Shown here in pieces: positions 1 through 64,000 of a stretch of 64,000 nucleotides of DNA; position 1 is the first letter of the stretch, and each line of letters begins with the position of its first letter. The translations under genes were made by a program, and so were the position numbers. Source of the DNA: Stenotrophobium rhamnosiphilum (GTDB lineage: Bacteria > Pseudomonadota > Gammaproteobacteria > Nevskiales > Nevskiaceae); the NCBI RefSeq assembly GCF_003052265.1, contig NZ_QANS01000004.1, positions 124,414 through 188,413 of the forward strand, read 5' to 3'. The notes under the pieces were generated by a model, which was given only the letters and a program-made list of their open reading frames with translations, made no database searches and was not told the DNA's origin.

Positions 1-486
1 ATCGATGCAGGCGTTGCCGAAGGCGCAGAACTGGTCGTGGATGGCCGCGGGATTAGCGTTGCTGGTCTTGAAAATGGTTTCTTCGTTGGCGGAACGCTGT
101 TTGATCACGTGAAGCGCGACATGAAGATTTACAAGGAAGAAATCTTTGGGCCTGTGCTTGCGGTTGTCCGCGTGCCGGACTTCGCCACTGCACTTGATCT
201 GATCAACGACAACGAATTTGGTAACGGCGTAGCAATCTTTACGCGCGATGGCGGCACAGCACGTGAATTTGGTCATCGCGTGAAAGTCGGCATGGTCGGT
301 ATCAACGTGCCGATTCCCGTGCCAATGGCTTTCCACAGCTTTGGCGGTTGGAAGCGCAGCCTGTTTGGGGATCACCATGCGCACGGCCCTGAGTCGGTTC
401 GTTTCTACACGCGACACAAAGCACTCACGCAGCGATGGCCGACAGTACGTAGCGGCGCTGAGTTTGCAATGCCGACGATGAAGTAG
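1..486 (+). CDS. mmsA: Methylmalonate-semialdehyde dehydrogenase (CoA-acylating), C-terminal part
   Basis: The reading frame is open from base 1, so only the last 161 residues are present; the gene starts outside the window. The family oxidises methylmalonate or malonate semialdehyde to propionyl-CoA or acetyl-CoA in valine and beta-alanine breakdown. The fragment carries the ALDH motif EEIFGPVL (about residue 50) and the MmsA-typical stretch [18 protein letters not shown] followed by SLFGD and the C-terminal RFYT..K..TQRWP block. The NAD site and catalytic Cys lie upstream, out of view. The alpha/beta hydrolase gene starts 9 bp downstream, so the two are probably cotranscribed. A non-CoA ALDH is less likely because of the MmsA-specific C terminus. 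Confidence 0.9.
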
Positions 487-495
487 GGAGAACAC

Positions 496-1323
496 ATGCT
501 CACAGTCGAAACTACGCTGCCATTTCCTGAAGTCTACGAGGGCGGCTCAGGTGAAATCATGGTTCTCGTGCATGGATTCACCGAAACCTGGCGCGTATGG
601 ATTCCAATCCTGAAATTGTTGGAGCCGCATTACCGCATCATTGCGCCAACGTTGCCGGGTCACATTGGTGGACTCCCAATAAATGAGCCTGGCAGTCCCA
701 AAGCTATTTTTGATTTGCTTGAAAAACAACTTCGTGAACGCGGCATCACGCAAGCTCATTTTGTCGGTCAATCGCTCGGTGGTTGGGCTGCGCTCGAAAT
801 GGCACGACGTGGCATCGCGCGCTCAGCGATGGGTCTTTCTCCTGCAGGCGGCTTTCGTGACGGACAAGTGACGGTCGAGTTTAAGAAAAAATCTCGTCTG
901 ATCCTCAAAGTCTTACCATACGTAATTCCACTCGTATTGTTTGCGGCTCGTTTCCCTCGACTTAGAAAAATGATTCTTGCAGGAGACATGCAAAATGGTG
1001 ATCGCGCCCCATACGCGGTCGTGAAAGACAGGCTCACTCGCGTCAAGAAAATGACGATCATCGAAGAGTTTCTGGATGCAGATTTAAGTCCGATGAAGCC
1101 GCTGCCTGCCGACAACAAGGTTCCGTTGCGAGTGGTCTGGTGCGAAAAAGATACAACGCTGCGTTTCGATGAATGTGGCCAGCCTTTACTCGATGCGCTG
1201 GGACTGAAGACTCACGGTGTACTGAAGGGCTGCGGACACAATCCGATGTTTGATGATCCTGAAGCCGTCGCTAAAGAAATTCTCGACTTTGCGCGTTCTG
1301 TTGAGCGTGATGAGAAAAAGTAA
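496..1323 (+). CDS. Alpha/beta hydrolase fold protein
   Basis: A 275-residue cytoplasmic alpha/beta hydrolase with no signal peptide. The oxyanion motif HGF is at residues 26-28. The nucleophile elbow GQSLGG puts the catalytic Ser at residue 93. A probable acid Asp lies in the WCEKD segment, and the His in GCGHNPMFDDPE near the C terminus; this layout is typical of small esterases, lactonases and C-C hydrolases. A Shine-Dalgarno sequence (GGGAGAA) precedes the ATG. It follows mmsA by 9 bp and is closed by a terminator. Its substrate cannot be read from sequence; the catabolic neighbourhood suggests an ester, lactone or ring-cleavage product. Confidence 0.85.
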   Translation: MLTVETTLPFPEVYEGGSGEIMVLVHGFTETWRVWIPILKLLEPHYRIIAPTLPGHIGGLPINEPGSPKAIFDLLEKQLRERGITQAHFVGQSLGGWAALEMARRGIARSAMGLSPAGGFRDGQVTVEFKKKSRLILKVLPYVIPLVLFAARFPRLRKMILAGDMQNGDRAPYAVVKDRLTRVKKMTIIEEFLDADLSPMKPLPADNKVPLRVVWCEKDTTLRFDECGQPLLDALGLKTHGVLKGCGHNPMFDDPEAVAKEILDFARSVERDEKK

Positions 1324-1340
1324 TCGACTGCTGCTTCAAT

Positions 1341-1367
1341 AAAAAAGGGCCGTCAGGCCCTTTTTTT
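1341..1367. terminator. Bidirectional rho-independent terminator
   Basis: A-run, stem GGGCC, loop GTCA, stem GGCCC, then seven T. The A and T runs flank the stem symmetrically, so it can terminate the hydrolase gene on the plus strand and the esterase operon converging from the right. Confidence 0.9.
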
Positions 1368-1381
1368 ATTGATTAAAACTA

Positions 1382-2341
1382 TTATTTGGCTAGCGCCGAA
1401 ATTTCGTTGCTGATCTCGTTGATGCCTTCTTTAGCAGCATAGGCGAGGCGAGGGATGAAGAAGAAGCCGTGTGGCATGCGCAGATAGTTGATGTAGCGCG
1501 TGCGTACGCCAGCGTCGGAAAGCTTGCGTGCATAGCGCGCGCCATCGTCGCGTAGCGGATCGATATCGGCGGTGATGATCAGTGCTGGTGGCAGTGATGA
1601 TGGATTCTCTGCGAACCAGGGTGATATCAGTGGATCGGTAAGTTCTGCGTTGCCGCGATACATTTCCATCAGACGCCTGCCATTTTCCTTTTCAAGTCCC
1701 GGCTGATCGATGCTCGCCCATGATTCGCCTGACAGCGTTGCATCGAGCGCGGGATAGATCAGCGTTTGGTGCGTAATGAAAGGATGGCCGCGGCGTGCGC
1801 ATATGACGGTCAGCGCCGCAGCAAGATTGCCGCCTGCGCTTTCACCCATGATGGCGATTCCGGCAGACGGCATCGGCCCCAGGGTTGAGTCGTTTGCGAG
1901 CCATTGGATGGCGTCGTCGCAATCTTCAAGTCCACCGGGGAAGGGTGTTTCAGGTGCGAGTCGATAATCGACTGACACGATCATGCATTGCGCTTGGCGG
2001 CTCACACTTGCACACAGATGATCGAGTGTCTCGAGTCCGCCGTGAATCCATCCGCCGCCATGAAGGAACAGCACACGTGGGCAGTTTGGATTGAGCTTGG
2101 GTGGCAGATAGGTTTTGAGATTGATCGGACCTGAGCGTCCTTGAATTGTGCTTCTGACCTGAGTGACATCTGCGGGCAGTGGCAGCGTCATCCAGTTGGC
2201 TGCACGCATGGCGTTGCGAACGGCCAGTGGTTGAGCGACAGATTTTTCTACGCTGCCACCAAGGCCCAGCCAACGCAAGAAGCGGAACATCGCGTAAAGC
2301 GAGCGCAGACGAACGCCTTTGAGTTTTTGTTTCTGTGTCAC
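1382..2341 (-). CDS. HSL-family (family IV) esterase/lipase
   Basis: An alpha/beta hydrolase of the hormone-sensitive-lipase family. Counting from the chosen start, the oxyanion motif HGGGW is at residues 94-98 and the nucleophile Ser168 is in GESAGG. The acid lies in the DIDPLRDDG motif (about 260) and the His in MPHGF (about 290). I chose the GTG at 2341, giving 319 residues. It overlaps the TGA of the upstream LuxR-type gene as GTGA and has a GGAG ribosome site 9 bp upstream. An in-frame extension to 2521 would only translate the LuxR gene in another frame. It is the last gene of a five-gene operon and ends at the 1341-1367 terminator. Confidence 0.88.
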   Translation of the reverse strand: MTQKQKLKGVRLRSLYAMFRFLRWLGLGGSVEKSVAQPLAVRNAMRAANWMTLPLPADVTQVRSTIQGRSGPINLKTYLPPKLNPNCPRVLFLHGGGWIHGGLETLDHLCASVSRQAQCMIVSVDYRLAPETPFPGGLEDCDDAIQWLANDSTLGPMPSAGIAIMGESAGGNLAAALTVICARRGHPFITHQTLIYPALDATLSGESWASIDQPGLEKENGRRLMEMYRGNAELTDPLISPWFAENPSSLPPALIITADIDPLRDDGARYARKLSDAGVRTRYINYLRMPHGFFFIPRLAYAAKEGINEISNEISALAK

Positions 2342-2697
2342 GCTTGTTCTCCGGCTTTCCACGGTGCATCTGCCGACGTGGGCTCCCATAGTGTATGCAC
2401 ACGACCGCATGTGCAGATCGAAGTGACGACGGGTTTTATTTGTTCCTGCAGTCTTGCTTGTTTGAGTGCTTGTTCGCGAGTGCTCACACCATATTTCTGG
2501 TAGCAGTTCTTGAGATGCCAAGTAACGGTGCCGGATGAAATGCCGAGCGTCTGGGCGATTCCTTTGTTCGACAGCCCTTGGCCAGCGAGACCCAGCACTT
2601 CGCGTTCGCGAACAGTGAGCTCTGCACGAGCGAGAGAGCTGGCACGCATGCGTTCGCTACGTGAGTCTGAGATCGTGATGGCGGGGTTAGTGAGCAT
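2338..2697 (-). CDS. Stand-alone LuxR-type HTH regulator
   Basis: About 119 residues and almost only a GerE/LuxR DNA-binding domain: LTVREREVLGLAGQGLSNK, then IAQTLGISSGTVTWHLKN (about residues 28-75). There is no receiver, autoinducer or PAS domain before it. The C-terminal tail contains CTCG and one Trp but no known domain. The ATG at 2697 has an AGGA site that overlaps the stop codon of the upstream TonB receptor; a GTG at 2715 is possible but has no better support. Its stop overlaps the esterase start as GTGA, indicating translational coupling. A regulator embedded inside the operon suggests feedback or control of the neighbouring catabolic genes. Confidence 0.8.
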   Translation of the reverse strand: MLTNPAITISDSRSERMRASSLARAELTVREREVLGLAGQGLSNKGIAQTLGISSGTVTWHLKNCYQKYGVSTREQALKQARLQEQIKPVVTSICTCGRVHTLWEPTSADAPWKAGEQA

Positions 2698-2707
2698 GCT
2701 TGTAGTC

Positions 2708-5212
2708 CTAATCACCGAAGCGACCGCTTAAACGCAAGGTGAGTGCACGCGGCGTGATGTAGTAATACTCCTCTGCCGCCAGCTCCGGTGTTGGAATGCC
2801 CGATGTGAAAGCGTTGGTGAGACCGCGTTCATCCGTCAGGTTGTTCACGATCAGCGCGATCTGCGGCAGCCACTTGTATTGCTCGTTAGAAACGCTGAGC
2901 TGCAAATCAACTTGTTTATAACCGAACACCTTGTGTCCGCCGAAAACCGGTACGGCTGATCCAAGCGTTGTGTAGGTGGCGAAGCCACCGACGGTCCAGT
3001 CGCCAATCGGGCGCATGAACGAGAGGTTTGATGAGGTCTGCCACTTTGGTGCTAATGGCCAAGTTGTGCCGACTGGATAAACATCGCCAGTAGCGGTGGT
3101 GAAGTCTTTGGTTGTCACCGTATCCGCGTAAGAAACGGCGGTGGTGAACATCAGACCTTGCCAAGGGAACAGATACTGCACAGACAAATCACCACCTCGG
3201 CTTTTCACCCCGCCAACATTAGTGATGAAGACGGTAAGGCCAGAAGCGTCAGGCTGAAGACTCTGTGGATTTTTCCAGTCGACCATGAATCCGGTCAGAT
3301 CGACGCGCAGTGTGTTGTCGAGAAACTGCGTGCGAAGACCGGCTTCGTAATTCCAAAGCGTGTCCGATTTAAAAATCTTCGGCGAGGTGGAGGGAATGAT
3401 AGAACTGGTCAGGCCGGTCTGGATGCCGCCGACGCGGAAGCCCTTTGAGACGAGACCGTAAGCGAGAATATCTTCGTTGATGTGCCAAGTGATAGACGCT
3501 TTCGGACTGAAGCCTTTTTCTTTGACTTCACCTTCGACTACGTAAGGCGAGCTACCTTGCTGCGCGAGGACGTAGACGCCGGACTGTACGTTCTGACCGC
3601 CAGAAGAGGTGCGATACAAACGACCGCCTAAAGCGATTTCGACGCTATCACCCAATCGACGTGTGAGATCGCCGAATAATGCGAGCTCGCGTATCCGCAC
3701 ATCGGCCGCGGTCTGCACGACGATTGGTGAGCCGGTCTCCGAGAACAGTGAACTCAGCGGCGTCAGGCTCAGTGCATCGAGGATCGTTGCAAGCGGCGCC
3801 ACGTCTATGGCCAGCGGCACAGTCAGCTTATTTCTGAGGCTCTGCTGCCATGCGAATACGCCAGTGACCCATTTCCAAGAGCTATCAGGATTGTCGACTG
3901 AGACCAGACGAAATTCTTGTCCGAAGGTGTCGGAGTCTCCAGTGTATTGCTGTGCAATGAGTGAAAGCGGAGGATTCTTTCCGGCCGTGCGCGAGGTTGC
4001 GTCGAAGAAGTTATTGCCGGCTTTGTAGATGTAAGACGTGTCCGATACAAACTGCGCCCATTCACCGCTGTAGGTCACGGAAAAATCGCCCATCCAATAC
4101 TTGGTGGTGTTCGGGCTGACGCGTGCACGATCGTTGGTGACGAGGCGACCTTGATCGTTATCGGCAGTGCCGACGTCCTGAAGTTTGGTCTGCTGATAAG
4201 CCGTCGTCAGCAACACGTCCCACGCTTCGCTAGGGTGCCAGCCAAGCAACGCGCGTGCGCCTTTCTGATCGGTTTGGTTGGTGTCTTTTTTTGGAATGCG
4301 CGTGTTGTCGATGAAGCCTGGCGCTATGCGATCGAAGGCCATCACGCGCAGTGCGAGTGAATCTTCATACAAGGGAAGGTTGACCGCTGCACCATACGTT
4401 GGCGCAGCATCGCCTTCTTTGATCGAGGTGTACTGTCCAAACCATTTCACTTCGTATTGACCGAAGCGCGGAAGTGTCGGCACATAACGAACTGCGCCGT
4501 TCAAAGCAGAGGCGCCAAACAGCGTGCCTTGCGGACCTTTCAGAACTTCAACCGATGCCATATCAAACGGATTGGGATCGAGTGAGAGGATCGGCGCGTA
4601 GCCGTCGCTGAACGAAACGTTACCGAACAAAATACCCGTGGTCGAACTGGTGCCGATATCAGACGCGATGCCGCGAATCGTTACGCGTGCAGGGCTGTCG
4701 CCGGTGGAGGTGAGGTTTACACCTGGAACGAGTTTGACGATGTCGGCAGTGTCTTGCGCGCCGCGCTGCTCAAGTTCTTCGCCGGAGAGCGCCGTGATGC
4801 TGGCCGGAATATCGCGAACATTTTCTGCGCGCTTGGTTGCGGTGACGACGACTTCTTCGATCTGTGCATGTGATGGTGGGGCCTTGAGCGCCTGCGTCGA
4901 TTCAGACTTTTGCGGCGCTGCGATGGTCGGCAGTACTTCGTCAATTGCCGTCGCTGTTGGATCAGGTTGCGCTGCCGACGTTGCTGGCTCTGGTGTCGCG
5001 ACAGGCTCTTCGGTTTGAGTCGGTGCAGAAGGTTCTGTCGAGCTTAGTAATTCATCGAACAGCTCGTTCTGCGACGCTTCACCATTTTGCGCCGCAGGTG
5101 ACTGGCTTGGTTGCTCTTGCGCAGTGGCATGCATGGGCATAGCGACGAGCATGCAGAGCCCGATCTTCAAGGCCGTCATTGGCACCAGCGACTTCTTGTA
5201 TTGTTTTGACAC
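2708..5212 (-). CDS. TonB-dependent outer-membrane receptor
   Basis: An 834-residue receptor. It has a signal peptide (about 1-31, ending in HATAQ), then an unusual Pro/Ala/Thr/Glu-rich linker of roughly 85 residues. The TonB box IEEVVVTATKR follows (about 118-128), then the plug (RDIPASITALSGEEL, LKGPQGTLFGASALNGAVRY) and a 22-strand-type barrel. It transports an unknown compound across the outer membrane using TonB energy. Position between esterase genes, 46 bp after one and 10 bp before the LuxR-type gene, points to uptake of the ester-type substrate rather than iron. The long acidic/Pro linker before the TonB box is not usual for the family. Confidence 0.9.
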   Translation of the reverse strand: MSKQYKKSLVPMTALKIGLCMLVAMPMHATAQEQPSQSPAAQNGEASQNELFDELLSSTEPSAPTQTEEPVATPEPATSAAQPDPTATAIDEVLPTIAAPQKSESTQALKAPPSHAQIEEVVVTATKRAENVRDIPASITALSGEELEQRGAQDTADIVKLVPGVNLTSTGDSPARVTIRGIASDIGTSSTTGILFGNVSFSDGYAPILSLDPNPFDMASVEVLKGPQGTLFGASALNGAVRYVPTLPRFGQYEVKWFGQYTSIKEGDAAPTYGAAVNLPLYEDSLALRVMAFDRIAPGFIDNTRIPKKDTNQTDQKGARALLGWHPSEAWDVLLTTAYQQTKLQDVGTADNDQGRLVTNDRARVSPNTTKYWMGDFSVTYSGEWAQFVSDTSYIYKAGNNFFDATSRTAGKNPPLSLIAQQYTGDSDTFGQEFRLVSVDNPDSSWKWVTGVFAWQQSLRNKLTVPLAIDVAPLATILDALSLTPLSSLFSETGSPIVVQTAADVRIRELALFGDLTRRLGDSVEIALGGRLYRTSSGGQNVQSGVYVLAQQGSSPYVVEGEVKEKGFSPKASITWHINEDILAYGLVSKGFRVGGIQTGLTSSIIPSTSPKIFKSDTLWNYEAGLRTQFLDNTLRVDLTGFMVDWKNPQSLQPDASGLTVFITNVGGVKSRGGDLSVQYLFPWQGLMFTTAVSYADTVTTKDFTTATGDVYPVGTTWPLAPKWQTSSNLSFMRPIGDWTVGGFATYTTLGSAVPVFGGHKVFGYKQVDLQLSVSNEQYKWLPQIALIVNNLTDERGLTNAFTSGIPTPELAAEEYYYITPRALTLRLSGRFGD

Positions 5213-5258
5213 GATATTCTCCTCACACTCAATTCAAAGGTGTGCCTGATGACTTTGA

Positions 5259-6176
5259 TCAGGCTTGTAGTTCAGTTACCAACATGTCGATGCACACAGG
5301 CGCAGCCGGGCAGAGGCTGGCGATCGACAGGAATGCGTGTGGCATTCCTATGTAATTTTCGAGGCGCACTTTCACGCCGGCTTCACGCAGGCGATCGGCG
5401 TAGCGGATGCCGTCATCACGCAGAGGGTCCGCATCTGCGGTCACGATGACGGTGGGTGGCAGGCCACTCAGATCTGATGCAAACAATGGCGAGACAAGCG
5501 GATCATCAACCGCCGCCGCACCGCGATATTTTTCAATGATTGCAGCGGCATCACGACGCGACATGCCGTGACGTGGTGGATCAATCGAATGCGATGCCAT
5601 CGTCAGATCGAGGAAGGCATAGATCAACACTTGGCGGCGAATCACGCCACGGCCACGCATGCGCAGATTGAGTGCGGCGGTCAGATTGCCACCCGCGCTA
5701 TCGCCGACAACATCAACAACGGAATATTGCTTCAGCAACTCGTCCAAAGCGTCTTCGCAATCTTCCAGTGCGGCAGGGAAGGGATGCTCGGGTGCGAGTC
5801 GATAGCCGACAGCGGTGACTTCAGTGCCGAGTCGGTCGCAGAGATTGGTGCAGAGGTAGTCCAGAGAATCGACACCGCCAGCAATCCATCCGCCACCATG
5901 AATGAACAAGATGGGTGTTGCCGATGGCTTGCGTATATGCGGAAGAAAACGTTTGATCGGAATCGCACCGCCGCGTGCCGCCAACGTAGAACGCGCGATG
6001 GTTGTTTCTGGCATCGGCAGCAGCATCCATGGCGCAGGAACAACTGCGGCGCGACGTTCCAGAGGCATGTTCATTGCTTTGGCTGATGCCGCGCTCACGC
6101 CAAATCGTGCCAGCAACTCCGTGACGGCCATGAGTGCGCGTAGCTTCCATCCATGTACTTCTGCAATCGATTTCAT
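5259..6176 (-). CDS. HSL-family (family IV) esterase
   Basis: A 305-residue alpha/beta hydrolase paralogous to the one at 1382-2341. HGGGW is at residues 93-97, nucleophile Ser160 is in GDSAGGN, the acid is in DADPLRDDG, and the catalytic His is in GMPHAF. The N-terminal cap helix segment is similar to that paralogue. The GDSAGG form places it in the GDSAG branch of the family. It lies 34 bp after the third esterase and 46 bp before the TonB receptor on the same strand, so it is cotranscribed from the LacI-type operator at 7222-7239. Substrate unknown; a hydrolase of short-chain esters or lactones is the safe statement. Confidence 0.88.
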   Translation of the reverse strand: MKSIAEVHGWKLRALMAVTELLARFGVSAASAKAMNMPLERRAAVVPAPWMLLPMPETTIARSTLAARGGAIPIKRFLPHIRKPSATPILFIHGGGWIAGGVDSLDYLCTNLCDRLGTEVTAVGYRLAPEHPFPAALEDCEDALDELLKQYSVVDVVGDSAGGNLTAALNLRMRGRGVIRRQVLIYAFLDLTMASHSIDPPRHGMSRRDAAAIIEKYRGAAAVDDPLVSPLFASDLSGLPPTVIVTADADPLRDDGIRYADRLREAGVKVRLENYIGMPHAFLSIASLCPAAPVCIDMLVTELQA

Positions 6177-6210
6177 TTTTGGCCGTAATTATTCGTTTGA
6201 AGGAAAGTCG

Positions 6211-7203
6211 TTAGAGGACGCCGAGTTGGCGGAGCAGGAATTCGCCGGTGCGAGCCCGGGCCAGTGCGGCCTCAGGAGAATTAACCGGCTTGAACTGGAA
6301 GACGTGCCAAAGACCGTCATAAATCTGAAGTTCTGCATCGACACCGTTATCAAGCATGCGGCGATGAAGGCGAATGGAATCGCTTAACAACAGTTCACGC
6401 GTTCCGCACTGGATCAGCGTCGGCAGAAAGCCTGGCGCGTAATCAGCGAACAGAATGGAAACCAGGGGATCAGTCAGACTGCTTTTCCCGGCGTAGCAAC
6501 GGGCGCCGGTAGCGAGGAATGTTTCTTTGTAGAACGGCTCGGAGTCGGCCAGTGTGAGATAGCTATCGCCGCTGCAAGTCATATCTGCCAACGGTGACCA
6601 TAGGACTAATCCGGCTGGGAGAGGCACGCCGCGGTCACGTGCTCTTAGCATTGCGGACGCAGCAATAGTGGCGCCAGCAGAATCTCCGTAGATGGCGATA
6701 TCGCTAGGCAAAAAGCCTTCTGCATAGAGTGCGGTCAGCACGGCAAGAACCTGTTCGCCGATGAACGTGTGATCTGCTTTCGGCGCAGGTGTGTAATCGA
6801 TCGATACGATGCGCAGGCCGGTTTCTTCGGCAAGCGGCAGCGTGCTGTCCAATGCATCGTGTGAGGCGCCACCAACGAAACCGCCGCCGTGTGTATAAAG
6901 CAGAACCTTGCCAGCGATGGCACCGCGCTTGGGGCGAATATCGCTGACCGTGACACCGCCTAGCTGGATCGTTTGAACATCAGCGGCGTAGTGCTCAAGC
7001 AGGCGAGCATTCATCGGTTCGCGCTTGCGCATTTCTGCTGTATTGCGCTGCTGCCAACCATCGACGTCTTCTACCGTTGGTAGGCACATGGCGTCGCGTT
7101 CCGCACGCGAAAACACATCACGAAAATACTGCTGCGCCTCTTGAGAGAGGTGGGAAGCAGGCTCCGGAAATCCGGTTGCGGGAATGAGTGCAGGATTCAA
7201 CAT
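6211..7203 (-). CDS. HSL-family esterase, divergent branch
   Basis: A 330-residue alpha/beta hydrolase. HGGGF is at residues 105-109 and nucleophile Ser175 in GDSAGA. The His lies in DGLWHVFQ near the C terminus. The acid region reads GTRELLLSDS, so the position usually filled by Asp (as in DPLRD) appears to be Glu; this is my alignment by eye. It is the first gene of the five-gene operon. Its ATG lies 18 bp from a perfect palindrome that probably binds the divergent LacI-family repressor. This arrangement implies induction by the substrate or an early intermediate. Confidence 0.87.
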   Translation of the reverse strand: MLNPALIPATGFPEPASHLSQEAQQYFRDVFSRAERDAMCLPTVEDVDGWQQRNTAEMRKREPMNARLLEHYAADVQTIQLGGVTVSDIRPKRGAIAGKVLLYTHGGGFVGGASHDALDSTLPLAEETGLRIVSIDYTPAPKADHTFIGEQVLAVLTALYAEGFLPSDIAIYGDSAGATIAASAMLRARDRGVPLPAGLVLWSPLADMTCSGDSYLTLADSEPFYKETFLATGARCYAGKSSLTDPLVSILFADYAPGFLPTLIQCGTRELLLSDSIRLHRRMLDNGVDAELQIYDGLWHVFQFKPVNSPEAALARARTGEFLLRQLGVL

Positions 7204-7221
7204 GGCGGCACTCTAATCACT

Positions 7222-7239
7222 TTTGCAATCGATTGCAAA
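7222..7239. promoter_or_regulatory. LacI-family operator (perfect palindrome)
   Basis: TTTGCAATCGATTGCAAA is an 18-bp perfect palindrome with the central CG typical of LacI/GalR operators. It lies between the divergent esterase operon and the lacI-type gene. It overlaps the -35 of the regulator's putative promoter, so both directions could be repressed. Confidence 0.85.
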
Positions 7240-7260
7240 GAAGCGTAGATTGGCTATAGT
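7233..7260 (+). promoter_or_regulatory. Putative sigma-70 promoter of the LacI-family gene
   Basis: TTGCAA, a 16-bp spacer and TATAGT lie 40 bp before the GTG start. The -35 element lies inside the palindromic operator, consistent with autorepression. Confidence 0.5.
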
Positions 7261-7299
7261 GGACACTAATCAAAGACTCGGAACCGCGGACGTGACCCT

Positions 7300-8298
7300 G
7301 TGAAAAAGAATGCAGGCCCCATGTCTATGGACGATATTGCACGCCTCGTCGGCGTGTCGAAGGCCACTGTTTCCCGTGCGCTACAGGACAGTCCGCTGAT
7401 CGCGGATGAGACCAAAAAACGGATTCTTGAAGTTGCGCGCAGCAACAACTACGTCGTCAATCGCAGCGCACAGAATCTGCGCCGTCGACGCACCGACACG
7501 ATTGGCTTGGTCATCGACTTCCCGTCGCTACCAGAACATCGGCTCTCAGATCCTTTCCACTTTGAACTACTCGGCAATATCGCGAACGCATTGGCTGCGC
7601 GTCAGCAAGATGTGCTCTGGTGTTCGCCGCAGTCTGCTCACGCGGGTGGTTTTGAAAACCTGCTCGCCAATAAAGGCGTTGATGGAATTATTTTTATTGG
7701 CCAGAGCGGGCACCACAGTGAACTACGCGCGCTGGCAAAAGTCGGCATTCCGTTTGTTGTGTGGGGCGCTCATCGAGACGATGCCAACTATTGTGTTGTC
7801 GGCAGCGACAATCTGCTGGGTGGACGTTTGGTCGCGCAGAGATTTCGCAAACTAAAACGTAAGCGGCCAATGTTCCTTGGGCCCAAGGGTCACATCGAGA
7901 TTGATCAACGTTGCAACGGTTTTGCGCAGGAGTGGGGATCAACCATCGAGCAATTAGAAGTTGCTGATCTCTCCTTTATGACCAGCCGCAATGCAGTGCT
8001 GGCGTGGCTGGATTCCGGAAAGACATTACCCGATGCCTTGTTCGCAGGCAGCGACACGATGGCGATGGGTGCGTTGGCAGCTATGAGAGAACGTAATATT
8101 GAAGTGCCTGCCGCATGCAGTGTCTGCGGTTACGACGACAGTCCATCCGCACTTCACCATTCACCAGCGCTTACGACGGTCAGGCAGGACACTCGCTTGG
8201 CCGGAGCGGTTCTGGTCGAGCGTCTTGTGCAAATCATTCAAGGAAACCCCGCCGCTTCGGTACTACTGCCGACCGACTTGATCGAAAGGGCGACCTGA
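7300..8298 (+). CDS. LacI/GalR-family transcriptional repressor
   Basis: A 332-residue regulator. The N-terminal LacI helix-turn-helix reads MDDIARLVGVSKATVSRALQ (about residues 10-29), followed by the hinge region NRSAQNLRRRRTDTIGLVI. A periplasmic-binding-protein-like effector domain covers about 65-330 (GIIFIGQSG, VGSDNLLGG, FAGSDTMAMGAL, VCGYDDSPSA). The start is the GTG at 7300 or the ATG at 7321; neither has a strong Shine-Dalgarno sequence. It is divergent from the esterase/TonB operon, with a perfect LacI-type palindrome between them. Most likely it represses that operon and itself until a ligand derived from the transported compound binds. Confidence 0.9.
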   Translation: MKKNAGPMSMDDIARLVGVSKATVSRALQDSPLIADETKKRILEVARSNNYVVNRSAQNLRRRRTDTIGLVIDFPSLPEHRLSDPFHFELLGNIANALAARQQDVLWCSPQSAHAGGFENLLANKGVDGIIFIGQSGHHSELRALAKVGIPFVVWGAHRDDANYCVVGSDNLLGGRLVAQRFRKLKRKRPMFLGPKGHIEIDQRCNGFAQEWGSTIEQLEVADLSFMTSRNAVLAWLDSGKTLPDALFAGSDTMAMGALAAMRERNIEVPAACSVCGYDDSPSALHHSPALTTVRQDTRLAGAVLVERLVQIIQGNPAASVLLPTDLIERAT

Positions 8299-8302
8299 TC
8301 GC

Positions 8303-8348
8303 TTGCGTGCTTACTGACGTCCTTCGTATAATGAGATCAGTTCTCATT
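8303..8348 (+). promoter_or_regulatory. Promoter with Fur-like box for the siderophore receptor
   Basis: TTGCGT, an 18-bp spacer and a perfect TATAAT (8327-8332) lie right after the lacI-type stop. AATGAGATC-A-GTTCTCATT (8330-8348) is a 9-1-9 inverted repeat with one mismatch per arm. It covers the -10 and start region and resembles a Fur box (TGA..TCA ends), the expected position for iron repression. Confidence 0.6.
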
Positions 8349-8421
8349 TGAACTAAAAACCCGGTTGCCAGCCAGATCGTCATAGCCAGAGCGCCATCCC
8401 TTTTAATAAAGATGGATAGCT

Positions 8422-10665
8422 ATGAACAAGCTTCTGGTCGCCGCGACATTCGCGGCATTCACGCATATGCCGCTGGTTGTTGCTCAGAGCAGCGCCGACA
8501 CAAACACTCAAAATTCAACGGCGACGAGCGAGGGCGATGCCCAGCAGTTGCCAACGGTCGTTGTAACTGGCACTTCAGAAACCAGCTATACCGTTAAAGA
8601 CAGCGCCGCATCGACCAAGCTGCCGATGAGCCTGCGTGAGACTCCCCAATCAGTCACGATCATCACGCGCGAACGCATGGAAGATCAGAAGCTGACCTCA
8701 ATTCGCGATGTGCTCGATAACACCAACGGCGTTTACACCTACTCTTGGGACACTGAGCGCGTGTTGTTCACGTCGCGTGGTTTCATCATCGACAACCTGA
8801 TGTATGACGGTGTTCAGACCGCAATGTCTGCAGACACAAGTTCCATCGACGATACCCTCGACACCGCCTTGTATGACCGCATCGAGATCGTGCGTGGTGC
8901 TACAGGCTTGATGACGGGCGCGGGTAGCCCCTCAGCGTCGGTCAATCTCGTACGCAAGCATGCCGACAGCAAAACTTTTGAAGGCGAGGCTGGACTCAGC
9001 GCTGGTATGTGGAATAACTATCGTGGTGACGTAGATCTGTCACTGCCACTCACGCAAGACGGCAGCGTGCGTGCACGTGTTGTGGGTGCGTATCAGTACA
9101 ACCAGTCGTATCAGGATTTATATCGCCGTCGTAAACCGGTGTTCTACGCCATTGTGGATGCGGATATCACACCTAAAACTTTGCTGTCCGTCGGCTACGA
9201 CTTTCAGGAAACACGCGCGAGAGGAAATACTTGGGGCTCATTCCCGATGTTCTTTAGCGATGGCACGCGCACTGATTGGGCGCGCTCTGTCACTACGGCT
9301 GCTGACTGGACGTTCTGGAATAAACGCACTCAAAGCGTCTTCGCAGAACTCAAGCATGACTTTGACAATGGCTGGGCACTGCGCTCAACGATTACGCATC
9401 GCTGGAAAGATGGTGAGTACAAGCTGCTGTACTTCGGCGGATTTCCTGATCGCGTGACAGGGCTTGGGCTTGACTTGGGTCCGGACTACGACCAAGACCC
9501 AGGCGGCAATCCTGACGTAATTTCTGCCTCTTACTTTGGACACGAGACTGATCGTCTTAATGTCTTGGACGTTTACGCGAGCGGTCCATTTAATCTGTTT
9601 GGACGCAAGCATGAATTGGTTGCAGGCATCTCAGGATCGAGGCTGACGCAGGCTGGACGAAATCTGAACAATGTGGATGGGGGAATGGCGACTCCGGGCA
9701 ATTTCTACAATTGGGATGGGTCTTATCCAGAGCCGCAGTACAACGAGAATCCAGACGACATCGATTTCACCAGCGCTGTGACTACCCAGCGCAGTGCCTA
9801 CACAGCTGTGCGACTTTCGCTCGCAGATCCGCTCAAGCTGATTGCTGGAGTTCGCTACACCAATTGGAAATCAGAAGGCTCGGCAACCGAAGGTGCCAGC
9901 TATGGTGCGCATCCATTCGTTCCTTATGCCGGACTCGTTGGTGATGTCGGCATGGGTTTCTCCGTCTTCGGCAGCTATACGGAAATTTTCAACCCCCAAG
10001 GCAATCGCGATGTTTCAGGAAAGTATCTCGACCCCATCGATGGTCGTAGCGTCGAAGCCGGTATCAAAGGCACGCACTTGAATGGTCGACTGAATACGTC
10101 ATTGACCATTTTTGATACTCGTCAGAATAACGTTGCAGTGCCAGACCTCGATTCCAATGGTGACCCAATTCCAGTCATTGGCTATCCTAATCAGCAAGCA
10201 TCAATCGCAATCGATGGAACACGCACGCGTGGGTTTGAAGTAGAAGTTGCTGGCGAACTTGCACGTCGCTGGAACCTCTCACTCGGCTGGTCTTACTACA
10301 ACCTGCGTGATGCTGATGGCAATGCCGTCAACCCACATATCCCACGCACCTTGGTGCGCCTGTTCACGACTTGGTCACCTGCTGGGGAGTGGAGTCGATT
10401 GACGATTGGTGGTGGTGCCAACTGGCAGGGCAGCAGCTACGTTGATAGTTTGGCGCACCCAGCTACGGCACCATCAGGGCATGTCGATCAGCAAGGTGCC
10501 TTGCTGGTTAACTTGATGACACGCTATCAGTTCACGCCCAGCCTTTCCTTGCAGCTCAACGGCAGCAACCTGCTTGATCGCAAGTACTACATTCTGGATA
10601 ACTACGACAACTCAAGCTACGGCGCGCCAGCCAACGTTTCTGCAAGCTTGAATTTTCGTTTCTAG
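8422..10665 (+). CDS. TonB-dependent siderophore receptor (FhuE/FpvA type)
   Basis: A 747-residue outer-membrane receptor with a signal peptide ending at about residue 21 (VVAQS). It has a TonB box (LPTVVVTGT) and the siderophore-receptor plug signature: STKLPMSLRETPQSVTIITR, then RGFIIDNLMYDGV and RIEIVRGATGLMTGAGSPSASVNLVRK. The barrel ends in NLLDRKYY and a terminal Phe. These features match ferric-hydroxamate or coprogen/pyoverdine-type receptors (FhuE, FpvA); there is no N-terminal STN signalling domain. A Fur-like box overlaps its promoter. The gene is monocistronic and ends in a hairpin terminator. Exact siderophore unknown. Confidence 0.9.
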   Translation: MNKLLVAATFAAFTHMPLVVAQSSADTNTQNSTATSEGDAQQLPTVVVTGTSETSYTVKDSAASTKLPMSLRETPQSVTIITRERMEDQKLTSIRDVLDNTNGVYTYSWDTERVLFTSRGFIIDNLMYDGVQTAMSADTSSIDDTLDTALYDRIEIVRGATGLMTGAGSPSASVNLVRKHADSKTFEGEAGLSAGMWNNYRGDVDLSLPLTQDGSVRARVVGAYQYNQSYQDLYRRRKPVFYAIVDADITPKTLLSVGYDFQETRARGNTWGSFPMFFSDGTRTDWARSVTTAADWTFWNKRTQSVFAELKHDFDNGWALRSTITHRWKDGEYKLLYFGGFPDRVTGLGLDLGPDYDQDPGGNPDVISASYFGHETDRLNVLDVYASGPFNLFGRKHELVAGISGSRLTQAGRNLNNVDGGMATPGNFYNWDGSYPEPQYNENPDDIDFTSAVTTQRSAYTAVRLSLADPLKLIAGVRYTNWKSEGSATEGASYGAHPFVPYAGLVGDVGMGFSVFGSYTEIFNPQGNRDVSGKYLDPIDGRSVEAGIKGTHLNGRLNTSLTIFDTRQNNVAVPDLDSNGDPIPVIGYPNQQASIAIDGTRTRGFEVEVAGELARRWNLSLGWSYYNLRDADGNAVNPHIPRTLVRLFTTWSPAGEWSRLTIGGGANWQGSSYVDSLAHPATAPSGHVDQQGALLVNLMTRYQFTPSLSLQLNGSNLLDRKYYILDNYDNSSYGAPANVSASLNFRF

Positions 10666-10693
10666 TTTTTAATCGAATTTGTTGTACAAATAT

Positions 10694-10715
10694 AAAAGGG
10701 CCGCAGGGCCCTTTT
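10694..10715. terminator. Bidirectional rho-independent terminator
   Basis: Nine-bp stem AAAAGGGCC / GGCCCTTTT with a GCAG loop between the siderophore receptor and the convergent acyl-CoA synthetase. Confidence 0.9.
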
Positions 10716-10720
10716 ATTGT

Positions 10721-12331
10721 TTAAGCGTTAGCTGATGATTCCTCATTGATCTTTGCGTAACGATCTCTCAGTTCTCGTTTCAGAATCTTGCCGCTGGCAT
10801 TCTTCGGTAGTTGATTGATGATCGCGATGTGCTTAGGCGCTTTATAACCAGCGAGACGATCGCGGCAATGCGTCATCAGCGTATCTACTGACAACTCTGC
10901 ACCAGATCGTAAAACGACAACCGCCATTACGGCTTCAATCCAACGCGGATGAGGCACGCCGAACACTGCGACTTCAGCTACCGAAGCATGCTGGAAGATC
11001 ACTTCTTCAACTTCACGGCTGGCAACATTCTCACCACCGGTCTTGATCATGTCCTTCTTACGATCAACGACAGTCAAATAGCCTTCTTCATCAAACACGC
11101 CGAGATCGCCGCTATGGAACCAGCCATTGCGGAATGCTTCTGCGGTCTTCTCAGGATTTTTCCAATAACCCAGCGTTGCATGCGGGCTGCGATGGACGAT
11201 TTCACCAATGACGCCGACAGCAACCGGCACATCGTTGTCATCAACTACGCGCGTTTCAACATTCAGTGCAGCGCGACCGGCGGAGCCCAGCTTTCGCATC
11301 TGATCTTCTGGGCTCAAGATCGTTGCAACGGGTGACATCTCAGTCTGCCCGTAGAAATTGAACAGGCGGATTCCAGGAATCTTTGCGTGAATCTCTTTAA
11401 TGATCTCCATCGGCATGATCGAAGCGCCGTAATAACCTTTCTTCAGCGATGAGAGATTGCGTCGACCAAAGTCTGGATGGCGAAGGATCGCGATCCAAAC
11501 TGTCGGTGGACAGAACAGTTTGGTGACGCCTTCTTCTTCAATCGTCTTGAGCAGATTTGCCGGATCGGGTGCTGAAAGAATGATGCTGGTCGCGCCGATG
11601 TAGAGATCAGGCGTCAGGAAGCAATCAAGCTGGGCGCAGTGATAGAGGGGCAGTGAGTGCACTTCGATATCGCTCGCGCTCATTTCACCATCAGCAATGC
11701 AACTCGCATAGTGTGCATACAGAGAGCGCGCTGAAAGCAGAGCGCCTTTAGGACGAGATTCGGTTCCGCTGGTATAGAGCAGTTGAACAGCTTCGTCGTC
11801 GCCGATAGCAACATCCGGTGCGCTGGTGTCATCGTGCCGCATCAAGATCGATATCGGCTCCCAGTCTTTTGGAACAGTAGCGCCAGACTCTTCGATGACG
11901 CACTTCAAGCGCATCGTCATCTTGGCTTCTGCAATTGCCGCATCAACTGTTGCCACCAGCGCGTCTTCGACGACCACGGCTTTGGCCTCGGCATTGTCGA
12001 GGATGAATGCGATCTCGGACGCGTTCAGCATGAAATTGATCGGAACCATCACGGCACCAAGACGCGCCAATGCAAAGCGTGTGACGACGAAGGCATGGTT
12101 GTTATGGGAAACCATCGCAACGTGATCACCACGCGAGATGCCGCGTGCGGCGAAAGCGTTGGCGACACGATTCACGACCGTATCGAGTTCTGAAAAGCTG
12201 TGTCGAATGCCTTTATAGATCAGTGCCGTCTTGTTGGGCGTTCTGGCGGCGCTGCGCCATAAGAGATCAGCGAGTCGGTTACGTCGCGCGCTTGCGACCA
12301 AACTATTGAGGTCCTTTTCACTGGCAGTCAT
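10721..12331 (-). CDS. Acyl-CoA synthetase (AMP-forming, FadD-like)
   Basis: A 536-residue adenylate-forming ligase that activates a carboxylic acid to its acyl-CoA using ATP. Visible motifs: the phosphate-binding loop YTSGTESRPKG (about 186-196), YGQTE, HSGDLG, the hinge/linker VDRKKDMIKTGGENV and the catalytic-Lys motif NASGKILKREL. The family accepts fatty, cyclic or steroid-derived acids; specificity cannot be read here. It lies 63 bp downstream of the MalT-like regulator on the same strand, so it may be cotranscribed with it. Within the block it would activate the acid made by the alcohol and aldehyde dehydrogenases. Confidence 0.88.
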   Translation of the reverse strand: MTASEKDLNSLVASARRNRLADLLWRSAARTPNKTALIYKGIRHSFSELDTVVNRVANAFAARGISRGDHVAMVSHNNHAFVVTRFALARLGAVMVPINFMLNASEIAFILDNAEAKAVVVEDALVATVDAAIAEAKMTMRLKCVIEESGATVPKDWEPISILMRHDDTSAPDVAIGDDEAVQLLYTSGTESRPKGALLSARSLYAHYASCIADGEMSASDIEVHSLPLYHCAQLDCFLTPDLYIGATSIILSAPDPANLLKTIEEEGVTKLFCPPTVWIAILRHPDFGRRNLSSLKKGYYGASIMPMEIIKEIHAKIPGIRLFNFYGQTEMSPVATILSPEDQMRKLGSAGRAALNVETRVVDDNDVPVAVGVIGEIVHRSPHATLGYWKNPEKTAEAFRNGWFHSGDLGVFDEEGYLTVVDRKKDMIKTGGENVASREVEEVIFQHASVAEVAVFGVPHPRWIEAVMAVVVLRSGAELSVDTLMTHCRDRLAGYKAPKHIAIINQLPKNASGKILKRELRDRYAKINEESSANA

Positions 12332-12394
12332 TGCGTTCTCCTAATCATTATTTTCGTGTCATGGCTTGGCCATGCATCGGTAAATCTTAAAAAT

Positions 12395-15109
12395 CTAGTT
12401 CAGCAACTGCGGCTCGGGTTTGGTGGTGTTCGAATTGGAGCGCAGGCGAGGCAGCAGATTGTAGGCGTCAATGCGACGCGCGACATCCAGCTTTCTGTAA
12501 ATGTTCTTCAGGTGATATTTCACGGTGTTGGTTGAGACACAGGAGCGCTGAGCCATTTCCTGATTCGATAGTCTTGCGCTCAGGTAACCCAGAATTTCTT
12601 GTTCCTTATCGGAGAATTGATCAATGTCGATCAGTGCAATTTCTGGCGGCAGAATCTGTGAATCGCTGGATGCACGCGCAATCGAGATCAACTTCCGCGC
12701 AAACGCAAGAATCGGTGTTGGGTCGGCTCCTTCCGTGGAAGCAACTAACTCTTTCAGCAGATCAACCACCGCTTCACCCTCATCGAGTATCAAGCGGATA
12801 TAACCGTCGCTCTCAGCAGAACGCAGCGCGCTGGAGAGATGACGAAGACTCGCGAGGCCCAGGCCTCTTTTCTTCAACACAATCGCTTGAAGAATGCTCA
12901 AGCGAATGGAGTAGTACAGGTAACCGGGTCTGTCTGTTTGCAGTGCAGAAAGTTCAGCGCTGGCCTCATCAAACTGTTCTTTGTAAATGGACACGCGCAC
13001 TGAACTGATCTTTCGGCTTTCCAGCAACTCTGAAACCGGCAGCCAATCGGCAGGAATGGTCGGCGTCGCCTGGCGCAGAGCGGATAGCTGGCTTGGAATG
13101 TTGTGCAGATTGTTGCTGGTTAAATTTGCGCGTAAGCGTTCGCTCTTAAACAGCTGGACAACGCGAGGCCAAGAGTTTCGATTCGCAATGGCTTCGGCAT
13201 TTGCCAGAATCGCCAAACTCTCTTCACGTCTGCCGCAGGCGGCATGGATGCGTGATACGCAGATCATGCTGATTGCAAAGAAATCAGGAATGGCCGATTC
13301 AAGCACCATGTCGTGATATTCATCAAACACAGCGAGTGCAACATCGAATTCATTGGCTTCGTAGAGCGCCCAGATGTAACAGGAAGCGAGTGGGGCAGAG
13401 CCGAAAGCGGAATCGAGAACCTGACGCTGATCCGCAAGGCCGCTGCGTAGCACCGTAAGCGCTGATTTCAAATGGCCCTTGATGATGTGGCTTACGCCTT
13501 CTAAACAGGAGGTATAACCGCCGCTGAAGATCGCGGAACCCTGATGATTGTAGATTTGGGCGGCGGCGATGCGGTTTTGTGATTCGTCTAGATCGCCGAT
13601 CACAAGATTGCGGAACGCGTCGAGGTTTGCCGCGGCAGCCAGTGCAAAAGCCTCGAAGCGATCAAGGTCGCCACTTTTATTCACCACGCCAACAATCTGT
13701 TTAAACGCACCTGACATATCGTCAGCGCAGATCGATGCCATGGCATGCATCGCAAGTGAGTCGTTTGGATATTCAGTTTGCGAATCAGATGTGCCGAGAA
13801 GTTGCGCGAGCTTGCTTCTGCGGCCAAGGAATATCAGCGCCCAAGCGATGCGATAGCGTAGGGCAGGTCTCTTTTTAATTTCAACCAGCGGAATGCAATC
13901 AAACCAGCGCTCGGCGATGGACATTTCGCCATCTGCGACAAGGTCCGCCGACCATAACTCAAGGATATCCGCAGCCAGCGATAAATCATTCGCCGCAACG
14001 GCATGATGCAAAGCGTCTTGAAAATGGCGGTGATTGAAAAACCAACGCGCGGCTTGAGCGTGCAGCAGGCGATAGGTGTCGGCCTCGCCAGAGAGCAGTT
14101 GTTCTCTCAGGTAGGAAGCAAAAAGTGAGTGATAGCTGAACCATGACTGTGTGAGGTCCATCGCTCTGACAAAAAGACCAGCTCGCTCTAAATTGATCAG
14201 CACGCTTTGCGCGTCGGAGCGGCCACTGAGTTCATTGCATATCTGCGCGTTGAGGCGATTAAGGATGCAGGTTCTTAGTAGAAAAGATCGGATATCGATT
14301 GATTGATCTGACAACACGCACTCGGTTAGATACTCGGCGAGTTCGCGTGGGCGGTAATTATCCAGGCGCTGCAAAGTAGATTGTGCAGACAACTTTGAAA
14401 GCCCGAGCCTGAACAGTTGCACGGCTGCGGGCCAGCCTTCGGTGCGCAGATGAACTTGATCAACATCGTCTTGGCTGATCGATAACTCCACCGCAGTCGA
14501 GAAGAAAGTTCGCACCTCGGCTTGCGAGAAGCGGAGATCATCTGCCAACACGAGGAGCACGCGATTGGCGACCAGCAATCGTGCTACGCCTGCTTGAACT
14601 GCATTACGCGTCGCAACGAAGACTCGCACGTTGTCTGGGCAGCGATAGAGAAAGTCACGCCAGAAGGAGAGTACCGATTGATTCGTGATCGATTCAAAGT
14701 CATCGATAAACAGCGCCATGTCCGCGCCGCTATCCGCCATACGATCGATGAGCCAATCGGCACGCTGCTCAAACTGGTTGCCTGACTCTGAGTAATCCAA
14801 TTCCCGCGACGCCTTCACGCTCAAGCGCGGAATGAGCTTGTCGAGCATCAGTCGCAAATGTTTGGCGTGGCGACGGCTATCGTTATCGGATTCGTCCAGC
14901 GTCAGCCAAGCGCATTGAAGGCCGCGTGTTTCGCAGGCTCCGCGCAACTGCCGCATCACCGTCGATTTTCCGTGTCCGGCCGGCGCCTGAAGGATGACCA
15001 CGTTGGGCGCCACGTCGGACATGACCCGCTTCAAAATGTCCTGACGCAGCATCCGCTGACCGGGTTCGGTCACATGCTGGCGATAGGTTTTGTCTTCGCT
15101 ATGTGGCAT
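12395..15109 (-). CDS. MalT-like ATP-dependent LuxR-family activator
   Basis: A 904-residue STAND-class regulator. Walker A is APAGHGKST (residues 42-50) and Walker B ALFIDDFE (about 132-139). A winged-helix/arm region and a helical TPR-like sensor region (about 350-800) follow. The C-terminal LuxR DNA-binding domain reads FSDKEQEILGYLSARLSNQE..VSTNTVKYHLKNIYRKL. Such proteins activate sugar, alcohol or terpenoid catabolism after inducer and ATP binding. It is divergent from the duplicated secreted genes. An ACTACCC-N5-GGGTAGT palindrome lies 70 bp before it, and an equivalent one precedes the Baeyer-Villiger gene, so these are the likely targets. Confidence 0.9.
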   Translation of the reverse strand: MPHSEDKTYRQHVTEPGQRMLRQDILKRVMSDVAPNVVILQAPAGHGKSTVMRQLRGACETRGLQCAWLTLDESDNDSRRHAKHLRLMLDKLIPRLSVKASRELDYSESGNQFEQRADWLIDRMADSGADMALFIDDFESITNQSVLSFWRDFLYRCPDNVRVFVATRNAVQAGVARLLVANRVLLVLADDLRFSQAEVRTFFSTAVELSISQDDVDQVHLRTEGWPAAVQLFRLGLSKLSAQSTLQRLDNYRPRELAEYLTECVLSDQSIDIRSFLLRTCILNRLNAQICNELSGRSDAQSVLINLERAGLFVRAMDLTQSWFSYHSLFASYLREQLLSGEADTYRLLHAQAARWFFNHRHFQDALHHAVAANDLSLAADILELWSADLVADGEMSIAERWFDCIPLVEIKKRPALRYRIAWALIFLGRRSKLAQLLGTSDSQTEYPNDSLAMHAMASICADDMSGAFKQIVGVVNKSGDLDRFEAFALAAAANLDAFRNLVIGDLDESQNRIAAAQIYNHQGSAIFSGGYTSCLEGVSHIIKGHLKSALTVLRSGLADQRQVLDSAFGSAPLASCYIWALYEANEFDVALAVFDEYHDMVLESAIPDFFAISMICVSRIHAACGRREESLAILANAEAIANRNSWPRVVQLFKSERLRANLTSNNLHNIPSQLSALRQATPTIPADWLPVSELLESRKISSVRVSIYKEQFDEASAELSALQTDRPGYLYYSIRLSILQAIVLKKRGLGLASLRHLSSALRSAESDGYIRLILDEGEAVVDLLKELVASTEGADPTPILAFARKLISIARASSDSQILPPEIALIDIDQFSDKEQEILGYLSARLSNQEMAQRSCVSTNTVKYHLKNIYRKLDVARRIDAYNLLPRLRSNSNTTKPEPQLLN

Positions 15110-15179
15110 CGGGCCGTGCTTCTGTAGGGGTAAAAGCGCTTATGTGTTCCGGATCATAGGTCCGGAATCCCAGCCCGAG

Positions 15180-15198
15180 ACTACCCGTTATGGGTAGT
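15180..15198 (+). promoter_or_regulatory. Operator copy 1 (ACTACCC-N5-GGGTAGT)
   Basis: Seven-bp inverted repeat ACTACCC-GTTAT-GGGTAGT, preceded by GAG. Exactly 18 bp after it comes TTCATGAAG, a possible -10 region. The same palindrome with the same 18-bp spacing to TTCAT recurs at 17735. Probably the binding site of the adjacent MalT-like activator, directing transcription to the right. A second inverted repeat TTCCGGA-N7-TCCGGAA lies at 15147-15167. Confidence 0.7.
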
Positions 15199-15381
15199 AG
15201 AACAGCTTAGATCTGATTCATGAAGTGAGCTTGAACAAGGTGCTGGGGTCGAAATAAAGAGCCGTTTTCAGCCTGAGCTTTTCTGAAATATCGATCCAAA
15301 TATCAGTATGTCTAGACCACTAGCTGGGCCTGAAAATCGGGCGCAGCCTGCGCTGACTGAATAGACAGAAGGAGATCCCTC

Positions 15382-16089
15382 ATGTTTAAGAAGATCATTC
15401 AGGCCAGCGCAGTTGCCATTTTGCTGGCGAGTACATTCAGCGCCATTGCGGCGGACGCGCCAATTCAAACGGTCTATCCCGTTAAGGCGAAGATGACCAT
15501 GGTCACTAGCGTCAACAATCCCGCGAGCGGATCAGCAAAGCTGGTGACCATTACCCTCGATAACAAGAAGCTGATCCGTATGACCATGGGGCTGCCGCCG
15601 GACATCCCAGCTTTGAATGAGCAGCATTGGGTGCTGGGATTTGTGCCTGTGAATCAGAATCTAAGCAATTGTAAGGCTGCCATTGTTGTCTGGGACAAAG
15701 TCAGGGAAGAGATCAATGGCGAATTGGCCACTGCCAAACTCTGTGAGAGCACAGGCTTATACCTTTCGGCTCCTGTGCGTGGAAAAAATTCCACGGCGCG
15801 ATCCCTCGATATTGCTTCTTTCACATTAGTAACACCCGGCGGCTGCTCTCAGAGCAAAAACAGTTTGCACGGCAATCCCGCGTCTTTGTCTGGCTTGAGT
15901 GATTACAGCTTCCAAGCGTCTAGTCATATCTCGACGAAGCAGACCCTTGTCCAGCTTTTTGGTGAAGTCCTAGAAACGAATACCGAGACTCACGGGTTGA
16001 TCAAAGATGGAAGCTTCTCAGTCAATGTGAAAAAACCGCTCGGCAGCGCTAAAAAACTGCTCGCTATGAATTGCGAGCCAGAGGAATAG
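15382..16089 (+). CDS. Exported protein of unknown function, tandem paralogue 1
   Basis: 235 residues with a signal peptide (about 1-23, cleavage after SAIAA). I do not recognise the family. The mature part begins QTVYPVKAKMTMVTSV and has four Cys shared with its neighbour, in the contexts NCKAAIVVWDKV, LCES, GGCSQ and MNCE, which suggests two disulphides in the periplasm. There is no membrane helix beyond the signal. The ribosome site AGAAGGAGA is strong. It is the first gene downstream of the ACTACCC operator, hence probably induced with the Baeyer-Villiger enzyme by the MalT-like activator. A periplasmic binding or protective role is possible but unproven. Confidence 0.75.
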   Translation: MFKKIIQASAVAILLASTFSAIAADAPIQTVYPVKAKMTMVTSVNNPASGSAKLVTITLDNKKLIRMTMGLPPDIPALNEQHWVLGFVPVNQNLSNCKAAIVVWDKVREEINGELATAKLCESTGLYLSAPVRGKNSTARSLDIASFTLVTPGGCSQSKNSLHGNPASLSGLSDYSFQASSHISTKQTLVQLFGEVLETNTETHGLIKDGSFSVNVKKPLGSAKKLLAMNCEPEE

Positions 16090-16109
16090 CGCAGCACCAA
16101 AAGATCACA

Positions 16110-16139
16110 CGGTCTCAGAAGGATCTGAGGCCGACTTTT
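16110..16139 (+). terminator. Rho-independent terminator after paralogue 1
   Basis: Ten-bp stem CGGTCTCAGA / TCTGAGGCCG (one G-T wobble), loop AGGA, then ACTTTTG. Confidence 0.75.
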
Positions 16140-16195
16140 GATTAAGCGACTGATCGCTTATCTCCTTCTGTACTGAACTATCAATGTCTCCTTTG

Positions 16196-16222
16196 AAAAG
16201 CCGCCTTCCGGGTGGCTTTTTT
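16196..16222 (+). terminator. Second terminator between the paralogues
   Basis: AAAAGCCGCC / GGTGGCTTTT stem with one wobble pair and a T run. With the hairpin at 16110 it makes a double stop before unit 2, implying unit 2 needs its own promoter or read-through. Confidence 0.75.
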
Positions 16223-16310
16223 ATATTCATCCACACATGAGTATGTCTAGGCCACTAGTTGAGCTTTCATATAGAGCGCAGCCTTCTCAGACTTTTAGAA
16301 GGAGACCCTC

Positions 16311-17018
16311 ATGTTTAAAAAGATCATTCAGACCGTCACGGCTGCCGCTCTGCTGGCGAGTTCATTTAGCGTCATTGCAAAGGCCGATCCAATGCAAACG
16401 GTCTATCCCGTTAAGGGGAAGATGACCATGCTCACCCGCGTCGACAATCCAAATGACGGATCTAAAAAACTTCTGACCATCACCTTCGACAACAAGAAGC
16501 TGGTCCGTATGGCCATGGGTATGACCCCTAATGCGCCGACCCCAGGTGAAGCGAACTGGGTGCTGGGATATGCCCCTCGTGATGGGACCTTATTCAGTTG
16601 TTACGCAGCGATCGTAGTTTGGGACAAGGTCGCCGGCGAGATCATTGGCGAATTAGCTTCTATTGATGCTTGCGCGAGCCCATCAGCACTGAATTCATTT
16701 CCAGCAACTGGAAAAAAGGGCACGAATCGATACCTAAGTAGTATCCGTTTCAAATTACTAACGCCAGAAGGTTGTTCTCAAAGTGAAAACAGCTTGCGAT
16801 ACGAGCTCGCGCCGCTATCTGGCTTGAATGATTTTAGTGAGACGACACCTGGCCAAATTGCGACCAAGTATTCCCTCAGCAAGATTTTTGGTGACGTTAC
16901 AGAATTGAATACAGCCACTAGAGGTCTGATCACGGACGGGAGTTTCGTGGTTACTGCTAAAAAGTCGCTTGGCGAGACTAGAAAAAATCTTGCTATGAAT
17001 TGCGAGTTAGAGGAATAG
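16311..17018 (+). CDS. Exported protein of unknown function, tandem paralogue 2
   Basis: 235 residues, a clear duplicate of the upstream gene. The signal peptide is nearly identical (MFKKIIQ...SVIAKA), the mature N terminus QTVYPVKGKMTML matches, and the AIVVWDKV and GCSQSENSL motifs and the same four Cys (SC, AC, GC, NC) are kept. More than half of the positions look identical by eye. Divergence is concentrated around residues 75-90 and 135-150. Unit 2 keeps its own copy of the 16240-16266 upstream element and its own terminator. Unknown family; a periplasmic location is the only well-supported statement. Confidence 0.75.
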   Translation: MFKKIIQTVTAAALLASSFSVIAKADPMQTVYPVKGKMTMLTRVDNPNDGSKKLLTITFDNKKLVRMAMGMTPNAPTPGEANWVLGYAPRDGTLFSCYAAIVVWDKVAGEIIGELASIDACASPSALNSFPATGKKGTNRYLSSIRFKLLTPEGCSQSENSLRYELAPLSGLNDFSETTPGQIATKYSLSKIFGDVTELNTATRGLITDGSFVVTAKKSLGETRKNLAMNCELEE

Positions 17019-17038
17019 CGCAACATTAAAAGACTGCA

Positions 17039-17069
17039 CGGTCTCAGAAGCATTTGAGACCGACTTTTT
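17039..17069 (+). terminator. Rho-independent terminator after paralogue 2
   Basis: Perfect 8-bp stem CGGTCTCA / TGAGACCG, loop of 8, then ACTTTTTC. It ends 4 bp before the next start codon. Confidence 0.8.
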
Positions 17070-17072
17070 CTT

Positions 17073-17720
17073 ATGAATACTTCCTCTCGTTCAACCGCAA
17101 TCACACTGGCCATTGGACTACTGGTGGGCGTTGGCTTGGGTTACTGGCTAGGGTCTGCCGAATCAGTAAACTCGCAGATCAACGATCAGCTTGTGACGAC
17201 GATGCAAGCTAGCACGCCAACTTCGGCCGAACTGCAGGGCAGTCGTCTTCACCAGACTTCCGCCACGCTGCCGCCTGCGAATTTGCTGCTGGTCGGCACG
17301 CTGCTCGAAGTCGATAGCACCCGATCCAAAGCCTGGCTGCTGGATACGCGCTCAGAACTGACGCAGATTTACAGAACGAACGATGTGCTGCCCGAGGGTT
17401 TTAAAGTTGAGGTTATCGAAGCTGATGCCTTGATCGCCATAAAGGATGGGCAGCGCTATGTGTTTCGCAGAGCGTCGCGAACGTCCGATGTAGCGGCAAC
17501 TGCGCCGCCTGCATTGACGGAGCCGCATGTCGAATCTGGCAATGTCCGCAATCAGCGACGCGCGGGCAGATCAGATCAACGCGCAACTTTTCAGCCTTCA
17601 CAGTCCATGACTGCGGAAGGCCTTACGGCGGCCTGGGGTGCTGACAGCGTGAAGGACCTGCCTGAAGAACCTGAAGCTGAAACCGATGCGAAGGACGATA
17701 GTCCGCAGGGATCCCCTTAG
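17073..17720 (+). CDS. GspC-like protein (single type II secretion HR-type domain)
   Basis: 215 residues: one N-terminal membrane anchor (about 9-28, ITLAIGLLVGVGLGYWLGSA), a variable linker, then a compact domain at about 73-130 (LLLVGTLLEVDSTRSKAWLLD...YRTNDVLPEGFKVEVIEADALIAIKDGQRYVF). This resembles the homology region of GspC, the inner-membrane clamp of type II secretion systems. The C-terminal 85 residues are low-complexity and acidic, without the PDZ domain of classical GspC. No other gsp gene is nearby, so it is an orphan. The resemblance is by pattern only. It sits between the duplicated exported proteins and the Baeyer-Villiger gene. Confidence 0.6.
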   Translation: MNTSSRSTAITLAIGLLVGVGLGYWLGSAESVNSQINDQLVTTMQASTPTSAELQGSRLHQTSATLPPANLLLVGTLLEVDSTRSKAWLLDTRSELTQIYRTNDVLPEGFKVEVIEADALIAIKDGQRYVFRRASRTSDVAATAPPALTEPHVESGNVRNQRRAGRSDQRATFQPSQSMTAEGLTAAWGADSVKDLPEEPEAETDAKDDSPQGSP

Positions 17721-17734
17721 CCTCTATCCCTGAG

Positions 17735-17753
17735 ACTACCCGTTTCGGGTAGT
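17735..17753 (+). promoter_or_regulatory. Operator copy 2 (ACTACCC-N5-GGGTAGT)
   Basis: ACTACCC-GTTTC-GGGTAGT, preceded by GAG, followed after exactly 18 bp by TTCATAGTATGA, a probable -10 region. Same layout as copy 1 at 15180. It drives the Baeyer-Villiger/alcohol dehydrogenase gene set, leaving an untranslated leader of roughly 180 bases. Confidence 0.7.
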
Positions 17754-17968
17754 ACGACTGCCTCAAGCCGGTTCATAGTATGACCCTGAGAGAGAGGCCC
17801 AGCGGCTCAAAGTAGGCTGCTGGCGAATGTAGAACGAATGCTGCAGTAGGCCCGGGTTGATCCGGTTTGCTGCATTGAGCGCATGGCATCAGTGCGCTCT
17901 AGATCTATCCCTCTCGTTAATTGTCCCAAAACGCGGCGTGTGCCGCATTTGATCAAAGGGGTCACACG

Positions 17969-19591
17969 ATGAGTAGCGATCAGAGCAAATCTAATTCCCA
18001 AAGCACATACGACGTTCTGATCGTCGGTGCCGGTTGGTCGGGCATGTACATGCTTTATAAGTGTCGCCGCTTGGGTCTGACGGCGCGCGTCATCGAGAAG
18101 GGTTCCTCGGTTGGTGGCACTTGGTATTGGAATCGCTATCCCGGTTTGCACTGCGACGTCGAGAGCGTCGAATACTCCTTCTCCTTCGACAAGGAACTTC
18201 AAGAGGAATGGAATTGGTCTGAGCGCTACGCCTCGCAGCCAGAAATTCTTCGCTACGCTAATCATGTTGCTGATCGCTTTGATCTGCGTCGCGATATTTC
18301 CTTCAACACCAAAGTGCTGTCTTTGTCTTTTGATGAAGCAACCGGCACATGGGGCGCTGAAGTTGAAGGCCATGCACCACTACGCTCTAAGTATGTGGTG
18401 ATGGCGACCGGTTGTTTGTCTCATCCGAAAGATCCCGGCATCCCCGGTGTGGAAAACTTCAAAGGCGAGGTTTATCACACGGCGCAATGGCCGGAGAAGG
18501 CACCTGATTTTGCTGGCAAGCGCGTTGGCGTAATCGGCACCGGTTCTTCAGGAATTCAGACCATTCCAATTCTGGCTGAGCAGGCCGAACATCTTTATGT
18601 GTTCCAACGTACGCCTAGCTACAGCCTGCCTGCGCACAACAGTAAACTTAAGCCAGATTACGTGCGTGGCGTTAAAGATAATTATGAGCAGCTGCGTCAG
18701 GAAGCTCGCCAGCATATGGTTGGTATTCCTGCGCCGACTTACGCAATGTCAGTGTTCGACGTCGATGCCGCTGAACGCACAAGAATTTATCAATCGATTT
18801 ACGATCAGGGCAAGCCATTCGCGCTGATGGTTGCATTCGGCGATGTGCTGGTGAGTAAAGAAGCGAATCAGACCACGCAGGATTTTCTTGCAGACCGCAT
18901 CCGCTCGCGTGTGAACGATCCTGAGTTGGCTGAACAGTTGATTCCACGTTCACAGTACGCAGGCACTCGCAGACTTTGTATTGATACCAACTATTACGAA
19001 ACTTTTAATCGCAAAAACGTCACGCTGAAAAATCTACAAAAGGACCCAATCAAGCAGATTGTGTCGAACGGCGTGGAGACAGAAAGCGGCGTTCAAGAAC
19101 TGGATTGCCTGGTCTTCGCCACGGGTTATGACGCGATGACGGGCGCGCTGCTCGCGATTGATATTCGTGGACGTGGCGGCGTGACGCTTCAATCGAAATG
19201 GTCAGAAGGCCCACGCACGATGATGGGTTTGATGACGGCAGGATTTCCAAATCTGTTCACCGTCACTGGGCCTGGTAGCCCGGCGGTGCTGAGCAATATG
19301 GTGAATTCAATTGAGCAACACGTGGAGTGGATTGCCGACTGTCTGGCCTACATGGGTAAACAAGATAAGCAGCTGATTGAGGCAGACACAGAAGCCGAAA
19401 ATCAGTGGGTGAGCCACGTCAACGAAGTAGCCAACATGACGCTCTTCCCGCTAGGTAATACCTGGTACCTCGGCGCGAATGTCAAAGGCAAACCGCGAGT
19501 CTTTATGCCTTATATCGGTGGGGTGGGTACATATCGCCAATTGTGTGATCAAGTGGCGGCAGACGGATATCGTGGATTTATTACACAGTAA
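17969..19591 (+). CDS. Baeyer-Villiger monooxygenase, cyclohexanone monooxygenase-like
   Basis: A 540-residue type I BVMO that inserts oxygen next to a ketone to give an ester or lactone, using FAD and NADPH. The first Rossmann motif GAGWSG is at 20-25, GGTWYWNRYPG follows, and the BVMO fingerprint FKGEVYHTAQWP is at 164-175. The second dinucleotide motif is GTGSSG (about 191). Many blocks match Acinetobacter CHMO from memory (FQRTPSYS, YYETFNRKNV, CLVFATGYDAMTG, MTLFP). The ATG at 17969 has an AAGGGG site and fits the family N terminus; an upstream in-frame start at 17921 has none. It heads a same-strand set with the alcohol and aldehyde dehydrogenases. Confidence 0.93.
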   Translation: MSSDQSKSNSQSTYDVLIVGAGWSGMYMLYKCRRLGLTARVIEKGSSVGGTWYWNRYPGLHCDVESVEYSFSFDKELQEEWNWSERYASQPEILRYANHVADRFDLRRDISFNTKVLSLSFDEATGTWGAEVEGHAPLRSKYVVMATGCLSHPKDPGIPGVENFKGEVYHTAQWPEKAPDFAGKRVGVIGTGSSGIQTIPILAEQAEHLYVFQRTPSYSLPAHNSKLKPDYVRGVKDNYEQLRQEARQHMVGIPAPTYAMSVFDVDAAERTRIYQSIYDQGKPFALMVAFGDVLVSKEANQTTQDFLADRIRSRVNDPELAEQLIPRSQYAGTRRLCIDTNYYETFNRKNVTLKNLQKDPIKQIVSNGVETESGVQELDCLVFATGYDAMTGALLAIDIRGRGGVTLQSKWSEGPRTMMGLMTAGFPNLFTVTGPGSPAVLSNMVNSIEQHVEWIADCLAYMGKQDKQLIEADTEAENQWVSHVNEVANMTLFPLGNTWYLGANVKGKPRVFMPYIGGVGTYRQLCDQVAADGYRGFITQ

Positions 19592-19640
19592 GTGACCGTA
19601 AATATCAGTAAATGTTAGGGCCTAAAGGAGCGAGAGCACA

Positions 19641-21788
19641 ATGAAAAAACAACGCATAGTCGTTGCAATGCTGTCCTGTTTATTGGTGATTGCAGCGGGC
19701 TGTAACAAGCCAGCACCTACGAATGCCAGCGCACCAGCGGCAGCCAAAGCGGTGCCGGGTGCAACTGTAGACGGCGCGCGCATTATTGCTGCCGACAGTG
19801 AACCGGGCTCTTGGTTGAGCACGGGCAGAACCTACAGTGAGCAGCGCTTCAGCCCGCTGAAAAAAATCACTGCCGAGAACGTCAGCAAATTAGGTCTGGC
19901 ATGGACGTATAAGTTAGACGTTGATCGCGCGACAGAAGGCACGCCGATTATTGTCGACGGCACCATGTATGTGACTGGCGCTTATTCAATCGTTAGCGCG
20001 CTTGATCCAGTCACCGGCAAAGAACTGTGGAAGTTCGATCCGCAAGTGCCACGCGATAAAGATCGCGATGGTTGCTGTGACGTTGCCAACCGCGGCGTTG
20101 CCGTTTGGAAAGGCAAGGTTTATGTCGGCGCGTATGACGGTCGCTTGATTGCACTCGATGCTGCAACCGGTGCAAAAGTTTGGGACGTCGATACCGTTCT
20201 TGATCACAACAGAAGCTACACGATCACTGGTGCGCCGCGAATCATCAAAGGCAAAGTCATCATCGGCAATGGTGGTGCTGAGCTTGGCGTTCGCGGTTAC
20301 GTCAGTGCTTACGACGCTGTAGACGGAAAAATGATCTGGCGCTTCTTCACTGTGCCGGGTGATCCAGCCAAGCCTGCTGAAGATGCGGCGATGAAGCTTG
20401 CACTGCCAACGTGGAAGGGCAAGGAGTGGTGGAGCAATGGCGGTGGCGGTACGGCTTGGGACTCGATGGCCTATGACCCGGATCTTGATCTGCTCTATGT
20501 CGGTACAGGCAACGGTTCAATGTGGAATCGCGCGGTGCGTAGCCCAGGTGGCGGCGACAACTTGTTCCTGTCGTCGATCATGGCCGTGAGACCGGATACC
20601 GGCGAATACGTTTGGCATTACCAAACGACACCGGGCGACACATGGGATTACACCGCGACGCAGCACATCATCCTGGCTGATTTGAAGTTTGGTGATAAGG
20701 TTCGCAAGGTGCTGATGCAGGCGCCGAAGAACGGTTTCTTCTACGTGATTGATCGCACCACGGGTGAATTGATCTCGGCAGAAAAATACGGCCCAGCAAA
20801 TTGGGCATCGCATGTGGATATGAAGACCGGTCGTCCGGTTGAAAATCCTGCCGCTGATTGGGCGAAGAAGCCTGCGCTGGTGAGCCCGGGTCCGCTGGGT
20901 GCGCACAACTGGCAGCCGATGTCGTTCAATCCTGAAACGGGTTTGGTCTACATCCCGATGCAAGAAGCGATTGCGCTTTACGTGCCAGATCAAAAGCAGA
21001 AGTTCACGGGCAAGGGCAACTGGCATATGGGCTCGGCGCCAATCGCATTGCCTGAGAATGATGCGAAGGCATTGCAGGGCGTGATGGACATGCAGAAAGG
21101 TCATCTGATTGCATGGGACCCTGTTGCGAAGAAAGAAGTCTGGCGTCAGAGCTACGTCACCGTGTGGAACGGCGGCACTTTGAGCACGGCAGGCAATCTG
21201 GTTTTCCAAGGAACAGCAGACGGTCGTTTTGTTGCGTATGACGCCAAGAACGGCAAGAAGCTTTGGGAAACGCCAGCCAACACCGGTGTGATGGCTGGCC
21301 CTGTGACCTTTGAGATCAACGGCGAGCAATACGTCACCGTGGAAGCAGGTTGGGGCGGTGCATTCCCGCTGGCGCTGGGTGGACTTTCAGAGCCAGCAAA
21401 AGTGAAGTCGGAAGCGCGTGTGCTGACGTACAAGATTGGCGGCACACTCAAGCTCGCTCCGCCTAAGAACGAGCCAAAGATTCAGCCTAAGCAACCCACA
21501 GTAACTGCAGATGCCGCGACGATTAATAAAGGTCGCGATCTTTATAACGGTCATTGCGGCATGTGCCACGGTCCGAACACGCTTGCGGGTTCAGTCATTC
21601 CTGATCTGCGTTATCTGACGCAAGAGAAGCACGACATCTTTGCCGGCATTGTCGCTGGCGCATATCGCGCTAAAGGCATGCCTGGATTCTCTGACACGCT
21701 GAAACCGGAAGATGTTGAAGCCGTGCATCAGTACATCATCAAACGCGCTAATGATTTACAGGCTGACCTATCCGCCAAGGCGAAATAG
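19641..21788 (+). CDS. PQQ-dependent quinohaemoprotein alcohol dehydrogenase
   Basis: A 715-residue periplasmic enzyme oxidising an alcohol to an aldehyde. The eight-bladed PQQ propeller covers about 40-600. Visible features are the vicinal Cys pair [17 protein letters not shown] (metal-ligand Glu) and the catalytic Asp in [10 protein letters not shown]. Because the motif is DYT and not DYD, the extra Asp marking lanthanide enzymes is absent, so calcium is expected. A C-terminal cytochrome c domain has CGMCH (about 635-639) and an axial Met in GMPGF. The N terminus LVIAAGC looks like a lipobox, suggesting membrane tethering. It starts 49 bp after the BVMO. Electrons would pass through haem to the respiratory chain. 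Confidence 0.92.
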
Positions 21789-21825
21789 TTCGGTTGTAGA
21801 AATCACTCACCAGTAAATTCCGAAT

Positions 21826-21868
21826 CGAATCTGCCTGCTACTCCCGCTTACGCGGGGTGGCAGATTCG
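21826..21868. repeat. Long hairpin in the alcohol/aldehyde dehydrogenase spacer
   Basis: Perfect 10-bp arms CGAATCTGCC / GGCAGATTCG around an inner CTCCCGC-TTAC-GCGGGG hairpin. No T run follows, so it looks more like a REP-type or mRNA-stabilising element than a terminator. It lies 26 bp before the aldehyde dehydrogenase ATG. Confidence 0.55.
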
Positions 21869-21893
21869 CTTCGCTCAGCGATAGGAAAAAGAA

Positions 21894-23336
21894 ATGAGCA
21901 ATTACAGCCGTAACGAATTTTTCATCGGTGGCGAATGGGTTAAGCCTTCTTCAAGCCGACGCTTTGAAATCATCAACGCCACGACGGAAGAAAGTCTGGG
22001 CTCCGTGCCAGAAGCCGTGCAGGCCGACGTTGATCGCGCAGTAGCTGCAGCGCGTCATGCTTTCGATAAATCTGGATGGGCGACCTCATCAGTTGCTGAG
22101 CGTGCCGCAACGATGGGGCGCTTTGCTGAAGCACTGACCAAGCGTGCAGATCAAATTGCTCGCCTTGTCAGCATGCAAAACGGCATGCCCTCAGCACTGG
22201 CCGCAATGTTTGAAGGCTCTCTGCCGGTTGGTCTGCTCGGTTATTACGCAGAACTTATTTCAAGTCTTCAGACTGAAGAGAAGCGTCCTTCGCAGATGGG
22301 CAAGGAAACGATTGTTACGCGCAGCCCAATCGGCGTGGTTGCAGCGATTGTGCCTTGGAACTATCCAGTGGCATTGGCGATGAGCAAGATTGCTCCGGCA
22401 ATGGCCGCAGGTTGCACGGTTGTGATTAAACCTTCGCCAGGAACGGTGTTGGATAGCTATCTGATTGCAGAAGCTGCGATTGAGGCCAAGGTTCCAGCGG
22501 GTGTGATCAATTGGGTTGCAGCTGATCGCGAAGTGGGTGCGTATCTGGTTTCGCATCCGGGCGTCGACAAAGTAGCTTTCACCGGTTCGACCGCAGCAGG
22601 TCGTTTGGTTGCGCGCGCATGCGGCGAATTGCTGCGTCCTGTCACGCTGGAGCTGGGTGGCAAGTCTGCGGCAGTCATTCTTGATGATGCGGATATGAGT
22701 CAGGTGCTGGCGAATCTGCCGATGGTATCGCTGATCAACAATGGACAGACTTGCTTCAGTTGCACGCGCATTCTGGCGCCAGCGAATCGCTACAAAGATA
22801 TCGTCGATGCGATTGCATCAACGGTGTCTGGCCTGACCGTTGGCGATCCGCTTGATGCTGCGACGCACATTGGTCCGATGGCATCGTCGGCGCATCGCGA
22901 TCGCGTTGAAGGTTTCATCTCCAAAGGAAAAGCCGAAGGCCGTTTGGTTGTCGGTGGCGGTCGCCCACAAAATCTGAAGCGTGGCTGGTTTGTGCAACCG
23001 ACTGTTTTCTCCGATGTGAACAATGAATCGCTGATTGCACGCGAAGAAATCTTCGGGCCAGTGCTGGCCGTGATTCCGTATAAAGACGAGGCCGATGCCA
23101 TCCGCATCGCCAACGACACCATCTATGGTCTCGGTGGAACCGTTTGGAGCGCTGATCCTGAACGTGCTCTGCGCGTAGCAAGTCGAGTCCAGACCGGCAC
23201 TGTTGGCATCAACGGTTATGCGCCATCGGTGGGTTCACCTTTCGGTGGGGTGAAGGCTAGTGGCCTTGGCCGTGAGCTGGGTCCGGAAGCGTTGTCTGGC
23301 TATCAACAGTTGAAATCGACTTATGTAATGGGTTGA
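21894..23336 (+). CDS. NAD(P)-dependent aldehyde dehydrogenase
   Basis: A 480-residue ALDH superfamily enzyme with complete motifs: PWNYPVALAMSKIAPAMAAGC (Rossmann region), FTGSTAAGR, the general-base Glu in LELGGKS (about 253), the nucleophile Cys in NNGQTCFS (about 286), [10 protein letters not shown] and the C-terminal PFGGVKASGLGRELG. It oxidises an aldehyde to the acid. It follows the PQQ alcohol dehydrogenase by 105 bp and precedes the PqqU-like receptor by 58 bp. In the proposed pathway it takes the aldehyde made from the lactone- or ester-derived alcohol and passes the acid to the acyl-CoA synthetase. Confidence 0.92.
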   Translation: MSNYSRNEFFIGGEWVKPSSSRRFEIINATTEESLGSVPEAVQADVDRAVAAARHAFDKSGWATSSVAERAATMGRFAEALTKRADQIARLVSMQNGMPSALAAMFEGSLPVGLLGYYAELISSLQTEEKRPSQMGKETIVTRSPIGVVAAIVPWNYPVALAMSKIAPAMAAGCTVVIKPSPGTVLDSYLIAEAAIEAKVPAGVINWVAADREVGAYLVSHPGVDKVAFTGSTAAGRLVARACGELLRPVTLELGGKSAAVILDDADMSQVLANLPMVSLINNGQTCFSCTRILAPANRYKDIVDAIASTVSGLTVGDPLDAATHIGPMASSAHRDRVEGFISKGKAEGRLVVGGGRPQNLKRGWFVQPTVFSDVNNESLIAREEIFGPVLAVIPYKDEADAIRIANDTIYGLGGTVWSADPERALRVASRVQTGTVGINGYAPSVGSPFGGVKASGLGRELGPEALSGYQQLKSTYVMG

Positions 23337-23394
23337 TTGATGGGTGCCAGTTCCTGCACCATCCCGGATTCATATCGCGAGTGATTGCCTTTAA

Positions 23395-25560
23395 ATGTCT
23401 GATTTAAGCTCGAATGGATTCGGATGGTCTGGTTCACGTGTCGCGATGCAGATCGCAAGCGTTATTGCTGCGGGGCTTTGTATTACCAATGCTTCCGCCG
23501 CTGAACCAGCTCCGCAGGAACTTGGCACCGTCACCGTTACCGCCACGCGTATCGCAGAGACGCCTTACAACGTTCCGGCATCAATCAGCGTGGTGTCGGG
23601 CGAAACGTTTAGCAACGACACGCTCGGCGTAAATCTGTCAGAAGGCGTGCGCGCTGTGCCCGGTTTGCTGGCGCGCAATCGACAGGATTACGCGCAGGAA
23701 GAACAAGTTTCTATTCGTGGCTTTGGTGCCAACTCGACTTTCGGCATCCTCGGTGTGCGTCTTTATGTCGATGACATTCCAGCGACACAGCCGGACGGGC
23801 AGGGCGCTGTCAGCAATTTCAACTATGCCTCTGCGGATCGCGTTGAAGTATTGCGTGGACCTTTCTCAACGCTCTACGGAAATTCTGCAGGTGGCGTGAT
23901 TGCGATCTACACCGCCGATGGCGCTGAAGTACCGACGATCAGTGGCGGCGCAACTGGCGGCAGTTACGGGACTTATCGTGCAGACCTAGGTACCAGCGGC
24001 ACCAAAGGCATTACGGATTACAACCTTCACTTCACGCATTTCTACACCGACGGTTATCGCCAACATGCGCGTGCGCGGCGTGAATCGTTTAATGGCAAGG
24101 TTAATTTTCAGCTCAGTGAGCGCAGTCGCTTAAGTCTGCTCGGCAACTTTTTATCTGCGCCATTGGTGCAAGATCCAATGGGCCTTACTCCGGCCATGTT
24201 TGATGCCAATCCTCGTCAGGTGGCGGCACCGGCGAACACTTACAACACACGCAAAAGCACGCAGCAGGCACAGTTGGGTGCGGTGTATGAGTACAAACCC
24301 AGCGACGCGCAGAGTTTTCGTGTGCTGACCTATTACGGTCAGCGACTGATTACGCAGTTTCTCTCGATTCCAAGAGCCAATCAGTTAGCAGCGGCAAGCC
24401 CTGGTGGTGCGATTAATCTGAATAATATTTACAGCGGTGGCGATGCACGCTGGACTTATAAAAGTAATTTCTTGGAACGGCCATTTAATGTTGTGGCTGG
24501 ATTGACCTTCGATAATTTCAATCAGCATCGCAAGGGCTACAACAACTTCACTAGCGTTACCGACCTTGGCGTTCAAGGCACGCTGCGTCGTGATGAGCGC
24601 AACAATGTCTATAACTTTGATCAATACCTAGAAGCAAACTGGGCGTTTGCCGAGCAGTGGTTGGCATTCGCTGGTGTTCGTCGGAGTCAGGTTAATTTCG
24701 ATTCCGATGATCAGTATCCAGTCGATGTTAATCACCCAGATACCAGCGGCAGCAAACACTATGTAGCGACCACTCCAGTCGCAGGCTTGTTGTATAAAGT
24801 AAAACCTTGGATGAATTTGCACGCTTCATATGGAGCAGGTTTTCAAACGCCGACGATCGACCAGCTTTCTTATCGTCTTGATGGCAGCGCAGGTCTCAAC
24901 TTTGGTTTGAAGCCTGCACGCAGCAACAATGGCGAAGTCGGCGCCAAGTTTCGTTTAGCTACGCACACGCAAGCCAATGTCGCTGTGTTTGGCGCGATCA
25001 CGCGTAAGGAACTGGTAATTGCGAGCAATACCTTTGGCCGTTCGACGTATCAGAACGTCGGCAGCACGCGACGTAGGGGCGTGGAAGCGGGGCTTGATAC
25101 TGAGCTGGCTACTGACTGGAAATTGCAGCTGGCCTATACCTATGTTGATGCGACAGTGCGCGAAGCCTATTTAACTTGCGCTGGCCCGGGCTGTACCACG
25201 CCGACCGTTCCGGTGGCTGTTGGTAATCGCTTGCCGGGCGTGCCGCAATCCAATGCATTCGTCGCGCTACGTTGGGGCGGTGAGACGGGTTGGCATGCGG
25301 GATTGAATGGTCAGTATCTAAGTAAGATTGCGGCCAATGACACCAACACTGTTTATGCGCCGAGCTATGGTCTGCTCGGTCTGGATACAGGTTATGTGTT
25401 TGTACTTCCGCGCTGGCGTGTCCGTACCTTTGTACGCGTCGATAATCTTCTTGATAAGAGTTATGTCAGCGCGATTAGCGTCAACGATGGCAATGGACGC
25501 TTCTACTATCCGGGTACCGATCGCACTGCGATGGCGGGCTTCAGCTTTGAGTGGAAGTAA
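23395..25560 (+). CDS. pqqU: PqqU/YncD-like TonB-dependent receptor (probable PQQ importer)
   Basis: A 721-residue TonB receptor: signal peptide about 1-35, TonB box LGTVTVTATR, plug and barrel. It closely follows E. coli PqqU (YncD) as I recall it. Shared blocks are VPGLLARNRQDYAQEEQVSIRGFG, LYVDDIPATQPDGQG, EVLRGPFSTLYGN, FDNFNQHRKGYNNF, TPTIDQLSYR, NFGLKPARS and a C-terminal RFYYPG. PqqU imports the cofactor PQQ across the outer membrane. Its place right after the PQQ alcohol dehydrogenase and aldehyde dehydrogenase supports that role. Start is the ATG at 23395 or one at 23446. A small hairpin (about 23338-23362) precedes it. Confidence 0.82.
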   Translation: MSDLSSNGFGWSGSRVAMQIASVIAAGLCITNASAAEPAPQELGTVTVTATRIAETPYNVPASISVVSGETFSNDTLGVNLSEGVRAVPGLLARNRQDYAQEEQVSIRGFGANSTFGILGVRLYVDDIPATQPDGQGAVSNFNYASADRVEVLRGPFSTLYGNSAGGVIAIYTADGAEVPTISGGATGGSYGTYRADLGTSGTKGITDYNLHFTHFYTDGYRQHARARRESFNGKVNFQLSERSRLSLLGNFLSAPLVQDPMGLTPAMFDANPRQVAAPANTYNTRKSTQQAQLGAVYEYKPSDAQSFRVLTYYGQRLITQFLSIPRANQLAAASPGGAINLNNIYSGGDARWTYKSNFLERPFNVVAGLTFDNFNQHRKGYNNFTSVTDLGVQGTLRRDERNNVYNFDQYLEANWAFAEQWLAFAGVRRSQVNFDSDDQYPVDVNHPDTSGSKHYVATTPVAGLLYKVKPWMNLHASYGAGFQTPTIDQLSYRLDGSAGLNFGLKPARSNNGEVGAKFRLATHTQANVAVFGAITRKELVIASNTFGRSTYQNVGSTRRRGVEAGLDTELATDWKLQLAYTYVDATVREAYLTCAGPGCTTPTVPVAVGNRLPGVPQSNAFVALRWGGETGWHAGLNGQYLSKIAANDTNTVYAPSYGLLGLDTGYVFVLPRWRVRTFVRVDNLLDKSYVSAISVNDGNGRFYYPGTDRTAMAGFSFEWK

Positions 25561-25569
25561 AATCTTCCA

Positions 25570-25800
25570 TTAGGCTTCGTCCTTGAAGGCATGTTCATGC
25601 CGCGCAGGGGGCGTCAGTATAGAAAGCTTGGCTACGATTTCTCGTATGTCCGCCGAGGCATCCATCACTCCGTGCCAGTCTTCCTTGCGCGTGCACATCA
25701 TTAAATAGTCTTTCATCAGTTGAAGATCACGCTTCAACTGAACCGAGTGTTTTTCGGCGGGATCGCGTATCGGTCGAACTATTTGAGTTTCGGAGTTCAT
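25570..25800 (-). CDS. Small hypothetical protein
   Basis: 76 residues, soluble, unrecognised. It has a predicted helical middle (KHSVQLKRDLQLMKDYLMMC, then VMDASADIREIVAKL). An AGGAA ribosome site lies 9 bp before the ATG. It begins 16 bp after the DUF3309 miniprotein stop on the same strand, so the two form a small operon convergent with pqqU. No functional claim can be made. Confidence 0.6.
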   Translation of the reverse strand: MNSETQIVRPIRDPAEKHSVQLKRDLQLMKDYLMMCTRKEDWHGVMDASADIREIVAKLSILTPPARHEHAFKDEA

Positions 25801-25816
25801 GTTGTTGCTTCCTGAC

Positions 25817-25972
25817 TCAGATATGGCCCATCAGTAATAGGGCGAGAACGATGATGGCAACGAGGGCTAGGCCGCTGCTGGGAAAGTAGCCCCATTCTCT
25901 GCTGTGAGGCCACGCTGGTAGTGCGCCAATCAGAAAAATAATTGAAACGATTAATAGAATGGGACCGAGCAT
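25817..25972 (-). CDS. DUF3309-family miniprotein
   Basis: 51 residues: MLGPILLIVSIIFLIGALPAW, then PHSREWGYFPSSGLALVAI and a hydrophobic C terminus ending LLLMGHI. The pattern of two short membrane helices around a central ALPxWPHSRxWGYxPS motif is the DUF3309 family signature. The AGGAG site lies 8 bp before the ATG. Function unknown; an inner-membrane hairpin protein often found near stress genes. Cotranscribed with the 76-residue gene below it. Confidence 0.85.
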   Translation of the reverse strand: MLGPILLIVSIIFLIGALPAWPHSREWGYFPSSGLALVAIIVLALLLMGHI

Positions 25973-26151
25973 GACGTATCTCCTAAGATTGATCACTTGT
26001 AGAAATATCTATCTGGATTGTTCTCCTCAATAAGCGCGACATCGGTCTGTCATCCCACATAGCGCGTGAAAGATTTCTCCTGAAACAACTGCGCGTACGC
26101 AAGCGTACAGACGCTTAAATCGGTTGCTGTATCAATGGAAGCGACGGGATT

Positions 26152-26922
26152 GTGTCCACCGTTGTCGTTTTCATGCAGGCACTTCATCTTTATCGTGAGG
26201 TCTGCAAATTGTCCGCTCAATCACAGAACAACCGTTTGCTAGCCAGCCTTCCACAGCCAGAGCAAGAGCGTTTATTTCCTCACTTGGAACTAGTGTCGTT
26301 GAAGCTTGGTGAGGTCGTGTACGAATCGGGACTCGCCCTTGAGTACGCTTATTTCCCAATCGACTGCATTGTGTCTTTGTTGTATGTGATGTTGGATGGT
26401 GATTCTTCTGAGACGGCCATGGTCGGCAATGAGGGTATGGTGGGTGTTGCCCTGTTCATGGGTGGTGAAGCCACTATCGGCCGCGCAGTGGTGCAGAGCG
26501 ATGGATTTGCATTCAGACTTAAGGCTGTAACCTTGAAGCAAGAGTTCAAGCGTTCCGAGGCTTTGCAGAATTTATTGCTGCGCTATGCGCAGGCCTTGCT
26601 AACTCAGACGGTACAGACGGCCGCATGTAACAAGCATCACTCTGTGCCACAACAACTCATCCGCTGGCTTCTGCTCGGGCTTGATCGATTGCCAGAAAGT
26701 AAACTGATGATGACGCAAGGGCTGATCGCCAATATGTTGGGCGTACGTCGTGATGGTGTGGGTGACGCAGTGGGCGCTCTGCAGGCGGCGAAATTAATCA
26801 CTTACGACAATGGCACGATGACCGTGCTTGATCGTCCGCGTTTGGAAAAAGCCGCCTGCGAATGTTACTTCGTGGTCAAGAAAGAATTTGATCGTCTGCT
26901 GCCGGACGTTAAAGCGAGCTAG
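26152..26922 (+). CDS. Crp/Fnr-family transcriptional regulator
   Basis: About 256 residues: an N-terminal cyclic-nucleotide-binding-like beta-roll (about 35-150; FPHLELVSLKLGEVVYESG, FPIDCIVSLLYVMLDGDSSE, GNEGMVGVALFMGG), a dimer helix, and a Crp-type winged helix (LMMTQGLIANMLGVRRDGVGDAVGALQAAKLI). The classic cAMP-contact arginine segment is not obvious, so the ligand may differ. The start is uncertain: GTG at 26152 or ATG at 26173, neither with a strong ribosome site. Flanking genes are stress or envelope related; targets unknown. Confidence 0.85.
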   Translation: MSTVVVFMQALHLYREVCKLSAQSQNNRLLASLPQPEQERLFPHLELVSLKLGEVVYESGLALEYAYFPIDCIVSLLYVMLDGDSSETAMVGNEGMVGVALFMGGEATIGRAVVQSDGFAFRLKAVTLKQEFKRSEALQNLLLRYAQALLTQTVQTAACNKHHSVPQQLIRWLLLGLDRLPESKLMMTQGLIANMLGVRRDGVGDAVGALQAAKLITYDNGTMTVLDRPRLEKAACECYFVVKKEFDRLLPDVKAS

Positions 26923-26939
26923 TTCAGTAGCGTCCTGCT

Positions 26940-27317
26940 TTATAAAGCGAGCGGCTGCTGAATAATGCAGGTTAGTAATAGTCCAAATCCTGCGACTGCA
27001 AGTAGTCCGTGGCCAATCATCAGCGCGATAGGCAGTGGTAATTGCTTCCAGTGAAAAAGCAGATTCATGACTGCGCCGCCGGCAGCAGCGATGATAAAAA
27101 ATGCTAAGGCGATTTCTGCGATTTGCGGGATGCCACCCGCTACAGCGGCGTAGATCAACAGCGTCAAACCAGCGACTGCCAATAAACCATGGCCCATGGC
27201 AAGCCAAGCCGGAGGATGCGGGCGGCCACTGAGACGTATTCCTGCCATCAGCAAACCGCCAAGGGCAGCTAAGCCAAATAGCGCAGCAGCGGTTTGTAGC
27301 ATTGCATAAGTTTCCAT
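26940..27317 (-). CDS. Four-helix membrane protein with internal duplication
   Basis: 125 residues, almost entirely hydrophobic, with four predicted transmembrane segments. The two halves repeat each other: MGHGLLAVAGLTLLIY in the first and IGHGLLAVAGFGLLLT in the second, each preceded by a helix. This indicates internal gene duplication. I do not know a function for the family. It is convergent with the Crp-type gene (17 bp apart) and divergent from the PRC-barrel gene. Confidence 0.7.
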   Translation of the reverse strand: METYAMLQTAAALFGLAALGGLLMAGIRLSGRPHPPAWLAMGHGLLAVAGLTLLIYAAVAGGIPQIAEIALAFFIIAAAGGAVMNLLFHWKQLPLPIALMIGHGLLAVAGFGLLLTCIIQQPLAL

Positions 27318-27468
27318 GGCTCAACCCTCACACAATGACGATGAATGTCTGGTCAATGTAATCGGACAATTCATGCATCTCAGTTCGATAGCGCACGGAC
27401 AGTTCACTCAATGGTGTTGAAACTCCGAGCATAGGAGACATACACCCACAACCTCCTGGAGATGACTG

Positions 27469-28221
27469 ATGCTATATCGCTTGGACAAACTCATCGGCAT
27501 GTCTATTAGTGCGACCAACGGAGACGTCGGCAAGATTAAGGACGTCTACTTTGATGATCAGTATTGGGCAGTGCGTTATCTGGTGGTTGACACCGGGGGC
27601 TGGCTCGCTGATCGCAAGGTATTGATCTCGCCTTTTACGATCGCACATATCGATCGTGATCGCCGCGTGGTCTCCTTGAGATTAACCAAAGAACAGATCG
27701 AAAATAGCCCAAGCATCGACACTCAAATGCCGGTTTCGCGGCAACATGAAGTCGATCTCGGCGAATACTACGGCTACCCGGAATATTGGAGTGGCCTCAT
27801 GCTTTGGGGTTCGGCACCATTTCCGATGATTCCGGTTGATGATGTTGTGCCCAGCAAAGTGTCTGCTGGAAACGCAGTGGCTGATGGCGATCCACACTTG
27901 CAGAGCATTAAAGAAGTGTCGGGTTATCACCTTCAAGCTTCCGACGATTCAATCGGTCATCTGGAAGACTTCTTGATTGAAGATGATAGCTGGGCGGTTC
28001 GCTATCTCGTTGTCGACACACGCGACTGGTGGCCCGGCAAGCACGTGGTGATTCCGCCGCAGTGGATTAAGACGCTAAGCTGGTCAGAGAAAACTGTGAG
28101 CGTCGATGTGACGCGAGATACGGTGAAAAGCGCGCCTGAATACAATTCAGAGATCGACTTCTCGCGTATCTATGAAGAAAGTCTTTATCAGCACTACGAA
28201 CGTACACGTTACTGGGGATAG
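27469..28221 (+). CDS. Double PRC-barrel domain protein
   Basis: 250 residues made of two PRC-barrel-like halves: LIGMSISATNGDVGKIKDVYFD..WAVRYLVVDTGGWL (about 8-50) and VSGYHLQASDDSIGHLEDFLIEDDSWAVRYLVVDTRDWW (about 148-190). The repeat WAVRYLVVDT is exact. PRC-barrels mediate protein or RNA contacts (photosynthetic reaction centre H subunit, RimM). In non-phototrophs such proteins are usually unknown stress proteins. A good CTGGAG site precedes the ATG. It ends at a long hairpin shared with the convergent OsmC gene. Confidence 0.85.
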   Translation: MLYRLDKLIGMSISATNGDVGKIKDVYFDDQYWAVRYLVVDTGGWLADRKVLISPFTIAHIDRDRRVVSLRLTKEQIENSPSIDTQMPVSRQHEVDLGEYYGYPEYWSGLMLWGSAPFPMIPVDDVVPSKVSAGNAVADGDPHLQSIKEVSGYHLQASDDSIGHLEDFLIEDDSWAVRYLVVDTRDWWPGKHVVIPPQWIKTLSWSEKTVSVDVTRDTVKSAPEYNSEIDFSRIYEESLYQHYERTRYWG

Positions 28222-28225
28222 AAGC

Positions 28226-28266
28226 CTGATTGTGAGGGTGCAGATATTTTATCTGCGCCCAATCAG
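28226..28266. terminator. Hairpin between convergent genes
   Basis: Outer arms CTGATTG / CAATCAG, inner GGGTGCAGAT / ATCTGCGCCC with loop ATTTT. It spans the whole gap between the PRC-barrel and OsmC genes; there is no clear T run, so termination is inferred. Confidence 0.6.
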
Positions 28267-28267
28267 C

Positions 28268-28690
28268 TCAGGAAAGCGTTGCGTCGAGGGTAATCGTAGC
28301 CTTCAAGAGTTTTGATACCGGGCAATCGGCCTTCGCTTTATTCGCGATTTCTTCAAATGTCTTTGCGTCTGTTCCGGGAATGTCTGCGACAACGCTTAAA
28401 TGAATCTTCGTGATTTCGTAGGCGTCGTTAACCTTTTCAAGTGTTACTTCGGCTTGGGTCTCGATTTTATTTGCAGTGAGCCCAGCATTGCCAAGCATCA
28501 TCGACAAAGCCATCGAAAAGCATCCTGCATGCGCTGCGCCAATCAATTCCTCGGGGTTGGTTCCTTTGCCGCCTTCAAACCGGGCGTTGAATCCATAGGG
28601 TGCGTCTTTCAAAACACCCGTCTCGGTTGAGATAGTGCCGCCGCCTTCTTTCAGGCTGCCTTTCCAAGCTGCAGATGCTTTCTTATTCAT
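28268..28690 (-). CDS. OsmC-family peroxiredoxin
   Basis: 140 residues, matching the OsmC/Ohr fold. The two redox Cys are visible: Cys57 in AHAGCFSMAL and Cys123 in ADCPVSKLLK, with a Glu in the EELIGAAHAG segment. These enzymes reduce organic hydroperoxides in the cytoplasm using lipoyl or thiol donors. The motif set is OsmC-like rather than Ohr. GGAG ribosome site 9 bp before the ATG. It is divergent from the superoxide dismutase gene, giving an oxidative-stress pair. Confidence 0.9.
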   Translation of the reverse strand: MNKKASAAWKGSLKEGGGTISTETGVLKDAPYGFNARFEGGKGTNPEELIGAAHAGCFSMALSMMLGNAGLTANKIETQAEVTLEKVNDAYEITKIHLSVVADIPGTDAKTFEEIANKAKADCPVSKLLKATITLDATLS

Positions 28691-28752
28691 GACGGCTCCG
28701 AATATAGATGGATCAGTGAAGTAAAAACCTTACTCATATCTGCCAACCATCT

Positions 28753-28797
28753 CTGTTCGTTAGCGCATACAGATTTCTTATGTGTGAACGCGAACAG
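28753..28797. repeat. Long imperfect inverted repeat
   Basis: CTGTTCG...CGAACAG ends enclose a further GCGCATA / TATGTGTG pairing and CGTT / AACG, with a 9-base loop. It lies in the divergent osmC/sod spacer and could be a regulator site or an RNA hairpin; function unknown. Confidence 0.5.
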
Positions 28798-28911
28798 ACG
28801 AACTCTCATCGATGGGCGAGGCTTGTTTCACTTGCATGAATTACACAGCAAGCCTATCGAATCTAAGAGATGACACGGATGTTGAATGCCGTGTGTCGCA
28901 GGAGTCGCGCC

Positions 28912-29718
28912 ATGAAACATGTTCTTCCCGATCTTCCTTATGCAGTTGACGCTTTAGAGCCTCATATCGATCAACGCACGATGAAGCTGCATCACGATAT
29001 GCATCATGCGTCATACGTGAAGGCTCTCAACAAAGCGTTGGAAGAAGCCCCAGAACTTCAAAGTCAAACCGCCGAGTGGTTGTTGATGAACTTGAATGAA
29101 GTTCCTGAAGCGATTCGAACAGCCGTTCGCAATAACGCCGGCGGCCACGTCAATCACGGCATGTTCTGGCGCTCGATGGACGCCAGTGGTGGCGGTTTCC
29201 CATCCGGCCCGCTGTTAGCTGCTATTGATCGTGATTTCTCTGGCTATGAAAATTTCAAGGCAGAATTTGAAAAAGCTGGAACAAAGCTCTTTGGTTCAGG
29301 CTGGGCTTGGCTCGTTGTGGACAAGCGCGGCAACGATAAGCTTCAGATCCTCGCGACCAGTGGCCATGACAATCCCTTGTCATCGGGCTATCACCCGCTG
29401 TTGCTAAACGATGTTTGGGAACACGCGTATTACTTGAAGCATGAGAACCGGCGTCCCGAGTACCTGAAGAATTGGTGGGCTATTACGAACTGGCCTGAGG
29501 TTGAGCAGCGTTACCAGCAGTTCCAGCAGCAGGAGCCAGCACAGTCTTCTAAGACGCCGCCGCCAAAGATTGATGCCGATTTGAAGCAGGCGCTACATGA
29601 AACCGCTCAAGAGCAGATTCATGAGGTAATGACCAAGCGTGAAGCTAGCAAGCTGGTTGTTAAAGAAAAATCCGTGACTTCCGGTAAAAGTCATTCTGTG
29701 AATGGAAAGTCTGGGTAA
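28912..29718 (+). CDS. Fe/Mn superoxide dismutase with C-terminal extension
   Basis: 268 residues from the ATG at 28912, which has a CAGGAG site; an upstream start at 28870 has none. Metal ligands are His27 (HHDMHH), His82 (GGHVNHGMFW), Asp167 and His171 (DVWEHAYY). It converts superoxide to peroxide. The second-shell position that is Gln in E. coli SodA (NQDSPL) reads GHDNPL, so a His (about 152) may hold the active-site water, which can broaden metal use. The catalytic domain ends near residue 200. A 65-residue Gln-rich then Lys/Ser-rich tail follows, absent from normal 200-residue enzymes. There is no signal peptide. Confidence 0.9.
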   Translation: MKHVLPDLPYAVDALEPHIDQRTMKLHHDMHHASYVKALNKALEEAPELQSQTAEWLLMNLNEVPEAIRTAVRNNAGGHVNHGMFWRSMDASGGGFPSGPLLAAIDRDFSGYENFKAEFEKAGTKLFGSGWAWLVVDKRGNDKLQILATSGHDNPLSSGYHPLLLNDVWEHAYYLKHENRRPEYLKNWWAITNWPEVEQRYQQFQQQEPAQSSKTPPPKIDADLKQALHETAQEQIHEVMTKREASKLVVKEKSVTSGKSHSVNGKSG

Positions 29719-29953
29719 GTCACCTCATGGATAACTGTCATCCCTAAAAGATGCCTGTCTGTTCGCCTGTTTAGGCGGGCGGGCAGTAAGGCTTTTAAGT
29801 GGGCTGTCGCTTTTTTTCGATTGCCCTTAACTGAAAGACATACTTCTCAACAGATTGCCCCAATCCTGAGGTAAATTAGTCTCTCCAACCCCTAAAAATA
29901 AACCTGACCGTGGCAAGAAAAATTGCATTACCGGTTAGTGCATGGTGGAGAGA

Positions 29954-32900
29954 ATGAAAAACAACAGTCATTTAGTGGCGCTCTGTGCTTTGCTGTTTCC
30001 ACTTGTTGCCTTTTCAGCGCAAGTAGAGACGTTCTCTCCTCAGGGTGAGATCAAGAAAGTTCGTCAGGTTGCTGCCCGATTCTCCGAGGACGTTGTTAAG
30101 TTTGGCGATCCACGGCTTGCAGCGCCATTCAAGATTGACTGTTCCGCTGCAGGTGCCGGACGCTGGGCTGATGGCCGCAACTGGGTCTACGATTTTAAGC
30201 AAGACATGCCAGCGGGCATTTCATGCCAGTTCACGGTATTGCCTGATTTCAAGGATCTCTCTGGAAGTCCCTTAACTGGCGACTCCACGTTCTCCTTCAA
30301 TACTGGCGGGCCTGCCATCGTGCGTGCCTTACCTAGCGATGGTGATGAAAGCATTGATGAGAACCAGATATTCATTCTTTCACTCGATGCGGCTGCGACT
30401 TCTGCATCTGTTGGTAAAAATGCATGGTGCGAAGTTGATGGTGTAAATGAGCGGATTCCTGTTCGTGTACTGCGTGATCAAGAACGCAAGAAAGTTTTGG
30501 CGCAACGCCGACTGCTGGGATACGAGTATCTGAATCTGTTCATTGTGCGAGATGCAGACGGCCAGCTTCTGGGTCGAGGCAAGCTTCAAACTCAAAAGCA
30601 ACTTGATGACGGCGAGAAGAAATTCGCTGTTGTTCAATGCCGTCGTCGCTTGCCCGCTGCGCACCAGATTAGCTTGGTGTGGGGAAAAGGTATTGCAACG
30701 TCGGATGGCGTGCAAACTTCTGATGAGCAGCGCTTTGGTTATCAAGTGCGGCCAGAATTCACGGCTCGCTTTAACTGCCAGCGTGCCAATACCAATGCGG
30801 GCTGTTTGCCAATGCTGCCGGTCTCTTTGAGTTTCTCGGCACCGATTTCACGCAATCTGGCCAATGGCATTGCGCTTGTTGCAGCCGATGGAACTCAATT
30901 CAAGCCAGAAGCTATCAAGGAAGATCGCGTTGAGGCGGTGACCTTTAAAGGGCCTTTTGCTGAGCGCGCCAAGTACAAAATTGTTTTGCCACTTGATATC
31001 AAGGATGACGCGGGCAGAAAGCTCTCCAATGCCAAGCGCTTTCCACTGGAAGTGGCGACTGATGAAGCGCCACCACTGGCAAAGTTCTCGGGGCAGTTCG
31101 GAATCCTTGAGTTGAATGAGGGCGGCGTACTGCCTGTTTCCTTGCGTAATCTCGATGGCGCTCCCAAGGGAGCAGTCAGCATTGCGGCACGCAGTCGCCG
31201 GATTGAGCGTGAGCAAGATATTTACGAATGGATTAGTCGTATACGCAAAGCCACCCAGAGTGAATGGAGTGATGGCGGCGAAATACTGCCGGGAACCAAT
31301 TCAGTATTGAAGGGCGACCCGCAGGCTAAGTCTTTGCCAGTGATTAAGCCACTGGGTGCGCGAGCGTTTGAAGTCGCGCCTATTGATCTTAAAAATGCGG
31401 GCCTCTACGTTGTGGAGCTGGAGAGTCCAAAACTAGGCCAGGCGCTACACGGCAAGAACAAACCTTATTACGTTCCAACGATGGCGCTGGTGACGGATCT
31501 GTCCGTGCATTTCCAGTGGGGTCTGGAATCATCAAGTGTGTGGGTCACGCGTTTGCATGATGGATCTTCGGTGAGTAATGCCACTGTGTCAGTGTTCAAT
31601 GCCTGCAGTGGTGCTGTTTTGTGGAAAGGCCAGGCTGATCGCAATGGCATCGCGCGCATTACCGAAAGCTTGCCACCACCGCGCCAGTGGGTCAGTTGTA
31701 CCGGCGGCTCATCGCCAGAGCTTTTGGTTAGCGCGCGTGAAGGTAGCGATTTCAGTTTTGTACTGAGTTCATGGAATGAAGGCATTGCGCCATCGGACTT
31801 CGGCAATATCGCCAGTAGTCTCTACGGCGATGCGCAGAGTTATAACCACACAGTGCTTGATCGCGCCTTGTATCACGCAGGCGAAACGGTTTCGATGAAG
31901 CACTATGTGCGTGAACCAACCAGCAGTGGTTTGCGCCTGCCCAAGGCAATGCCGAATCAGTTGGTGATCATGCATGAGGGCAGTGGCAAGACTTTTGAGC
32001 TGCCGCTAAAAATGGATGCGATCGGTATTGGTGAGAACCAATGGGTCATTCCCAAAGATGCGCCACTGGGCATTTATCAGATGAGCCTGAAGCAGGGCAA
32101 TACATCGATTAACAGCGGTCAATTCCGCGTTGAGCAATTCAAGTTGCCAACGGCGCGCGCCCAGATTCAGATTCCAAAAGCGCCGCTTGTGGCTGCACGT
32201 TCTGCAACGCTAGATCTGCAAGTGAATTATCTCTCTGGCGGTGGTGCGGCCAATTTGCCAGTCAAGCTTCGTACGCTGGTGCAACCGCGCGCCGTCAGCT
32301 TCAAACACTACGACGAATTTAGTTTTGGTGGAGAAGCCGTACGTGAAGGCTTGGTGGAAACTTCTGAAGGTGGTGCTTTTGACGAGTTCGACGATCAGGG
32401 AACGCGTGCTACAGGCCAGCAAGCTCAGCCCGCGCAGACCATTCCACTGACCTTGGACAAGATGGGTGCCGCGCGAGTAACGGCGCCGATTCCTTTGGTG
32501 AAGAGCGCGCAAGAGTTGCTGACCGAAATGGAATACAGCGACCCCAATGGTCAGATCTTGACGGTGGCTCGCCGTGTTCCGCTCTGGCCCTCAGCTGTCA
32601 CTGTCGGATTGAAAACCGAAGGCTGGGTTTCTTCCAGTGACAACGTCAACGTGCGTATTGCGGTGCTGAATACAAAAGGCGTTCCGTTATCCAAGGTTCC
32701 GGTTAACGTTGAAGTTTTTCAGCAGGAAACGCATTCGTATCGCAAGCGTTTGATTGGTGGTTTCTATTCTTACGCTCACACACGCAAGATCAAACGATTG
32801 CCGATGACCTGTGCGGCGACTTCCGATGAATTGGGTATGGCGACATGCCACTTCGCGCCTGGTGTCTCCGGTGAAATTGTTCTGCAAGCCAAGGCACGTG

Positions 32901-35704
32901 ATGCCAAGGGTAAGGAAACACGCTCGGTATTGTCGGTATGGGTGGCGGGCAAAGACGACTGGTGGTTCTCGCAGCAGGCGAATGACCGCATGGATTTGCT
33001 GCCAGAGAAAAAAGAATATCAACCCGATGAAGTCGCGCGCTTCCAAGTACGCATGCCATTCCGCAGTGCGAATGCGTTGGTCACGGTTGAGCGTGAAGGC
33101 GTGCTTGAACAGTTCGTGACCAAGCTCGACGGTGAGAAGCCCATCATTGAAGTACCGCTGAAGGGCAGCTATGCGCCAAACGTTTTTGTGTCTGTGCTTG
33201 CAGTGCGCGGTCGACCTACGGATGGTTGGCTGCAGAATCTTGCCGTGGCTGCGCGCGGATTCCTTGCCAAGCTACAACCGGTAAAACCTGAGCCAGCATC
33301 AAAATATCTGGCCGCGCCGCCAACTTCTTTAACGGATCTTTCGAGACCGGCGTTCCGTTTGGGTATCGCCAATATTTCAGTCGGACTCAAAGCGCATCGA
33401 CTACAGGTTGATGTCAGTCCTGATAAACCGACCTATCAGATTCGCGACAAAGCCACTGTTGTTGTGACCGTTAAAAAGCCTGATGGTCAGCCAGCCAAAG
33501 GCGGCGAGATTGCATTCGCTGCCGTCGATGATGCTTTGTTGGAACTTCAGCCGAACGACACTTGGAATATTCTGCAGGCCATGATGGCGCCACGACCTTT
33601 ATCGGTGCTGACGTCTACTGCGCAGCTTCAAGTCGTCGGTAAACGTCAGTATGGTCGCAAGACTGCGCCGCCGGGCGGTGGTGGTGGTCGCTCCGGCGCG
33701 CGTGAAGTTTTTGACACCTTATTGTTATGGAAAGGTCGCGTGAAGCTGGACAACCAAGGGCAGGCGACAATTCCTGTACCGCTGAACGACGCCTTGACCT
33801 CATTCAGACTTGTGGCGGTTGCAAGTTTGGGCACTGGGCAATTTGGTACAGGTACTGCATCGATACGCACGCATCAGGATCTGGAACTAGTTCCTGCAAT
33901 GCCCGTTGTCGTACGTGAAGGTGATCAATTCCGCGCGGCATATACCGTTCGCAATGCGACGAATGCCGCGATGCACACCTCCGTCAATGCGACGATGCAA
34001 GGCAATTCCTTGCCTGAGCGTGTGTTGGATATTCCTGCAGGTGAGGCGCGTGAAGCGAGCTGGGATATCACGGTTCCGATCAATAGCCGTGAACTGGTAT
34101 GGGAAGTTCGTGCAAACGCTGGAGCGGCTTCGGATCGCGTCAAGACGAAACAGACGGTGATGCAGGCCTATCCCGTTCGTGTCTATCAAGCGACACTGAC
34201 GCAACTCGATAAGCCGTATCAGTTGTTTGTACAGCGCCCAGAAGATGCCGTGCCCGGGCGCGGTGGCATTCATGTTGAGTTGATGAGTCAGCTCGGCGGT
34301 TCGCTTGATGGCGTGCGCGACTACATGGGTGTCTATCCATGGAATTGCATTGAGCAGCGTCTATCACGTGCGATTGCAATGGGTGACGCTATTGCTTGGG
34401 AGAGCGTGAAGTCAGACATGCCCGTGTTTCTGGATCGCGATGGCCTGCTGCGTTATTACCCGGCGCAGTGGCTTGATGGCAGCGATGCATTGACCGCCTA
34501 TGTCCTCGCGATCACGCATGAAAAGAAATGGGAGATTGCAGCCGATCCTCGCAAGCGCATGATCGATGCGCTGCAGGCATTCGTGCAAGGTCGCCTGCAA
34601 CGTGGCAATCCGTTGAATCGTGAAGACCAGACCGAACGTAAGCTCGCTGCTCTAGAAGCTTTGGCTCGTTACGATGCCGTGCAGCCTGAATGGGTCAATG
34701 TGTTGCAGTTCCAGCCGAATCTGTTGCCGACTTCCGCGCTACTGGATTGGATTGGTGTGCTGCAACGCGTGCAAGGTATTGAGAAGGGCGATGAGCGTCT
34801 CAAGCAGGCATTGCAGATTCTGCGTTCGAGAATCAATTTCCAAGGCACGATCATGACGTTCTCGACTGAACGTGATGATGCCTGGTGGTGGTTGATGGCC
34901 AGTGCTGATCGCAATGCGAACATTGCTGTGCTGCGGGTTCTGAATACACCAGAGTGGCAAGCCGATCTGCCGCGCTTGTGGCGTGGTGCATGGCAACGTC
35001 AGAAGCGTGGTCATTGGGATACCACGCTGGCGAATGCATGGGGCGTTTTGACCGCTCAGCGATTCGCTGAGAAATTCCAGAAGGAGCCAGTGCAGGGTTC
35101 TGTGCAGGCTGCAATGGGTGAAGAGAAGAAACAGCACGACTGGAAATCTCCCAGCGGAGAAATAGATTTTGCATGGCCGGAAGGCGCGGCGAATCTATCG
35201 CTGACGCAGAACGGTAGTGGTGCACCTTGGGCCATCGTGCAATCACGCGCAGCGATTCCGCTGAAGCAGCCGCTGTCGACCGGATACCGCGTGGAGAAAA
35301 CCATTACGCCTGTGGAAGTGAAGGGCAAGGGCTATGCGCGCGGTGATGTGTGGAAAATTCGTCTCGACATCGATGCGCAATCAGATATGACTTGGGTCGC
35401 CATCGACGATCCGGTGCCGCCCGGTGCGATGATTCTCGGTTCTGGCCTTGGTGGTGATTCAGCACTCTTCGCTCGTGGACAAAAGCGTGATGGTGCTGCT
35501 TGGCTCGCGTACGAAGAGAAACGTCAGGACAGCTACCGCGCGTATTACGAGTACGTTCCAAAAGGGAAATTCAGTTTGGAATACACCATTCGTTTGAATA
35601 CGCCGGGTGATTTCCAGATGCCGACGACTCGCGTCGAAGCCATGTATGCACCGGAAATGTTTGGTGAACTACCGAACCCTCCACTCAAGGTTCAATCGCC
35701 TTGA
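29954..35704 (+). CDS. Bacterial alpha-2-macroglobulin with thioester
   Basis: About 1916 residues. Signal peptide MKNNSHLVALCALLFPLVAFSA with no lipobox Cys, so it is probably soluble periplasmic, unlike lipoprotein ECAM/YfhM. Macroglobulin-like domains precede the thioester motif YPWNCIEQ (Cys about residue 1465). An alpha/alpha-barrel and a C-terminal receptor-like domain (PPGAMILGSGLGGD) follow. The family traps attacking proteases. The GGAG-preceded ATG at 29954 is preferred over the in-frame ATG at 29942. Its TGA overlaps the pbpC start (TTGA), the conserved pairing with the cell-wall repair synthase PBP1C. A Gly-rich loop GGGGRSG near residue 1240 is unusual. Confidence 0.92.
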   Translation: MKNNSHLVALCALLFPLVAFSAQVETFSPQGEIKKVRQVAARFSEDVVKFGDPRLAAPFKIDCSAAGAGRWADGRNWVYDFKQDMPAGISCQFTVLPDFKDLSGSPLTGDSTFSFNTGGPAIVRALPSDGDESIDENQIFILSLDAAATSASVGKNAWCEVDGVNERIPVRVLRDQERKKVLAQRRLLGYEYLNLFIVRDADGQLLGRGKLQTQKQLDDGEKKFAVVQCRRRLPAAHQISLVWGKGIATSDGVQTSDEQRFGYQVRPEFTARFNCQRANTNAGCLPMLPVSLSFSAPISRNLANGIALVAADGTQFKPEAIKEDRVEAVTFKGPFAERAKYKIVLPLDIKDDAGRKLSNAKRFPLEVATDEAPPLAKFSGQFGILELNEGGVLPVSLRNLDGAPKGAVSIAARSRRIEREQDIYEWISRIRKATQSEWSDGGEILPGTNSVLKGDPQAKSLPVIKPLGARAFEVAPIDLKNAGLYVVELESPKLGQALHGKNKPYYVPTMALVTDLSVHFQWGLESSSVWVTRLHDGSSVSNATVSVFNACSGAVLWKGQADRNGIARITESLPPPRQWVSCTGGSSPELLVSAREGSDFSFVLSSWNEGIAPSDFGNIASSLYGDAQSYNHTVLDRALYHAGETVSMKHYVREPTSSGLRLPKAMPNQLVIMHEGSGKTFELPLKMDAIGIGENQWVIPKDAPLGIYQMSLKQGNTSINSGQFRVEQFKLPTARAQIQIPKAPLVAARSATLDLQVNYLSGGGAANLPVKLRTLVQPRAVSFKHYDEFSFGGEAVREGLVETSEGGAFDEFDDQGTRATGQQAQPAQTIPLTLDKMGAARVTAPIPLVKSAQELLTEMEYSDPNGQILTVARRVPLWPSAVTVGLKTEGWVSSSDNVNVRIAVLNTKGVPLSKVPVNVEVFQQETHSYRKRLIGGFYSYAHTRKIKRLPMTCAATSDELGMATCHFAPGVSGEIVLQAKARDAKGKETRSVLSVWVAGKDDWWFSQQANDRMDLLPEKKEYQPDEVARFQVRMPFRSANALVTVEREGVLEQFVTKLDGEKPIIEVPLKGSYAPNVFVSVLAVRGRPTDGWLQNLAVAARGFLAKLQPVKPEPASKYLAAPPTSLTDLSRPAFRLGIANISVGLKAHRLQVDVSPDKPTYQIRDKATVVVTVKKPDGQPAKGGEIAFAAVDDALLELQPNDTWNILQAMMAPRPLSVLTSTAQLQVVGKRQYGRKTAPPGGGGGRSGAREVFDTLLLWKGRVKLDNQGQATIPVPLNDALTSFRLVAVASLGTGQFGTGTASIRTHQDLELVPAMPVVVREGDQFRAAYTVRNATNAAMHTSVNATMQGNSLPERVLDIPAGEAREASWDITVPINSRELVWEVRANAGAASDRVKTKQTVMQAYPVRVYQATLTQLDKPYQLFVQRPEDAVPGRGGIHVELMSQLGGSLDGVRDYMGVYPWNCIEQRLSRAIAMGDAIAWESVKSDMPVFLDRDGLLRYYPAQWLDGSDALTAYVLAITHEKKWEIAADPRKRMIDALQAFVQGRLQRGNPLNREDQTERKLAALEALARYDAVQPEWVNVLQFQPNLLPTSALLDWIGVLQRVQGIEKGDERLKQALQILRSRINFQGTIMTFSTERDDAWWWLMASADRNANIAVLRVLNTPEWQADLPRLWRGAWQRQKRGHWDTTLANAWGVLTAQRFAEKFQKEPVQGSVQAAMGEEKKQHDWKSPSGEIDFAWPEGAANLSLTQNGSGAPWAIVQSRAAIPLKQPLSTGYRVEKTITPVEVKGKGYARGDVWKIRLDIDAQSDMTWVAIDDPVPPGAMILGSGLGGDSALFARGQKRDGAAWLAYEEKRQDSYRAYYEYVPKGKFSLEYTIRLNTPGDFQMPTTRVEAMYAPEMFGELPNPPLKVQSP

Positions 35705-37851
35705 GAAAAAGGTTCATCGCGTTTGGTGCAGTTGCGGTATTGCTGGCTCTTGGTTTTACGAGTTGGTACCTGACTGCGCCACCGTCACCACCCGATTTCG
35801 CGCAGGTGAAGAAGGATTACCAACCTTCTGATGCTTGGCTGTTGGATCGTCATGGCGATGTGCTGGCACAGGTTCGCATGGAATACGGGCGACGCTGTGT
35901 CGGTTGGGTGCCACTCGATCAAATCTCTCCAGCAGTAATTGATCCGGTGCGGCAGGCTGAAGATCATCGATTTGATACGCATGGTGGCGTCGATGGCATT
36001 GCGCTACTCGGCGGTCTGCGTGATTACGCGCTGCACCGTATTCGTCGTGGTGCCAGCACGATCACAATGCAGCTGGCAGCGAAAATTGATCCTGAGTTAA
36101 TGGCTCAGCGTGGCCGTCGCGGGCTCAAACAAAAATGGCGACAGATGCGTGTGGCTTGGCAGATTGAATCGTCGTGGACCAAACCGCAGATACTCGAAGC
36201 CTATTTCAACCTCGTCAGTTTTCGCAGTGAATGGCTGGGCGTGCAGACTGCATCGACGGCCATGTTTGGAAAGTCGGCGGCACATTTGAATCGTTATGAA
36301 GGCGCAGTACTCGCAGCATTGCTGCGTAACCCGGCAGCCAATGCGTCGGTGATTGCTGCACGTGCTTGCCGCATTGCATCGGAGACTAACTGCCAGCCTT
36401 ACATGCAAGTGGCGACGAGTGCTTTGGTCAGGGGACTCAAGCCATTGATGAGCGAAACATTGGCACCGCATCTTGCGCGTGCATTGGTTCATCGTGGTGG
36501 CGAGCGTGTCAGCAGTACGGTCGATCTCGCAACTCAAAACCTTGTCTACGCTGCGCTCGCGACGCAACTGTCTGCGCTCTCAGCAGCCGAAGTTCGCGAT
36601 GCGGCCGCTGTTGTATTGGATAACGAGAGCGGCGATGTACTCGCTTATGTCGGAAGTGCAGGGCCTTCCTCAACCGCGTGGGCTGTTGATGGCGTGAATG
36701 CGCTGCGTCAGGCCGGCTCCACACTCAAACCATTTTTATACAGTCTGGCTTTTGAGCAACGCTTGTTGACGCCAGCGTCGTTGTTGGATGACAGCCCTGT
36801 AAATCTGGAAACCGGCGCGGGTCTCTACATTCCCCAAAACTATGACCATGAATTCCGTGGCCACGTGAGTGTTCGTTCAGCGCTGGCGGGATCTTTGAAT
36901 GTGCCAGCAGTACGCACCTTGTTGCTGGTGGGCTTGGAGCCGTTCCGCGATCGTCTGCACGATATTGGTTATCGAAATGGTCTGACTGAATCGGGAGAGT
37001 TCTATGGCTTCTCGCTGGCGCTGGGCGCTCCGGAAGTCAGTTTGCTAGAGCAAGCGAATGCTTATCGAACCTTAGCGAATGCTGGACGTTGGTCGCCTGT
37101 TCGTCTGCGAGCTGGCGATGAACGCGCTACATCCACTCAGATCATTTCGCCTGAATCAGCTTACCTCGTTGGCAGCATCTTGTCGGACAATGGTGCCAGA
37201 GCCGCAAGCTTCGGTTTGGATTCACCTTTGTCGACACCATTCTGGAGCGCAGTCAAAACCGGCACTAGCAAGAACATGCGAGACAACTGGTGCATTGGGT
37301 ACACAACGCGTTATACCGTTGCAGTGTGGGTCGGTAACTTTGAAGGCGATCCAATGCACAACGTGTCTGGCGTCACTGGCGCTGCACCTGCGTGGCTAGA
37401 AATCATTACAGCCTTATCACGTGGTAGCGAACCAGCATCGCCTAAGGCGCCATCCGGAATCGTGCAATCGCGCATCACTTTTCATGATCACGAAGAACCA
37501 GCTCGTAATGAATGGTTCATTGATGGCACCGAGCTTAGTGAGATTCGTGCAACGCCTACCGGTTTGGGGCGCGCACATATTCGAGCGCCCGCTAACGGCA
37601 TGATCGCAGCGTTGGATCCGGATATTCCCGTGGCACATCAGAACGTTCTTTTTGAAGCAGAGGGTGCTGATAACGCGCGCTGGGTCCTAGACGGGCGCGA
37701 CATCGGCATGGCGTCAAAGAAGCAGCTCTGGGTTCCGCGACCCGGACGGCATCGATTGCAAGTGCTGTCTAAGGACGGAAAAGAAGTTGATGCAGTGTCC
37801 TTTGAAGTGCGCGCGACAGTTAGTGAGAAAAGAGGTCCTATCAATCGATAG
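35701..37851 (+). CDS. pbpC: Penicillin-binding protein 1C
   Basis: 716 residues, a class A PBP that polymerises and cross-links peptidoglycan. N-terminal anchor (about 4-22). Transglycosylase motifs are EDHRFDTHGGVD (about 87-98) and RRGASTITMQLAAKI. Transpeptidase motifs are STLK (Ser340), SLN and KTGTS (Lys519). The C-terminal BiPBP_C domain is at about 620-710. The TTG start overlaps the macroglobulin stop by four bases, implying translational coupling, and the N terminus MRKRFIAFGAVAVLLAL fits the family. In the A2M-PBP1C pair it is thought to repair the wall while A2M traps proteases entering through damaged outer membrane. Confidence 0.95.
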   Translation: MRKRFIAFGAVAVLLALGFTSWYLTAPPSPPDFAQVKKDYQPSDAWLLDRHGDVLAQVRMEYGRRCVGWVPLDQISPAVIDPVRQAEDHRFDTHGGVDGIALLGGLRDYALHRIRRGASTITMQLAAKIDPELMAQRGRRGLKQKWRQMRVAWQIESSWTKPQILEAYFNLVSFRSEWLGVQTASTAMFGKSAAHLNRYEGAVLAALLRNPAANASVIAARACRIASETNCQPYMQVATSALVRGLKPLMSETLAPHLARALVHRGGERVSSTVDLATQNLVYAALATQLSALSAAEVRDAAAVVLDNESGDVLAYVGSAGPSSTAWAVDGVNALRQAGSTLKPFLYSLAFEQRLLTPASLLDDSPVNLETGAGLYIPQNYDHEFRGHVSVRSALAGSLNVPAVRTLLLVGLEPFRDRLHDIGYRNGLTESGEFYGFSLALGAPEVSLLEQANAYRTLANAGRWSPVRLRAGDERATSTQIISPESAYLVGSILSDNGARAASFGLDSPLSTPFWSAVKTGTSKNMRDNWCIGYTTRYTVAVWVGNFEGDPMHNVSGVTGAAPAWLEIITALSRGSEPASPKAPSGIVQSRITFHDHEEPARNEWFIDGTELSEIRATPTGLGRAHIRAPANGMIAALDPDIPVAHQNVLFEAEGADNARWVLDGRDIGMASKKQLWVPRPGRHRLQVLSKDGKEVDAVSFEVRATVSEKRGPINR

Positions 37852-37891
37852 CGGACGAGATTGATAGCAAAGCGTGATCTGCGCCTAAATA

Positions 37892-37907
37892 TGGCATGCA
37901 AAATGCT
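37892..37907 (+). promoter_or_regulatory. Weak sigma-54 promoter candidate
   Basis: TGGCATGCAAAATGCT has GG and GC 12 bp apart as required, but ATGC replaces TTGC at -12. It would start transcription about 20 bp before the lipoprotein gene. Confidence 0.4.
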
Positions 37908-37936
37908 TATTTGATTGCTCCTGACGGAGTGAATCA

Positions 37937-38428
37937 ATGAAGAAGGCTTTTGTTCTTATTGTTCCTGTGTGCTTAGTGTCTTGCGCGACTGTGGGCGGTT
38001 ATCTCAACGGTGCGTACAACGCTGATGCTTTCCCGCCACTTGATGCGCCTGCGGATAAGGTTGCGCTCGTGAGTCGATCAACAGTGGGCAATCCTGAGAA
38101 TGTGTTGGTGTCGGTCGATGACAATCCAATCAGGGTGAATCCTCAAGGTAGCGGCCACGGAATGTGGGCGCCGCAAGTGGCGTTGCCACCGGGTACACAT
38201 GAAGTGATGGCGGGTTGGCGTCGCCCTGGCATGTATTCGCCAAGCGGCTGGCAGTGCAAAACAGATTTTCTTGCTGGGCATCAATACTCCATCGAGTATG
38301 CGGTGACTCGCGATGGCAAGAATAGCGATGCATGGATTGCCGATTTGAATGACAACGCCACGCGCATCGCATGCACCCCCTATGTCAGCCCAAAGAAACA
38401 ACCGGGATGGCCGTTCAATCCCGCCTGA
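37937..38428 (+). CDS. Putative lipoprotein, unknown function
   Basis: 163 residues. The N terminus MKKAFVLIVPVCLVSC gives a lipobox with Cys16, followed by ATVGGYLNGAYNAD. The mature part includes LPPGTHEVMAGWRRPGMY and a Cys-containing WQCKTDFLAGHQYSIEYAVTRDG, a pattern like small periplasmic beta-sandwich domains (PEGA-like), ending with a Pro-rich CTPYVSPKKQPGWPF. Family not recognised. A good GACGGAG site precedes the ATG, and a weak sigma-54 element lies 30 bp upstream. Confidence 0.7.
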   Translation: MKKAFVLIVPVCLVSCATVGGYLNGAYNADAFPPLDAPADKVALVSRSTVGNPENVLVSVDDNPIRVNPQGSGHGMWAPQVALPPGTHEVMAGWRRPGMYSPSGWQCKTDFLAGHQYSIEYAVTRDGKNSDAWIADLNDNATRIACTPYVSPKKQPGWPFNPA

Positions 38429-38454
38429 ACAAATTTCACCTGAGTAGAATTTAA

Positions 38455-38922
38455 ATGGACAAGCTCAACGAGATGCTTTTTTCGCTGCAGAGATTCCAGA
38501 TTCTGGCGCTCTACACGAGTACCGCTGCCGAAAGAACGGTAAGTGACGCCTATGCTTATGCGTGGGCTGAGAGCGCTTACCCTTTACTGCATGAGTCCGC
38601 TTCCTGGCACAAACCGTACGAGGATTCTTTTGCGATTACGGCTGCGCAGATGAAGGAGCTCTACGCTTACTTGTCTGCCGTATGGGAATCAAAGAAGTCC
38701 GTTACGTTTTTTCAGATGGAAGATCACTACGGCATCAAGGGCAGCAAGCGCCCGGGTCCGGTGTGGAGTCAGCCGAGTTTGATTCTTGCTTGTCGATATT
38801 TTTATCTGTACCAGAAGTTTGATTCTGCGTTCTGGTCTGCCTTTTTATCAGGCAGTCAGTGCCCGATTGAAGCAGAAACGATTGCGCGTAAGTTTGACGC
38901 TGGCGATATTCACTTCGAGTAA
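38455..38922 (+). CDS. Hypothetical protein
   Basis: 155 residues, soluble, rich in aromatic residues (many Tyr, Phe, Trp) and without a signal peptide. I do not recognise the family. It follows the lipoprotein gene by 26 bp and ends at a very strong hairpin, so the two probably form one transcript. No clear ribosome site precedes the ATG. Confidence 0.6.
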   Translation: MDKLNEMLFSLQRFQILALYTSTAAERTVSDAYAYAWAESAYPLLHESASWHKPYEDSFAITAAQMKELYAYLSAVWESKKSVTFFQMEDHYGIKGSKRPGPVWSQPSLILACRYFYLYQKFDSAFWSAFLSGSQCPIEAETIARKFDAGDIHFE

Positions 38923-38929
38923 TTATCTA

Positions 38930-38960
38930 GCGCACCGAATACGCAATGTATTCGGTGCGC
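38930..38960. terminator. Strong hairpin between convergent genes
   Basis: Perfect 13-bp stem GCGCACCGAATAC / GTATTCGGTGCGC with loop GCAAT. No long T run on either side; it lies exactly between two convergent genes. Confidence 0.65.
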
Positions 38961-38974
38961 GCCAGATGTGTGCG

Positions 38975-39427
38975 CTAAGGCGCTGTTACAACCATCCAGT
39001 TGCCGCCTGAGAGTTTGAAGGTTGCTTTAGCTGGACGATAACCCTTGTCGACGCCACCACTGGCTCGCCAGCCGTCCAAATTGGACTTGAGCTTCTTGAA
39101 CATCATCGAAGGCGATTGCAGCTTGGTGTAGTCATTGAGCCAGGCGACTGAAAGATTATTGTCGAACACGCGATCATGCGTGTATTCCGCTATCGCCTCG
39201 TCGCCTTTATTAATAATGCGCGTGACGGTGGGCTTGTAGCTGCAGATTTGTTTGCCTTCGATATCCGCGAAAGTTGGATTGCCCTGCGTGGTGTAGTAGC
39301 TGCCACAGTCAGTTGCCATCACAGGTTTGAGCAGCTCTTCGGCTTTCGCTGTACTCAATTCATCGGCGATGCAGACGCCGCTCATCATGATGCTTGCAAG
39401 GGTGCATGCTGATACGAATGCTTTCAC
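38975..39427 (-). CDS. Exported hypothetical protein
   Basis: About 150 residues with a signal peptide (ending SGVCIADE). I prefer the GTG at 39427 because GAGG lies 8 bp upstream; an in-frame GTG at 39436 is possible. The mature part has two Cys (DCGSYY, QICSYKP), a VTRIINKGDEAIAEYTHD strand-rich segment and a C-terminal KATFKLSGGNWMVV, reminiscent of small periplasmic sandwich domains. Family unknown. A good sigma-54 promoter (39527-39512) lies about 85 bp upstream, tying it to the regulon described for this region. Confidence 0.7.
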   Translation of the reverse strand: MKAFVSACTLASIMMSGVCIADELSTAKAEELLKPVMATDCGSYYTTQGNPTFADIEGKQICSYKPTVTRIINKGDEAIAEYTHDRVFDNNLSVAWLNDYTKLQSPSMMFKKLKSNLDGWRASGGVDKGYRPAKATFKLSGGNWMVVTAP

Positions 39428-39511
39428 GTGAATCACCTCAGTTCTTTAGAGTGGGTTATTCGCGCCGTTGCGAAGCATCGGAGACTTAAGGTCTACCGGT
39501 AGAACTTGCAT

Positions 39512-39527
39512 AGCAATTATCAAGCCA
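39512..39527 (-). promoter_or_regulatory. Sigma-54 promoter
   Basis: On the minus strand: TGGCTTG-ATAA-TTGCT, with the GG and GC 12 bp apart as required for -24/-12 recognition. It points to the exported protein at 38975-39427. A 12-bp palindrome TCTACCGGTAGA lies at the predicted start site (39492-39503). Confidence 0.65.
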
Positions 39528-39552
39528 GTCTGAAATTGCCCATATAACTAAA

Positions 39553-39762
39553 TCAGTGCGATTTTCCGCACTGTGAAGATGCACTCATTGAATGTGATGA
39601 CGCTGATGATTGGATGGATGTTGGCGGATGACATGCAAGTTCATCCAGGAGTGCCATCGATGAAGAGATCTGTGCGACGCAGGCGGTGACCGTTGCGACA
39701 AAAAGAAGCAGTCGCAAATACAGGCCATATTGATCTGGTGTTGATGATTCCATAACTGACAC
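39553..39762 (-). CDS. Small membrane protein under a sigma-54/ANTAR-type leader
   Basis: 69 residues: a short polar N terminus, one hydrophobic segment (LYLRLLLFVATVTACVAQI, about 15-33) and a Ser-rich tail ending SQCGKSH. It would not stand out by itself. However, an AGGTG site precedes its ATG, and a sigma-54 promoter and an ANTAR-type leader hairpin lie upstream in the right orientation. Its last codons form the 5' arm of a CAGTGCG / CGCACTG hairpin (39554-39573) that may end the transcript. Function unknown. The start could also be the Met at residue 4. Confidence 0.55.
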   Translation of the reverse strand: MSVMESSTPDQYGLYLRLLLFVATVTACVAQISSSMALLDELACHPPTSIQSSASSHSMSASSQCGKSH

Positions 39763-39785
39763 CTCGCATCGGGAAAATCGAAATC

Positions 39786-39898
39786 CCAGAACGCTACGTA
39801 ACGCTCACGTTCTGGCTGTTATGCCTTTGACGTGGACGTCGGTGTCCATTAATGGCCGGCTTCGGCCAATGCAATCACAAGTTAAAAGTTGTGATACG
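39786..39898 (-). promoter_or_regulatory. ANTAR-type leader C (degenerate copy)
   Basis: Read on the minus strand: a first hairpin ATCACAA / TTGTGAT, then P1 TGGCC-[GAAGCC]-GGCCA (39868-39853). P2 follows as GGAC-[ACCGAC]-GTCC (39847-39834), with the conserved GACGTCCACG continuation. Unlike the other three copies, no matching CGTGGAC plus T run follows. Instead there are a short CACGT / ACGTG pairing and a CCAGAACG / CGTTCTGG hairpin (39815-39786) with a modestly T-rich tail. Confidence 0.7.
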
Positions 39899-39911
39899 TA
39901 TGAAATATAGG

Positions 39912-39927
39912 AGCAATCGCTATGCCA
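39912..39927 (-). promoter_or_regulatory. Sigma-54 promoter of leader C
   Basis: Minus strand TTGGCATAGCGATTGCT, identical over 17 bases to the promoter of leader B at 47515-47531. The GG/GC spacing is correct. Confidence 0.85.
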
Positions 39928-39984
39928 AGTTTAGACGGGCATAGATAAAGTCGCGGAGGACTCTAAACAGCTAAACACCTAGAG

Positions 39985-40011
39985 AAAAAGCCGCCTAATG
40001 ATTTAGGCGGC
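39985..40011 (-). terminator. Terminator overlapping the Rrf2 stop codon
   Basis: Minus strand: GCCGCCTAA-ATCA-TTAGGCGGC followed by TTTTTC. The TAA stop codon of the Rrf2 gene is the last part of the 5' arm. Confidence 0.9.
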
Positions 40012-40437
40012 GCGCATGATGTGTTCTAGACGGACCAATGTTGGCCCACGCAAAACATCAGCGATTGTGTACTTCCGAAGTTCATCAAGAAAACTTTGTT
40101 CGGCGCGATCGAGTGCACCTTTAAGTGCACAGCCTCCGTGCAAAGGGCAGGGGCCGCGTTTGCAGTCAGCCATTGCACCAACACCTTCCATCGCTGCAAC
40201 AACATCGCCAACGCGTAGGGTATTCGCAGGAACAGCGAGCTTTAATCCGCCATATCTGCCACTGACAGAATCGACATAACCTAATTTGCGTAGGCCCTGT
40301 GCAACTTTGTGCATGTGGTGTGCGGATACGTTGTAGCGCTCAGCAATCTTTGCTGCGCTGACAGGTTTACCGTCGCGTATACCAGCGAGATAAACCAAGA
40401 GACGTAATGAAAAATCGGTGTAAAGGGAAAGGCGCAC
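40003..40437 (-). CDS. nsrR: Rrf2-family regulator, NsrR-like
   Basis: About 144 residues from a GTG with GGGA upstream; an in-frame TTG four codons earlier is less likely. The N-terminal winged helix is LSLYTDFSLRLLVYLA...ISAERY-type with SGRYGGLKLA (wing). Three Cys at 92, 97 and 103 (CKRGPC, then CPLHGGC) have exactly the C-x4-C-x5-C spacing of the [4Fe-4S] nitric-oxide sensor NsrR, followed by QSFLDELRKYTIADVL. It would repress NO-defence genes until NO damages the cluster. It lies divergent to the ANTAR gene and near an exported truncated haemoglobin. I found no convincing NsrR operator. Confidence 0.8.
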   Translation of the reverse strand: MRLSLYTDFSLRLLVYLAGIRDGKPVSAAKIAERYNVSAHHMHKVAQGLRKLGYVDSVSGRYGGLKLAVPANTLRVGDVVAAMEGVGAMADCKRGPCPLHGGCALKGALDRAEQSFLDELRKYTIADVLRGPTLVRLEHIMRAA

Positions 40438-40520
40438 TAGCGTTCCCAAATGGTCGAGTTGGGAGATTTTACCCTTAAATCACAAGTAAATTTTTGGCTT
40501 TCTGTGTAAATGGCCAAACA

Positions 40521-40536
40521 TGGCATTTCATTTGCT
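40521..40536 (+). promoter_or_regulatory. Sigma-54 promoter of the ANTAR regulator gene
   Basis: TGGCATT-TCAT-TTGCT with correct 12-bp GG/GC spacing, 34 bp before the ATG at 40570. The regulator therefore shares its promoter class with its proposed targets. Confidence 0.75.
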
Positions 40537-40569
40537 ACGTATTAGATGGTGGCAAAGGGGGGGCTGTGA

Positions 40570-41160
40570 ATGGAACTCGCACATACAAAATTTAGGGTAA
40601 TGCTGGTTGATGACCATCCAGAGCGCATGCAGATGCTGGAGCAGGCGTTGGCTATTGAGCAGCATGTCATCGTTGCAAGGCTGGATTCACGGGCGGATTT
40701 GGCTATTGAAGTGAATTTGCACAAACCCGAGATCATTTTTATTGATGTTGATGCACCGGGAAGGGCAACGCTGGAGTCTCTGGCGCAGATCAACAAGCTA
40801 CGACCACTGCCGGTTGTGCTTTGTGCTGCGCGTAGTGACTCCGAAACGGCTCGGCGTGTGGTTGATGCAGGGGTCAGTGCTTATGTCGTCAATGGTCTGC
40901 AGCCAGAGAGAGTCAGCGCTTTATTAGAGGTGGCTGTTGCACGATTTGAAATGCAACAGACCTTAAGACTTGAGTTGGACGCTGCACGAACGCGCCTTGC
41001 TGATCAGCGCGATATCGAAAAAGCGAAAGGCTTATTAATGAAGCGTCGCAATCTCGATGAGGCTGGTGCTTTTGCACTTTTAAGGCGCATGGCAATGGAT
41101 CGGCAACAAAAAATCGGAGATTACGCGCGCGCTCTTTTGAGTGCGGCAGATGTTCTGTAA
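40570..41160 (+). CDS. nasT: NasT-like response regulator with ANTAR RNA-binding domain
   Basis: 196 residues. Receiver-like domain (1-120): acidic pair Asp14-Asp15, possible phosphoacceptor Asp59 (DVDAP). The switch Thr is replaced by Ala (LCAARS) and the conserved Lys by Asn (AYVVNGL), as in the pseudo-receiver NasT. A coiled linker is followed by the ANTAR domain (about 137-195: DIEKAKGLLMKRRNLDEAGAFALLRRMAMDRQQKIGDYA). ANTAR proteins bind twin-hexaloop hairpins in leader RNA and stop terminator formation. NasT is usually held by the nitrate sensor NasS, which is not adjacent here. An ANTAR-type leader begins about 130 bp downstream. Confidence 0.92.
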   Translation: MELAHTKFRVMLVDDHPERMQMLEQALAIEQHVIVARLDSRADLAIEVNLHKPEIIFIDVDAPGRATLESLAQINKLRPLPVVLCAARSDSETARRVVDAGVSAYVVNGLQPERVSALLEVAVARFEMQQTLRLELDAARTRLADQRDIEKAKGLLMKRRNLDEAGAFALLRRMAMDRQQKIGDYARALLSAADVL

Positions 41161-41265
41161 CGCAATTTGTAGATGTTGATTACGCACGATTAGAGACGCA
41201 CTGAACCAATGCGTTTCACGTTATGCCTAGGAAAGATTGAGTAATTTTCAAAGTAAATTCTATCT

Positions 41266-41281
41266 TGGCATGGCGATTGCT
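41266..41281 (+). promoter_or_regulatory. Sigma-54 promoter of leader A
   Basis: TGGCATG-GCGA-TTGCT, followed by TAATTAAAC as in the leader D promoter. Predicted start near 41292. An ACGCA-N9-TGCGT dyad at about 41191-41209, roughly 90 bp upstream, could be an enhancer-binding site or the end hairpin of the ANTAR gene. Confidence 0.88.
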
Positions 41282-41322
41282 TAATTAAACTCGTGAACCT
41301 CTACTGGGGTCATATGCAGCAA

Positions 41323-41411
41323 AAAAGAATTGGCCAATGACGCCTAATTCTTTTCGGACATCGACGTCCACGTTTCTGGCACAGCAGCCAGGCACGTGGA
41401 CGTTTTTTTTT
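41323..41411 (+). promoter_or_regulatory. ANTAR-type antitermination leader A
   Basis: P1 (41323-41354): AAAAGAATT...AATTCTTTT arms with inner hexaloop AATGAC (A1, G4). A one-base linker follows, then P2 (41356-41369): GGAC-[ATCGAC]-GTCC (A1, G4). The terminator stem ACGTCCACGT (41364-41373) shares the 3' strand of P2. Binding of both loops by the ANTAR protein would block the terminator and allow expression of the DUF3034-to-apbE operon. Confidence 0.85.
41364..41411 (+). terminator. Leader A intrinsic terminator
   Basis: Ten-bp stem ACGTCCACGT / ACGTGGACGT enclosing CTGGC-[ACAGCA]-GCCAG, then nine T (41403-41411). Mutually exclusive with hairpin P2. Confidence 0.92.
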
Positions 41412-41459
41412 GCTTTGCAGTTACGCAGTTCGAAACTGGCTATTAAAAGGAGTTAGGTA

Positions 41460-42452
41460 ATGAAAGGATTAATTGGGGTTAACCGGTATTTGCCTTCGTG
41501 TGCGGCGTTGCTCGCGTTATCGGCTGCACTATTCAGTGCTGGTGCATGGGCAGATTTGTACAACGATGGAAAAGTGCTAGCCACAGGCGGCGTTAGCATG
41601 ACGGACGGCGCTGGCGGTGGCGGTATTACGCCGTGGGCAACGATCACAGGTTACGGCACGCGCGATGGTATCAACGGCGACGTGCACTACACCTACGTGA
41701 ACCTGCCGAACTACGCGTTGAACTCTATCGGTGGTGCGGTCGGACTGTGGGATCGTGTTGAGTTGTCATATACCAATGACGTTCTCACCACGGGTAGCAC
41801 CTTTAACACGGTTGGTCTTCTCACTGACACGCTCGGACTTCCTACCGGCATTGCGCCTTGGAACACGACGATCAAGATGGATGTCTTCGGTGCAAAGGTT
41901 CGCGTGTTTGGCGAAGCAATTTACGATTCCGACAACTTGATCCCTCAGGTCGCGGTCGGTGGTTTCTACAAAATAAACCACAACCGAGCACTGCTGAAGA
42001 CGCTACAGGCTAGCAAGTCGAAAGATTGGGAAGCCTACATCGCAGCGACGAAGATCTTCTTCCCGATCAACACGCTGGTTAACGTCACTCTGCGTTACAC
42101 CGCAGCAAATGAAACTGGCCTCACAGGTTTCGGCGGCCCCAAGGGTAACAAGCGCGAAATCCGTCCAGAAGTTTCGCTGGCTTATCTCCTGAACAAAGGC
42201 ACTGCTATCGGTGTTGAGTATCAGAAGCATGGCGGCAACCTTGAAGGCCAGAGCGTTGATCTGAACGGCGTCGTTGTTCCTGGTGATTTGCTCGGCTCGC
42301 TGACGCAACACGAAAGTGACTGGTACGACGCATTCATTGCTTTCTTCCCGAGCAAGAACCTGTCGATCACCATGGCTTACGCAATGCTGGGCAACATCAC
42401 GCTAACGCCTAACCAGAGCGGCTACTACATCTCGTTGCAGGCTAGCTTCTAA
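41460..42452 (+). CDS. DUF3034-family outer-membrane protein
   Basis: 330 residues: signal peptide about 1-31 (FSAGAWA), then a barrel-like protein beginning KVLATGGVSMTDGAGGGG. It continues with alternating hydrophobic strands (ATITGYGTRDGINGDVHYTYV, YTAANETGLTGFGG, GVEYQKHGG) and ends in an aromatic SLQASF, typical of beta-barrel assembly. This matches DUF3034. Function unknown. It is the first gene after leader A, with an AGGAG site, and starts the operon with haemoglobin, FMN-binding, PepSY and ApbE genes, so a channel or anchor for that redox system is a reasonable inference. Confidence 0.85.
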   Translation: MKGLIGVNRYLPSCAALLALSAALFSAGAWADLYNDGKVLATGGVSMTDGAGGGGITPWATITGYGTRDGINGDVHYTYVNLPNYALNSIGGAVGLWDRVELSYTNDVLTTGSTFNTVGLLTDTLGLPTGIAPWNTTIKMDVFGAKVRVFGEAIYDSDNLIPQVAVGGFYKINHNRALLKTLQASKSKDWEAYIAATKIFFPINTLVNVTLRYTAANETGLTGFGGPKGNKREIRPEVSLAYLLNKGTAIGVEYQKHGGNLEGQSVDLNGVVVPGDLLGSLTQHESDWYDAFIAFFPSKNLSITMAYAMLGNITLTPNQSGYYISLQASF

Positions 42453-42465
42453 GAAGGAGATTCTC

Positions 42466-42948
42466 ATGAAATCTTTAAAAGTCATTACTCAGATCGCTGC
42501 ATCAGCAATGCTCTTGTTCGCTGCGGCTCAACCGGCACTTGCAGCTCAGGATCCTACGGGCAGCAAGCAAACCACGTATCCAGGAATTTCTTCCGATGCA
42601 CTGGAAAAGTTCGGCGGAGAAGCGGGCGTTCATAACTGGGTTGAAGCACTGTTCTACTACATCATGCTCGACAACCGCATCAACAAGATCTTTATCGAGC
42701 ACGGAAATGTGGCACGACAGATTGCGTTGAACACGCAGTTGGAACAGATGGTTCTTGGTGGTGCGGTTCAGTATGAAGGCGCAAGCATGAGCGCCGCTCA
42801 CGCGGACCTCGGCATCACGCTGACCCAGTTCAACGCGGTTGTTGAAGCTGCATACAACGCGTGCGAACGCGTCAACACACCGTACTCAGTTTGCAACCAA
42901 CTCATTGCCGCACTGGCGCCGTTCGAGCGGTCAATCGTTACCCGCTAA
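42466..42948 (+). CDS. Exported group I truncated haemoglobin-like protein
   Basis: 160 residues with a signal peptide (about 1-27, PALAA). The globin part reads FGGEAGVHNWVEALFYYIMLDNRINKIF (A-C helices with the Tyr pair), then MVLGGAVQYEGASMSAAHADLGIT, giving the proximal His112, and FNAVVEAAYNACE. Truncated haemoglobins bind O2 or NO and often detoxify NO; most are cytoplasmic, so periplasmic export is unusual. Two extra Cys (NACERVN, VCNQL) could form a disulphide. Only 13 bp separate it from the DUF3034 gene. Its haem role fits the nearby NsrR-like regulator. Confidence 0.85.
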   Translation: MKSLKVITQIAASAMLLFAAAQPALAAQDPTGSKQTTYPGISSDALEKFGGEAGVHNWVEALFYYIMLDNRINKIFIEHGNVARQIALNTQLEQMVLGGAVQYEGASMSAAHADLGITLTQFNAVVEAAYNACERVNTPYSVCNQLIAALAPFERSIVTR

Positions 42949-42986
42949 ATCTGCGCTGCCATTAAAACACCATAAGGATTTAAGCC

Positions 42987-43535
42987 ATGGCAAATCAGCA
43001 TTCCCTATTCCCCCATCGGAGCAAGTCCGATGGGGTTTCTTTTGACTCAAGGAGAGCGTTCATTCGCTCCACCTTCGCAGTCTTGGCATCGACTTTATTG
43101 GCGCCGATGGCACGTGCAGGTGAAAGTTTATGGACGACGTATCAGACGCCCGCAGCGTTTGTTGCTGAAGCGTTTCGTGGAAGCCCACCACCTCCAAAAG
43201 TGATCAGCGGTCCAACAGGTCCGGTGCACTACTGGCGTGCAAATGGACGCACTGCTTGGGTTATTGAAGACCTAGGCAAACAAGGCTATCAATTAACGAC
43301 AGCCGGATTCATCGTGAAAAATGGTGCAATTGAATCTGCCAAGGTTCTCGTATATCGCGAATCTCGCGGCGAACAAGTTGCAGAACCATCTTTCCTTAAA
43401 AAATTCTTAGGTGCTCGCCTTGCAGGCGGGAAACTTGATCGCAATATCGACAATATTTCTGGCGCGACACTTTCAGTGCAAATGATGCAACGCATGGCGA
43501 GCACCGTTTTGGCGCTGGATGCTCGTGCCGGATGA
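42987..43535 (+). CDS. Exported FMN-binding (flavinylated) domain protein
   Basis: 182 residues. A twin-arginine-type signal SRRAFIRSTFAVLAS precedes cleavage near residue 45. The FMN-binding domain covers about 75-178 and carries the flavinylation motif NISGATLS, with Thr161 the likely covalent FMN site. ApbE attaches FMN to this motif through a phosphodiester bond, and the matching apbE is two genes downstream. It should act as a periplasmic one- or two-electron carrier. Stop and next start overlap as ATGA with the PepSY gene. Confidence 0.87.
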   Translation: MANQHSLFPHRSKSDGVSFDSRRAFIRSTFAVLASTLLAPMARAGESLWTTYQTPAAFVAEAFRGSPPPPKVISGPTGPVHYWRANGRTAWVIEDLGKQGYQLTTAGFIVKNGAIESAKVLVYRESRGEQVAEPSFLKKFLGARLAGGKLDRNIDNISGATLSVQMMQRMASTVLALDARAG

Positions 43536-44419
43536 CGGACATGCCGGAACACAGTGTTAAGCACAAAAGTTCTTTTAGAAGTGTGACGACAAGGTGGCGT
43601 ACGCGATGGACTATGCCGGCGAAAGAATCTCGTCCGGCGCAGCCCAAACGAACGCTGACTGCAACGCTACGTGAATGGCATAAACGAGCTGGGCTTGGTG
43701 CATTCTTGTTCATGGGCTGGCTCGGTATTAGCGGCGTCATGCTCAATCAGAGTGCAAGCTGGGGACTCGATGCAGCACGCGTTGATTGGACCTGGCTGAT
43801 GGCGGTGTATGGACTGCATGCACAGTCGCCCGAAACTGGATTTATCGCAGGTGGACATTGGTTGGCAGTGTCTGGCGAGCATTCCGTACTTGATGGAAAG
43901 CTTTTGTCGATGCCAGTTAAATCGCCTACAGGCATTGTGGTGATTGGCGAGAGTGCAAATCAAAAGTTGGTTGTAGCAACTTATGACAGTGTGTTGTTGC
44001 TGAATCCAGACGGCACGCGCATTGATGAGCTGCAAGCCGGACTGATGCTGCCTGTTAGTGCAATTCAACGCATTGGTACCGCAGAGAAAAACTCTGCGAT
44101 GGTTGTGATCGAAGACAAAGGCTTATACGGTTCTATCGACGGTGAGAGTTGGACCAAGTTGCCATCGAAAACAACGGTGAATTGGGCTCAGCCTGCAACA
44201 TTAACAATGACACAGCGTCAGCAATTCGAAGAGTATGCACGCCCATCTGTGGCTGTGGAGCAATTGCTGATTGATATGCATAGCGGCCGTTTGTTCGGAC
44301 GTTTCGGTCCATACGTTATTGACTTGGTTGGTTTGGGTGCACTTTGGCTCTCGATAAGTGGAGTCTGGATGATGTGGCGCACCAATCAAGCACGTAAACG
44401 TAATGTCGTAAGACGTTGA
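43532..44419 (+). CDS. PepSY-type membrane protein
   Basis: 295 residues with two membrane helices: WHKRAGLGAFLFMGWLGISGVML (about 49-71) and VIDLVGLGALWLSISGVWMMW (about 260-282), enclosing a periplasmic domain. RLLIDMHSGRLFGRFGPYVIDLVG-like sequence before helix two is typical of PepSY_TM proteins. The N-terminal 45 residues are basic. Such proteins are partners of flavinylated periplasmic carriers and may move electrons across the membrane. It overlaps both neighbours by four bases (ATGA upstream, TTGA downstream), so all three are translationally coupled. Confidence 0.8.
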   Translation: MTDMPEHSVKHKSSFRSVTTRWRTRWTMPAKESRPAQPKRTLTATLREWHKRAGLGAFLFMGWLGISGVMLNQSASWGLDAARVDWTWLMAVYGLHAQSPETGFIAGGHWLAVSGEHSVLDGKLLSMPVKSPTGIVVIGESANQKLVVATYDSVLLLNPDGTRIDELQAGLMLPVSAIQRIGTAEKNSAMVVIEDKGLYGSIDGESWTKLPSKTTVNWAQPATLTMTQRQQFEEYARPSVAVEQLLIDMHSGRLFGRFGPYVIDLVGLGALWLSISGVWMMWRTNQARKRNVVRR

Positions 44420-45429
44420 GTGCCGACCCTTTGAAACTGCTACGAGGAAGCAACGCTCGGTTAATTGATCAGCGCTTCCTCGCGATGGGGACTGAGATCA
44501 GTGTGAAGTTGGTCTGTGGACATCGATCTCAACGTAACGACGCCTTGCTGGCGATACAGAACGTTACTGAATTGATGCATGCCTTTAGTCGAGAGGCTTG
44601 GGCATGGGGCGATGGGGCGCTCTCGAAATTTAATTCAGCACTCAGTGCAGGTGGAACACCCAAGGTTCCCTACGGTCTGCGCGAGCTATTTACCAAGGCT
44701 TGGAAGATTCATCAGCAATCAGGTGGATTGTTTGAGCCTCGAGTTGCGAAGTTAGTGCGGCTATGGGGTTTTGATGACGTTGCGAGATTGCGCGACAGTC
44801 CGCCAACGTCTTCTGAAATTGAAACCTTGCTGCGCGCTATGAGTGCAGCGCCCAACTTTACTGGTGCAATGTATTACGGTCCGGCGCCGAATGTCTCTTG
44901 GGACTTTGGCGGAATTGGCAAAGGGTACATCGTCGATAAAGCATTAGATATTTTGCGCAAGCATCAGTTTGGAGATGCTGTAGTCGATGCCGGTGGAAAT
45001 CTCGCTGCGCGTGGTGCACATCACTCGCGACCATGGCGCGTCGCGATTCGAGATCCACGTTCGTCGCAGGATCCGAGACGATTACTTGCCTCGCTAGAAG
45101 TTTTTAACGAAGCGGTGATCACTCATGGAGATGATCAGCGCTACTTCGAATTTGAAGGCCGCCGCTATTCGCACATCTTGCATCCGAAGACGGGAGTCCC
45201 TGTGCAGGGATTCCGTTCGCTCACGGTGGTGCATTCCGATGCAACCCTCGCGGATGCAGGTGGAGCTGCTTTGTTTGTGGCGGGCCCGGATTCATGGCGG
45301 GCACTCGCCAAGAAGCTCGATATCGATCAAATCCTGATTGCTAAAGACAATGGCGTTATTCAAGCAACATCTGCATTGGCGCGACGCTTGTCTGTAGAGC
45401 CTGATGTTCGAATTGAAGTAATCGATTAA
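44416..45429 (+). CDS. apbE: FAD:protein FMN transferase ApbE
   Basis: 337 residues. ApbE motifs: FLAMGTEISVKL, WDFGGIGKGYIVDKALDIL (active-site and FAD-binding Asp/Gly region), VVDAGGNLAARG, ITHGDDQRYFEFEGRRYSHILHPKTG and VVHSDATLADAGGAALFV. It transfers FMN from FAD to Thr/Ser of SGAT-type motifs, here most likely Thr161 of the product two genes upstream. The TTG start overlaps the PepSY stop (TTGA). No obvious signal peptide or lipobox is present, so its compartment is unclear. Last gene of the leader A operon, closed by the 45452 terminator. Confidence 0.92.
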   Translation: MSADPLKLLRGSNARLIDQRFLAMGTEISVKLVCGHRSQRNDALLAIQNVTELMHAFSREAWAWGDGALSKFNSALSAGGTPKVPYGLRELFTKAWKIHQQSGGLFEPRVAKLVRLWGFDDVARLRDSPPTSSEIETLLRAMSAAPNFTGAMYYGPAPNVSWDFGGIGKGYIVDKALDILRKHQFGDAVVDAGGNLAARGAHHSRPWRVAIRDPRSSQDPRRLLASLEVFNEAVITHGDDQRYFEFEGRRYSHILHPKTGVPVQGFRSLTVVHSDATLADAGGAALFVAGPDSWRALAKKLDIDQILIAKDNGVIQATSALARRLSVEPDVRIEVID

Positions 45430-45451
45430 GGCCAAAAAAATTCTCGGGCAT

Positions 45452-45483
45452 AAAAAACCCGCAGCTTTCACTGCGGGCTTTTT
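45452..45483. terminator. Bidirectional terminator between operons A and B
   Basis: AAAAAACCCGCAG-CTTTCA-CTGCGGGCTTTTT: 7-bp GC-rich stem with A and T runs on either side, serving apbE and the convergent OmpA-cupredoxin gene. Confidence 0.92.
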
Positions 45484-45506
45484 GCTACTGCAACACATAG
45501 ACAAAC

Positions 45507-46598
45507 TTACTTCACAACGATGGTACCTTTCATCGATGCATGGATGCCGCACTGATAAACATATTCGCCAGGCTTGGCAAACGTGCGGCTAAAGCTTTCA
45601 CCAAAAGCAATCGTCTGATCCTTGTCAGGAAACTTTACGGTGTGTCGGGTCTGATCCTTGTTGGTCCAGGTGACGGTTGTGCCGGCAGCGACAACTAACT
45701 TGTCAGGAACAAAGCTGAAGTTTGAAATCGAGACTGTGTTGCCGGTGGAGGTAATAACGGTCGTGGACGGAGCAGCTGCACTAGCTTTGGGCATCGGCAT
45801 GGTGTGTGCTGCTTCTTCGGGCGCTGCATAAGCAGCGCTGCCAGCAGGAGCCTTCCATGATGGACCGGGCTTCGGCGCTTCTGGTGCGACTGATGGCTGA
45901 TTTTTGTAGGTAGGCGTAGGGCCCGCTTCTACAGGGTTGGGCACATGAGTGAGAACGCCGATAGAAGTTGGGATGCCTGCACCTGGTTCGCTCGCATGTG
46001 CGGCCAGCGGTTCAAGAATCACGACGGCGTTATTTTTTGAAGCCACAGAAATTACCGGCGATGCCGACTCTAAAACCTTGAGCTCAACGCGACGATTCTT
46101 TTCACGTCCCTCGTCGGTTTCGTTATCGGCAATCGGCATGGTCTTGCCAAAGCCTTTCGAAGTCAGACGATCTTGAGTAACGCCTTGTGCGACCAAATAA
46201 CTTGCAACGCTCTTTGCGCGACTATCCGATAGTTTCTGGTTGTATGCGTCGGTGCCCTTGCCATCGGTGTGCCCATCAATTTCAACTTTGATATCGGTGC
46301 GTGCGAGCAGTGCGCTGGCAACTTGATCAAGCAGCGACTTGGCGTTGATCGTGAGTGTGGCTTTGTTAAATTCGAAGTTCACACCATGTAGAACAATGGT
46401 GTCGCCGCTCTTGCAGCCTTCAAGAGAGACCGGCTTTCCTGATTCTGGCATCTGACAAGTTACAGCGACGGAGTCAGCTGGAAGCTTGGGGATTGGATAG
46501 GAAGAGTAATCGAGACCGTTTGATGCGAGTACGCCACAGCCTGAGAGATGAACCGCTACAACCGCACTACAGAGTGCTACTAATTTCTTATTTTTCAT
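45507..46598 (-). CDS. OmpA-cupredoxin fusion lipoprotein
   Basis: 363 residues with an unusual architecture. Lipobox HLSGC (Cys21). OmpA-like peptidoglycan-binding domain (about 70-175: VNFEFNKATLT, IDGHTDGKGTDAYNQKLSDSRA, GREKNRRVEL). A roughly 100-residue Pro/Ala-rich linker follows, then a plastocyanin-like domain (about 280-363) with all type I copper ligands: His319, Cys350, His353, Met356 (YQCGIHASMKG). It should be anchored to the outer membrane, bind the wall and carry electrons by copper. It is the second gene of the leader B operon, after an intercistronic hairpin. Confidence 0.9.
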   Translation of the reverse strand: MKNKKLVALCSAVVAVHLSGCGVLASNGLDYSSYPIPKLPADSVAVTCQMPESGKPVSLEGCKSGDTIVLHGVNFEFNKATLTINAKSLLDQVASALLARTDIKVEIDGHTDGKGTDAYNQKLSDSRAKSVASYLVAQGVTQDRLTSKGFGKTMPIADNETDEGREKNRRVELKVLESASPVISVASKNNAVVILEPLAAHASEPGAGIPTSIGVLTHVPNPVEAGPTPTYKNQPSVAPEAPKPGPSWKAPAGSAAYAAPEEAAHTMPMPKASAAAPSTTVITSTGNTVSISNFSFVPDKLVVAAGTTVTWTNKDQTRHTVKFPDKDQTIAFGESFSRTFAKPGEYVYQCGIHASMKGTIVVK

Positions 46599-46653
46599 GT
46601 TGAAAAAACTCCTTGAGTAAGCTGATGCCGTTTACTGCCCCCAAATTAAAAGA

Positions 46654-46677
46654 ACCCCGGGATATAACTCCCGGGGT
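46654..46677 (-). terminator. Intercistronic hairpin (attenuator) in operon B
   Basis: Nine-bp stem ACCCCGGGA / TCCCGGGGT with a 6-base loop, then TCTTTTAATTT on the minus strand. It lies between the Gly/Leu-rich gene and the OmpA-cupredoxin gene, which has no promoter of its own that I can see, so partial read-through probably sets a lower level of the second product. Confidence 0.75.
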
Positions 46678-46691
46678 AATGCCGTGCGGCT

Positions 46692-47357
46692 TTAAAGCCC
46701 GCTGACAACAGGGAGTACGATTGAAACGATAGGGCCGACGAGCTGGAGAATTTCTCCAGTCGGCAAGCCGCCACTTCCGAGCAAGCCGAGGCTGCTCACG
46801 AGTGGTAGTGCAGTTGTTGCGAGCGGGCCGACGAGCGTCAGGAGATCCCCAGTCGGTAATCCACCTTTACCGAGAAGGCCCAAGCTGCTGACGATTGGCA
46901 GTCCACCTGATGCCAATGGCCCAACGAGTTGCAGAAGTTGTCCTGTTGGTAGACCGCCGCCGCCGCCCAGACCCACTAAGCCCAACTCGCCGAGGCCAAG
47001 ATCACCCAGATTGAGACTGCCGCCCAGTACTTGCGTGACGTCTTTCACTACAGGCGTGAGGCCTTTGAGCACTGGCGTAACAACGCCAAGTAGTTGTCCT
47101 GTAGGCAAGCCGCCTTTGCCGCCTAGCAAACCCAAGTCGAGCGAGCCAAGACCGAGTGAGCCAAGGCCAGGCAAGCCGCCGCCAACAAGCGGAAGATTGC
47201 CGAGTCCGAGTGAACCGACTACGGGCAGCGATGACAGATTGAGCGTCCCAATAATGGGCAAGCTGCCGATGATGGGCAGTGTAGGGGCGGCAGCTGAAGC
47301 GTTGAGTGACGCGCTGGCGATGAGCACAGCAGTTGCGAGTTGAATGAACTTGTTCAT
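46692..47357 (-). CDS. Exported Gly/Leu-rich repeat protein
   Basis: 221 residues: a signal peptide (about 1-23, NASAA), then a low-complexity sequence of Gly, Leu, Pro, Val and Ser. Four copies of a unit of about 30 residues begin GGLPTG[QDE][LI]L, with bodies like LVGPLATTALPLVSSLGLLG. The N-terminal part repeats LPIIGSLPIIG and LGSLGLGSLDLGLLG. There are no charged residues in long stretches and no Cys in the mature part. It is not collagen-like (no G-X-Y period) and I know no family. Probably a fibrous or surface structural protein. First gene after leader B. Confidence 0.75.
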   Translation of the reverse strand: MNKFIQLATAVLIASASLNASAAAPTLPIIGSLPIIGTLNLSSLPVVGSLGLGNLPLVGGGLPGLGSLGLGSLDLGLLGGKGGLPTGQLLGVVTPVLKGLTPVVKDVTQVLGGSLNLGDLGLGELGLVGLGGGGGLPTGQLLQLVGPLASGGLPIVSSLGLLGKGGLPTGDLLTLVGPLATTALPLVSSLGLLGSGGLPTGEILQLVGPIVSIVLPVVSGL

Positions 47358-47389
47358 GAATCTAAATCTCCCTTCCTTGCTCGTAGGCC

Positions 47390-47436
47390 AAAAAAAACGT
47401 CCACGTGGCAGGCTGCTTTGCCTGCGACGTGGACGT
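47390..47436 (-). terminator. Leader B intrinsic terminator
   Basis: ACGTCCACGT / ACGTGGACGT stem enclosing GCAGGC-[AAAGCA]-GCCTGC, then eight T on the minus strand. The outer stem is identical to that of leader A. Confidence 0.92.
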
Positions 47437-47470
47437 CTATGTCCGAAGAATCGGTCGTCGTCGACCCATT
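47390..47470 (-). promoter_or_regulatory. ANTAR-type antitermination leader B
   Basis: Minus strand: P1 GGTC-[GACGAC]-GACC (47466-47453) within GAAT...ATTC outer arms, linker TTC, then P2 GGAC-[ATAGAC]-GTCC (47444-47431; A1, G4). P2 runs into the terminator stem. The 24-base P1 frame has the same geometry as leader A. Confidence 0.85.
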
Positions 47471-47514
47471 CAAATATGTATACGTAAGCTGATGTGCTTT
47501 CGCAGTATTAACGT

Positions 47515-47530
47515 AGCAATCGCTATGCCA
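47515..47530 (-). promoter_or_regulatory. Sigma-54 promoter of leader B
   Basis: Minus strand TTGGCATAGCGATTGCT (last T of TT at 47531), identical to leader C's promoter. Predicted start about 50 bp before hairpin P1. Confidence 0.88.
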
Positions 47531-47590
47531 AATTAATGCGCCCGAGCATTTTGCTTACAAATCTCAAGGCAATAAAAAATAATGTTCGAG

Positions 47591-47899
47591 CTACGGCGTG
47601 AACTGCGAATGGCTGCGGCGATAACTGCTGAGATTGTCGCGGTATTCGGTCTGGCGCTGCAGGCTGTTGCTATTGATCGGTGACGTTGGTGCGCGATAGA
47701 GCGATGGGGCTTGATCCAGGCCCGTAGCAAATTCCTCTTTCCACGGCATCAGCGTGACGCCCATCGCCGAGTTTTGCTCAACAACGATCGTGCTGCCCAG
47801 AGCTTGTGGCGCTGGAGCATTGCTTGATTTAGGCGGTGCGGAGAAAACGCTTTGTGTCAGCAAGAGAGCAAAGATCATTAGCCAGCGATATTGCTTCAT
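47591..47899 (-). CDS. Small exported hypothetical protein
   Basis: 102 residues with a signal peptide (about 1-20, QSVFSA). The mature part is polar, Ser/Pro/Gln-rich, without Cys, and includes STIVVEQNSAMGVTLMPWKEEF. Not recognised. Its ATG overlaps the TGA of the TPR lipoprotein gene by four bases, so it is the last, translationally coupled member of the leader D operon. Confidence 0.7.
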   Translation of the reverse strand: MKQYRWLMIFALLLTQSVFSAPPKSSNAPAPQALGSTIVVEQNSAMGVTLMPWKEEFATGLDQAPSLYRAPTSPINSNSLQRQTEYRDNLSSYRRSHSQFTP

Positions 47900-48558
47900 G
47901 GCGCTGCTCCGCTAGCGACCGTCGTGCCCGCGGTCATTTCAAGTTGCTTGATCCACGCAGTCACAATCAGATTCTCTTTGCCGGACAGCCGCAGATATTC
48001 ACGGTATTGCGAGAGTGCTTCTTGTGGACGCCTCATTGAGACTTCGTAAAGAATTCCAAGATTCATATGTGCAGCGGCGTAATCAAACTTTGTAGCAAGT
48101 GCTTGCTGATACGCCTGTTCAGCGCGTGGGTAGTCGCCACTTTCGCGATAAAGCGTGCCCAGCCAATTCCAAGCGACTGCGTTGCGTGGATTGGTGCTGA
48201 CTGCTTTGGTGAGCCCAGCGATGGCTTGGGGCCGCTGACGAGACTGCGCGTAGAGAATCGCAAGGTCAGTCATCGGACCCGAGAACTCTGGATAGTCACG
48301 CGCCAGTGAAGTGAATGCCGCAATAGCTTCCGGCGTTTGGCGATCTTTCATCAGCTTGAGCGCAGCGTTGAATCGCTGTTCAGGATCACCTTTGCTGTTC
48401 GCGCTTGCATTGCCTGCAGGTACGGAATTTTGTGTTGAACCGCGTGCGGATTTTGCAGGCGGGCTGTAAGGCTTCGTCGCCAAGCCAGTGCAGCCGGTTA
48501 CGAATAGGCACAGGCCGACAACCGATTGCTGCATAAATGCTTTAACGGAGTGAGTCAT
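47896..48558 (-). CDS. TPR lipoprotein
   Basis: About 220 residues from the ATG at 48558; an upstream in-frame ATG at 48588 has no ribosome site and would weaken the signal peptide. Lipobox LFVTGC (Cys about 23), then a Ser/Pro-rich linker and four to five TPR units (AIAAFTSLARDYPE, AWNWLGTLYRESGDYPRAEQAY, AAHMNLGILYEVSMRRPQEALSQY). Probably outer-membrane anchored, serving as a scaffold. It overlaps the end of the 949-residue TPR gene by 17 bp and is coupled to the small exported gene downstream. Confidence 0.85.
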   Translation of the reverse strand: MTHSVKAFMQQSVVGLCLFVTGCTGLATKPYSPPAKSARGSTQNSVPAGNASANSKGDPEQRFNAALKLMKDRQTPEAIAAFTSLARDYPEFSGPMTDLAILYAQSRQRPQAIAGLTKAVSTNPRNAVAWNWLGTLYRESGDYPRAEQAYQQALATKFDYAAAHMNLGILYEVSMRRPQEALSQYREYLRLSGKENLIVTAWIKQLEMTAGTTVASGAAP

Positions 48559-51391
48559 AGCTGTTCTCACGTTGTTCGCGCTTGCCATATTTGGCGGGTG
48601 AAAGATCGGCGAGTGCAGCGACGCTCTTCTTGATTGAATCGTTCCAAAGCCCTTGGCGCAGTCGTTGAAGATTGGCTTCGTGTATCGAGATGGCTTTCTC
48701 CTCGAAAGGATTGGCCTGTTCTTCTAACAGAATGTTGTATTGCTCCAGCGCATCGCCTTGGAGCTGTGCAGGGCGAGGGGAATCCAGCAAGGCACGACCG
48801 AAATCGCGATAGACCATCCCGATTTCATAGGTTGCGGCTGTCGTGACGTTTGCATATCCGTAGCTCGCTGCACGCTCGAAACTCGCAATCGCGACCTCAG
48901 TGGCACTCTTACGCTTAGGCAAGCTTTTATTAACCGGCATGCTCAAGGCCAGTGCACGTGCTTTTGCGGCAGCGATCTGACCGATTTCAAGATTGGCCTG
49001 TGCTGCCATTTGCTTCGATACATCAGTGCGCGCTGCTGCGGAGGTATCCGCGTCAATCAGTTCACGCAGCCAGCGTTGATAGAGCGCATCGTCGCGGCTG
49101 TTGGTGTGTGCGAGATCGGCAAGACGGCGACGTGCTGTCATTGCACGATCCAGCGGCTGCGGGAAGTTGCTGACGTAATACTCATAGGCGCGAGCAGTTG
49201 GCGCTGTGGCGTTTGCCTTGTCGCTTAACTGTGCAGCGAGCCATGCGGCGTCACGACGGGTGTCTGCGGACTCGGTGCTGCGTGCGGCAATGCGTGCATA
49301 GGCTTCAGATGCTTGCAGTGGCCGGTTGTCTTTTTGATAGGCAAACGCCAGCTTCTTGTCAGCATCCGCAGCTAAAGCGTTCTTTGGATAACGCGACAGG
49401 AAAGTTTCGAGCGTGGATTCGGCGTTCTTCCAGTCTTGCAAGTTGATGAATGCGGCGGCTGCGTCATAGTCGGAGTTGGCTTGGATGCTGGTTCCGGGCG
49501 CTATACGAGCAACACGCTGAAAGTGATTGGCGGCAGCGCGCAGATCGCCTGCTTCACGAGCGGCTTCGCCTTGTTTGTAAATTGAGGCTGCAAGCTGTTC
49601 GTTGGCTACAGAGCGTTTTGCATCCGTGGTTTCGAGCAGTGGCAGCAGTGCTGTATATGCTATTTCAGCTTGTGGATATTGCTGTTGCGCGAAATAGGCA
49701 TCAGCCAGAACGCCCTGTGTTTCTCGACGCAATTCTGTCGCCATCGACTTCTGCATCGCGCGTTGCGCAACGACGATAACCTGCGGATAGTCTTTGATTG
49801 CGTAAAGATCATTAGCAGCGCGCGCCAATACCGCTGAGAGCTTCGGATGCTGTGGGAATGTATCGGCGAGTTTCAGGCTGGCCGCAATGGACTGAAGCAG
49901 CGCAGGGGTTTGTGCAGTTTCTGGTACTTCACGCGCCAAACGTTGCCATGCCTGAACGCCTGCATAAGCCGCTTCTGCTGCTTTGGGATTGCCAGTATTT
50001 GTATAGGCGGTGACGGCATATTGCTGAGCTGCGGCTTCAGTTTGGCCGCCGTCATACAAAGCATCGGCGTAGAGCATGCTCGTTGCCGCAACCTGAGGAG
50101 CATCAGGGAATGCTTCAATTGTTTTTTTGTACCAGCTGGCGGCCTTTGAGAAATCAGCTTGACGCGAAGCCGTTTCGGTTAAAGGCGTTTTCTGTGCTCT
50201 GGCGTGGTAGTAACTGCCAAGGTCGCTGAGGTCCTGTCTCACTTCTGCAAGAACTTTCGCAGGAGGTGCAGTTTTCCCCCAGTAGGCGGAGCCTGGCGCA
50301 TAAAGATTGACGTAAGTTTCCTTCGCGGAAATTGTCAGCTCATTAAAGCCACCTTTGCGATAAGCAGCGATAACTTGAGTTTGGAAGTCTGGTGCCAAGG
50401 TGTGTTTCGGATAACGCGCTATGAATGAGGCGTAGGTTTCAGCGGCGTCTGTATAGCGCTGGCGATCCATCAACATGCTGCCGAGATCGCTGTAGAGCAG
50501 GGCGTAGTAACGCGGATCGCGGCCGGATTTGGCAAAGTAATCGTTGATTGCTTTGCCCCCACCAAGTGCTGCGAAAGACAGGCTGGTGACGCGTAGTGTT
50601 TCTGCGACGTACGGGCTGCCTTTTACTGTTGGCGCAGCTTGGAGGCTAGTGGAATCGGTCAACTCTCCTGCAGGAAGATCGCGATCCAATATCGGGATAA
50701 AAATAGCCAGAGCCTGCTCGTATTTGCTCTGCTTGTAGAGCGTCCAGCCATATTTGTATTCGCCGGTGCGATAGAGCGGGTTTTCTTTTCCGAGGTTGAA
50801 CACGGCTCTGTATAAAGGTTCGGCCTGATCGTACTTGCCGCTAGCGAAGAGCAATTCCGCAGAGCGAAAAGCGGCGTCACCAATACGCAAGGAATCTGGA
50901 TAGCTTGCGACCAATGTCTTCAGGGAGTTGATTGCAGATTCGTTATCGCCAGCCAACTGATAAGCGCGCGCGAGCTGGTACAGCACCCGATCATTGTGTT
51001 GGTAAGTCGGAATCTCGCTCAGCAATCTCTTGTAGTTGAAGATTGCTTTGCGCAGCTCTGCTTCATTGAAGTCGCCGGAGGCATCGATCATCTGCACACG
51101 TAAATCAGCCGATCGGCGCAAGGCTTCAGCGAGAATCACGGGATCTGGATTCAGCTCAATAAGGCGGTCATATTGGATGAGCGCTTCACGTGGGTTTGGG
51201 GGCAATGGTTTCGACGTCGTAACGCGCAGAATCGTCGGCGTCGCGATTTGAAGTACGCCGTTGCTGTTCAATCCGTTGTTGTGAGTGATGCTTCCAACTG
51301 TTGAAGGCTTGTTATCGGCCGCGCTGCTGACGACGCACTGCAGGGCGAGGATTGCTGCTGCTGAATACTTTAGTAGGCCGGCTTGTTTCAT
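48542..51391 (-). CDS. Large exported TPR protein
   Basis: 949 residues: signal peptide (about 1-24, VVSSA), then many TPR/Sel1-like helical repeats over nearly the whole length (for example QLARAYQLAGDNESAINSLKTLVASYPDS, YGWTLYKQSKYEQALAIF, YADALYDGGQTEAAAQQY, AYFAQQQYPQAEIAY). There is no enzymatic motif. Such proteins are periplasmic scaffolds, like TPR components beside TonB/ExbB-like motors or gliding machinery; that comparison is by resemblance. Its ATG overlaps the upstream stop as ATGA. Confidence 0.87.
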   Translation of the reverse strand: MKQAGLLKYSAAAILALQCVVSSAADNKPSTVGSITHNNGLNSNGVLQIATPTILRVTTSKPLPPNPREALIQYDRLIELNPDPVILAEALRRSADLRVQMIDASGDFNEAELRKAIFNYKRLLSEIPTYQHNDRVLYQLARAYQLAGDNESAINSLKTLVASYPDSLRIGDAAFRSAELLFASGKYDQAEPLYRAVFNLGKENPLYRTGEYKYGWTLYKQSKYEQALAIFIPILDRDLPAGELTDSTSLQAAPTVKGSPYVAETLRVTSLSFAALGGGKAINDYFAKSGRDPRYYALLYSDLGSMLMDRQRYTDAAETYASFIARYPKHTLAPDFQTQVIAAYRKGGFNELTISAKETYVNLYAPGSAYWGKTAPPAKVLAEVRQDLSDLGSYYHARAQKTPLTETASRQADFSKAASWYKKTIEAFPDAPQVAATSMLYADALYDGGQTEAAAQQYAVTAYTNTGNPKAAEAAYAGVQAWQRLAREVPETAQTPALLQSIAASLKLADTFPQHPKLSAVLARAANDLYAIKDYPQVIVVAQRAMQKSMATELRRETQGVLADAYFAQQQYPQAEIAYTALLPLLETTDAKRSVANEQLAASIYKQGEAAREAGDLRAAANHFQRVARIAPGTSIQANSDYDAAAAFINLQDWKNAESTLETFLSRYPKNALAADADKKLAFAYQKDNRPLQASEAYARIAARSTESADTRRDAAWLAAQLSDKANATAPTARAYEYYVSNFPQPLDRAMTARRRLADLAHTNSRDDALYQRWLRELIDADTSAAARTDVSKQMAAQANLEIGQIAAAKARALALSMPVNKSLPKRKSATEVAIASFERAASYGYANVTTAATYEIGMVYRDFGRALLDSPRPAQLQGDALEQYNILLEEQANPFEEKAISIHEANLQRLRQGLWNDSIKKSVAALADLSPAKYGKREQRENSYDSLR

Positions 51392-53130
51392 TGTGCTGAC
51401 GCCAGTTCAGGGCGATCGTAGATGGTCGCCAGTGCGAAGCGGGCTTCGATCAAATATTTATCGAGCTGTTTCTTTTGTGCAGTCAGATTGGTAACGGCAA
51501 TGCTTTCAAGTTGCGTGCGTTGTCCAGCAATCGCAGCAGAAAGGCGACTGTGCAGCTCATCGTTGGAATTCTTGATGGCACCGTCAGCCAGCATCAGGTT
51601 TCGATAGGCCTGCAATGCTTCGGCAAAATCGTTGCTGAGTAACAGACGCTCAAAGTAAAAAGTGTCAGTAACGTTTTTCGGTGTCTCAGGCGTATCACCC
51701 TGCCACCAACGAGCGCGCGCTGGTGGTAGAGAGGCGTTTACTTGGGCCCATCCACTGTCATTGACAGCGTCTCTGGCATTGATCGCCGCGATCATGCCGC
51801 CACTGCGGATGCTCGCAATGGCGTTGTCATACCATCCACGAACCTTGTCGAATTGGTCTGCTGCACGGTTGTAGTCGACTTGTGCCTGCGCATATGCACC
51901 AAAGTGATACAGCGTCCATGCGATCGCGAGCATGCCTTCTTGCACTGTCGGATCGGTTGGATCGCGGCCAATGAGTTCTGTCCAAGGTACTAGTGCTTTG
52001 CGTAGAGCAGTTTGCTGAAACTTGCTGGCAGAAGGCACGCGCGGTGCTTGTTCTCTCTGAAGCGCGACGATGTCCGCGGTGAGACGCGGAGTCACAATCG
52101 TCGGATATCTTGCAGTGGTGATTGGGCTGGCAACACCTTCGCGATTGACTGGAAGAAGTAATGCCCAGCCCAAGCCAAGCAGACCGCCATTGGAATACGG
52201 CCCTGGGCTACGAATGCGTTCGAATACCGGAATGGCTTTGTCGCCCTGACTTTGATTCAGAAAGTAGTAAGCCAACACTAAATTCGCTTGATCACGCAGC
52301 GTTAGCGCAGATGATTCTGTGACTTCTGAGAGCCCAATAGCATCTAGCTCTGTCGTCGCTTCAAATCCTTTGCCCTGTTGAATCAGCAACAACGCTTGGT
52401 TGAAGCGAATCGTCAGTGGATCACTACCGATTTGTGTAGATTCAATGGCCTGCAATCCCAAGGCTGCGCGGCATACGCTGAGTCGTTTATTAATTGCTTC
52501 GACAAGCGTGGCGTCCTGGTTGTTTGCCATTAAACGCATCAGGACTGATGCTGCTGAAAAATACTCGCCGTCAGTCATCATGAAATCGACTGCACTTAAT
52601 TGGTTCCCTAAGGTGCCAGCCGTTGATTCGCGAATTGAAACATCAAACGACGCATCGTTGATGAGGGTCGCCTTGCTCAGCGTCAGTACCAGCGTGACGC
52701 CAGATGAACCACTGCTAAAGCTCTTTGTTAGCTGGCCCTGTTTGAATACTTTGATGCCTTTATCCGAGGCAGTGGCCGTATGAAAATCAGCACGCAGTTG
52801 ATTAACGCCTTCTTTGATTCCGCTAAGCGTTACTTGATATTGAGCGTTGCGTTGTAGTGCGCGTGATTCTGAGTCACTGAACTCGTAGCGAACCGGCGCG
52901 CTGTCATTAAGGCGCAGCGTGATGTCGCGTATGAAAGGAGCCTCAGCTGTGCTGCCGATATAGGCCTGTGCACGAGTGATATCAGTGCTCGTGTTCGTGC
53001 GAACAGCAGCAGCGTCTACAGTGAGCGCTTCGTTGATTAAGACGGCTGAGCTACTCGTTTGTTGCGCCTGCACGCCAGATGCAGCCATGAACATCAGGCT
53101 CGCCAATATCCATCTTCGCTGCATTCTCAT
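51388..53130 (-). CDS. Exported protein with TPR-like repeats, first gene of operon D
   Basis: About 580 residues from the ATG at 53130 (GGAGG 11 bp upstream). The frame stays open to 53190, but that part lies within the leader terminator and cannot be the start. Signal peptide MRMQRRWILASLMFMAASGVQA. The N-terminal half (about 25-180) looks beta-rich (ITLRLNDSAPVRYEFSDSES). The C-terminal half has helical repeats (FNQALLLIQQGKGFEATTELD, LAYYFLNQSQGDKAIPVFERI, LYHFGAYAQAQVDYNRA). Unknown family. Expression is controlled by the sigma-54 promoter and leader D. Confidence 0.82.
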   Translation of the reverse strand: MRMQRRWILASLMFMAASGVQAQQTSSSAVLINEALTVDAAAVRTNTSTDITRAQAYIGSTAEAPFIRDITLRLNDSAPVRYEFSDSESRALQRNAQYQVTLSGIKEGVNQLRADFHTATASDKGIKVFKQGQLTKSFSSGSSGVTLVLTLSKATLINDASFDVSIRESTAGTLGNQLSAVDFMMTDGEYFSAASVLMRLMANNQDATLVEAINKRLSVCRAALGLQAIESTQIGSDPLTIRFNQALLLIQQGKGFEATTELDAIGLSEVTESSALTLRDQANLVLAYYFLNQSQGDKAIPVFERIRSPGPYSNGGLLGLGWALLLPVNREGVASPITTARYPTIVTPRLTADIVALQREQAPRVPSASKFQQTALRKALVPWTELIGRDPTDPTVQEGMLAIAWTLYHFGAYAQAQVDYNRAADQFDKVRGWYDNAIASIRSGGMIAAINARDAVNDSGWAQVNASLPPARARWWQGDTPETPKNVTDTFYFERLLLSNDFAEALQAYRNLMLADGAIKNSNDELHSRLSAAIAGQRTQLESIAVTNLTAQKKQLDKYLIEARFALATIYDRPELASAQ

Positions 53131-53176
53131 ATGTCTCAGCGCCTCCGTTGACGAGTCAAACGGTTTTCCTTGAGCC

Positions 53177-53218
53177 AAAAAAAAGTCCACGCCATCGGGT
53201 GGATTCGATGGCGTGGAC
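53177..53218 (-). terminator. Leader D intrinsic terminator
   Basis: Perfect 13-bp stem GTCCACGCCATCG / CGATGGCGTGGAC, loop of 8, then eight T on the minus strand. Its 5' arm starts with the GTCC of hairpin P2. Confidence 0.95.
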
Positions 53219-53276
53219 GTCGTTGTCCGTATGTTCTGATCTTCGTCGATCAGGTGGAGTGCTCTTTAAAGGAGCA
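53177..53276 (-). promoter_or_regulatory. ANTAR-type antitermination leader D
   Basis: Minus strand: an upstream hairpin TGCTC / GAGCA (53276-53260), P1 CTGATC-[GACGAA]-GATCAG (53253-53236), linker of 7, P2 GGAC-[AACGAC]-GTCC (53228-53215; A1, G4), then the terminator. Same order and orientation as leaders A and B. Confidence 0.85.
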
Positions 53277-53292
53277 GTCTTGGGTTTAATTA

Positions 53293-53308
53293 AGCAAACG
53301 CCATGCCA
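53293..53308 (-). promoter_or_regulatory. Sigma-54 promoter of leader D
   Basis: Minus strand TGGCATG-GCGT-TTGCT followed by TAATTAAAC, as in leader A. Confidence 0.88.
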
Positions 53309-53407
53309 TGTTGAGTTCGCGACGGGGGCGCCTAAATTTCAAAACGTCATATTCAATCACTAGGATGCCGGGTTATTTAGGCCTCGCAGATGATTTGAGG
53401 GCGTGCT

Positions 53408-54952
53408 TTGAAGCGTTTTCTGTTTTTAATCGTGGCCCTAGTCGGCCTGGGGATCGCCTGGCTGAAGTGGCCGCAGGCATCGGTGCTTGATGCGGTGTTG
53501 CCTGCTGAGTCAACGATGCAGCCATCACCTGTTGCTGTACGCGAGCAATTGCGACATCTCGACGGGTGGTTGGTGGATCGCCAGGGCAGGGTCGTGATCC
53601 TGCATGGCGTTAACGCGGTTTGGAAAATTGCGCCGTATTCGCCTCCCGATTCTGCACAGGGTTTTACGGCACAAGACGCCGACTGGCTTGTCGCACACGG
53701 ATTCAATGTGGTTCGACTCGGCGTGTTGTTTGCCGGAGTGATGCCAGACAAAGGTCAGATCAATCAGGATTATCTCGACAAGATTGATCGTATCGTGAAA
53801 CTTCTGGCATCACGCAAAATTTATGTGATGCTGGATTTTCATCAGGATCTCTACGGCAGCGCTTATCTGGGCGAAGGGTTTCCTGCGTGGACGGTGAGGC
53901 CCTCGCGCTTTGATGATGTGCTGAAGGCGGGCTTTCCACTCGGGTATGTCACCCCGCGTGTCAGCATTGCTTTCGACAGATTCTGGAATAACGAAGACGG
54001 CATGCACGATCATTTTCGTGATGCATGGATGGCTGTTGCTACGCGCTGGAAAGATCAGGATTACTTGATGGGTTACGACATCATCAATGAGCCATGGAGC
54101 GGCAGTGTGTGGCCTGTTTGTGCAAGACCGATGGGCTGCGCTGATTTTGAAAATAACAAGTTGCAGCCATTTTATGAGCATGTGCTCAAAGGCATACGCG
54201 AAGTAGACCCATACAACATTGTTTGGATTGAACCGCAGGTGCTGTTTGAATTTGGCGCGCAATCGCATTTGGGTAGCCGACCCATTGCGGATGAACAGCT
54301 CGGCTTGTCATGGCATAACTACTGTATCGCCGCGCCGATGATGAAAGCGTATGGCATTAAAGCAGCAACTTGCGCGCGGCTGGGTGAGCGCGTGGACAAG
54401 AATGCGGTAAAGCTTGCTGCACGTCTGCGCTCTGCAACGCTGCTGAGTGAATTCGGCGCGAGCGACGACACCGTCGAGATTGCACGCATCACAGCGAATG
54501 CAGATCGTAATTTGGTTGGGTGGACTTATTGGTCCTATAAAAATTGGGGCGATCCAACCACGCAAGCGCAAGGCTCCGGCGCTCAAAGCATCTTCACGAG
54601 CGATGTGGACTTTAACTCCGCTAAAAACGCGAAGCTTTCGATATTGGAGCGTCCGTATCCGCAGGCAGTTGCAGGCGTTCCCATTGCGTTTAATTTTGAT
54701 GCTGCGGAACGTGTGTTCACGCTGACCTATTCAACAACAATGCTCACAGGCATCGCTTCGCCAACTGCAGTGCTGACGCAAATTTATGTGCCGACACTGC
54801 ATTTCCCTAGAGGTTACGTCGTCGATATTCAGGGAGGACGCGTGGTCTCTGAGGCGAATGCGGCGCGCTTGTTGATTGCGGCGGAGGCGGGCGCTGATCA
54901 AGTTGAGGTGCGTATCTCAGAACTTGAGACGGAACAGGTTCTGGAAAATTAA
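53408..54952 (+). CDS. GH5-family glycosidase, endoglycosylceramidase-like
   Basis: 514 residues. N-terminal anchor or uncleaved signal (about 4-20), then a GH5 barrel. HGVNAVWK follows the first strand; DFHQDLYG is typical of the glycoceramidase branch. Acid/base Glu228 is in INEPW and nucleophile Glu348 in LSEFGAS. A C-terminal beta-sandwich (about 430-510) completes the endoglycoceramidase-like layout. These enzymes release glycans from glycolipids or act on beta-glycosides. Substrate uncertain. Possible export to the periplasm or membrane. Monocistronic, divergent from operon D. Confidence 0.88.
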   Translation: MKRFLFLIVALVGLGIAWLKWPQASVLDAVLPAESTMQPSPVAVREQLRHLDGWLVDRQGRVVILHGVNAVWKIAPYSPPDSAQGFTAQDADWLVAHGFNVVRLGVLFAGVMPDKGQINQDYLDKIDRIVKLLASRKIYVMLDFHQDLYGSAYLGEGFPAWTVRPSRFDDVLKAGFPLGYVTPRVSIAFDRFWNNEDGMHDHFRDAWMAVATRWKDQDYLMGYDIINEPWSGSVWPVCARPMGCADFENNKLQPFYEHVLKGIREVDPYNIVWIEPQVLFEFGAQSHLGSRPIADEQLGLSWHNYCIAAPMMKAYGIKAATCARLGERVDKNAVKLAARLRSATLLSEFGASDDTVEIARITANADRNLVGWTYWSYKNWGDPTTQAQGSGAQSIFTSDVDFNSAKNAKLSILERPYPQAVAGVPIAFNFDAAERVFTLTYSTTMLTGIASPTAVLTQIYVPTLHFPRGYVVDIQGGRVVSEANAARLLIAAEAGADQVEVRISELETEQVLEN

Positions 54953-55158
54953 TTTGGTTTCAACTGTCACAAATCCAACATAAGAAATTCACAGAGAACT
55001 TGTGTATCACTGTTTCTATGTTGTGCATAAGGTATAAAAAACCATGTTGAATCAGTGCGCTTCTGTAGATTGATTAAATAATAATCGGCGCGGTTATCGC
55101 TGTATATTTTATGAGCAATACGCGCTCGCGCAGCGCAAATACTGCTTGCATTTGCCGC

Positions 55159-55176
55159 AGAAGTTTTTACTTCTGG
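55159..55176. terminator. Hairpin at the convergent GH5/PLD ends
   Basis: CAGAAGT-TTTT-ACTTCTG, followed on the plus strand by GGATGTTTTTATT. It includes the stop codon of the PLD gene on the minus strand. The 200 bp between it and the GH5 stop are AT-rich; I see nothing else there. Confidence 0.5.
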
Positions 55177-55739
55177 ATGTTTTTATTGTTGATGTTGTCA
55201 CTCGACGGATAAATGATCGGGCCGGCCTCATCCCAAAGTCGCAGCCACTCATCTGCATATTGCTGCGCGATCTTGGGCTCTCCGCGAATCACGATCACGT
55301 TTTCTGCATTGCGCTTCGCGGCTGATGCGGTGAAGTTGAAGCTGCCGGTTTCGACGGTGTCAGTTCCGATCACGATGAACTTGTTGTGCATGATGGCGTA
55401 ACGGTCGGCAAACCGAATGGGAATGCCTGCTGCAATGAGGCGTTGAGTCACATGGTTGCGGCGATTCGATTTTTCATCCGCAACGATACGAACATCCGCG
55501 CCGCGGTGATGAGCAGCGATCAATGCAGCCTCGATCGGTTTCGACGTCAGCCCGTAGGCGGCCATCCACAAGCGCTGGCGCGGTTTGGTTTGATCAATCG
55601 CTTGCAGAACCAAATCCAAGGCGCAGACGCGGCCTTCCCAGCAAGGCGAGAAACCGATTTGGTGCTTGAGCGGTTCAGCTGCCGTCGAGGCCGCGCTCAA
55701 CAAAAGCGCAGCAAGGATCAGCGGTATCCGAGGTGACAT
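55167..55739 (-). CDS. Exported phospholipase D-family nuclease (Nuc-like)
   Basis: 190 residues with a signal peptide (about 1-21, ASTAAEP) and a single PLD half-domain (about 35-175) as in the endonuclease Nuc. The motif reads HNKFIVIGTDTVETGSFNF: His118 and Lys120 are present, but the Asp normally four residues after Lys is Gly, with an Asp two positions later, so the HKD motif is altered. TGSFNFT matches Nuc. It would act as a dimer on DNA or phospholipid in the periplasm or outside. Strong AAGGAAGG ribosome site. Confidence 0.85.
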   Translation of the reverse strand: MSPRIPLILAALLLSAASTAAEPLKHQIGFSPCWEGRVCALDLVLQAIDQTKPRQRLWMAAYGLTSKPIEAALIAAHHRGADVRIVADEKSNRRNHVTQRLIAAGIPIRFADRYAIMHNKFIVIGTDTVETGSFNFTASAAKRNAENVIVIRGEPKIAQQYADEWLRLWDEAGPIIYPSSDNINNKNIQK

Positions 55740-55769
55740 AGCCTTCCTTGGCTAGATTTTTTGAGCCCT

Positions 55770-58091
55770 TTAACTCTTTGGCTTCAAAGCATCCAGTAGT
55801 GCCGCGCCGAGTGAACCCGTGACTGGCGCGCGTTCGTTGCGTCCTTTGGCAGGCGGTGGCGCGCTACGTGGCTTTTGACGATCAGTATCTGAGCGTGCTG
55901 CAACGGGCGGGCGCGGTGCGGAATCTTCTTTACGCATGGTCAGTGCAATGCGTTTGCGCTTGGCGTCGACATCGACCACACGCACTTTGACGACGTCGCC
56001 AGCTTTGACCACTTCGTAGGGATTCTTGATGAACTTGTCGGCGAGCTGCGAGACGTGAACCAAGCCGTCTTGATGTACGCCGATATCAACGAATGCGCCG
56101 AATGCCGCGACGTTGGTGACGGTGCCTTCGAGAATCATGCCAGGTTTCAGGTCAGCGATTTCATTCACGCCATCGGCAAAAGTTGCCGTGCGGAATTCTG
56201 GGCGCGGATCGCGGCCAGGCTTTTCGAGTTCAGCAATGATGTCTTTGACGGTAGGCAGACCAAAGCGGTCATCAACGAATTGCTTCGCATCAACCGACTT
56301 CAGCAGTGCGCTATTGCCCATCAGTGTGCGCAAATCGCGGCCACAGGCTGTCACGATCTTGGCGGCAACATCGTAGGCTTCTGGGTGAACGGATGAAGCG
56401 TCTAGCGGCTCGATGCCATCGCGAATGCGCAGGAAGCCGGCGCACTGCTCAAATGCTTTGGGGCCGAGGCGGGGAACGCTGAGTAGGTCCTTGCGTGATT
56501 TGAACGGACCGTTCTGATCGCGATGCAGCAGGATCGCATTTGCCAACGAACCACCGAGACCGGAGACGCGCGAGAGCAGTGAAGCGGACGCCATGTTCAC
56601 ATCAACGCCGACAGCGTTCACTGCATCTTCAACCACGGCATCGAGCGCGCGTGCCATGCGGTATTTATCAACGTCGTGCTGATACTGGCCAACGCCAATC
56701 GCTTTGGGCTCGATCTTCACCAACTCAGCCAGCGGGTCTTGCAGACGGCGTGCGATAGAGACTGCACCGCGCAATGACACATCAAGATTCGGGAATTCCT
56801 GTGCAGCAGTTTCAGATGCGGAGTAAACCGAGGCGCCAGCTTCGCTGACGACAACGCGTGTCGGTTTGTTCGAAGGCAGCGCAGCAATCACTTCTGCAAC
56901 AAGCTGATCGGTTTCGCGGCTGGCAGTACCGTTGCCGATAGCGATCAGTTCGACATTGTGTTGCTTGATCAGGCGAACCAACTCAGCTTGCGAACCACGC
57001 ACATCATTGCGTGGTTGGAAAGGGTAGATCGTTGCGGTTTCCAACAGCTTGCCCGTGCCATCAACCACAGCGGCTTTAACGCCGGTGCGAATGCCCGGAT
57101 CAAGGCCCAGCGTTGTGCGCGAACCTGCAGGTGCAGCCAGCAGCAAATCTTTGAGGTTGCGCGCAAAAACCTGAATCGCTTCTTCTTCCGAGCGTTGACG
57201 CAGTTCCATCATCAAATCGACAGAAAGCGACAGTGAAAATTTAACGCGCCAGGTCCAGCGTGCAACGTCGAGCAGCCATGCGTCAGCAGCGCCTGCTTGA
57301 CCGGTGATGCCATAAGCATCAGCCACCATTTTCTCAGCAGGTTTGATGGCGGAGAGATCTTCCGTGTCCACTTCGATGTCGAGCATCAAAATGTCTTCGT
57401 TGCGTCCGCGCATCATCGCGAGTGCGCGGTGGCCAGGTACGGTAGACCAGCGTTCGTGGTGGGCAAAATAATCTGAGAACTTAGCGCCCTCAGCTTCTTT
57501 GCCTGTTGCGACAGTTGAGCGCAGTACGGCATTGCGGCGCATGTATTCGCGCAGGCGGCCGATCAGTTCCGCGTTTTCAGCGAAGCCTTCCATCAAAATG
57601 TCGCGTGCGCCTTCGAGGGCGGTTTTGACGTCGAGTACTTCTTCAGTGATGTAGGCGGCCGCCGCATCCGTGGGGACGAGCTTGCGATCCGTCATCAAGG
57701 CTTCGGCGAGTGGCCCCAAACCTTTCTCACGCGCAATCTCAGCACGGGTGCGGCGTTTGGGCTTGAAAGGAAGATAAAGATCTTCCAGCTCGGCCTTGGT
57801 TGCGACCGTGGCAATTTTTTGTTCCAGATCGTCTGTCAACTTGCCTTGTTCGCGAATGGATTCGAGCACCGCAGCGCGGCGCGCTTCCAGTTCGCGCAGA
57901 TAGCCCAGACGCTCTTCCAGATTTCGCAGTTGAGTGTCGTCCAAGCCGCCGGTGACTTCCTTGCGATAGCGCGCGATGAAGGGAACGGTGGCGCCTTCGT
58001 CCAATAAATCAATCGCGGTCAGCACCTGTTGAGGCTTGGCTGCGATTTCAGAAGCAATAAGGGTGGCAATGCGATTGGCGACAGAGGACAT
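55770..58091 (-). CDS. tex: RNA-binding transcription accessory protein Tex
   Basis: 773 residues from the ATG at 58091 (E. coli Tex has the same length); a TTG start at 58148 is less likely. Domains: N-terminal helical/HTH part (about 1-190), YqgF-like fold ([16 protein letters not shown], about 325-450), helix-hairpin-helix ([16 protein letters not shown]...[19 protein letters not shown], about 490-560) and the C-terminal S1 domain ([35 protein letters not shown], about 645-715). It ends in a basic Pro/Arg tail. A conserved nucleic-acid-binding protein affecting transcription and stress responses. Confidence 0.96.
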
Positions 58092-58205
58092 GTGCGGAAA
58101 CGAAAAAGGTTGGGCGGCGACCTTAACCAAAAGATCGTTGATTGCCAACGTAGATAATGCGCTCTAAAACTGGTAGCGGGTTTGGGTTTTGAATATGTAC
58201 TTTAC

Positions 58206-61200
58206 TTATTCAAGTTTGGAAGGTTCGGGACTTGTGACGGTGCCCTTGCGTTCCAGCTTGCCCCAGCCGACCAGTGCGCCAGCGCCCGCAGAGAAGATGG
58301 ACTTCAACACGACGTAATAGAGAATCTGTCGATAGCCGAAGCGTTGCAGGGCAACCAGCAATAGCAAACCCCATTCCTCACGTTTCTCCATTGCAAAGGC
58401 AATAGCGACTGTCGCGGTATCCAGCGCCATGAACGCGATGAAGTAGATCGTCGTGAGATAGAGATTGCTTGGATCAAATTGGTCGCGATGCTGAATGTAG
58501 TCGAGGCCGGTTTTGAAGATCTGGAAGAACAGACAGAGATCGAGCAGTGGTGAAATCACCGCCAGTACAATCTGGAACAGCACGACCTGTGGCAGCGCAA
58601 TAAAGCCCAGCGTGCCATAGCGTCGCGCGAACAAGGCATCGCGATGTTTCCACAGACACTGCAAAGTGCCGAAGGCCCAACGGAATCTTTGTTTGACCAA
58701 GCCTTGAACGGTGTCAGGTGCTTCGGTCCAAGCAATGGCTTCGCTGTCGTACAAGACTTTGTAGCGCGCTTTTTGAACGGCGATGGTGAGGTCCTGATCT
58801 TCTGCCAGCGTGTTGTCAGGATAGCCGCCGAGTTCATCCAGCAAGGAGCGGCGCCAAGCGCCAACAGCGCCGGGCACAACGGTGATGCAACCCAATAGAT
58901 CTAGTGCGCGGCGCTCGAGATTTTGTGCGCTGACGTATTCCAGCGCCTGCCAGTTGGTAATCGTGTTGACGCGATTACCGACCTTGGCATTGCCGGCAAC
59001 AGCGCCGACTTTCTCATCAACAAACCAGCGGGCGAGATAGCTGATGGTTTCGGTTTCAAACTGTGTATCCGCATCCAGCGCAACAACGATGCTGCCGCTC
59101 GCTTTCTTCAATCCGATGTTGAGTGCTTTAGCTTTGCCGCCGTTGGGCACCGTAATAAGCGTGACGGATTTATTCGCGCTGAAATTCTCATTGACCAAAG
59201 CGCTGGTTTCATCCGCGGAACCATCATCAATCACGATGACTTCCAACTTGGGATAGTCACTGCTCAAGATGCGATGTATCGAAGCCACGATCACTTTGGC
59301 TTCGTTGTGCGCGGGGATCAGTACCGAGAGCAGTGGTGGATCGGCACTCAACACGGGGCGTACGAGCCGCAGCTCGCGCCATTTATGAATGAGGCCAAGA
59401 ATGCATAGAAACGCTACGCGTGCCAGACCGAGTGCAATCGCGACCAAGAACAAGAGATGTGTAACGGAGCCGATTTGCCCTAGCGCCAGAAATACCGGCG
59501 CCGCAAATTTTTGTAACACAGAGCCTGCAGGCAGCGGCGGCATGACTTGATCTGGTGTTAAGCCAGCAAGCTCGGACACGGGCACGAGCTCGTAGCCTTT
59601 GGCGCGCAGGGTGTCGATCAGAATCGGTAATGCAGCAACGGTTTGTGAGCGATCGCCGCCAGAGTCGTGCAGCAGCACGATGTGACCGGTGACATCTTCG
59701 TCCGTGCTTTCGATTTCCTTGAGCGTTGTGTCGATGATGGCTTGCACGCCGGGCTGTTGCCAGTCATCAGGATCAATACGCAAGCCGACCGTGATAAAGC
59801 CCATGCTCTGCGCGATGCGCACGGGTTCAATCTGGTCGTACGTGGTTGGATCAGCGTCGCCAAGATAAGGCGGGCGCACCAAGCGCATGGAGCGATTGGT
59901 GATCGACTCAAATAGTTTGCGCGTGGTGTCCAGCTCTAGCTTGACCAGCGATTCCGGCAAGATCGACAGGTTGGGGTGAGTGAAGGTGTGATTGCCAACG
60001 TCGTGATGTTCAGCGACTTCACGACGCACGAGATCGGGATTGCTACCGGCGTTTTCACCAATGATGAAGAACGAGGCGCGCACGCCTTTTTGCTTGAGCA
60101 CGTCGAGAATCTTCGGCGTCCAGATTGGATCCGGACCGTCGTCAAACGTCAGTGCGATTTTTTTAGGCACCGCACCAAAACGTTGGATGGTGTAGGCCAT
60201 CGGCATAGTGGTGTAGTTCTGATCGACGACGTCGCCGGTTTGCGGATCGATCTCCAGCGTGCGCTGGCCTTCTGAAGGCGTCGAGGCTACACGCAGGATT
60301 TCGCCTTGACCTTGGAAGTCGACATCGTGTCCGCCACCAATCGTGCGCAGACCATCAAGCACAGCGGCATTGTAAGGACGGCCCATCACGGACCAGATTG
60401 ACGGATCTTCCGAGCCCAGACGCCACAGCGCATAGCCAAATGGCTTGTAGATATCAGCAGCGTGAATTTGATTGAAGCTGGTGACGGCATCTAGGAACCA
60501 GACGTCGTGCTTTACGCCTGCTTCGGTATAAGTGAAGTGCGGGTTTTCGGCGTCTTCATCAAAATCGATATCGGCTTCGGAATCCTGTGCGGCCTGAATG
60601 GCTTCTTGGAACGTCAGATCATCGGCCGGTTTGCCGTTTGCCCAGTTGTAGCCATAGTTGCCGATGGCAATGATGGTTTGCTCTGGATCGAGTTCTTTCA
60701 TCCGCTTGTCGAGCAGACTCTCGAACCAGTCTTGTCCTGCAATGCTGCCGGGCGTGCCTTCTTCCCAGTGCTGGTCGTAGGCCATCAGTACGACAAAATC
60801 AGCGACATCGGCGACGGCTTTGTAATTCCATGCAGGGTCGTCGAAAGGTACGCAGACCAGCAACGCCCAGTTGTGCTTGTCGAACTCTGCGGAAATTTCG
60901 CCGAGGAAGGTCAGTAGATTTTTTTGTGCGGCGGGCGGCACAGTTTCAAAGTCGATCGTCAGACCTTGCATCTTGTTGGTCTGCAGAAAGGTGACGATTT
61001 CTTTCAGGCGTGTGGCGCGTTTGACTGGGTCTGCCAGAAAGCGTTCGAGACCGGCGCCATCCCATGAGCCTTCCACCGAGTTTTGGATCATCGGCAGAAC
61101 CGGAATGCCCGGTTTGATCTGCTTGATGGCCTCGACGGCCAGCGTATTGAGTTCCGAGTGCATGGCCATATCCGGCCCTTGCAGGTTCAACCATGCAGGA

Positions 61201-61637
61201 ATGACCCAATCCAGATGCGGCAGCGCGCGCTTAAGCGAGGGCAGGCTGTTGTCATCCCAGTTGGCGTAAAAGCCCATGCTGAGTGCGCGTCCGGGCGTGG
61301 GTGCCAGCCATGCTGGGGCAGGTTTGCCGCGCGTTTCGTGGATGCGGGCGGCGTTCTTTTCTCTCCCCATTTCGCGCTCGCGAGCACGGAGTTCGGCGGC
61401 GACGCGTTGGCTGGTTCTTGGGGCGACCTTGTCAAAAGAGGCGCCGCCCATCGGCAAATTGAATAGCGCAGCCGCGCGCCCGCTCAGGTCTGCATGGCTG
61501 GGGGTGCTGATCACCAACAGATAGACGACAAACGACACCAGAATGACAGCTGTTGTCGACAGCAAAACGCGGCGGGTACGGCGCATGCGTTGTGCGCGCT
61601 TGCCTGTGGGGTCAAAAAAGATCGGCTTTTGGCTCAT
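58206..61637 (-). CDS. GH18-polysaccharide deacetylase-glycosyltransferase 2 fusion
   Basis: 1143 residues with three catalytic modules. Membrane helix about 24-44. GH18-like domain (about 115-430) with LTIDFE (Glu231), missing the first Asp residues of the DxxDxDxE motif. NodB-type deacetylase (about 490-690): TFDDGPDP (Asp499-Asp500) and HTFTHP (His550, His554). Helices at about 712-755, then a processive GT2 domain (about 768-1010): IDDGSADET, DADTQ, EDQDLT, QRFRW, followed by several membrane helices. It could make, de-acetylate and trim an N-acetylglucosamine polymer (PNAG- or chitin-like). No other exopolysaccharide gene is adjacent. Confidence 0.93.
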   Translation of the reverse strand: MSQKPIFFDPTGKRAQRMRRTRRVLLSTTAVILVSFVVYLLVISTPSHADLSGRAAALFNLPMGGASFDKVAPRTSQRVAAELRAREREMGREKNAARIHETRGKPAPAWLAPTPGRALSMGFYANWDDNSLPSLKRALPHLDWVIPAWLNLQGPDMAMHSELNTLAVEAIKQIKPGIPVLPMIQNSVEGSWDGAGLERFLADPVKRATRLKEIVTFLQTNKMQGLTIDFETVPPAAQKNLLTFLGEISAEFDKHNWALLVCVPFDDPAWNYKAVADVADFVVLMAYDQHWEEGTPGSIAGQDWFESLLDKRMKELDPEQTIIAIGNYGYNWANGKPADDLTFQEAIQAAQDSEADIDFDEDAENPHFTYTEAGVKHDVWFLDAVTSFNQIHAADIYKPFGYALWRLGSEDPSIWSVMGRPYNAAVLDGLRTIGGGHDVDFQGQGEILRVASTPSEGQRTLEIDPQTGDVVDQNYTTMPMAYTIQRFGAVPKKIALTFDDGPDPIWTPKILDVLKQKGVRASFFIIGENAGSNPDLVRREVAEHHDVGNHTFTHPNLSILPESLVKLELDTTRKLFESITNRSMRLVRPPYLGDADPTTYDQIEPVRIAQSMGFITVGLRIDPDDWQQPGVQAIIDTTLKEIESTDEDVTGHIVLLHDSGGDRSQTVAALPILIDTLRAKGYELVPVSELAGLTPDQVMPPLPAGSVLQKFAAPVFLALGQIGSVTHLLFLVAIALGLARVAFLCILGLIHKWRELRLVRPVLSADPPLLSVLIPAHNEAKVIVASIHRILSSDYPKLEVIVIDDGSADETSALVNENFSANKSVTLITVPNGGKAKALNIGLKKASGSIVVALDADTQFETETISYLARWFVDEKVGAVAGNAKVGNRVNTITNWQALEYVSAQNLERRALDLLGCITVVPGAVGAWRRSLLDELGGYPDNTLAEDQDLTIAVQKARYKVLYDSEAIAWTEAPDTVQGLVKQRFRWAFGTLQCLWKHRDALFARRYGTLGFIALPQVVLFQIVLAVISPLLDLCLFFQIFKTGLDYIQHRDQFDPSNLYLTTIYFIAFMALDTATVAIAFAMEKREEWGLLLLVALQRFGYRQILYYVVLKSIFSAGAGALVGWGKLERKGTVTSPEPSKLE

Positions 61638-61749
61638 ACGATTTCAGTAAAATTTTTAAGAAAGCCCAGTTCTTGGCAAGCAGAAAGAGCGTCATGGCCT
61701 CACAATTAGCGATTAGCGCTCAGTCTGGGGCGCAAATTTACCATTAGGT

Positions 61750-63138
61750 GTGTCTGTGGAAGCTAAACCGTTCTCAACTTTATCGCTGAAACCTGAGTTG
61801 TTGCAGGCGTTGGACTCTCTGGATTTCAAGCTGATGACGCCGATTCAGGCCGCCAGCCTGCCACCGATCCTTGAGGGTCGCGATGTGATTGGCCAGGCGC
61901 GGACGGGTAGCGGCAAGACCGCAGCCTACGGTTTGGGCCTGCTGTCCCGTATCGACCCACTTCAGACCAAGACGCAGGCGCTGGTGCTGTGCCCGACGCG
62001 CGAACTGGCGGATCAGATTTCCAAAGAGATTCGCCGACTGGCGCGCTGCATGCCCAACGTCAAACTCTCGGTGCTGAGCGGCGGCATTGCCAAGCGCCCA
62101 CAGTTGGCATCGCTGGAATATGACCCGCATATCGTCGTCGGCATGGCCGGACGCGTGTTGGAGCACATTGAGTTGGGCACGCTCAAGCTCGATGACCTTC
62201 GAGTTTTGGTGCTGGATGAAGCGGATCGCATGCTCGATTCCGACTTTGAAGACGTCAGCCGCGCGATTGTCGACAAGACGCCGCGTTCGCGCCAAACCCT
62301 GTTCTTTTCTGCGACGTTCCCGGATGCCGTGCGTGGCGTGAGCCGCAAGCTGCAGAAACAGCCGGAGGAAATCTCCATCGACAACGAAGTGTCCGCATCG
62401 ACTGTCGAGCAGACCTTTTTTGAAGTGGATTCCAATCGCCGTATGGATGCCTTGGCGCATCTGTTGACTCAGCATCGCCCTGAATCGGCACTGGTGTTCT
62501 GCCACACCAAAAAAGACGCGCAGGAAGTTGAGTCACAACTGGCGGCGCGTGGTTATTCGGTGCTGGGCTTGCACGGCAATATCGAACAGCGCGAGCGTGA
62601 TGAAGTGTTGGTGCGGTTTACCAATGGCAGCTGTCGCGTGCTTGTAGCCACTGACGTCGCTGCGCGTGGTCTCGATATTAAAGAGCTGGCCGCCGTCATC
62701 AGTTATGAATTGCCAGAAGATGCCGATCTTCATGTTCATCGCGTCGGCCGTACCGGCCGTGCAGGGCGCAGTGGTTTGGCGCTGCATTTGTTCACTCCGC
62801 GTGAGCGCAGCCGTTTAACCGAGATTGAACAGCGTTTGGGTATCAAAGCGCAGATTGGAAAAATCCCGATGACTGCCTTGCTGCCGGATCGTCCAGTGCA
62901 GCCTTTTGCAGTGACGCTCTGTGTTGACGGCGGTCGTAGCGACAAGCTGCGTCCCGGCGATTTGCTCGGTGCTTTGACAGGTGACGTCGGCGTGATCAAA
63001 GAGGCCGTCGGAAAAATCAGCACTTTTGATACGCGCACTTATTTCGCCATTGATAAAAAGCTCGCCAAACACGTGTTGCAGCGTCTGCGTGAGTGCAAGA
63101 TCAAGGGCAAGAAATTCCGAGTACGCGAGATCGATTAA
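61750..63138 (+). CDS. dbpA: ATP-dependent RNA helicase DbpA
   Basis: 462 residues. DEAD-box motifs in order: Q motif MTPIQAASLP, ARTGSGKTAAYG, PTRELADQ, LDEADRML, SAT, then VFCHTKKDAQEVE, ATDVAARGLDIKELA and HRVGRTGRAGR. The C-terminal DbpA RNA-binding domain (about 390-460: FAVTLCVDGGRSDKLRPGDLLGALTGD...VREID) binds hairpin 92 of 23S rRNA, so the protein acts in large-subunit ribosome assembly. The GTG at 61750 gives the normal length. Confidence 0.95.
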   Translation: MSVEAKPFSTLSLKPELLQALDSLDFKLMTPIQAASLPPILEGRDVIGQARTGSGKTAAYGLGLLSRIDPLQTKTQALVLCPTRELADQISKEIRRLARCMPNVKLSVLSGGIAKRPQLASLEYDPHIVVGMAGRVLEHIELGTLKLDDLRVLVLDEADRMLDSDFEDVSRAIVDKTPRSRQTLFFSATFPDAVRGVSRKLQKQPEEISIDNEVSASTVEQTFFEVDSNRRMDALAHLLTQHRPESALVFCHTKKDAQEVESQLAARGYSVLGLHGNIEQRERDEVLVRFTNGSCRVLVATDVAARGLDIKELAAVISYELPEDADLHVHRVGRTGRAGRSGLALHLFTPRERSRLTEIEQRLGIKAQIGKIPMTALLPDRPVQPFAVTLCVDGGRSDKLRPGDLLGALTGDVGVIKEAVGKISTFDTRTYFAIDKKLAKHVLQRLRECKIKGKKFRVREID

Positions 63139-63203
63139 GTTCGTTTGCGGGCCTTGGTGATGGGTAGGTAGGTAAAGGGTAGGGTTTGCCTTGCTCGGGT
63201 AGG

Positions 63204-63219
63204 GCATGCTTCGGCATGC
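63204..63219 (+). terminator. UUCG-capped hairpin after dbpA
   Basis: GCATGC-TTCG-GCATGC, a stable tetraloop hairpin 66 bp after the dbpA stop, without a T run. The spacer before it has four GGG runs (GGGTAGGG twice). Confidence 0.5.
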
Positions 63220-63254
63220 TGAAAAGCTGCCGTCCTATTGCCAAGGAGTGAGAG

Positions 63255-64000
63255 ATGAGACTGCTGCGTTACGACCGTGGGTTTTCGCGTCGCAAGTTTA
63301 TGGCTGACGCAGCCAAGGGCATTTTCGGTGCCGGTGTTTTAATGCCGACATGGGAAGCAATTGCCGCCGACGGTGATGCCAGCAAGGCTTATCCCGATGA
63401 GTTGCTCTCCATCGAGGGTTACACCAAGGGTCGTATCAAGACGGGCGACTACATCACCGCCGCCAACGTCGAACTCGTGAAGGATTTGCTGGAGCCGGTG
63501 CGCTACGAGCAGATTCTGAAAATGGGCAGACGACTCAAGGTCGTCAAAACCACTAAAGACATTATGCGTTTGTCGCCTTGGGAATATCTCGAAGCGACGC
63601 TCAAGAATGCCGGCAAGGCGGGCTTTGATGCCAAGGGCAACGTTGTCAATAAAGCCGATGGCAAGCCGTGGATTGGTGGCAACCCATTTCCAAATCCTAA
63701 GACAGGCGTCGAACTGTTTGCCGCGCAGACGCTGAGTTGGGGCCGACACGACGCTTCGTTCTACGCCATGAAAATGTACAGCTCCGACGTTAACGGCGGC
63801 GGCACGGTGAAGTTCAACTATTCCGGCGGCTGGGCAGAATTGGCACCCGTTGCACGCGTCAGCATGAATCCCAAACCGTACTGGCCCGGGCATGACGACA
63901 AGCTGCGTTACCAGAGCGTGTTCTTCCTCAAGCCGCAGAATTTTCGCGGTACTTCATTTCTAAATATCTGGGACTACGACCACAGCACATTCCCTACGTT
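63255..64000 (+). CDS. Tat-exported DUF1329 protein (N-terminal part)
   Basis: The first 248 residues are visible; the frame is open to the window edge. It has a twin-arginine signal FSRRKFMADAAKGIFGAGVLMPTW-type and cleavage near AIAAD (about residue 35). The body matches DUF1329: YPDELLSIEGYTKGRIKTGDYI, LEPVRYEQI, PFPNPKTGVELFAAQTL and KPYWPGHDDKLRYQSVFFLKPQNFRGT. Function unknown; such genes are common in Pseudomonas- and Solimonas-like bacteria, often with RND-type or catabolic clusters. An AAGGAG site 8 bp before the ATG supports the start. Mature proteins of the family are about 450 residues. Confidence 0.88.
   Translation, partial: MRLLRYDRGFSRRKFMADAAKGIFGAGVLMPTWEAIAADGDASKAYPDELLSIEGYTKGRIKTGDYITAANVELVKDLLEPVRYEQILKMGRRLKVVKTTKDIMRLSPWEYLEATLKNAGKAGFDAKGNVVNKADGKPWIGGNPFPNPKTGVELFAAQTLSWGRHDASFYAMKMYSSDVNGGGTVKFNYSGGWAELAPVARVSMNPKPYWPGHDDKLRYQSVFFLKPQNFRGTSFLNIWDYDHSTFPT

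Follow-up and report, generated by a model that had tools for sequence, protein, structure and literature searches.

The window, by which we mean the whole 64,000-nucleotide stretch of Stenotrophobium rhamnosiphilum DNA analysed here, encodes a NasT-like response-regulator/ANTAR protein surrounded by four dual-hairpin leaders, A to D, three of which precede sets of envelope or redox genes (Table 1). For the first gene behind leader D, an ATG at 53130 suits the leader better than the listed start. A 66-residue reading frame (from 39753) lies between leader C and the 153-residue protein.

Table 1. Features of the locus, ordered by position in the window.
Feature	Position	Strand	Basis
Protein of 153 aa, some 390 bases past the P2 of leader C	38975..39436	-	no Pfam match
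Leader C, P1 (GAAGCC) and P2 (ACCGAC), no U-run terminator	39828..39871	-	sequence, R1 alignment, folding
Leader C, P2 core	39834..39847	-	sequence read directly
Sigma-54 box, leader C	39912..39927	-	consensus match
Regulator of the Rrf2 family; closest NCBIfam model NsrR, score below cut-off	40003..40449	-	Pfam, NCBIfam
ANTAR gene's own sigma-54 box, TGGCATTTCATTTGCT	40521..40536	+	sequence
NasT-like protein with response-regulator and ANTAR domains, 196 aa; putative antiterminator for leaders A-D	40570..41160	+	Pfam
Sigma-54 -24/-12 box, leader A	41266..41281	+	0 mismatches
Leader A, P1 hairpin, loop AATGAC	41328..41349	+	folding, R1 alignment
Leader A, P2 hairpin, loop ATCGAC	41356..41369	+	exact pattern, R1 alignment
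Leader A, intrinsic terminator, nine T; GTCC shared with P2	41363..41411	+	sequence, folding
Operon behind A: DUF3034-globin-FMN_bind-PepSY_TM-ApbE	41460..45429	+	Pfam; same order in several relatives among loci listed
DUF3034	41460..42452	+	Pfam
Globin, signal-like N terminus	42466..42948	+	Pfam
FMN_bind	42987..43535	+	Pfam
PepSY_TM	43532..44419	+	Pfam
ApbE	44416..45429	+	Pfam
Genes behind B	45507..47357	-	ORFs, Pfam
OmpA-cupredoxin protein	45507..46598	-	Pfam
Low-complexity GLPTG-repeat protein	46692..47357	-	no Pfam match
Leader B, terminator, eight T	47390..47438	-	sequence, folding
Leader B, P2, loop ATAGAC	47431..47444	-	exact pattern, R1 alignment
Leader B, P1, loop GACGAC (G1)	47449..47470	-	R1 alignment
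Sigma-54 box, leader B	47515..47530	-	consensus match
Operon behind D	47591..53190	-	ORFs, Pfam
102-aa protein	47591..47899	-	ORF
TPR protein, 230 aa	47896..48588	-	profile match
TPR protein, 949 aa	48542..51391	-	profile match
First gene behind D, 600 aa as listed	51388..53190	-	no Pfam match
Leader D, terminator, eight T	53177..53221	-	sequence, folding
Leader D, P2, loop AACGAC	53215..53228	-	exact pattern, R1 alignment
Leader D, P1, loop GACGAA (G1)	53234..53255	-	R1 alignment
Sigma-54 box, leader D	53293..53308	-	consensus match

Target genes

The DUF3034 protein is predicted to form a beta-barrel (mean pLDDT 65), and Foldseek pairs the model with FapF, OmpG and other porins at query-normalised TM scores of 0.31-0.48. 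Together with the globin, FMN-binding, PepSY, ApbE and OmpA-cupredoxin proteins, it points to an envelope redox function. By Pfam, the genes behind A, B and D are not genes of nitrate or nitrite use, in line with the initial annotation. Its further remark that such targets had not been described holds less well, since mycobacterial ANTAR proteins have targets in lipid and redox processes according to the available part of one study (PMC8164766). Among the matches listed in the open-licence literature on ANTAR/NasT, DUF3034 and Nevskia, no ANTAR/NasT regulon of this envelope kind is described.

Architecture of the leaders

The P2 hairpin of every leader has a six-base loop between GGAC and GTCC and is followed directly by ACG. 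Searched without mismatches across the 3.96 Mb genome, the 17-base pattern GGACANNGACGTCCACG matches only the 4 leaders A-D of the window, so that the motif and hexaloops first noticed from the letters are confirmed and confined to this locus. At two or fewer mismatches the whole genome yields 13 places, compared with 26 for a reversed control; the mismatched matches are therefore background and only the exact four are meaningful. Loop 2 has A1 and G4 in 4/4 leaders.

A second hexaloop hairpin, P1, had also been proposed before each P2, and all four leaders align end to end with a covariance model built from relatives (R1, below) as two tandem hairpins with six-base loops. Loop 1 has G4 in 4/4 leaders; A1 is found in leader A only, where the stem has one C.C mismatch, and B, C and D have G1, as the initial annotation had cautioned. 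This G1 counts against an ANTAR reading, as does the ability of the P1 loops of B and C to close to tetraloops when folded in isolation.

In A, B and D the GTCC arm at the 3' side of P2 is at the same time the 5' arm of a terminator ending in 9, 8 and 8 T, an overlap already noted from the letters and borne out by sequence and folding. The terminators are strong (leader z-scores of -7.0, -6.8 and -8.7), and forcing P2 to form costs 9.3, 8.4 and 5.5 kcal/mol, respectively. The cost in leader C is 2.4 kcal/mol. This leader folds more weakly (z -2.4; 5/200 shuffles as good), and neither its sequence nor its folding reveals a U-run terminator, which again counts against the ANTAR reading. Leader C here follows the Rrf2 gene, the TPR operon being 13 kb off with leader D; in at least four relatives (G055, G057, G054, G041) a leader beside an Rrf2 gene, in the same direction, precedes the TPR operon. 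Because it lacks a terminator and keeps the Rrf2-side position while the TPR operon is now with leader D, leader C is probably a relic left by rearrangement.

A simple recent duplication of all leaders was considered and rejected: A and B are 88% identical over 58 bases, and similarity between the other pairs is limited to shorter stretches near P1/P2 and the terminator.

Sigma-54 boxes

A sigma-54 (-24/-12) box, missed in the initial annotation, starts 80-90 bases 5' of each P2. The genome matches the consensus TGGCAYRGCGWTTGCT exactly only in front of the four leaders, once each, and at 53 places with two or fewer mismatches (reversed control, 13). All window leaders lie behind the -24/-12 pattern TGGCAY-N5-TTGC, and the genome has two genes with a sigma-54 DNA-binding domain. 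Three further genome sites match the consensus with one mismatch, one of them just behind a second ANTAR gene and before another dual-hairpin leader. A dyad count for enhancer sites in 64 upstream stretches returned mostly GC-rich repeats.

A separate sigma-54 box lies 34-49 bases upstream of the start of the ANTAR gene, and ten homologue loci (L083, L084, L088, L092-L097, L109) have a like box in front of theirs. Such a promoter is not itself new, because 66 sigma-54 promoters have been predicted for ANTAR-domain genes (COG3707), as far as the accessible part of that work goes (PMC12316311).

Conservation in relatives

A strict sigma-54+P2 pattern is present in 18/146 genomes, counting the window's own. 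All 18 belong to the window's family, which makes up 58 of the 146; the pattern is absent from the 88 genomes outside the family, and the reversed pattern has no match. In 15/17 relatives' loci with this pattern, DUF3034 lies within about 1.5 kb. Among the carriers are MAGs with the labels Nevskia sp., Nevskiales and Lysobacteraceae. Among the relatives' locus maps listed, leaders recur before DUF3034-globin-FMN_bind-PepSY-ApbE, the TPR operon and OmpA-cupredoxin genes, and among the loci listed several relatives continue the D-type TPR operon with ExbB-ExbD-ExbD-TonB.

Segments with a sigma-54 box and a terminator were collected with no loop rule, some loci having entered via the P2 pattern; 66 are distinct, and the window's genome supplied 4 of these. 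GRRY-N6-GTCY is found in 63/66, and its 3' arm folds into the terminator in 63/63, the presence of a terminator having been a condition for entry into the set. A stem-defined P2 was likewise obtained in 63/66, with A1 in 53 and G4 in 56; the best-stem P1 of the same set has A1 in 43/63 and G4 in 48/63, and all these counts are rough, as choosing hairpins by stem alone took another hairpin in a few rows. A G1 loop 1, GACGAG, is also present in four g8 leaders (L088, L092, L094, L095). Two DUF3034 leaders of genus g6 have the P2 loop ACCAAC, without G4, and count against the ANTAR reading.

Filters for linker length (11-15), a GGA arm, a unique P1 and origin outside the window's genome were passed by 29/66 segments. 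L055 was dropped (no A1/G4 P1) and L056 re-registered by hand, leaving 28 rows; removal of L088, L092 and L094, all with G1 in P1 and misaligned by MAFFT, left 25 rows with no window sequence. R1, the model built from these, thus under-represents G1 loops. In the alignment of the 25 leaders, pairing holds in 93% of all cells, and every slid register is far lower. The covariation score of P1/P2 is 0.466 vs 0.166 when shuffled (0/500 as high). P1 covaries, with two-sided changes at 7/8 pairs (a count of 7 reached by 25/500 shuffles), in a register picked by stem, a choice that favours pairing; the P1 pair adjoining the closing pair is unpaired in 8/25 leaders. P2, with three of four pairs invariant in these leaders, is uninformative.

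R1 ranks the four leaders first in the window, with rough E-values of 7.4e-8 (A), 1.2e-6 (B), 5.1e-5 (D) and 5.6e-5 (C), followed by a fifth match at 0.079; genome-wide at E<=1 (stricter filters) it returns A-D only. No Rfam family reaches its gathering score anywhere in the window. Up to E 10, four Rfam matches around leader A fall below threshold (SR6_antitoxin, E 8.5e-4 with 31.4 of 55 bits; ncr1015; narK; Glutamine-II); they include no ANTAR family and are taken as chance. In the 58 family genomes R1 matches 50 at E<=1 and 39 at E<=0.001, partly by construction in genomes that supplied rows, vs 0/27 genomes of other families in the order. Among 274 genomes of the class, R1 at E<=0.001 gives three matches besides the own genome, all before NrtA-type genes and two right behind a nasT-like gene. 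Identity to this genome's NrtA is 68% for two of the three NrtA-type proteins and 41% for the third, which matches a NasS-like query at 47% identity yet has a Tat-like start. Because these matches precede nrtA-type genes, the leader set is tied to the NasT leaders of nitrate assimilation.

Of the family genomes, 48 have an ANTAR homologue at E<1e-20, and 38 of these also have an R1 leader (E<1e-3), vs 1 of the 10 without the homologue (Fisher p 7e-5), counted by hand from tables and with statistics that ignore kinship of the genomes. The sole leader without an ANTAR homologue is in G056, an 84%-complete genome; the 10/48 ANTAR-bearing genomes with no R1 match at E<1e-3 count against the ANTAR reading.

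Could the boxes be plain sigma-54 promoters followed by constitutive or other-type attenuators, unrelated to ANTAR? One Spongiibacter and two Zhongshania loci lend this some support: they have the same DUF3034 operon and a sigma-54 box with no such leader, and R1 has no match in these three 17 kb loci. However, the conserved P1/P2 with P1 covariation, the A1/G4 loops, the co-occurrence with ANTAR genes and the cross-detection of nasT-linked leaders by R1 make this extremely improbable. That Spongiibacter and Zhongshania wholly lack ANTAR genes was rejected, each of the three genomes having one elsewhere with a lower score (37.0-42.8 bits).

The ANTAR protein and its missing sensor

Pfam (ANTAR 60.8 bits, Response_reg 52.3 bits) confirms the NasT-like gene that had been placed just before leader A, the gap to P1 being about 170 bp. 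The closest solved relatives of the protein are the putative antiterminator 1s8n, which we take to be PdtaR, and the response regulator 6wsh/6ww6, presumably EutV. Lys149, Glu160, Arg168 and Met172 of EutV contact RNA, the first two at G4, in the accessible part of the structural report (PMC8934654). Matched by eye on the alignment to solved relatives, these four positions are kept here and invariant across 12 aligned homologues; other contacts are changed (Tyr164 to Phe, Lys143 to Asp, Asn173 to Asp, Arg175 to Gln, Arg177 to Lys), against the ANTAR reading. The receiver is degenerate: the Lys of the 1s8n receiver is Asn here and Gly in the nasT-like homologue beside nrtA.

The second ANTAR gene (C17:290 kb) lies beside the nitrate operon and encodes a protein 38% identical to that of the window. 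With it go a sigma-54 box of its own and a dual-hairpin leader, which stands ahead of a porin-like gene and nrtA, so A-D might answer to this protein, or to both, as the far arm of a nitrate regulon. However, R1 misses this nitrate leader at E<=1, A-D surround the window ANTAR gene, the two proteins have diverged to the identity just given, and the window-type gene stays beside the envelope regulon in several relatives among the loci listed; we consider a role of the second protein at A-D quite improbable.

A NasS-like gene lies directly behind the ANTAR gene in 18/30 homologue loci (own included); one such adjacent protein was profiled (PF13379, 285 bits). The window genome has no NasS-like partner. 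PF13379 matches just two of its proteins, an unrelated binding protein and the nitrate-operon NrtA, whose N terminus is Tat-like; that NrtA (38%) is also the only NasS-like match at E<=1e-20. The missing partner counts against the ANTAR reading. Trp47, His149 and Lys222 (L084 numbering), which we assume to be ligand positions, are common to NasS-like and NrtA proteins. Where a NasS-like gene is adjacent, the receiver motifs RDTLE and VVDG are intact in all parsed loci (14/14); where none is, 7/11 have altered motifs (RATLE and VVNG in the window). The motifs were picked after viewing the alignment, and four of the seven altered loci belong to one genus. Two intact-motif loci without an adjacent NasS-like gene carry one elsewhere on the contig. 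The motif change fits loss of sensor contact, but is not proof of it.

The same pattern, with the NasS-like gene gone and leader C without a terminator, would be expected of a system decaying here, C being a relic, the ANTAR protein constitutive or idle and sigma-54 alone setting expression. The strong terminators and P2 kept in A, B and D, together with the several RNA-contact residues retained, render this unlikely.

A probable sigma-54-gated antitermination regulon

The leaders, with their structure and conservation, the sigma-54 boxes and the co-occurrence with ANTAR genes are established by sequence and comparison. That the leaders are of the ANTAR type and served by the neighbouring NasT-like protein, as first proposed, is the best-supported reading, because structure, covariation in relatives, terminator overlap, ANTAR co-occurrence and cross-detection of nrtA leaders agree. 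It is highly probable, judging from these, that the locus is a sigma-54-gated, NasT-type ANTAR antitermination regulon of envelope redox genes.

From the sequences we infer binding, antitermination and a feed-forward logic, as well as the relic status of leader C. Transcription of each leader would be started by RNA polymerase with sigma-54 and an enhancer-binding protein. Unless prevented, the new transcript would form the terminator, with GTCC in its 5' arm, and transcription would end at the T run. The neighbouring NasT-like protein, when active, would bind the P1 and P2 hexaloops and keep GTCC within the P2 hairpin, permitting read-through into the DUF3034-globin-FMN-PepSY-ApbE, OmpA-cupredoxin and TPR operons. 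Since the ANTAR gene also lies behind a sigma-54 box, such a circuit would work as a feed-forward AND gate; leader C would be a decayed copy without a terminator.

A nitrogen oxyanion may yet be the signal, because in many relatives ANTAR proteins of this kind come with a NasS-like partner of the nitrate/nitrite-sensor type. A bolder version, which we hold to be possible though somewhat doubtful, is that a NasT-class antiterminator lost NasS and was captured behind a sigma-54 feed-forward gate for a trans-envelope redox and energy-coupling module, with a non-nitrate signal and G1 tolerated in loop 1. That module would comprise the DUF3034 barrel, exported globin, flavoprotein, PepSY, OmpA-cupredoxin and TPR proteins, with ExbB-ExbD-TonB in relatives.

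Outside actinobacteria, ANTAR antitermination mostly concerns nitrogen control in the available part of one survey (PMC3369931), a rule that a multi-operon envelope-redox regulon, if real, would widen; DUF3034 and its neighbours would gain a regulatory context. The locus would also constitute a natural experiment, in which NasS accompanies this kind of ANTAR protein in many relatives but not here and the receiver motif changes in several lineages that lack a neighbouring sensor. Spongiibacter and Zhongshania, with operon and sigma-54 box and no leader, would offer a natural comparison for the antitermination layer.

Comparison with known systems

Klebsiella NasR/nasF combines a nitrate-class antitermination leader with a sigma-54-dependent promoter, as the window does for its own leaders. 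It differs in serving a single operon. The sensor also lies within the antiterminator, a NIT domain of NasR, as given in the accessible portion of the source (PMC3795266).

The EutV regulon of Enterococcus faecalis shares the P1-linker-P2-terminator architecture, as far as the available parts of two reports extend (PMC3369931, PMC8934654); the former contains the dual-hairpin definition of ANTAR-target RNA and the finding that an A1-to-U change in either loop cut induction. The window protein keeps the equivalents of Lys149, Glu160, Arg168 and Met172. In contrast, EutV is activated by phosphorylation, whereas the window protein has Asn at the 1s8n receiver Lys position, and the window leaders have sigma-54 boxes.

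PepSY-like flavinylation clusters combine PepSY_TM with ApbE, as in the operon behind A; the partners named in the available part of their description are DUF2271 and DUF4198, not DUF3034, globin or an ANTAR leader (PMC8238504).

The nearest parallel is NasS-NasT of Paracoccus, Azotobacter and Bradyrhizobium, with its REC-ANTAR protein and dual hairpin whose P2 overlaps the terminator. Three leaders detected by R1 stand in front of nrtA-type genes, and two of these adjoin nasT-like genes; in many relatives the ANTAR protein is paired with a NasS-like one. Unlike NasS-NasT, the window has envelope and redox operons as targets, no NasS-like partner in the genome, G1 in three P1 loops and four leaders in one 13 kb cluster.

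The DUF3034-globin-FMN-PepSY operon occurs together with a sigma-54 box in Spongiibacter and at two Zhongshania loci (L067, L068, L070), and the dual-hairpin leader was not found at these loci. In the congener G001, searches of the genome returned neither a close ANTAR homologue nor a leader matching R1, the covariance model built from relatives.

Low-complexity proteins with signal-like starts are encoded close to DUF3034, that of the window carrying GLPTG-type repeats, and possibly represent a secreted fibre. The predicted model of DUF3034 resembles the amyloid exporter FapF.

Positions of features in the window, locus L068 and the window's own genome (contigs C2, C17, C20)
Feature	Position
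Tandem pair of 235-aa proteins with similar starts	window 15382-17018 (15382-16089, 16311-17018)
Low-complexity proteins	window 46692-47357; L068:6594-7103
Genes with sigma-54 DNA-binding domain	C2:23454-23924; C20:210220-210687
Second ANTAR locus (L001, L077, L079)	C17, about 290.2-293.6 kb

At the second ANTAR locus, where a separate NasS-like gene is absent, a NasT-like ANTAR gene is followed by a sigma-54 box and a dual-hairpin leader (GCCC[AAAGAC]GGGC, GGC[AAAGGC]GCC and a terminator). The gene 3' of the leader is porin-like, and after it come nrtA and a gene for an ABC permease. The locus has the look of an ordinary nitrate-assimilation arrangement.
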